Part shown: positions 1-20,457 of the stretch, one piece after another
Numbering within the stretch: position 1 is the first letter of the stretch
Layout of the letters: the number at the start of each line of letters is the position of its first letter
Virus record (IMG/VR): IMGVR_UViG_3300034374_007268
Span: 1-20,457 of that record
Source of the DNA: a virus
Direction: 5' to 3' (one strand)
DNA: 20,457 nucleotides
Notes under the pieces: generated by a model
What the model was told of the DNA's origin: nothing
The model's input: the letters and a program-made list of their open reading frames with translations, nothing else
Database searches by the model: none
Position numbers and translations under genes: made by a program

Positions 1-51
1 AACTATTCCCGCATTTTGGCAAGGGGGGTTCCTGATCCGGTTCCAGGCTCA

Positions 52-80
52 TCACCGCTATCTCACCGCTACGTCACCGT
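52..80 (+). repeat. Three direct repeats of TCACCG spaced exactly 11 bp
   Basis: TCACCG begins at 52, 63 and 74. The first two copies extend to TCACCGCTA; the third continues TCACCGTGC. The 11-bp period places all copies on roughly the same helix face, as in iterons or terminase-binding arrays. The repeats also fall inside a short open frame, so a coding origin cannot be excluded. Confidence 0.55.
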
Positions 81-123
81 GCGTAAGCCCAGTGTTTGCG
101 GGGGCTTCAGGTATTCTCGGAGA

Positions 124-274
124 CTTGGAGAGATAGTTTTGAAAAAATATATTTAGAGCCTAAAGCTGATGGGGGTAAAATGGCTGCAGCCCTTTGCTGC
201 GCTGAGGAAGCTGCCTTTTAGGTCACAACCACTCGAAAATTTTTTTCGCGAATCTTGCTCTCCATCTCTCCAAG
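124..274. repeat. 11-bp perfect inverted repeat enclosing shorter pairs
   Basis: CTTGGAGAGAT at 124-134 is the exact reverse complement of ATCTCTCCAAG at 264-274. Inside are CCTAAA (159-164) against TTTAGG (217-222), GCAGC (186-190) against GCTGC (196-200), and CGAAAA (234-239) against TTTTCG (243-248). Together they could fold one long branched RNA or DNA structure, or mark protein-binding arms. None has the run of T expected of an intrinsic terminator for the + strand. Confidence 0.5.
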
Positions 275-277
275 ATC

Positions 278-295
278 ACCACTCACATAAGTGGT
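278..295. promoter_or_regulatory. Operator-like dyad just before the first gene
   Basis: ACCACT (278-283) and AGTGGT (290-295) form a perfect 6-bp inverted repeat around a 6-base spacer, ending 14 bases before the first ATG at 310. It could be a repressor site or a small 5' hairpin affecting translation. No protein partner can be named. Confidence 0.3.
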
Positions 296-309
296 CGTAG
301 TATTGCGTC

Positions 310-735
310 ATGGATCTCAAGCGAAAAGGGCGGAAAAAGCCGTGGATGTCCAGTAAAAGAGGGCGATCTGATCGCAACGCTAGCGATGGGTCTATTAAGA
401 AGTCATTCGATGGTAGCGGTGCTCAGTCCAACCCACTTTACAGGACGGCCCAGTGGTTGGCCACAAGGGATGCGGTTTTGTTCCGTGATCCGCTATGTGT
501 ATGGTGCCTGTGTTGTGGTATTGCCACAGAAGCCACTGATGCCGACCACGTGATCCCATCTAGCTCATTGATGTCCAATTCCGACTTCTTTGATCAGGAG
601 AACATCGTTGGCAGTTGCCGATCATGCAACAGCCGACGTGCTAGCTACAGCGCCAAGGGCGTTTACTATGAAACAAAAAAGGAGTGGGAAGACTTCCTGC
701 GCCGAAAGCACTTTAGAAAAATCTCTCGCACATGA
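310..735 (+). CDS. HNH endonuclease next to terminase
   Basis: This 141-residue protein has the full HNH zinc-finger nuclease pattern: a first cysteine pair C63-x-x-C66, D79-H80 as the catalytic His motif, N98, and a second pair C103-x-x-C106 followed by N107. The first 40 residues are very basic and probably bind DNA. The start is well fixed, because an in-frame TAG sits four codons upstream. Its stop overlaps the next start (ATGA, 732-735). Small HNH proteins encoded beside terminase in HK97-like phages (HK97 gp74 is the studied case) work with terminase in cos cleavage and packaging. That role is inferred here from position. A free-standing homing-type HNH nuclease is the alternative, but the conserved site next to the terminase favours packaging. 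Confidence 0.88.
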   Translation: MDLKRKGRKKPWMSSKRGRSDRNASDGSIKKSFDGSGAQSNPLYRTAQWLATRDAVLFRDPLCVWCLCCGIATEATDADHVIPSSSLMSNSDFFDQENIVGSCRSCNSRRASYSAKGVYYETKKEWEDFLRRKHFRKISRT

Positions 736-1526
736 GCATGCGAACTTTGCTGGCCGAAGTCAGAACAGCACTGACTAGCTACAGCGACCTCACAAACCTT
801 ATTCCAGCCAGCAAGATCACGTTGGCCCGCCGTCCCCAGCGCGACGAAATGCCAGGCATCACATATGCTATTGGCACTGTCGATTATGACGAAACAGTGC
901 AGAGTTTTGCCGCAGCTACAACCTACAGGGTTGATGTTACTATTTACGGTAGGTCCGCTGATCAGGTTACGGAGATCCACGATCAAGTAAAGCTTGCTCT
1001 GCTAGCCGTTAACAGCAGCGTATTTAGAGTCCGTGTATCGGACGAACGCTACATGGTAGACGTGGACAACAACCATATGGCTGAAGTTCAGTCCACGTGG
1101 CAGATGAATGCGGGCATCACAAACAACCAAGCTACACTGATCAGCCCCGCCTTCCAGGGTTACGATCGGATGGACATCAACTACGATTTCAAGATTGGCA
1201 AAGACCTGACTACAACCGTCTCGTTGACGGAGCAGGTCTACTATCTAGACTTCACTAGTGCATCTGGCCAGGCGACCCACTATGTACAGCTGCCATCGGC
1301 TGAAGACAATCTCGGCAAGATCTACACCTTTATCTTAGGCACTAACGTAGACAACAACACTCTTGTGCGCTTGCTCCCAGCTACTGGCGAGAGCGTAGAG
1401 ACGGCTCAGGGCTACGATTTGAACAGAGCTCACAGCACAGTGAATATCGTGGCTGTACAAACATCGGGTGGCGCATCACCAGACTATGGCTGGCGCATCT
1501 GGGCATATCATGGATTGCATGACTAA
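732..1526 (+). CDS. Tail-terminator-like protein with extra C-terminal beta-rich domain
   Basis: Residues 1 to about 130 look like the tail terminator/completion family (DUF3168, lambda gpU-like). They show an N-terminal helix with LLAEVRTALTS, a short segment ending in PGITYAIG, and strands around YRVDVTIYG, a helix with VKLALLAVN, and a final strand. Such proteins form a ring that ends tail tube growth and joins tail to head. Members are usually about 110-150 residues; this one has 264. Residues about 160-264 (YYLDFTS, VQLPSAED, GKIYTFIL, LLPATGESV, WRIWAYHG) resemble beta-rich modules seen at the ends of phage fibre proteins. The gene overlaps the HNH stop (ATGA) and the terminase start (TAATG). 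The usual place for a terminator, after the gp10-like gene near 9215, is empty here. The family call rests on pattern recognition only; the C-terminal domain's role is unknown. Confidence 0.6.
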   Translation: MSMRTLLAEVRTALTSYSDLTNLIPASKITLARRPQRDEMPGITYAIGTVDYDETVQSFAAATTYRVDVTIYGRSADQVTEIHDQVKLALLAVNSSVFRVRVSDERYMVDVDNNHMAEVQSTWQMNAGITNNQATLISPAFQGYDRMDINYDFKIGKDLTTTVSLTEQVYYLDFTSASGQATHYVQLPSAEDNLGKIYTFILGTNVDNNTLVRLLPATGESVETAQGYDLNRAHSTVNIVAVQTSGGASPDYGWRIWAYHGLHD

Positions 1527-2014
1527 TGGATAAGGAATCAGTACTTGAAAAGATGAGGCGCGAGGCTGCCATGGCGCAGCAGTCTAGCGAGGGTAAGCAG
1601 GTCAAAAAAGCCTTGAACAAAATTGGCAAGGGTGAATTAGAGCCTATTTTTCAACTCGATGACGATGGCCACAGGCTTTTCAGCATCGTAGTGGACTACT
1701 TGGAAGATCGAGGTTTGATCGAATCCGTCGACGTGATCACAATCACTATGTTGGCCAAGAGCCTGGCTTTGTATATCGCCGTGGCCCGCCACGTCCATGG
1801 CTTTGGAGACGTAATTCAAGTTTACCCTAACGGCACAAGCAATGTCAGCGGTGCTTTCACTGCTCTATCCAAGGCCCAGGACCAGGTACTAAAACTCAGC
1901 GCCAAGCTTGGTCTAAGCCCAATGGACCGCAGCCGTATTCTTGGAGCTGCCTCAAATGCTATGGCCGCTAAGGGGAAATCTCAGGACGGCGACGAAATTG
2001 ATTCGCTGTTGTAA
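1526..2014 (+). CDS. terS: Terminase small subunit, P27-like
   Basis: This 162-residue protein sits directly before the large terminase, and its stop abuts that start (2012-2014, then ATG at 2015). It has a charged N-terminus, a central helical part (FSIVVDYLEDRGLI, then LAKSLALYIAVARHV), and the C-terminal signature of P27-family small terminases: a helix containing KLSAKLGLSPMDRSRIL, followed by a polar tail. The small subunit recognises the packaging site and loads the large subunit onto DNA. Its start overlaps the previous stop as TAATG, suggesting coupled translation. The length is normal for the family. Confidence comes from the C-terminal motif plus gene order. Confidence 0.85.
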   Translation: MDKESVLEKMRREAAMAQQSSEGKQVKKALNKIGKGELEPIFQLDDDGHRLFSIVVDYLEDRGLIESVDVITITMLAKSLALYIAVARHVHGFGDVIQVYPNGTSNVSGAFTALSKAQDQVLKLSAKLGLSPMDRSRILGAASNAMAAKGKSQDGDEIDSLL

Positions 2015-3778
2015 ATGAGTGCGGTTGATGTTTCTTGCTTGAATCGAATGTGGGATTACGTCGATGACGTTATCTCAGATAAGATTGTCACGGGTAAATA
2101 CATCAAAAAAGCTTGCGAAAGGTTCGTTTCTGATCTAGAGCGTGATGACTGGGAGTGGAAGTTTGACATGCAAGTGGCGGCTAAGTACGTCACATTCATA
2201 GAGAAAATCTGCAAGCATACGCGCGGTGAATACGGGGGCAAGGCATTTATCCTGGCTCCGTGGCAGGTATTTTTTGTGGGCCAGATCTTCGGTTGGGTTG
2301 CTGTAGGAGATTTGAAAAGACGTCGGTTTACTACAGCACACCTGTTTGTCGCTCGTAAAAACGGTAAATCCCAGCTAGCTGCAGCTATTGCCCTCGCTAT
2401 GGCTGTCCTTGATGATGACGGGGCCCCGCAACTTGTTACTGCTGCGACTAAGCGCGACCAAGCTCGCGAAGTGTTTGATGAGATATGCCGTTGCGTAAAG
2501 TCCAGCGCTCCTCTTACCAAGCGTTTTAGCGTTCAAAGAGCTGAGATTCGCGCTCCTAAGAGTGGAGTTATCAAGCCACTGAGTTCTGACGCAAACACCC
2601 TTGACGGTCTCAATCTGAATTTAGCTGTGGTGGACGAGTTTCACGCCATGAAGAATGCTGACCTCTATCGAGTCCTGGCTTCCTCAATGGGCTCTCGCAA
2701 GTCCCCTCTCATGCTTGCTATCACAACGGCTGGTTTTGTGGCCGATGGTCCATGCGCGATGTTTATGTCTGCGGGAAAGACCGTCTTGGACGGCAAGAAG
2801 TCTAACGACAGGCTGCTTATCCTTCCATACGAAATTGATGAGGGTGATTCTTGGGACGATGATAGCGTTTGGGTCAAGTCAAACCCAAACCTTGATGTAT
2901 CGATCTCTAGGGAGTATTTGGAAAGTCAATGCAAAAACGCAAAGCTGTACGGCAGCCGTTCGGTAACCGAGTTTATGGTAAAGCACTTGAATGTATTCGT
3001 TGGTTCAAGCGCAATCTGGATCCCCGACGACGACTGGATGTCGGAAGGAAACCTCCGCGATCCTCACGTTACTCACGTCATAGACGAGAAAACGAACAAA
3101 CCCGTCGCATATCTCGGTCTCGATTTGGCCGCCACTGATGACATCACTGCTGTTAGCGTCTGTACTGGCAGCGAAGAGAATGGATGGGGTATCGTCAATC
3201 ACTACTTTCTGCCTGAGCGAGCTATTGAGCGTAGGCTTGATAAGGACGAGAACACTATGTACCTCAAGTTTCGCGACTTAGAAAACGTTCACATCACCCC
3301 AGGTAACGTCACTGACTACAACGTGATACGCAGGTTGATTAGCGGGCATTACATACTCGACGGCAAGGTTGAGTATGATGCAGACAATTTGATGGAGAAG
3401 TACTTGATTAAGGGCGTGGCGTATGACAGGTGGAATTCACTTAACCTTATTCGCGATCTTGAGGGTGACGGAGTGCCTTGTGATCCATTCGGCCAGGGCT
3501 ATGCATCAATGTCATTCCCCTCAAAGGAGTTTGAAAAGTCAGCCTTGAATGGCAAGTTGTGCCATGGAGGGGACGAGGTTATCAGATGGATGATGGGCAA
3601 CGTGAATCTACGATACGATCCAAGCGGGAACATAAAACCAGACAAAGCAAACAGTGGCGATAAGATCGATGGCGTCGTTGCGGCGGTTATGGCTATAGGC
3701 GAGGCCCTGACTTTTGAGGAGGATACCACAAGTGACTTTGAATTCTTTATGGCTGTTGTTGGGGGAGGTAGTGTGTAA
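2015..3778 (+). CDS. terL: Terminase large subunit
   Basis: This is the ATP-driven packaging motor and nuclease, 587 residues, typical for the HK97-like Terminase_1 family. The ATPase domain shows a Walker A motif ARKNGKS at 113-119, Walker B LAVVDEFH at 203-210 with D207 and E208, and a coupling motif ITTAG at 236-240. The C-terminal RNase H-like nuclease shows the expected acidic residues: D370 in YLGLDLAATDD, D471 in VAYDRW, and D552 in GDKIDGVVAAV. All key residues are present, so the enzyme looks intact. It is followed by a 50-base gap before the portal, with no clear terminator or promoter. In the cell it docks on the portal vertex of the empty prohead, fed by the small subunit and probably the HNH protein. 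Confidence 0.96.
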   Translation: MSAVDVSCLNRMWDYVDDVISDKIVTGKYIKKACERFVSDLERDDWEWKFDMQVAAKYVTFIEKICKHTRGEYGGKAFILAPWQVFFVGQIFGWVAVGDLKRRRFTTAHLFVARKNGKSQLAAAIALAMAVLDDDGAPQLVTAATKRDQAREVFDEICRCVKSSAPLTKRFSVQRAEIRAPKSGVIKPLSSDANTLDGLNLNLAVVDEFHAMKNADLYRVLASSMGSRKSPLMLAITTAGFVADGPCAMFMSAGKTVLDGKKSNDRLLILPYEIDEGDSWDDDSVWVKSNPNLDVSISREYLESQCKNAKLYGSRSVTEFMVKHLNVFVGSSAIWIPDDDWMSEGNLRDPHVTHVIDEKTNKPVAYLGLDLAATDDITAVSVCTGSEENGWGIVNHYFLPERAIERRLDKDENTMYLKFRDLENVHITPGNVTDYNVIRRLISGHYILDGKVEYDADNLMEKYLIKGVAYDRWNSLNLIRDLEGDGVPCDPFGQGYASMSFPSKEFEKSALNGKLCHGGDEVIRWMMGNVNLRYDPSGNIKPDKANSGDKIDGVVAAVMAIGEALTFEEDTTSDFEFFMAVVGGGSV

Positions 3779-3828
3779 TTTTATATTACTCACAAAAGCC
3801 GACATAATTTCGCAACAAATCCCGCCAT

Positions 3829-5061
3829 ATGGCCGATAACCGAGGGACCCCAAGCATTTTCAAACGTATTTACGACAGTTTCACTGAGAGCCGCTATACT
3901 GCGGAGCATTCGGCGCTGTCTTTCATGGGCCCTTCCAGTCTGCTTAACAATACGCTTGTCGGAGTAAGCTCTGGTGCTGAGTCGCTTCAACTCAGCGCGG
4001 TCTATTCATGTGTCAGCCGTATTGCTGACACCATCGCCATGATGCCTGCATCTGTGATTAGGGTTGGCCGCGACGGCTCTCGCCGTAAGATGGATAACAA
4101 CCCCATCCACCAGCTCATCTCTCGCGAGCCCAATGACTTTATTGGGGCCTATGAGTTTTGGCAACGCCTGGTCAGCGACGCCCTCCTCTACGGCACGGGG
4201 CATGCTTATATCGATCGGACTGGATCTAAGGTACAGATGTACCACATCCCAGCCAGCCGTATCTCCTCTACGACCAATCCTCTCACTGGAGAGAAGTTTT
4301 ACAGTTACGATGGGGCGCCAAGCAAGATTCCCCAGCGTGATGTTTTGGAGATTCAAGCCTTTCGAGGTTTGAATCCTACGCATATTCAGATCCAGAACCT
4401 AAGTACAGCTAAGGCTGTCCAGGACTTTGGGTCTACGTTTTTCAAAAATGGCGGTATGCTCGGTGGTATCCTGTCTACCAAAGAGCACATGACTGCCGAG
4501 CAGATGAAGCAAGCGCAGTCCACATGGGAGCGTGAGTACACCGGTAGCCGTAACGCCCACAAGGTAGCTATCCTGGGTGGCGGTTTTCAATACCAGCCTT
4601 TGAGTGTACCTCTCGAGCAGTTGCAGTTCCTCGAAATGAAGAAGTACAGCACTGAAGAGATCGCTCGTATCTACCAAGTTCCTCCAGCCATGATCGGAAT
4701 GGAGGGGAATACGGCGTACAGCAACTATGAACAGCAGGTCCTCCAATTCCACCAAGGATGTATCCTCCCATGGGTGCGACGCATCGAGCTCGAAGTCGAA
4801 CGCAAGCTCTTGCGCGGCGACAAAGCCCTGCAATGCACCTTCGACGTCGACACTTTGTTGCGGGCGGATAGCGAGAACCGGGCTAAGTTCTATCACTCCC
4901 TCCTGCAGGACGGCGTCGTGTCCATCAATGAGGTTCGCAGCCGCGAAGGATTTGGTCCGGTTGATGGCGGCGATGAACACCACATCCTTATGAACTCTAT
5001 TCCGCTGAGTCGCATGAACGACTACGCCGACTCGGTGACTAACAAAACTAGCACTGAATAA
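3829..5061 (+). CDS. Portal protein, HK97 family
   Basis: This 410-residue protein matches the HK97-type portal family in length and features. It has an N-terminal segment ending in LSAVYSCVSRIADTIAMMPA (residues about 53-72), the core NPIHQLISREPNDF, and YEFWQRLVSDALLYGTGHAYI. Near the middle are EQLQFLEMKKYSTEEIARIYQVPP and IGMEGNTAYSNYEQQ, a signature of this family. The portal forms the dodecameric ring at one capsid vertex through which DNA passes and to which the connectors attach. The start is the first ATG after the gap; it has no Shine-Dalgarno sequence. The stop overlaps the next start (TAATG at 5059-5063). Confidence 0.95.
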   Translation: MADNRGTPSIFKRIYDSFTESRYTAEHSALSFMGPSSLLNNTLVGVSSGAESLQLSAVYSCVSRIADTIAMMPASVIRVGRDGSRRKMDNNPIHQLISREPNDFIGAYEFWQRLVSDALLYGTGHAYIDRTGSKVQMYHIPASRISSTTNPLTGEKFYSYDGAPSKIPQRDVLEIQAFRGLNPTHIQIQNLSTAKAVQDFGSTFFKNGGMLGGILSTKEHMTAEQMKQAQSTWEREYTGSRNAHKVAILGGGFQYQPLSVPLEQLQFLEMKKYSTEEIARIYQVPPAMIGMEGNTAYSNYEQQVLQFHQGCILPWVRRIELEVERKLLRGDKALQCTFDVDTLLRADSENRAKFYHSLLQDGVVSINEVRSREGFGPVDGGDEHHILMNSIPLSRMNDYADSVTNKTSTE

Positions 5062-5477
5062 TGGCACACTTTTACCACTACAAGATCGTAATGTGTCGCG
5101 AGCGTAGCGACGCTAAGGCCGTGGGGTCTTTGACTTACTCGGAACCCTCGCGTACTGAATATGAGTTTACGCATACAAATGAAGAAGCAAACGCTGCTCT
5201 TGGATTCGCTGACTTTGTTGTAGCCGTCAGAGCAGACATTGTTAATGCGCCTCAACACGTAAACCTCATTGACGTGGAGACAGGAGCGGCGGCTGGTGGC
5301 GCATGGGCTGCAGCTATTGCTGCATCATTTGGCGCATCGTTTGACGACAGCACCGTAGCTACAGAGGGAGCATGGTCGGTCCGTATCGGAAAGGATGTGT
5401 ACCGCCACGAGGTGGGGTATAGCGCTAACGATGCTGCCGGCGCCTTGACCAACCTCACCGCCAAGAACCTCTCCTAA
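5061..5477 (+). CDS. Unrecognised protein between portal and capsid genes
   Basis: This 138-residue protein is not recognised. It starts inside the portal stop (TAATG) and ends in the same way at the next gene, so it is clearly expressed with the head genes. The N-terminal half has alternating polar and hydrophobic residues (FYHYKIVMCRE, VGSLTYSEPSRTEYEF), suggesting beta strands. The middle is Ala/Gly-rich (ETGAAAGGAWAAAIAASFGA), and the end has VRIGKDVYRHEVGY and NDAAGALTNL. There is no signal peptide, clear membrane segment or catalytic motif. Position suggests a capsid-associated or accessory assembly protein, but this is only inference. Confidence 0.75.
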   Translation: MAHFYHYKIVMCRERSDAKAVGSLTYSEPSRTEYEFTHTNEEANAALGFADFVVAVRADIVNAPQHVNLIDVETGAAAGGAWAAAIAASFGASFDDSTVATEGAWSVRIGKDVYRHEVGYSANDAAGALTNLTAKNLS

Positions 5478-5797
5478 TGGCTGACTCCTACGGAGGATAT
5501 CCCGATTCAGCTAAGGCTGCCGCTCGCAAGGCCCTGCGTCATCGCGACGAGAAGGGCAGCAAGTGTGGGACCGCCGTTGGGTGGGAGCGTGCCAACCAGA
5601 TCGCTTCTGGAGAGAAGCTTTCTATGGCTACGATCAAACGAACATTCTCATTCCTTAGCCGCGCTGCCGAGTACAACCAAGGCAAGTTCTACGACGAGGA
5701 CGGCAAGGAGATCTGCGGCAGCGTGATGTACGCTGCTTGGGGTGGTAGCTCTATGAAGAGCTGGTGCTCCGGGATCATCAACAAAAACGACAAATAA
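5477..5797 (+). CDS. Small conserved phage head-gene-associated protein, function unknown
   Basis: This 106-residue protein resembles a small domain I know from phage head gene clusters, alone or attached to portal or protease proteins. It has a YPDSAKAAARKAL helix, then GTAVGWERANQIASGE, then IKRTFSFLSRAAEYNQ, and a final AWGGSSMKSW block. I cannot give its biochemical role. The three cysteines (C30, C80, C97) lie near conserved positions. It starts within the preceding stop (TAATG) and ends 11 bases before the capsid gene's preferred start. Its place directly before the protease-capsid fusion suggests a role in prohead assembly or DNA entry. The gene is confident; the function is open. Confidence 0.8.
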   Translation: MADSYGGYPDSAKAAARKALRHRDEKGSKCGTAVGWERANQIASGEKLSMATIKRTFSFLSRAAEYNQGKFYDEDGKEICGSVMYAAWGGSSMKSWCSGIINKNDK

Positions 5798-5808
5798 CCC
5801 TAGACAAC

Positions 5809-7593
5809 ATGGCTAACAATGTAGAGAAGCGATTCCTGCCTGGCAGCTTTGAGGTTCGCACTGACGAGGGTAAGCCCACCGTAGTGGAGGGTTACGCCGC
5901 CGTCTTCGATGACGAGACTGTCATTGGCGGATCTTTTGCTGAACGCATCGATCGCGGCGCCTTTGATGGCGCGGACATGTCCAACACCGTGGCGTTGTTC
6001 AATCACGACATCAACAAGCCCCTTGCCCGTGCTGGTCACGGACTGGAGCTCACCGTTGACGAGCGTGGATTGAAGTACCGCTTCGAGGTAGGCAACCAAA
6101 GCTACGCCCAAGATCTGGTAGAGAACATCCGAATGGGTAACGTCTCGACCAGCAGCTTCGGCTTTACTATCAAAGATGACGAGTGGGAGATGCGTGACGG
6201 TGGTATGAACCTCCGCACCATCAAAGAGGTGGATCTGCTCTTCGACGTGTCACCCACTACGCAGGGTGCGTACCCCACTACCGAGGTGGGCTTGCGCTCT
6301 ATGGAGCTGGCTATGGCCAACGCCGAAGTCACCGAGATCGAAGAGGAAGAGGTGCGATCTGAAGAGGTGGTAGAAGAAGAGGTAGTAGCAGAAGTTGAGG
6401 CGGCAGACGAAGAAGACTGCGGCTGTGAGGATAACGAGGTTAAGCCCGTTCCGCGCAGCGAAGAAGTAACGCTCGAAACGGCGGACGCCCCCGTCGCCGA
6501 AGAGAGTGATGAAATTATTGAACGGGGCGCAGAATCTGAAATCTCTATGAACGAAGAGAAAAACGCACCCGCAGTGGTGCAAGGATTGGGCGACAAAGTC
6601 CAAAACGTCCGCGCCCGTTTTGATTTGGGCAAAGCTATCCGCGAAGCGGCTAACGGTGGCTTGACTGGACTCGAAGCCGAAGTTAACCAAGAAGGTGTAA
6701 GCGAGTTCCGTGGATCGGGCTTGGCTGTGGCTAACGGCATCAGCATCCCACGCATGTTTATGTCTCGTGCCGCTGTAGGCGTCATGGGTGCAACTGCTAC
6801 CCAGGACGGTGAGCACGAAGCTTTGGCTGGCACCACTGTCGCTACCGAGATCCAGGGTCCTATTGCTGACTACAAGCCAGTGACTATCGCCGATAAGATC
6901 GGTGCTCGTCGCATCTCTGGCGTTGTTGGCGATATCACTATCCCTGTTTTGACTACGCCACTCACCTACGGCGTTGAGAACGAGGCTGCGGACCGGGCTT
7001 CATCAAACGCTGCCTTCACCGATGTGACGCTTACTCCCACCCGTATCGCTTCTCACGCAAAGGTGACGCAGCAGTTGCTCACGCAGAACAGCTTCGACCT
7101 CCAGTCTTTCCTGGCTGCCGACATGCGTCGCGGCATGGAAGTGGAGTACAACAAGTTGATTGTGTCTGCCATCGGCGGTGTGACTGAGGTGGACTACAGC
7201 GCCGCCGCCGCCGCTGATATCCCCTACTTGTTGGAGGAGCTCATGCGTGCGGACGATGTGGATCCATCGGGTGCCGTGTTCCTCACGGAGCCAGGTGTAC
7301 TCCGCGCTTTGCGTCAGGCTTCTCTCGACGCTGGTTCTGGTATGTTCGCTGCACCTAACGCAAACAGCATCATTGGATACAACACGGTTACTTCAACTTT
7401 GATTGGAGATGACCTCATCTACATGATTCAGCCACAGGAAGTTGTGACTTGCGAATGGGGTGGTTTGAACATCATGGTTGATCCGTACACGGAGGCTCAC
7501 AAGGACACTGTCCGCATCATCGCCAACATGTACGCTGACGCTGCTGTCTTGCGCACTGACGGTGTGAAAGGTGGTGATCTCTCTCCCGCCTAA
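5809..7593 (+). CDS. Prohead protease fused to HK97-fold major capsid protein
   Basis: One 594-residue chain joins two proteins that are usually separate. Residues about 1-165 are a prohead protease: EGYAAVFDD (27-35), the catalytic His in LFNHD (H66), the nucleophile region NVSTSSFGFT (111-120, likely S116), and EVDLLFDVSPTTQGAYP. Residues about 173-250 are very acidic, with runs of Glu and Asp. They lead into a charged helix (about 262-282) that may act as a scaffold-like delta segment. Residues about 320-594 are the capsid protein, with an N-arm, GDITIPVLT, HAKVTQQLLTQ, and a typical C-terminal end (IIANMYADAAVLRTDG). The ATG at 5809 is preferred over 5764, which would lie inside the previous gene. 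The protein should cut its own linker during maturation. A strong terminator follows. Confidence 0.93.
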   Translation: MANNVEKRFLPGSFEVRTDEGKPTVVEGYAAVFDDETVIGGSFAERIDRGAFDGADMSNTVALFNHDINKPLARAGHGLELTVDERGLKYRFEVGNQSYAQDLVENIRMGNVSTSSFGFTIKDDEWEMRDGGMNLRTIKEVDLLFDVSPTTQGAYPTTEVGLRSMELAMANAEVTEIEEEEVRSEEVVEEEVVAEVEAADEEDCGCEDNEVKPVPRSEEVTLETADAPVAEESDEIIERGAESEISMNEEKNAPAVVQGLGDKVQNVRARFDLGKAIREAANGGLTGLEAEVNQEGVSEFRGSGLAVANGISIPRMFMSRAAVGVMGATATQDGEHEALAGTTVATEIQGPIADYKPVTIADKIGARRISGVVGDITIPVLTTPLTYGVENEAADRASSNAAFTDVTLTPTRIASHAKVTQQLLTQNSFDLQSFLAADMRRGMEVEYNKLIVSAIGGVTEVDYSAAAAADIPYLLEELMRADDVDPSGAVFLTEPGVLRALRQASLDAGSGMFAAPNANSIIGYNTVTSTLIGDDLIYMIQPQEVVTCEWGGLNIMVDPYTEAHKDTVRIIANMYADAAVLRTDGVKGGDLSPA

Positions 7594-7602
7594 ACTCTAA
7601 CG

Positions 7603-7633
7603 AAAGGGGCTAGGAATTGGCCTGGCCCCTTTT
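7603..7633 (+). terminator. Intrinsic terminator after the capsid gene
   Basis: AAAGGGGCTAGG (7603-7614) pairs with CCTGGCCCCTTT (7621-7632) over 12 positions, one of them a G-T wobble, around the 6-base loop AATTGG. Four T residues (7630-7633) end the hairpin, the first three of them paired. It lies ten bases after the capsid stop and 13 before the next gene, so it probably limits read-through from capsid transcription to connector genes. Confidence 0.85.
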
Positions 7634-7645
7634 ATCTCTCTCTGC

Positions 7646-8317
7646 ATGAATATCAAGATTACGCGCACCTCTACTGACGCTGGTTACACCCTCTACGATA
7701 GTAATGAAGCTACCGCCATGGGTCTGATCCGCTCTCACGTGCGCGCTATCGACGACAGCGAGGACGATCTCTTAGAGCTTTACCTCGATGCTGCCATTGA
7801 CTACATGCAGGAGCTTAGCGACAGGGTTATTGGTACAAGCGATGTGGTTGTTACTTTGGATATCAATGAAGCCCGTAGAGGCATCACGATACCTAAGTGT
7901 CAGAACGCATCGAGCACTGTCACGATTAAGTACCGTAAGGACGATCAAACGTGGTCGGAGGATGTGCTGAGCGCAACTATCCCGGATCCGCAAAACCAGC
8001 CTGATGGCACTATCGACAACCCCGACTACATCGCAGACCTAGAGTACCTATACCTCTACGATCGATATCCTGTACACGTTGACGTCAGCGATTTGATCGA
8101 TAAGACCACGGACCCTAGTGACTTTGACACTGACTTCGTACAGATCACCTTTACTGCTGGCACGGCCCTGAGTTCGCTTCCTAAGCAGTACCGTCAAGCA
8201 GCCTTGCTCTTGGTGGGTCACTACTACAACATGCGTGAAGCCGAAAATATCGGCGGTATCACAGTGGAGCTCAAAGAGGGTGTCCGCCGTCTCATCCAAA
8301 GTGTAAGACAATACTGA
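7646..8317 (+). CDS. Head-tail connector, gp6-like/phiE125 gp8-like
   Basis: This 223-residue protein begins with the pattern of the adaptor family that binds under the portal. Its N-terminal helical part has GLIRSHVRAIDDSEDDLLELYLDAAIDY (split here as IRSHVRAIDD and LLELYLDAA), followed by a beta-rich middle. The C-terminal helix is LPKQYRQAALLLVGHYYNMRE with a short end VRRLIQSVRQY. That layout is typical of the gp6-like and phiE125 gp8 families. Ring-forming adaptors extend the portal channel. The first ATG follows a terminator by 13 bases and has a CTCT-rich leader without a Shine-Dalgarno sequence. The stop overlaps the next start (TGATG). Confidence 0.85.
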   Translation: MNIKITRTSTDAGYTLYDSNEATAMGLIRSHVRAIDDSEDDLLELYLDAAIDYMQELSDRVIGTSDVVVTLDINEARRGITIPKCQNASSTVTIKYRKDDQTWSEDVLSATIPDPQNQPDGTIDNPDYIADLEYLYLYDRYPVHVDVSDLIDKTTDPSDFDTDFVQITFTAGTALSSLPKQYRQAALLLVGHYYNMREAENIGGITVELKEGVRRLIQSVRQY

Positions 8318-8697
8318 TGAAGGCAGGGCAACTCAACGAGAAGATTGATATCTACCGTCCCACAAGGACTATCAATCAATTTGGCGACGTCATCGAAACC
8401 TATGCGGAGTGGAAGATGGGCGTGCGCTGCAGCATCCTCTCTCTGGGAACGCCTTCGGCTGGTGCATCGGAATTTACCGATGACGATCAGGAGGTGGGTG
8501 AGATGAAGGCTGAATTCAAGTGTCGCTGGGTCAGCGACATCAAGTTTGACGACGTCATCGTATGGAACGGTGGCCACTTCAACTTGTACTCGATTTTGCC
8601 CATTGGTCGCCGCGAGGGTATGCGTCTGCGCGCCCGTCGTCGCGACAATGGGAACCTACCTATTACTGGTCACACCGAAACTAACCCAACTATCTGA
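8317..8697 (+). CDS. Head-tail stopper/joining protein
   Basis: This 126-residue protein matches the small beta-barrel head-tail joining family (Phage_H_T_join, SPP1 gp16-like). It opens with the common GQLNEKIDIYRPTRTINQFGDVIETY, seen here as KIDIYRP and FGDVIETYAEW. This is followed by VRCSILSL, a flexible loop with acidic residues, and strands KAEFKCRWVSDIKFDDVIVW. Such proteins cap the connector and keep DNA inside the filled head until tail attachment. Start and stop both overlap neighbours as TGATG, indicating coupled translation within the connector set. Confidence 0.86.
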   Translation: MKAGQLNEKIDIYRPTRTINQFGDVIETYAEWKMGVRCSILSLGTPSAGASEFTDDDQEVGEMKAEFKCRWVSDIKFDDVIVWNGGHFNLYSILPIGRREGMRLRARRRDNGNLPITGHTETNPTI

Positions 8698-9215
8698 TGG
8701 CTAGTTCTGGTGGATACAAAGCGAACTTCTACCTGACCGGCTTCAAGCGGTCCGATCCCTTTGCTACGCGCTTGCGTCAAATCAAGAGCATAGCTAACAG
8801 GAAGAAGGTCATCTTCCGAGCTATGGCTAACGCTGGGCAATCTATGCGTGATGCCATGGAGGCTGGCGCCCCCGTGAGGACGGGTGTGCTGAGCCAGTCG
8901 TACAGGATCAGAAGACTGAAAAACACCCCACAGTTTGTATTCGGTGTTCGCATCGGTGCAATCAGTGGACCCCGAGTCGTGTCGCCAGGCATGCTGGACA
9001 ACGCTAAGATCGATGGTTACGATGAAGGCGATCAGTTCCAGATGGCGGGGTGGCGCGATCACTGGGCTGAGTTAGGGACTAGGTACCAACGTGCCCAACC
9101 CCACGTTCAGCCAGCAATTAAAAAACACCTTTCCACATACAACCTTCGTTTGCGTAGGGCTCTGGCGGAGATCTTCCAGACCAAGTTCTACAAGAAGATG
9201 GTTGGTCAGGTATAA
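8697..9215 (+). CDS. HK97 gp10-like neck/tail completion protein
   Basis: This 172-residue protein fits the HK97-gp10-like family of head-tail junction proteins. It has a basic helical start, then AMANAGQSMRDAMEAGAPVRTGVLSQSY, of which APVRTGVLSQSYRI is the family hallmark. Next come strands FVFGVRIG, then HWAELGTRYQRAQPHVQPAI, which resembles the family's typical 'E-x-GT...A.P...PA' ending, and a C-terminal helix. It is encoded last of three connector genes. In most HK97-like phages a tail terminator gene comes next; here the tail tube gene follows directly, only nine bases on. Confidence 0.85.
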   Translation: MASSGGYKANFYLTGFKRSDPFATRLRQIKSIANRKKVIFRAMANAGQSMRDAMEAGAPVRTGVLSQSYRIRRLKNTPQFVFGVRIGAISGPRVVSPGMLDNAKIDGYDEGDQFQMAGWRDHWAELGTRYQRAQPHVQPAIKKHLSTYNLRLRRALAEIFQTKFYKKMVGQV

Positions 9216-9224
9216 AACAAAAAC

Positions 9225-9869
9225 ATGGCACTACTAAACGCAAACTACCTTGGGCTTTATGCCTTTGCCGACTCGGGGCAGACCTCAGCGTACCGAGTCG
9301 TTGACAACTCTAGCCTTTCTACTGCAAAAACAAACTTTCTCTCTGCCGCCGCTAATGGCGAGTACGGTCTTCTCGTAAACGGTAACGACCTGTGGGAGGA
9401 TACAGGCAGCGTCCCCGCTATTGGTTACGACAACTCTAGCGCTTGGGCTAACGCTGCAGGAAGTCTCGACCTCCTCGCTGCCGCGACCTCCACCACCCTC
9501 GATATGAACAACTCTATCGACGAGGTGGTAGCTAAGAGCACCCAGTGCAACTCCGAAACCTACATCGTAGGCGGGGCACAGGCGTGGAGCTTGTCTGCTG
9601 ACGGTTTGATTCAAGACACTATTTCAGGCAGCCAGATGGGGGCTACAGCACTCATGGACATCGCTCGAGCCAGTGAGTATGTAATCGTCCGCTTCGTCCT
9701 CGATGTCACCGACAAAGACACGGCTGGAACTAATGAGAATCAAGTCAACTACATTGGTCAAGGCATCATCGAAAACGTAAGTCTCACCGGCGGATTTGAC
9801 GACACGGCGACGTACTCTGTTACTGTTCGTGGATACGGCAAGTTGTACCGCTATAACAACGCAAGCTAA
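9225..9869 (+). CDS. Major tail tube protein, copy 1
   Basis: This 214-residue protein is a likely tail tube subunit of the TP901-1-type family. It begins with ALLNANYLGLY. The C-terminal half carries AQAWSLSADGLI (118-129), ALMDIARASEYVIVRF (142-157), and YIGQGIIENVSLTGGF (176-191), then TATYSVTVRGYG. Members polymerise as rings around the tape measure. It is clearly paralogous to the next gene: in the stretch 176-199, 16 of 24 residues are identical by my hand alignment. The leader is A-rich (ATAAAACAAAAAC) without a Shine-Dalgarno sequence. An insert near 160-175, absent in copy 2, may form a surface loop. Confidence 0.82.
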   Translation: MALLNANYLGLYAFADSGQTSAYRVVDNSSLSTAKTNFLSAAANGEYGLLVNGNDLWEDTGSVPAIGYDNSSAWANAAGSLDLLAAATSTTLDMNNSIDEVVAKSTQCNSETYIVGGAQAWSLSADGLIQDTISGSQMGATALMDIARASEYVIVRFVLDVTDKDTAGTNENQVNYIGQGIIENVSLTGGFDDTATYSVTVRGYGKLYRYNNAS

Positions 9870-9875
9870 GAAATC

Positions 9876-10448
9876 ATGGCAGTAATTAACGCAAACTGTT
9901 TGGCTATCTACTACGACAGCCAAAACTCACAAAGCAAGGCCACGGTACTTGGCCCATATGCAAATATCTCCGAATACGAGGGGACCTCGCCTGGTGCCAC
10001 TTCAAACATCATCCTTGCTGACGATGATGCTAGTAGCGGTGAACGAAACATCTTTACCGGCTACGGCTCAACAGATGAATTAAACCTTTGGACTGAGTAC
10101 CCTCTCACCTTGGCTGGCGCGGCCACTACGAGCTCAGTGGACTTGTCTAATACTGTTGACAACGTAGCTCGCGATGGCTCTGGCGGTGTCCTTCAGCAGG
10201 CCACCCAGGAATGGAGCTTGACGGCTGACGGATTGATCGAGTCTAGCGGCGATGCTGGTGAGAGCCTCATGGACCTCGCCCGCAACAAGTACTACGTCTT
10301 CGTGAAGTTCTCTATCGACAAGAACGGTGTTGCTACCGACTACGTTGGTCAGGGAATCATCGATAGCGTCACGCTCTCTGGCGGAGTTGATGAGATCGCT
10401 ACGTACAGCGTCTCTATCACGGGTGTAGACGCACTCTTCAAAGCATAA
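9876..10448 (+). CDS. Major tail tube protein, copy 2
   Basis: This 190-residue protein is a diverged tandem paralogue of the gene before it, six bases downstream. Shared blocks are INANCLAIY at the start, QEWSLTADGLIE (111-122), SLMDLARNKYYVFVKF (130-145), YVGQGIIDSVTLSGGV (156-171) and ATYSVSITG near the end. The N-terminal halves differ much more. Both keep the fold-defining strands, so both could be built into the tube, or one could be a specialised tube, initiator or sheath-like ring. A strong terminator follows seven bases after the stop, which also fits a highly expressed structural gene. Which copy is the main tube protein cannot be told from sequence. Confidence 0.82.
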   Translation: MAVINANCLAIYYDSQNSQSKATVLGPYANISEYEGTSPGATSNIILADDDASSGERNIFTGYGSTDELNLWTEYPLTLAGAATTSSVDLSNTVDNVARDGSGGVLQQATQEWSLTADGLIESSGDAGESLMDLARNKYYVFVKFSIDKNGVATDYVGQGIIDSVTLSGGVDEIATYSVSITGVDALFKA

Positions 10449-10454
10449 TAACCC

Positions 10455-10486
10455 GGGGCGGCGGGAACGCTCGTCGCCCCTTTTTT
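10455..10486 (+). terminator. Intrinsic terminator after tail tube genes
   Basis: GGGGCGGCG (10455-10463) pairs with CGTCGCCCC (10472-10480), with one wobble. Two further pairs can close a 4-base loop. Six T residues follow (10481-10486). This is a textbook factor-independent terminator placed between the tube genes and the chaperones, whose products are needed in smaller amounts. Confidence 0.93.
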
Positions 10487-10496
10487 CTCCAACCAC

Positions 10497-10835
10497 ATGA
10501 ATACTCTTCGAGGACAATTTTCTTTTGAGCTCGGCAAGAAGAAGTACCAAGCTTCTTTGACACTTAACGCTCTCCGTCTTATGTGCAATGCCATGGGCGT
10601 AAAGCTGGCTGACATCGACAAGTGGCTCAATGACGATCCATTGACGGCGGTGCCAGCTTTTGCATACTATGGCGTTAAAAACGAATCGGCGCGAAAGGGC
10701 AAGGACTCTGGCCTTCCAGACTTTGAGCAATTCTGCGCTCTCGCTCTCGACGATCAGGAAACGCTTGACGCTATGATGAAGGCAGTCACAGTGGCTCTTG
10801 GTGGCCAAGAAGACGAGGAGCCCGAGGGAAACTAA
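10497..10835 (+). CDS. Tail assembly chaperone, gpG-like
   Basis: This 112-residue protein lies between tail tube and tape measure genes, where the tail assembly chaperone always sits. It begins with a beta-hairpin-like part (LRGQFSFELGKKKYQASLTL), then helices (NALRLMCNAMG, DIDKWLNDDPLTAVPAFAYYGV, FEQFCALALDD), and ends in an acidic tail (GGQEDEEPEGN). Such proteins coat the tape measure and recruit tube subunits; they are not in the finished virion. Its last two codons are GGA AAC, part of a G GGA AAC slippery heptamer immediately before the TAA stop. A fraction of ribosomes should shift -1 and add the gpT-like domain encoded downstream. Confidence 0.88.
   Translation: MNTLRGQFSFELGKKKYQASLTLNALRLMCNAMGVKLADIDKWLNDDPLTAVPAFAYYGVKNESARKGKDSGLPDFEQFCALALDDQETLDAMMKAVTVALGGQEDEEPEGN
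10826..10832 (+). promoter_or_regulatory. -1 programmed ribosomal frameshift site, G GGA AAC
   Basis: The heptamer GGGAAAC is in the exact X XXY YYZ phase of the gpG-like frame (codons 10827-10829 GGA and 10830-10832 AAC) and is followed at once by TAA. After tandem slippage the next codon is CTA (10832-10834), opening a frame to the TAG at 11159-11161. AGGAG at 10816-10820, a few bases upstream, could act as a stimulating internal Shine-Dalgarno-like element. A short hairpin is possible downstream (CGAG 10843-10846 with CTCG 10852-10855, or CAGA 10848-10851 with TCTG 10856-10859), but it is weak. Confidence 0.92.
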
Positions 10836-11161
10836 CGCCCCCCGAGACAGACTCGTCTGAGGTTCTTACGTGGAACAGCCTGTACAAGGCTGGACTCATG
10901 ATGGGACTCAAGCCCGACGAGTTTTGGGGGTTGACCTTAAGGGAGTTCTCTTGGATGAGGGAGGGCTACATGCAAGACATGAGTCATCGATGGGATCACA
11001 CCGCATCGATTCTATGCATGATAGCCAACGTCAACTCGGCCAAGGGCAAAACGTTTAAGCCGGATGATTTCCATCCGTTTAGCAAAAAGTCTAATCAGGG
11101 AGTTCGCAACAAAGAAGAAGCTGCTGCGCTCCTGGAGAAAATGAGAAACTTCAATGCCTAG
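10832..11161 (+). CDS. gpT-like domain of the tail chaperone, made by -1 frameshift
   Basis: This segment is read only after the -1 slip and gives a fusion of about 221 residues (112 from gpG-like plus 109). The added part starts LTPPETDSSEV and then LTWNSLYKAGLMMGLKPDEF, followed by WGLTLREFSWM and RWDHTASILCMIANVN. This is the usual pattern of the second tail chaperone domain. The conserved WNSLYKAGL block lies upstream of the first ATG in this frame (10898), so independent initiation would remove part of the domain. The frame has no stop from 10769 onward and overlaps the gpG-like gene by 67 bases. Its end overlaps the tape measure start by eight bases. In lambda the gpGT extension bridges tape measure and tube protein; the same role is inferred. 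Confidence 0.9.
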   Translation, partial: LTPPETDSSEVLTWNSLYKAGLMMGLKPDEFWGLTLREFSWMREGYMQDMSHRWDHTASILCMIANVNSAKGKTFKPDDFHPFSKKSNQGVRNKEEAAALLEKMRNFNA

Positions 11162-14100
11162 TATTACAGGTGCCAGTAGGCTAGCGGCCATTATGACCCT
11201 CGACCTCCGTCCGTTCTTGAAGAACACGGAGATCGCAAAGACTAAGCTTTATCAGTTTCAACAGCAGGCCCAGGCTATTGGTTCGGGGACTCTCCGCACC
11301 ATTGCCCTGGGCTTTGGCCTTGTAGGACTTGCTGCCATCGATGTAGCTAAGGACTTCAATGAGATCGAGTCTCAGCTCCGCGCCATCGGCGGTAGAGACA
11401 ACATCGACAAGGTGATCGACCAAGCCCGTGAGCTGGGTCGTACCACCAAGTTCACCAGTACCGAGGTGGTGACCCTCGGCCTGGAGCTACGTAAGCTCGG
11501 TTTCGATGCCGAGCGCGTTACGGGCGCTATGACTGTAGCCACCAAGCTTAGTCAGCTCTTTGGTGGTGAGCTATCGAAGGTGGGTGTCACCATCGCCGAG
11601 GTGCAGCGTCAGTTTAAGGGGGCCAACGGAGAGCTTCGGTCGTTTGAAGATATCGGCGACATCTTCGCTGTAGCATTTAAGGAGAGCGCCCTTGATATCA
11701 CGAACCTCGGTGGCGCCCTCAAGAACGTAGGTACGGTAGCCAGCCAGTCGGGTCTCACGTTGGAGAAGACTGTGGCTTTGCTTGGGGGCCTGGCCAACTC
11801 GGGACAGAAGGCCGAGCGTGCTGGTACGCGTCTCAAGACTACGCTTATCCGTTTGGGTCGGGAGTTTGGATTCACGGAGGATCAGACTCGGCTCCTTCAA
11901 TCTGGAACGCTGGATATTGCTCAAATCTTTGACTTGCTCAAAAACAGGGCTGGTCTTGCGGGTGCCGTGATTAGCCAGAACTCCAAGGAGATCGCCATCT
12001 TGGAGGAACGCCTACTGGACGCTAAGGGAGCTTTGGACGCTATGTCTCAGGGTCTTGAGGGCGAGCTGTTTATCAGCGTAGCTAAGGTCAAGGCCGGCCT
12101 TGAAGATATGGCCATCACCCTTGGCGACGCCTTGGCTCCGTATGTGGAGTCTTTATCTGAGTCAGTGTCTGACTTCGCCAAGTATTTTGACGGTCTCTCA
12201 CTATCGACAAAAGATTCGATAGCTCAACTTACAATTCTGTCGGTCCTTCTGCCAGTTTTGACTGCTGCTTTTGCGGGACTTATAGCTGCTTCACTTGCTC
12301 TTTGGGCTAATCCAGGCATTGCTGCTATAGCTCTGCTTGCGACTGTTTTCTTGGACTTGCAAATCAAGGCTGCTGCATACAGGAAAGAGCAAGAGCAACT
12401 GAACAAGGCGTTTAGTCAGTACTATGACCTGATGGTTGGGGTCAATGAAAATGGCGATACGATTTTTGACCCACGCCTTCTTGCCGAAAGTAGCACTCAG
12501 GCTCTAGAACAGGTTCTAAAGAACACGGAGACTGCTATCGAAGCTGCTCGAAAAAGAGTTGAAAGGGCAGAAGAGCAGAGGCAAAGAGCTATCAACAGAG
12601 CTATCGCATCGGGTCAGGCAGCGGCTGCCGCAAGCCCTCTTTTGGCCGATGATACCGCTGCAACTAAGAGGACAAGAAAGGAACTTATTTCTTTATATGG
12701 CCAACAGTCCGACTTGCTTGACATCTTAGAGAAGAGAGAGGATCGATTGCTTGACTTGGCGGACGAAAGGCTTGAGGTAGCTAGACGTTATTCAGAGTCT
12801 TTGGGATTAAATAACGAGCTGACGCTCAAATTCCAAGAGACCTGGTACAAGACAGGCAGCACGATTGCCGAAGCACTAGGTAAATTTGGTTTTGCTGTAG
12901 ATGATCTTGAGGTTGTAAGAGAGAAGATTGAGCAGATCAATGACCTCTCGTTCCTAGATATTTTAGCTGATGGATTCCCAACAGATCTGGTTGACGGGAT
13001 TCTCGATAAAGGTTCTCTTGAAGATCAGAAGAAGCTTGTTGAGGCTATTGTAAAAGAGCTTGAAAAAATTGGTCTTGAAGCGGTTGGTGAGGATGCAGTC
13101 GACTTTGCTAAACTCTGGGAGGAGGCGTCTAGGTCTTACGAGGCTACTCTTAAAAAGCTGGCGGCTCGTATTGAGCTGAAGGGCATTGTAGACGCGAGGA
13201 AGGAGGCTATCGGCTTGGCTGAGTCCATGAAGGAGCTCGGTCTATCTACTGAGGACGCCTACCTCAAAAGCAAACTTACCGCATATACGTCCGAGCTGGA
13301 GGGCTTGCTTGGCATGGGGTATAGCGAGACGGGCAAGACCGTTGTAGACCTCACCAAGAAGATCGAGGATCTAAACAAGGAGATAGGCGCCCTGTCGGCT
13401 AAAAACGCCCTGGAACAAGCCCTGGGGGCTCCTGAGGACGTAGAGTTGTATGCCCAGAACTTGGGCATATTCACCAAGTCTCTTGCTGGCCTAGCCTCGT
13501 TGGAGACAGCTCGGCTCAAGTCCGATCTAGACGCTATCTATGCAAACTTCAACGATCCCAACGGCACAAAGACTGTAGAGGACCTAGAGAAGGCTATTAA
13601 AAAGTGGCTCCAAGCCTTGGACGCGCAAGAGTTCCTGGAGGAGAAGGAGAAGATTGACGATGCTCTAAAGGATCTGGTACCCAAGTTTAAGAGCCTTAAT
13701 GAAAGCATCAGGCTTGGCGATCTAAACCAAGAGGACGCAGCAAACGAGCGTATCAACATCCTTCGGGAAGAGATCGACTTGCTTGAGCAAAGAAAGATTC
13801 TTACGGGCGAGGAGTCGAAGAGACTCAAGGCTGCCAGGGTAGAGCTCCAGCAGAACCTGGCTATAGCTAAGGACTTTGAGAATGCGGCTGGTATCACATC
13901 GTTCTTTCAGACTCAGATCTCGTTTTTGGGTGACGCCTTCCTTGCGGCGGCACAGAACGGGGAGGATTTCTTTACGGTTCTCAAGAAGAGCTTTCTCGAC
14001 ACCTTCTATGCTTTGGTGGCCAAGCTCATCACCCTCATTGCGCTTTACGGCATCCTCGCCGTGATATCAATGGGTTCTACTGTTGGCGCCGGCGGCATCG

Positions 14101-14315
14101 GTGGCGCAGCAAAAGCAGCTATGGGTGAAAACTTCGGTTCGTTCCTTGGCACCAACCTCATTGGTGTCAATCGATCGCTTGCCGTAGGTAGCAGCTCCGC
14201 CAGTACTCCTGGCTCTGATGACGGTAGCCTAAAAGTCATGGGTGCCGTATCAGGCAACAACCTCGTAATCATGAACCAGCGCGGCAAACGCGCATTCGAT
14301 CGTACTTTTGGGTAA
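11154..14315 (+). CDS. Tape measure protein
   Basis: This is the longest gene here (1,053 residues). The N-terminal part has TP901-type tape measure core features: FNEIESQLRAIGG (68-80), ARELGRTTKFTSTEV (91-105), LRKLGFDAERVTGAM, and KVGTVASQSGL-like and LANSGQKAERAGTRLKTTL blocks up to about residue 235. Two hydrophobic stretches (about 358-385 and 387-402) and one near the end (about 951-973) may span the host membrane when the protein is ejected. Long charged helical segments, including an Arg/Glu-rich coiled-coil-like run near 455-560, fill the middle. No lysozyme or peptidase motif is seen. Using the common rule of about 0.15 nm per residue, the tail would be about 150-160 nm long. Base composition changes in the middle of the gene. 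Confidence 0.95.
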   Translation: MPSITGASRLAAIMTLDLRPFLKNTEIAKTKLYQFQQQAQAIGSGTLRTIALGFGLVGLAAIDVAKDFNEIESQLRAIGGRDNIDKVIDQARELGRTTKFTSTEVVTLGLELRKLGFDAERVTGAMTVATKLSQLFGGELSKVGVTIAEVQRQFKGANGELRSFEDIGDIFAVAFKESALDITNLGGALKNVGTVASQSGLTLEKTVALLGGLANSGQKAERAGTRLKTTLIRLGREFGFTEDQTRLLQSGTLDIAQIFDLLKNRAGLAGAVISQNSKEIAILEERLLDAKGALDAMSQGLEGELFISVAKVKAGLEDMAITLGDALAPYVESLSESVSDFAKYFDGLSLSTKDSIAQLTILSVLLPVLTAAFAGLIAASLALWANPGIAAIALLATVFLDLQIKAAAYRKEQEQLNKAFSQYYDLMVGVNENGDTIFDPRLLAESSTQALEQVLKNTETAIEAARKRVERAEEQRQRAINRAIASGQAAAAASPLLADDTAATKRTRKELISLYGQQSDLLDILEKREDRLLDLADERLEVARRYSESLGLNNELTLKFQETWYKTGSTIAEALGKFGFAVDDLEVVREKIEQINDLSFLDILADGFPTDLVDGILDKGSLEDQKKLVEAIVKELEKIGLEAVGEDAVDFAKLWEEASRSYEATLKKLAARIELKGIVDARKEAIGLAESMKELGLSTEDAYLKSKLTAYTSELEGLLGMGYSETGKTVVDLTKKIEDLNKEIGALSAKNALEQALGAPEDVELYAQNLGIFTKSLAGLASLETARLKSDLDAIYANFNDPNGTKTVEDLEKAIKKWLQALDAQEFLEEKEKIDDALKDLVPKFKSLNESIRLGDLNQEDAANERINILREEIDLLEQRKILTGEESKRLKAARVELQQNLAIAKDFENAAGITSFFQTQISFLGDAFLAAAQNGEDFFTVLKKSFLDTFYALVAKLITLIALYGILAVISMGSTVGAGGIGGAAKAAMGENFGSFLGTNLIGVNRSLAVGSSSASTPGSDDGSLKVMGAVSGNNLVIMNQRGKRAFDRTFG

Positions 14316-17287
14316 TGGCTATCACCAAGAACTTTGAGACGGTATACACGGCCCCAAAAGGGGAAAAGTACACGGTGGTTATCGGCACTCTTAGCGGCGA
14401 TGTTCCGGTTGGCGCTTCCTTCAACAAGGAGTTGGAGATGATGGCCCCTGGCCTTACGATATCGTACAACGCCGACCCCAACACATCGTTTAAGCCCATC
14501 ATGGCTTCAAACCTGTCTGCGTCGTTTAAGATGACGCACGATCAGTACATGAAGTGGCGAGCTCTCATGGAGCAGCCAGAGGGCGATGTCTTTGTTGTGG
14601 TGTACAAGGGCGATATCCAGGACTCCGACTATGTCTTTTGGTACGGGCATATGCTTCCCGAAAGCTGCGTCATCGACATCCAGGAATGCCTTATTTCGGT
14701 TCAATTTATTGATGGGCTAGCCTCACTAGCCTATGTGGACTGGAAACAGAACGACGGTACGCCATATGATGATTGCAACCTGCAGGTTGTGATGGGCAAT
14801 ATCTTGAAAAAGATTCCCGGGTGGATGGCTTTCTACAACCTGCACGCCAGCAATGGAAAGCTCAAGGCGGCCATCAAAGAGGTCGGCCTGCCTAGACCGT
14901 CTATCAACGTCAGTGTGACCGACGTACCATTCGAAGGTCAGAACATGCTGCAGATGACGTGGATACAGCAGAGGACCTTTGTCAAGAGAAAGAAGCGCAC
15001 TGAGAAGTGGCGTCAGTTGCCATCGGATCCAGAGTTCATCAGCACTTATGACGTGCTTGAGGACGTATGCGCCATGTTTGGCTGCAACTTCTTCCTCTCT
15101 AGGGGCTACTACTGGATGTTCAACCGGCCTGCTGTGCTGCAGTTTGATGCCGACAACTCGGTGGTCAAGATGGCGCTCCACAGAACCACTACCACAAGCC
15201 CCGATCTTTTTGCATCCGGAAATGCTGCGTCTACCATTTCAGATCTTCTTAGAGACGTCGACGACACTCACGACTTCATCGCTGGAGCCACTGAGACACG
15301 GAGCATACCGATCTCGGGAGTCTATATGGAACACGAGGAGGCGGGCAGCGACTTGATCATTGCAGAAGGCGTCTCCAGCCTGGGTTACGACCCTGACTTG
15401 GCATCGTCTCTTGGCGCCAACTTCTTTACGTCTGGATCGCCTGTCAATTATTCTAACGCGTCTTACTACATAGAGTCACTGCACTATGTTTTGTGGCGTT
15501 GGTTTCGAAGCACGGATGCGGAGTGGGACGCCAACCAGTTGCCAGGGTATAACCTCAACGGCGCCGCTAGAACGTATTACGGAACGGGCAGCAACCTTGT
15601 GGAATGGAAGCACCCGCTGGCTTACTGTGGTTATCCAGAAAGGAAGCGTTATGCGCTAGCCCTGCCTGGCGGCAACGAGTTTCGAATCAAGTTTTCTGGC
15701 AACCTCGTAGCTCGATCAGACAACCCTTCCGGCAAGGACTTCTGGGTTGGAGCCGTAGCAGTCTTAAAGCTGCGCCTTCAGGTTGCTCATACCGACGGCA
15801 CTAACTACAGGCTCAAGAGGTGGGTTAAAACTCATTGGTGGGATACGGAGACACAGTCTGCCGACGGGATTCGTATCAACGGTATCACTAGCGTGTACTT
15901 GAACAGTGACGTCTATTACTACCGTAAGTACTACGATGAGCTCGAGTGGGTTGATGAGAATGACGCGGACTATGCTGATGCTTTTTATGAGATCATCATC
16001 CCGCATGGTGACAACAACAGGATAGAGTCTTACTATGGGTCTGACACCGAGGCTCTCGATGTCGAGTACGCCAATCAGACCGTGTACACGCCATTCCACG
16101 TTGAGGTCAGCGGCGATAATACAGGCGACGGCGTCATCTTTGACAAGAAGGTAGATGACGAGCGAGGCAAGTACTGGTTCGTTGAAGACCTGTCTTTCAC
16201 TTTGCCTGAGGTAGCTGGAGAATTTGACTTCCTCGATAGCGACTGGATCCTTGAGATGTACCTGGCCGATCAAGGGCCACGACCTAACGTAGACCCCACC
16301 ACACTACCTCTTTGGTATGAAAACGCTCCTGGTGGAACCGATCCAGCAGACATGTGGACTGACAACAACTGTCCAACTAACAATCCCAGCTACAGGAGCT
16401 CTTCCTCTGAGGGGACCTTTGAGATTGGATACACGGACGGCGTGATCGACACTAATGTTGGTTGGGGGCCTGGCGATTTTGACACCTCGGATGAAAAATA
16501 CCTATATCCCAAGGAGTTCATGATGAAAAACTGGGCGGTATACCTTGGTGACGGGTCGGCTGAAAGTAATGTCTTGACATCTGTCAATGGGGGTCCTGGG
16601 TTTGAGGAGATGGGTATGACGTCCTCACGTCTAGGCTCTCGATCCACGTACAACCATTCGTATACTCACGGTGCCCTAAAGACCAAGTATTGGTTTGAAG
16701 GATCTCTTCTGCCCGACACCAACTGGACGTCAGTGACATCATACCCTAAAACACAGATCTATTGGGTTCCTTACAAAAACGATGAAGCAGGCGGTGCTGG
16801 CTTGACTGACGCATACAATAGCCTGCACGGCTTGGTGTGTTCAGAATACATGAGCTTTTTTGCAAGCAGCAATATGATGGTGACTGGATCTATTATAGCT
16901 AGAGTGCCTGGAAATGACTCCTATTTTGGCCCATACCAGACGATTCAAACCAACAAGCTTGACGGTATCTCAACGCTGAAACTCGTGCCGTTATCACTGT
17001 CGTGGAATATGGTATCTGGGACTCAATTTACCGCTATGGCCATCCCGAGCGGTCGGTATGCCGCTGTCGAAGAGTATGTCGAGAGCAACAACAAGGGTCC
17101 TGGCGGTGGCCGCAAGCCTGGCGCCCTGCCTACAGGCAAGGTTATGGCTAGCGTCAGTCAGATCCGCCAAAACCGCAACGTGGGACAGCAAAACACGGGT
17201 AACATCACCGTCATCGACGGCAAGTTCACTGACCTTAACACCGCGAAGGACGACCTCGAAGCACAATCCTTTTTCCTCGAACGATAA
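14315..17287 (+). CDS. Large tail-tip/baseplate hub protein of Bacteroidota-phage type
   Basis: This 990-residue protein follows the tape measure, where distal tail and hub proteins are encoded. Its N-terminus (about 1-145) has a layout I know from tail proteins of Bacteroidota phages: a strand-rich start (EKYTVVIGTL), APGLTISYNADPNTSFKPIM (44-63), then EGDVFVVVYKG, YVFWYGHMLPESCVIDIQE, and VQFIDGLASLAYVDW (129-143). The rest is beta-rich and aromatic, with many Tyr and Trp, consistent with a receptor-facing tip. The end (about 895-990) has a Gly/Pro-rich linker (NKGPGGGRKPGALP) and a small terminal domain. No separate Dit and Tal genes are found, so this protein may combine both jobs. Start and stop both overlap neighbours as TAATG. 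Confidence 0.72.
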   Translation: MAITKNFETVYTAPKGEKYTVVIGTLSGDVPVGASFNKELEMMAPGLTISYNADPNTSFKPIMASNLSASFKMTHDQYMKWRALMEQPEGDVFVVVYKGDIQDSDYVFWYGHMLPESCVIDIQECLISVQFIDGLASLAYVDWKQNDGTPYDDCNLQVVMGNILKKIPGWMAFYNLHASNGKLKAAIKEVGLPRPSINVSVTDVPFEGQNMLQMTWIQQRTFVKRKKRTEKWRQLPSDPEFISTYDVLEDVCAMFGCNFFLSRGYYWMFNRPAVLQFDADNSVVKMALHRTTTTSPDLFASGNAASTISDLLRDVDDTHDFIAGATETRSIPISGVYMEHEEAGSDLIIAEGVSSLGYDPDLASSLGANFFTSGSPVNYSNASYYIESLHYVLWRWFRSTDAEWDANQLPGYNLNGAARTYYGTGSNLVEWKHPLAYCGYPERKRYALALPGGNEFRIKFSGNLVARSDNPSGKDFWVGAVAVLKLRLQVAHTDGTNYRLKRWVKTHWWDTETQSADGIRINGITSVYLNSDVYYYRKYYDELEWVDENDADYADAFYEIIIPHGDNNRIESYYGSDTEALDVEYANQTVYTPFHVEVSGDNTGDGVIFDKKVDDERGKYWFVEDLSFTLPEVAGEFDFLDSDWILEMYLADQGPRPNVDPTTLPLWYENAPGGTDPADMWTDNNCPTNNPSYRSSSSEGTFEIGYTDGVIDTNVGWGPGDFDTSDEKYLYPKEFMMKNWAVYLGDGSAESNVLTSVNGGPGFEEMGMTSSRLGSRSTYNHSYTHGALKTKYWFEGSLLPDTNWTSVTSYPKTQIYWVPYKNDEAGGAGLTDAYNSLHGLVCSEYMSFFASSNMMVTGSIIARVPGNDSYFGPYQTIQTNKLDGISTLKLVPLSLSWNMVSGTQFTAMAIPSGRYAAVEEYVESNNKGPGGGRKPGALPTGKVMASVSQIRQNRNVGQQNTGNITVIDGKFTDLNTAKDDLEAQSFFLER

Positions 17288-18726
17288 TGGCAAACAACTT
17301 TAAGAGCAAGGAAGTCACCTACACCACTAGTGGAACACAGTCACTACTAACCTGTAGCGTCACTAGTATTATCGTCTCATCGATCACGTTTCAGGTTGAG
17401 GATGGTGACACCGCCAGTGCTTCGGATCTTTTGTTCTCAAAAGATGGCGGCACTACACGTAGCATCAAGAAGATTAAAACGCTGAGTGGTGGTTCTGCGG
17501 TAGAATTTCTCGACCGTAGCTTTGTCATGAATGACAACGACCAGCTTCAGCTTAGCGTTACAAGCCTGTCGGGAACTGCCGTTGCAACTATCCACTACCT
17601 AGAGAAGACGGCTTCGGCGGCATCTGGAAACCTTGGCGACCTAGACAACGTCTCTGCCGCTACGCCAAGCGACAATTACGTTCTGGCCTGGGACGCAGCC
17701 ACTAGTCAGTGGGCCCCTCAGTCCATTGAAAGCTCTGACATAACGGGCGCAAGCACGACAGCAGACCTGCCGCAACAAAGCACTGGATCCGAGCCTTTCA
17801 ATAGGTACATGAAGGGGTTCAATGCTTTAGATCAGTTGACGAATGCTGCTGCTGAAACTGCGGCAGAGGCTTTATATGGATCGCCAGCGTCAATAAAATT
17901 CGTGGCGGAGAATACAGATCTCAGCACGATCAAGCCTATGAAGGTGACTTTTCAAGACATCATCCAGGCTATCATTGAGGTGGGGGCTAACGACCTTGCA
18001 GCCGATCCATCTAACGACTACGACATCAATACCTTTACAGGCAGCGGAGGTGTGGGTGACTTGAATGGTGATGGCGTTGTTAGTGTGGCCGACTTGCTGG
18101 AGTTTCTGATCACGTTCGGTCAAGCTTGGGGTTCTTCTTCAAGTAACCTATTCAATCCTTCTACGATTGAGTTTACAGACTCTGACGCGCATCAGATTGG
18201 AACAAACATAACGACCATTACGTTTTCATCGGGCGATGTTACTGTAGTCGATGCTGGAACTCAGACCATCACAGTAGACAACACCAATGACTTGGTGGAG
18301 ATAACTAGCCTCAACAGCACCCTAGATTTAACTCTGGTGCCTTCTAAAGAAATTACCTTCTCTTCGTATGCTAACTCAGCAGCGTATGTCTCGACAACAC
18401 AAGCAAATCAAACCATAGTACTGTGGGCATATATCCGCCTTTATGATTCGTCATCAGTACAGCTAGGTACTACAGCGCAGATATTCCTCGGTAATAAAAC
18501 GTTTGCTCAAGCGCAAGCGGGGCAGGTTTGGGAAACATTCAACCCTGTAACGGTAATAAACAGCACCATACTATCTGGTACTGGACATACCAGCGGATGG
18601 AACAACTCAAACGTAGACAAGTACGATATCAGATTGGCCGCCCAAACCAACGGGGGTGGGGCGACAATTCAACTCGACAATGTAAGGGTGAAGATGACAT
18701 CTGGACAGTACACTCCTGAAATCTAA
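17287..18726 (+). CDS. Tail fibre/adhesin with dockerin-like calcium loop
   Basis: This 479-residue protein is modular. Residues 1 to about 107 look like a small beta-sandwich domain (YTTSGTQSLLTC, LLFSKDGGT, SAVEFLDRSFVMNDNDQLQL, VATIHYLEK). Next is a common fibre motif, NLGDLDNVSAATPSDNYVLA, then WDAATSQWAPQ. Residues 258-269 (DLNGDGVVSVAD) match the calcium-binding loop of type I dockerins, followed by LLEFLITFGQ. Only one clear loop is present; real dockerins usually have two. The C-terminal part (about 335-479) is Thr/Ser/Val-rich and beta-rich (TIVLWAYIRLYDSSSVQLG, TIQLDNVRVKM), like a carbohydrate-binding or adhesion domain. It probably sits on the tail tip and helps bind the cell surface. 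It overlaps the previous stop (TAATG). Confidence 0.78.
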   Translation: MANNFKSKEVTYTTSGTQSLLTCSVTSIIVSSITFQVEDGDTASASDLLFSKDGGTTRSIKKIKTLSGGSAVEFLDRSFVMNDNDQLQLSVTSLSGTAVATIHYLEKTASAASGNLGDLDNVSAATPSDNYVLAWDAATSQWAPQSIESSDITGASTTADLPQQSTGSEPFNRYMKGFNALDQLTNAAAETAAEALYGSPASIKFVAENTDLSTIKPMKVTFQDIIQAIIEVGANDLAADPSNDYDINTFTGSGGVGDLNGDGVVSVADLLEFLITFGQAWGSSSSNLFNPSTIEFTDSDAHQIGTNITTITFSSGDVTVVDAGTQTITVDNTNDLVEITSLNSTLDLTLVPSKEITFSSYANSAAYVSTTQANQTIVLWAYIRLYDSSSVQLGTTAQIFLGNKTFAQAQAGQVWETFNPVTVINSTILSGTGHTSGWNNSNVDKYDIRLAAQTNGGGATIQLDNVRVKMTSGQYTPEI

Positions 18727-18729
18727 GAC

Positions 18730-19740
18730 ATGTCAGAAATAAAAATTCTATCTAAACAAAACGGAGTAGGAATTGTCCTTTCTAACGGCACCGTATTCCT
18801 CGGTGATCCCGACGCGGATTTCGTAGCCGAGGCCGGTGCTCTCACGACACAAGTCAGAATCAAACGAGACATCGACACGTTCTACATCGTTAAGGATGTA
18901 GCCTACACCGACATCAAGGACTCTGCCGGGGCACAGATTGGAACTTCACGGGACAACTGCGTCAGCGTTCTGAATAGCGACTACTTCAACCGCACGTCGA
19001 AGATCCAAGAGTTGGACAACGTAGACTTCCAGAATACGATTGCGGCAGGTCAGGTTCTCAAGTTTGTGGATATTGGGGGTGGCATTTTAAGGATCAGTAA
19101 CGAAGACGAGTCGCAGGTGTCCATCGGTGCTACGGCTACGGACGTTCTCAAGATGACGGCTGGACAAAGCTTGGGTGCGTTTGACGCGGGGGCTGACAAA
19201 CTCGTCTTTTGGGATGACTCCGATAGCAAGCTGACTTACGCCACGATCGGAACAAACCTAACCATGACTGGCACGACTTTAAGCGCGTCAGGCGGCGGCG
19301 GCGGTAGTGCAAACATGTCTCAGTCATTTAGTGCGCCTACTAGCGTTGGTGAGTTTCAAGATGGGGCTCGCCTTGTAACTGGCGCTTACGGTACCGCTCC
19401 TTCTGCTACGGCTGGTACACTGGTAAACTTCGGTAATACCGCACCATCTTTAGTTGGAGCGCAATCGGTTGCTGCGGCAGCAACGGGGATGCTTACAGTG
19501 GTAACAGATGCGGCTTCTGGTGATGAGCTACTTGTAGAAGGTGTCGTCAAGATGTCTTCCAATACAGGTTGGAGCACGGCTAAGAAGGGTGCACCCTTGT
19601 ACATGAGCACCACGGCTGGACAGGTTACCGAGACAGCCCCTTCCACGGCTGGAGAGTTTGTTCGCGTAGTAGGTCACGTAGTAGACTCGTCTAACTCTAC
19701 CATTTATTTCAAACCTGATAACACCTGGCTTGAGCTATGA
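18730..19740 (+). CDS. Tail fibre-like structural protein
   Basis: This 336-residue protein has fibre features. The N-terminal part is strand-rich (IKILSKQNGVGIVLSNGTVFLGDPD, here seen as GIVLSNGTVFLG). The central segment has a repeat-like motif common in fibres: AGADKLVFWDDSDSKLTYA (153-171), then TNLTMTGTTLSA, followed by a run of five glycines (189-193 region GGGGG). The C-terminal part (about 262-336) has KKGAPLYMSTTAGQVTETAP and VRVVGHVVDSSNSTIYFKPD, ending in NTWLEL. I know this layout from virion surface proteins of marine phages. It starts three bases after the previous stop and its own stop overlaps the next start (ATGA). The exact place in the virion is unknown. Confidence 0.78.
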   Translation: MSEIKILSKQNGVGIVLSNGTVFLGDPDADFVAEAGALTTQVRIKRDIDTFYIVKDVAYTDIKDSAGAQIGTSRDNCVSVLNSDYFNRTSKIQELDNVDFQNTIAAGQVLKFVDIGGGILRISNEDESQVSIGATATDVLKMTAGQSLGAFDAGADKLVFWDDSDSKLTYATIGTNLTMTGTTLSASGGGGGSANMSQSFSAPTSVGEFQDGARLVTGAYGTAPSATAGTLVNFGNTAPSLVGAQSVAAAATGMLTVVTDAASGDELLVEGVVKMSSNTGWSTAKKGAPLYMSTTAGQVTETAPSTAGEFVRVVGHVVDSSNSTIYFKPDNTWLEL

Positions 19741-20457
19741 GTAAGATTATTGGAATCGATACAGCAAACATTGATAACATCTCTGGTCTGGGTACTGGAG
19801 GTGGTGGAGGGGGTACGCCTGAGTCCAGCTCTGGCGTACTCTATTTTGAACCAGGGGGGTGGGGTACGAATACCATTGATGCGGACGAGCACTTTGGATC
19901 AACTGCAAGCACCCTGTACAAAGCGCAGATTAGCTCAAGAACAGATATCGTTCAGATCGCTGGAGCTAGATATCACACTTTTTTATTGTCAAGCGCAGGT
20001 GTGGTGTATTCTGCTGGGTACACTAACACTAGCAAAATGGGCAGGACAGTGAGTGGTGATGCTCATGAGTTTGTTCAAGCTCTTACTGGGGTTAGTAAAA
20101 TTGCTGCTCATGACAACGGATGTTGGGCAATCAAGACTAATGGTGAGCTTTGGTGGTGTGGAGATATTCAGAGATATGCTCAGAGTTCAGATACGGGCCA
20201 AGGCACAACCAACGTAAACAACGGGTGGCTTCGATACGGAAGTGATTCTGATTGGATCGACATCGTTTGTTGGCTAGAGTATCCGCAGTATCTGTTAGCC
20301 ATCAAGGGCAGTACAGGCTCAGAATACCTGTACACTGCTGGGTATAACCAATTTGGCAAGACTGGCGTGGGTCTGACTAGCGGAATTAGTTACGGATTCA
20401 CAAGGGTTAAGTCTAATTCAACCACCGACTGGGCAGAAACTATTGCAAAAATCGATG
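19737..20457 (+). CDS. Tail fibre with RCC1-like beta-propeller repeats (cut by window end)
   Basis: The ATG overlaps the previous stop (ATGA, 19737-19740) and the frame stays open to the window end, giving 240 residues of a longer protein. The start MSKIIGIDTANIDNISGLG is a short attachment-like motif found at the N-terminus of several phage fibre proteins. A glycine run (about 21-26) then forms a hinge. From about residue 70 there are RCC1-type repeats: IVQIAGARYHTFLLSSAGVV then YSAGY; VSKIAAHDNGCWAIKTNGEL then WWCGD; and a third with YLLAIKG, then LYTAGYNQFGKTG. Such repeats build a beta-propeller. A receptor-binding role is inferred from its place at the end of the tail module. The C-terminus and the repeat count are not visible. 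Confidence 0.82.
   Translation, partial: MSKIIGIDTANIDNISGLGTGGGGGGTPESSSGVLYFEPGGWGTNTIDADEHFGSTASTLYKAQISSRTDIVQIAGARYHTFLLSSAGVVYSAGYTNTSKMGRTVSGDAHEFVQALTGVSKIAAHDNGCWAIKTNGELWWCGDIQRYAQSSDTGQGTTNVNNGWLRYGSDSDWIDIVCWLEYPQYLLAIKGSTGSEYLYTAGYNQFGKTGVGLTSGISYGFTRVKSNSTTDWAETIAKID

Follow-up and report, generated by a model that had tools for sequence, protein, structure and literature searches.

The two tail assembly chaperone products of phage lambda are made at about 30 to 1 by means of a frameshift site, GGGAAAG, and the arrangement is widespread among phages (PMC5009743). The gene order there is tail tube, G, T and tape measure; the ribosome shifts by -1 near the end of G, and T, which is related to the Pfam family Phage_tail_T, has no separate start. 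For one tail chaperone cluster an experimental value of 7% has been published (PMC3711429), and neither this value nor the lambda ratio is transferable to the phage described here. The heptamer GGGAAAC has been described at the same place in gp18/gp19 of Burkholderia phage KL1 (PMC3483164), and as the tail chaperone shift site of Caulobacter phage Colossus (PMC3556154) and of the haloarchaeal virus HCTV-1 (PMC5009743). Tail chaperone frameshifting, including that on GGGAAAC, is thus already published and a well-known phage device. According to the literature on the A-site codon, GGGAAAC slips less readily than GGGAAAG on Escherichia coli ribosomes (PMC5009743); equal slipperiness of the two on bacterial ribosomes is not to be assumed.

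The locus considered here lies in a window of 20,457 nucleotides, the whole stretch of viral DNA that was analysed (Table 1). Two overlapping ORFs stand between a major tail protein gene and the tape measure gene, giving the lambda order of tail tube, G, T and tape measure, and the tape measure gene overlaps the 3′ end of the T frame. The -1 shift near the end of G, the lack of a separate start for T and the relationship of T to Phage_tail_T are likewise common to both systems. The preliminary description had compared the site to that of lambda; the letters differ, the heptamer being GGGAAAC, not GGGAAAG. Other differences from lambda are a predicted RNA stem about 7 bases downstream and a gpG that has no detectable sequence similarity to any Pfam family. 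KL1 gp18/gp19 differs in its stop codon (TGA), in a gene that separates the frameshifted pair from the tape measure gene and in belonging to another lineage, while Colossus and HCTV-1 share the GGGAAAC tail chaperone site and differ in lineage and host.

Table 1. Features of the tail chaperone locus, in window coordinates.
Feature	Position	Strand	Basis or remark
Tail tube protein gene, just 5′ of gpG	9876..10448	+	phrog_1407 major tail protein; weak Phage_tail_2
gpG-like tail assembly chaperone gene, zero frame	10497..10835	+	ORF of 112 aa; relatives; predicted fold
AGGAG, earlier proposed as stimulator; doubtful	10816..10820	+	not conserved; few Shine-Dalgarno sequences in phage
Slippery heptamer G GGA AAC	10826..10832	+	in-phase invariance in close relatives; base-level constraint
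T domain, -1 frame after shift	10832..11161	+	109 codons and stop; Phage_TAC_6, Phage_tail_T; no start before 10898
Zero-frame stop TAA, adjoining heptamer	10833..10835	+	sequence; stop 0 or 1 codon after heptamer in 31/36 representatives
Predicted stimulatory RNA stem	10839..10930	+	10839-10845 with 10924-10930, continued by 10850-10857 with 10916-10923; folding against recodings
First ATG of T frame, within conserved domain; unlikely start	10898..10900	+	first-start position not conserved
Tape measure protein gene	11154..14315	+	PhageMin_Tail and several PHROG tape measure families

The identity of the two products was approached through sequence families and predicted folds. The T product matches Phage_TAC_6 with 25.6 bits, above the cut-off, and Phage_tail_T with 24.0, just below the cut-off of 25.9; at E <= 0.01 the aligned T relatives match these families in 26/26 and 20/26 cases, respectively. 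Judged by these matches, the T domain is related to gpT or another tail assembly chaperone family. The gpG-like zero-frame product has no match in Pfam and a weak tail match in PHROG (E = 0.024). Its structure is predicted with a mean pLDDT of 83, and the predicted fold resembles those predicted for viral and phage proteins, several of which carry the name tail assembly chaperone (E of about 1e-3 to 1e-1); a fold search of the PDB returned no match for either the gpG or the T domain. On both sides of the G/T junction the prediction is of low confidence, and the junction is probably disordered, as would suit two domains joined by a linker.

Several features were seen around this gene pair. Upstream of gpG are two tandem tail tube genes, 9225-9869 and 9876-10448, which are 31% identical (E = 1e-23) and both match a major tail protein family. 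The stretch 10455-10496, between the tail tube gene and gpG, contains a terminator-like hairpin, GGGGCGGCGGGAACGCTCGTCGCCCC, followed by TTTTTT, which is kept in the clade of this phage, and a recurrent ACCAACCAC stands directly before the gpG ATG in place of a Shine-Dalgarno sequence. Farther away, a single ORF (5764-7593) holds prohead protease and major capsid protein domains together.

The gpG ORF ends in GAG GGA AAC TAA, so that GGGAAAC is read in the phase X XXY YYZ, and the -1 frame is open from 10769, after a TGA at 10766-10768, to a TAG at 11159-11161. What the preliminary description had read from the sequence is correct: the position and phase of the heptamer, the TAA after it and the extent of the -1 frame. 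The background rate of in-phase XXXYYYZ heptamers, taken from the upstream parts of these genes, is about 0.0036 per codon (13/3600). One exactly at the stop and in the right phase is therefore unlikely by chance, and conservation of the heptamer in relatives rules chance out. These relatives were collected by scanning IMG/VR with each domain, the heptamer not being a criterion of selection. Every close relative, whether found via one domain or the other, has GGGAAAC in this phase, with 0 or 1 codon between it and the first stop, and in each the -1 frame continues for no fewer than 110 codons without a stop. The alignment of related phages proposed earlier as a check thus finds the heptamer kept in every close relative.

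Is it the protein or the nucleotide sequence that is conserved? When eight close groups were aligned, the only fixed residues of the junction, which otherwise varied in sequence and length, were the Gly-Asn specified by the heptamer and one proline; across 26 divergent sequences the Gly was invariant and the Asn nearly so. Among 36 representatives, which were picked for carrying the heptamer and are mutually related, the codon that supplies the first G of the heptamer specifies any of seven amino acids (S, E, K, G, A, P or T), yet its last base is G in every case, compared with 27% for the remainder of the gene; the Gly codon of the heptamer is GGA throughout, as against 31% outside it. A varied amino acid with a fixed G ending, together with the fixed GGA, indicates a constraint on the bases rather than on the protein.

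The same constraint bears on a first alternative, that the T frame is translated independently, from the ATG at 10898 or from a rare start codon such as CTG or ACG, and that no fusion is made. An ATG ATG pair at 10898 might speak for it, as might a GTG or TTG shortly before the domain in a few relatives and an ATG soon after the heptamer in one (L119). The open stretch of the T frame, however, contains no ATG, GTG or TTG before 10898, which is 22 codons past the heptamer; a gene caller requiring ATG would lose 22 residues, as had been counted before. Initiation at 10898 would also drop the conserved TWNSLYKAGL block, whose WNSLYKAGL core had been placed upstream of this ATG from the outset, along with most of the first predicted helix (T residues 14-23). 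Nor is the position of the first start codon conserved: it varies from 14 to 35 codons after the heptamer across close relatives, and in two of them (L013 and L018) it lies 34-35 codons past it, deep in the domain. Since independent initiation would moreover leave the base-level conservation of the heptamer unexplained, we consider it very improbable.

A feature absent from the preliminary description, and added here, is a predicted RNA stem downstream of the heptamer. It was evaluated by folding 105 downstream bases against recodings that preserve the T protein and its codon usage. In this phage the predicted stem is a long-range one, its 5′ arm starting 7 bases past the heptamer as in most relatives, and the downstream fold has z = -3.55, none of 200 recodings being as good. 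Compared with synonymous recoding, folding is better in most representatives (mean z -2.5), and the 60-base stretch just past the heptamer has a mean z of about -2, against about 0 to -0.9 for most of the region from -360 to +420; as the representatives were selected for the heptamer and are interrelated, these statistics show consistency and not exact probabilities. When the representatives are aligned on the heptamer, the averaged 5′-arm signal jumps at +7 and stays at 0.8-0.95 through +14; the values are relative and come from local folding. The predicted onset at +7 falls within the roughly 5-9 bases at which a stimulatory downstream stem would be expected to begin. The stem sequences are entirely different between clades, and in some they are predicted local hairpins of 8-13 pairs (L088, L091, L099, L112, L114 and L119). 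A search of the whole window against Rfam gave no family.

An upstream stimulator had also been proposed, in the form of the AGGAG that precedes the heptamer by 5 bases. Its position is correct, but a stimulatory role is doubtful. SD-like motifs of at least 4 bases are more frequent before the heptamer (17/36) than further upstream (39/216), but the linker there is rich in Glu and Gly codons, which favour SD-like letters, and no SD-like 4-mer stands at this place in 19 of the 36 representatives; AGGAG was therefore not accepted as a stimulator, and the 36 representatives do not show conservation of an SD-like upstream element such as a dnaX-type signal has. The phage itself hardly uses Shine-Dalgarno signals: at its gene starts, from 310 to 19737, anti-SD complementarity averages -0.58 kcal/mol, against -2.72 kcal/mol at random sites, and only one of 19 starts reaches -4.5 kcal/mol or lower. 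This weak complementarity, taken with the lack of conservation of AGGAG, makes a Shine-Dalgarno-type stimulator unlikely from the sequence. The host, for its part, probably does not depend on Shine-Dalgarno initiation, and a Bacteroidota host would fit the low usage. One weak relative of the T domain (33%) occurs in a named Bacteroidota genome, that of Fibrisoma montanum; 396 genomes of the phylum gave no other hit.

A wider set of relatives was gathered by a motif within the T domain alone, which yielded 112 distinct proteins. The T frame overlaps an upstream ORF in the -1 arrangement in 107 of them, and an ATG lies well upstream of the motif in just two. Their sites comprise 50 GGGAAAC and 8 GGGAAAG, the others having A runs, other heptamers or none. 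The preliminary description would have been contradicted by related phages lacking the heptamer and starting the second frame with an upstream ATG of its own; this combination occurs in one distant relative (L306) and in no close one. In L007-L009, whose T domain is at about 41%, and in L064-L066 and L125, no canonical XXXYYYZ lies near the stop of the upstream ORF despite the overlap; L125 has only AAACCCT there. The absence of a canonical heptamer from some distant relatives was counted against the frameshift reading, as were the lower slipperiness of GGGAAAC in E. coli and the failure of gpG to match Pfam or any PDB fold. In other clades (L146, L152-L154 and L159; L061, L174 and L242), GGGAAAG or A runs replace GGGAAAC. 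Stretches of about nine A at the equivalent position (L061; L174 and L242) could slip in transcription, and the fusion might accordingly arise from RNA polymerase adding or skipping a base. GGGAAAC, however, is not a long homopolymer, and the codon phase and downstream stem conserved in this clade fit slipping by the ribosome, so that transcriptional slippage is extremely unlikely here. That the two frames reflect a sequencing error or a decayed gene, conceivable for a single metagenomic contig, deserves almost no credence, as dozens of contigs from different samples share the arrangement, and sequences as little as about 25% identical have it too.

Phase, conservation, the lack of any other start, the predicted stem, domain identity and gene order together point to a -1 frameshift joining two tail assembly chaperone domains, as originally suggested, and we hold it highly probable that ribosomal frameshifting at GGGAAAC yields both gpG and a G-T fusion. 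Most ribosomes would read 10497-10835 and stop at the TAA, giving gpG of 112 aa. With GGA in the P-site and AAC in the A-site, some would slip back by one base onto GGG AAA, presumably aided by the predicted stem that starts about 7 bases downstream. These shifted ribosomes would continue in the -1 frame to 11161 and produce a fusion of 221 aa with the sequence ...EEPEGN-LTPPETD...TWNSLYKAGL.... By analogy with lambda, gpG would bind along the tape measure protein, and recruitment of the tail tube protein would fall to the T portion of the fusion, the rarer product. That the fusion is made at a set low ratio, as the preliminary description put forward, is one of the weaker points of that reading; as in other G/G-T systems of long-tailed dsDNA phages, both products may be made at a fixed ratio and be needed for tail assembly.

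The last base of the heptamer was also compared with the strength of the stem. Local stems are stronger in clusters with GGGAAAC than in all other clusters (P = 0.008), but against A- or G-ended sites the difference reaches only P = 0.06, in a comparison in which the heptamer assignment is uncertain for distant clusters and the clusters are not independent; an association between the last base and stem strength is only a suggestion. Clades with GGGAAAG have seemingly weaker local stems. It is conceivable, though we think it rather unlikely, that the chaperone ratio is set by GGGAAAC together with a strong stem at +7, the two being traded off against each other, so that GGGAAAG, the stronger site on bacterial ribosomes, goes with weaker stems, in a host that probably does not rely on Shine-Dalgarno sequences.

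New in the present case are a further group of metagenomic phages with this device and the positionally conserved predicted stem. The annotation of an uncultured phage group is corrected: the T domain is to be read as part of a fusion, without a start of its own. The heptamer is kept while the stem sequence changes completely, which amounts to a natural experiment on the determinants of the frameshift ratio in tail assembly, and one that comes in phages hardly using Shine-Dalgarno signals.
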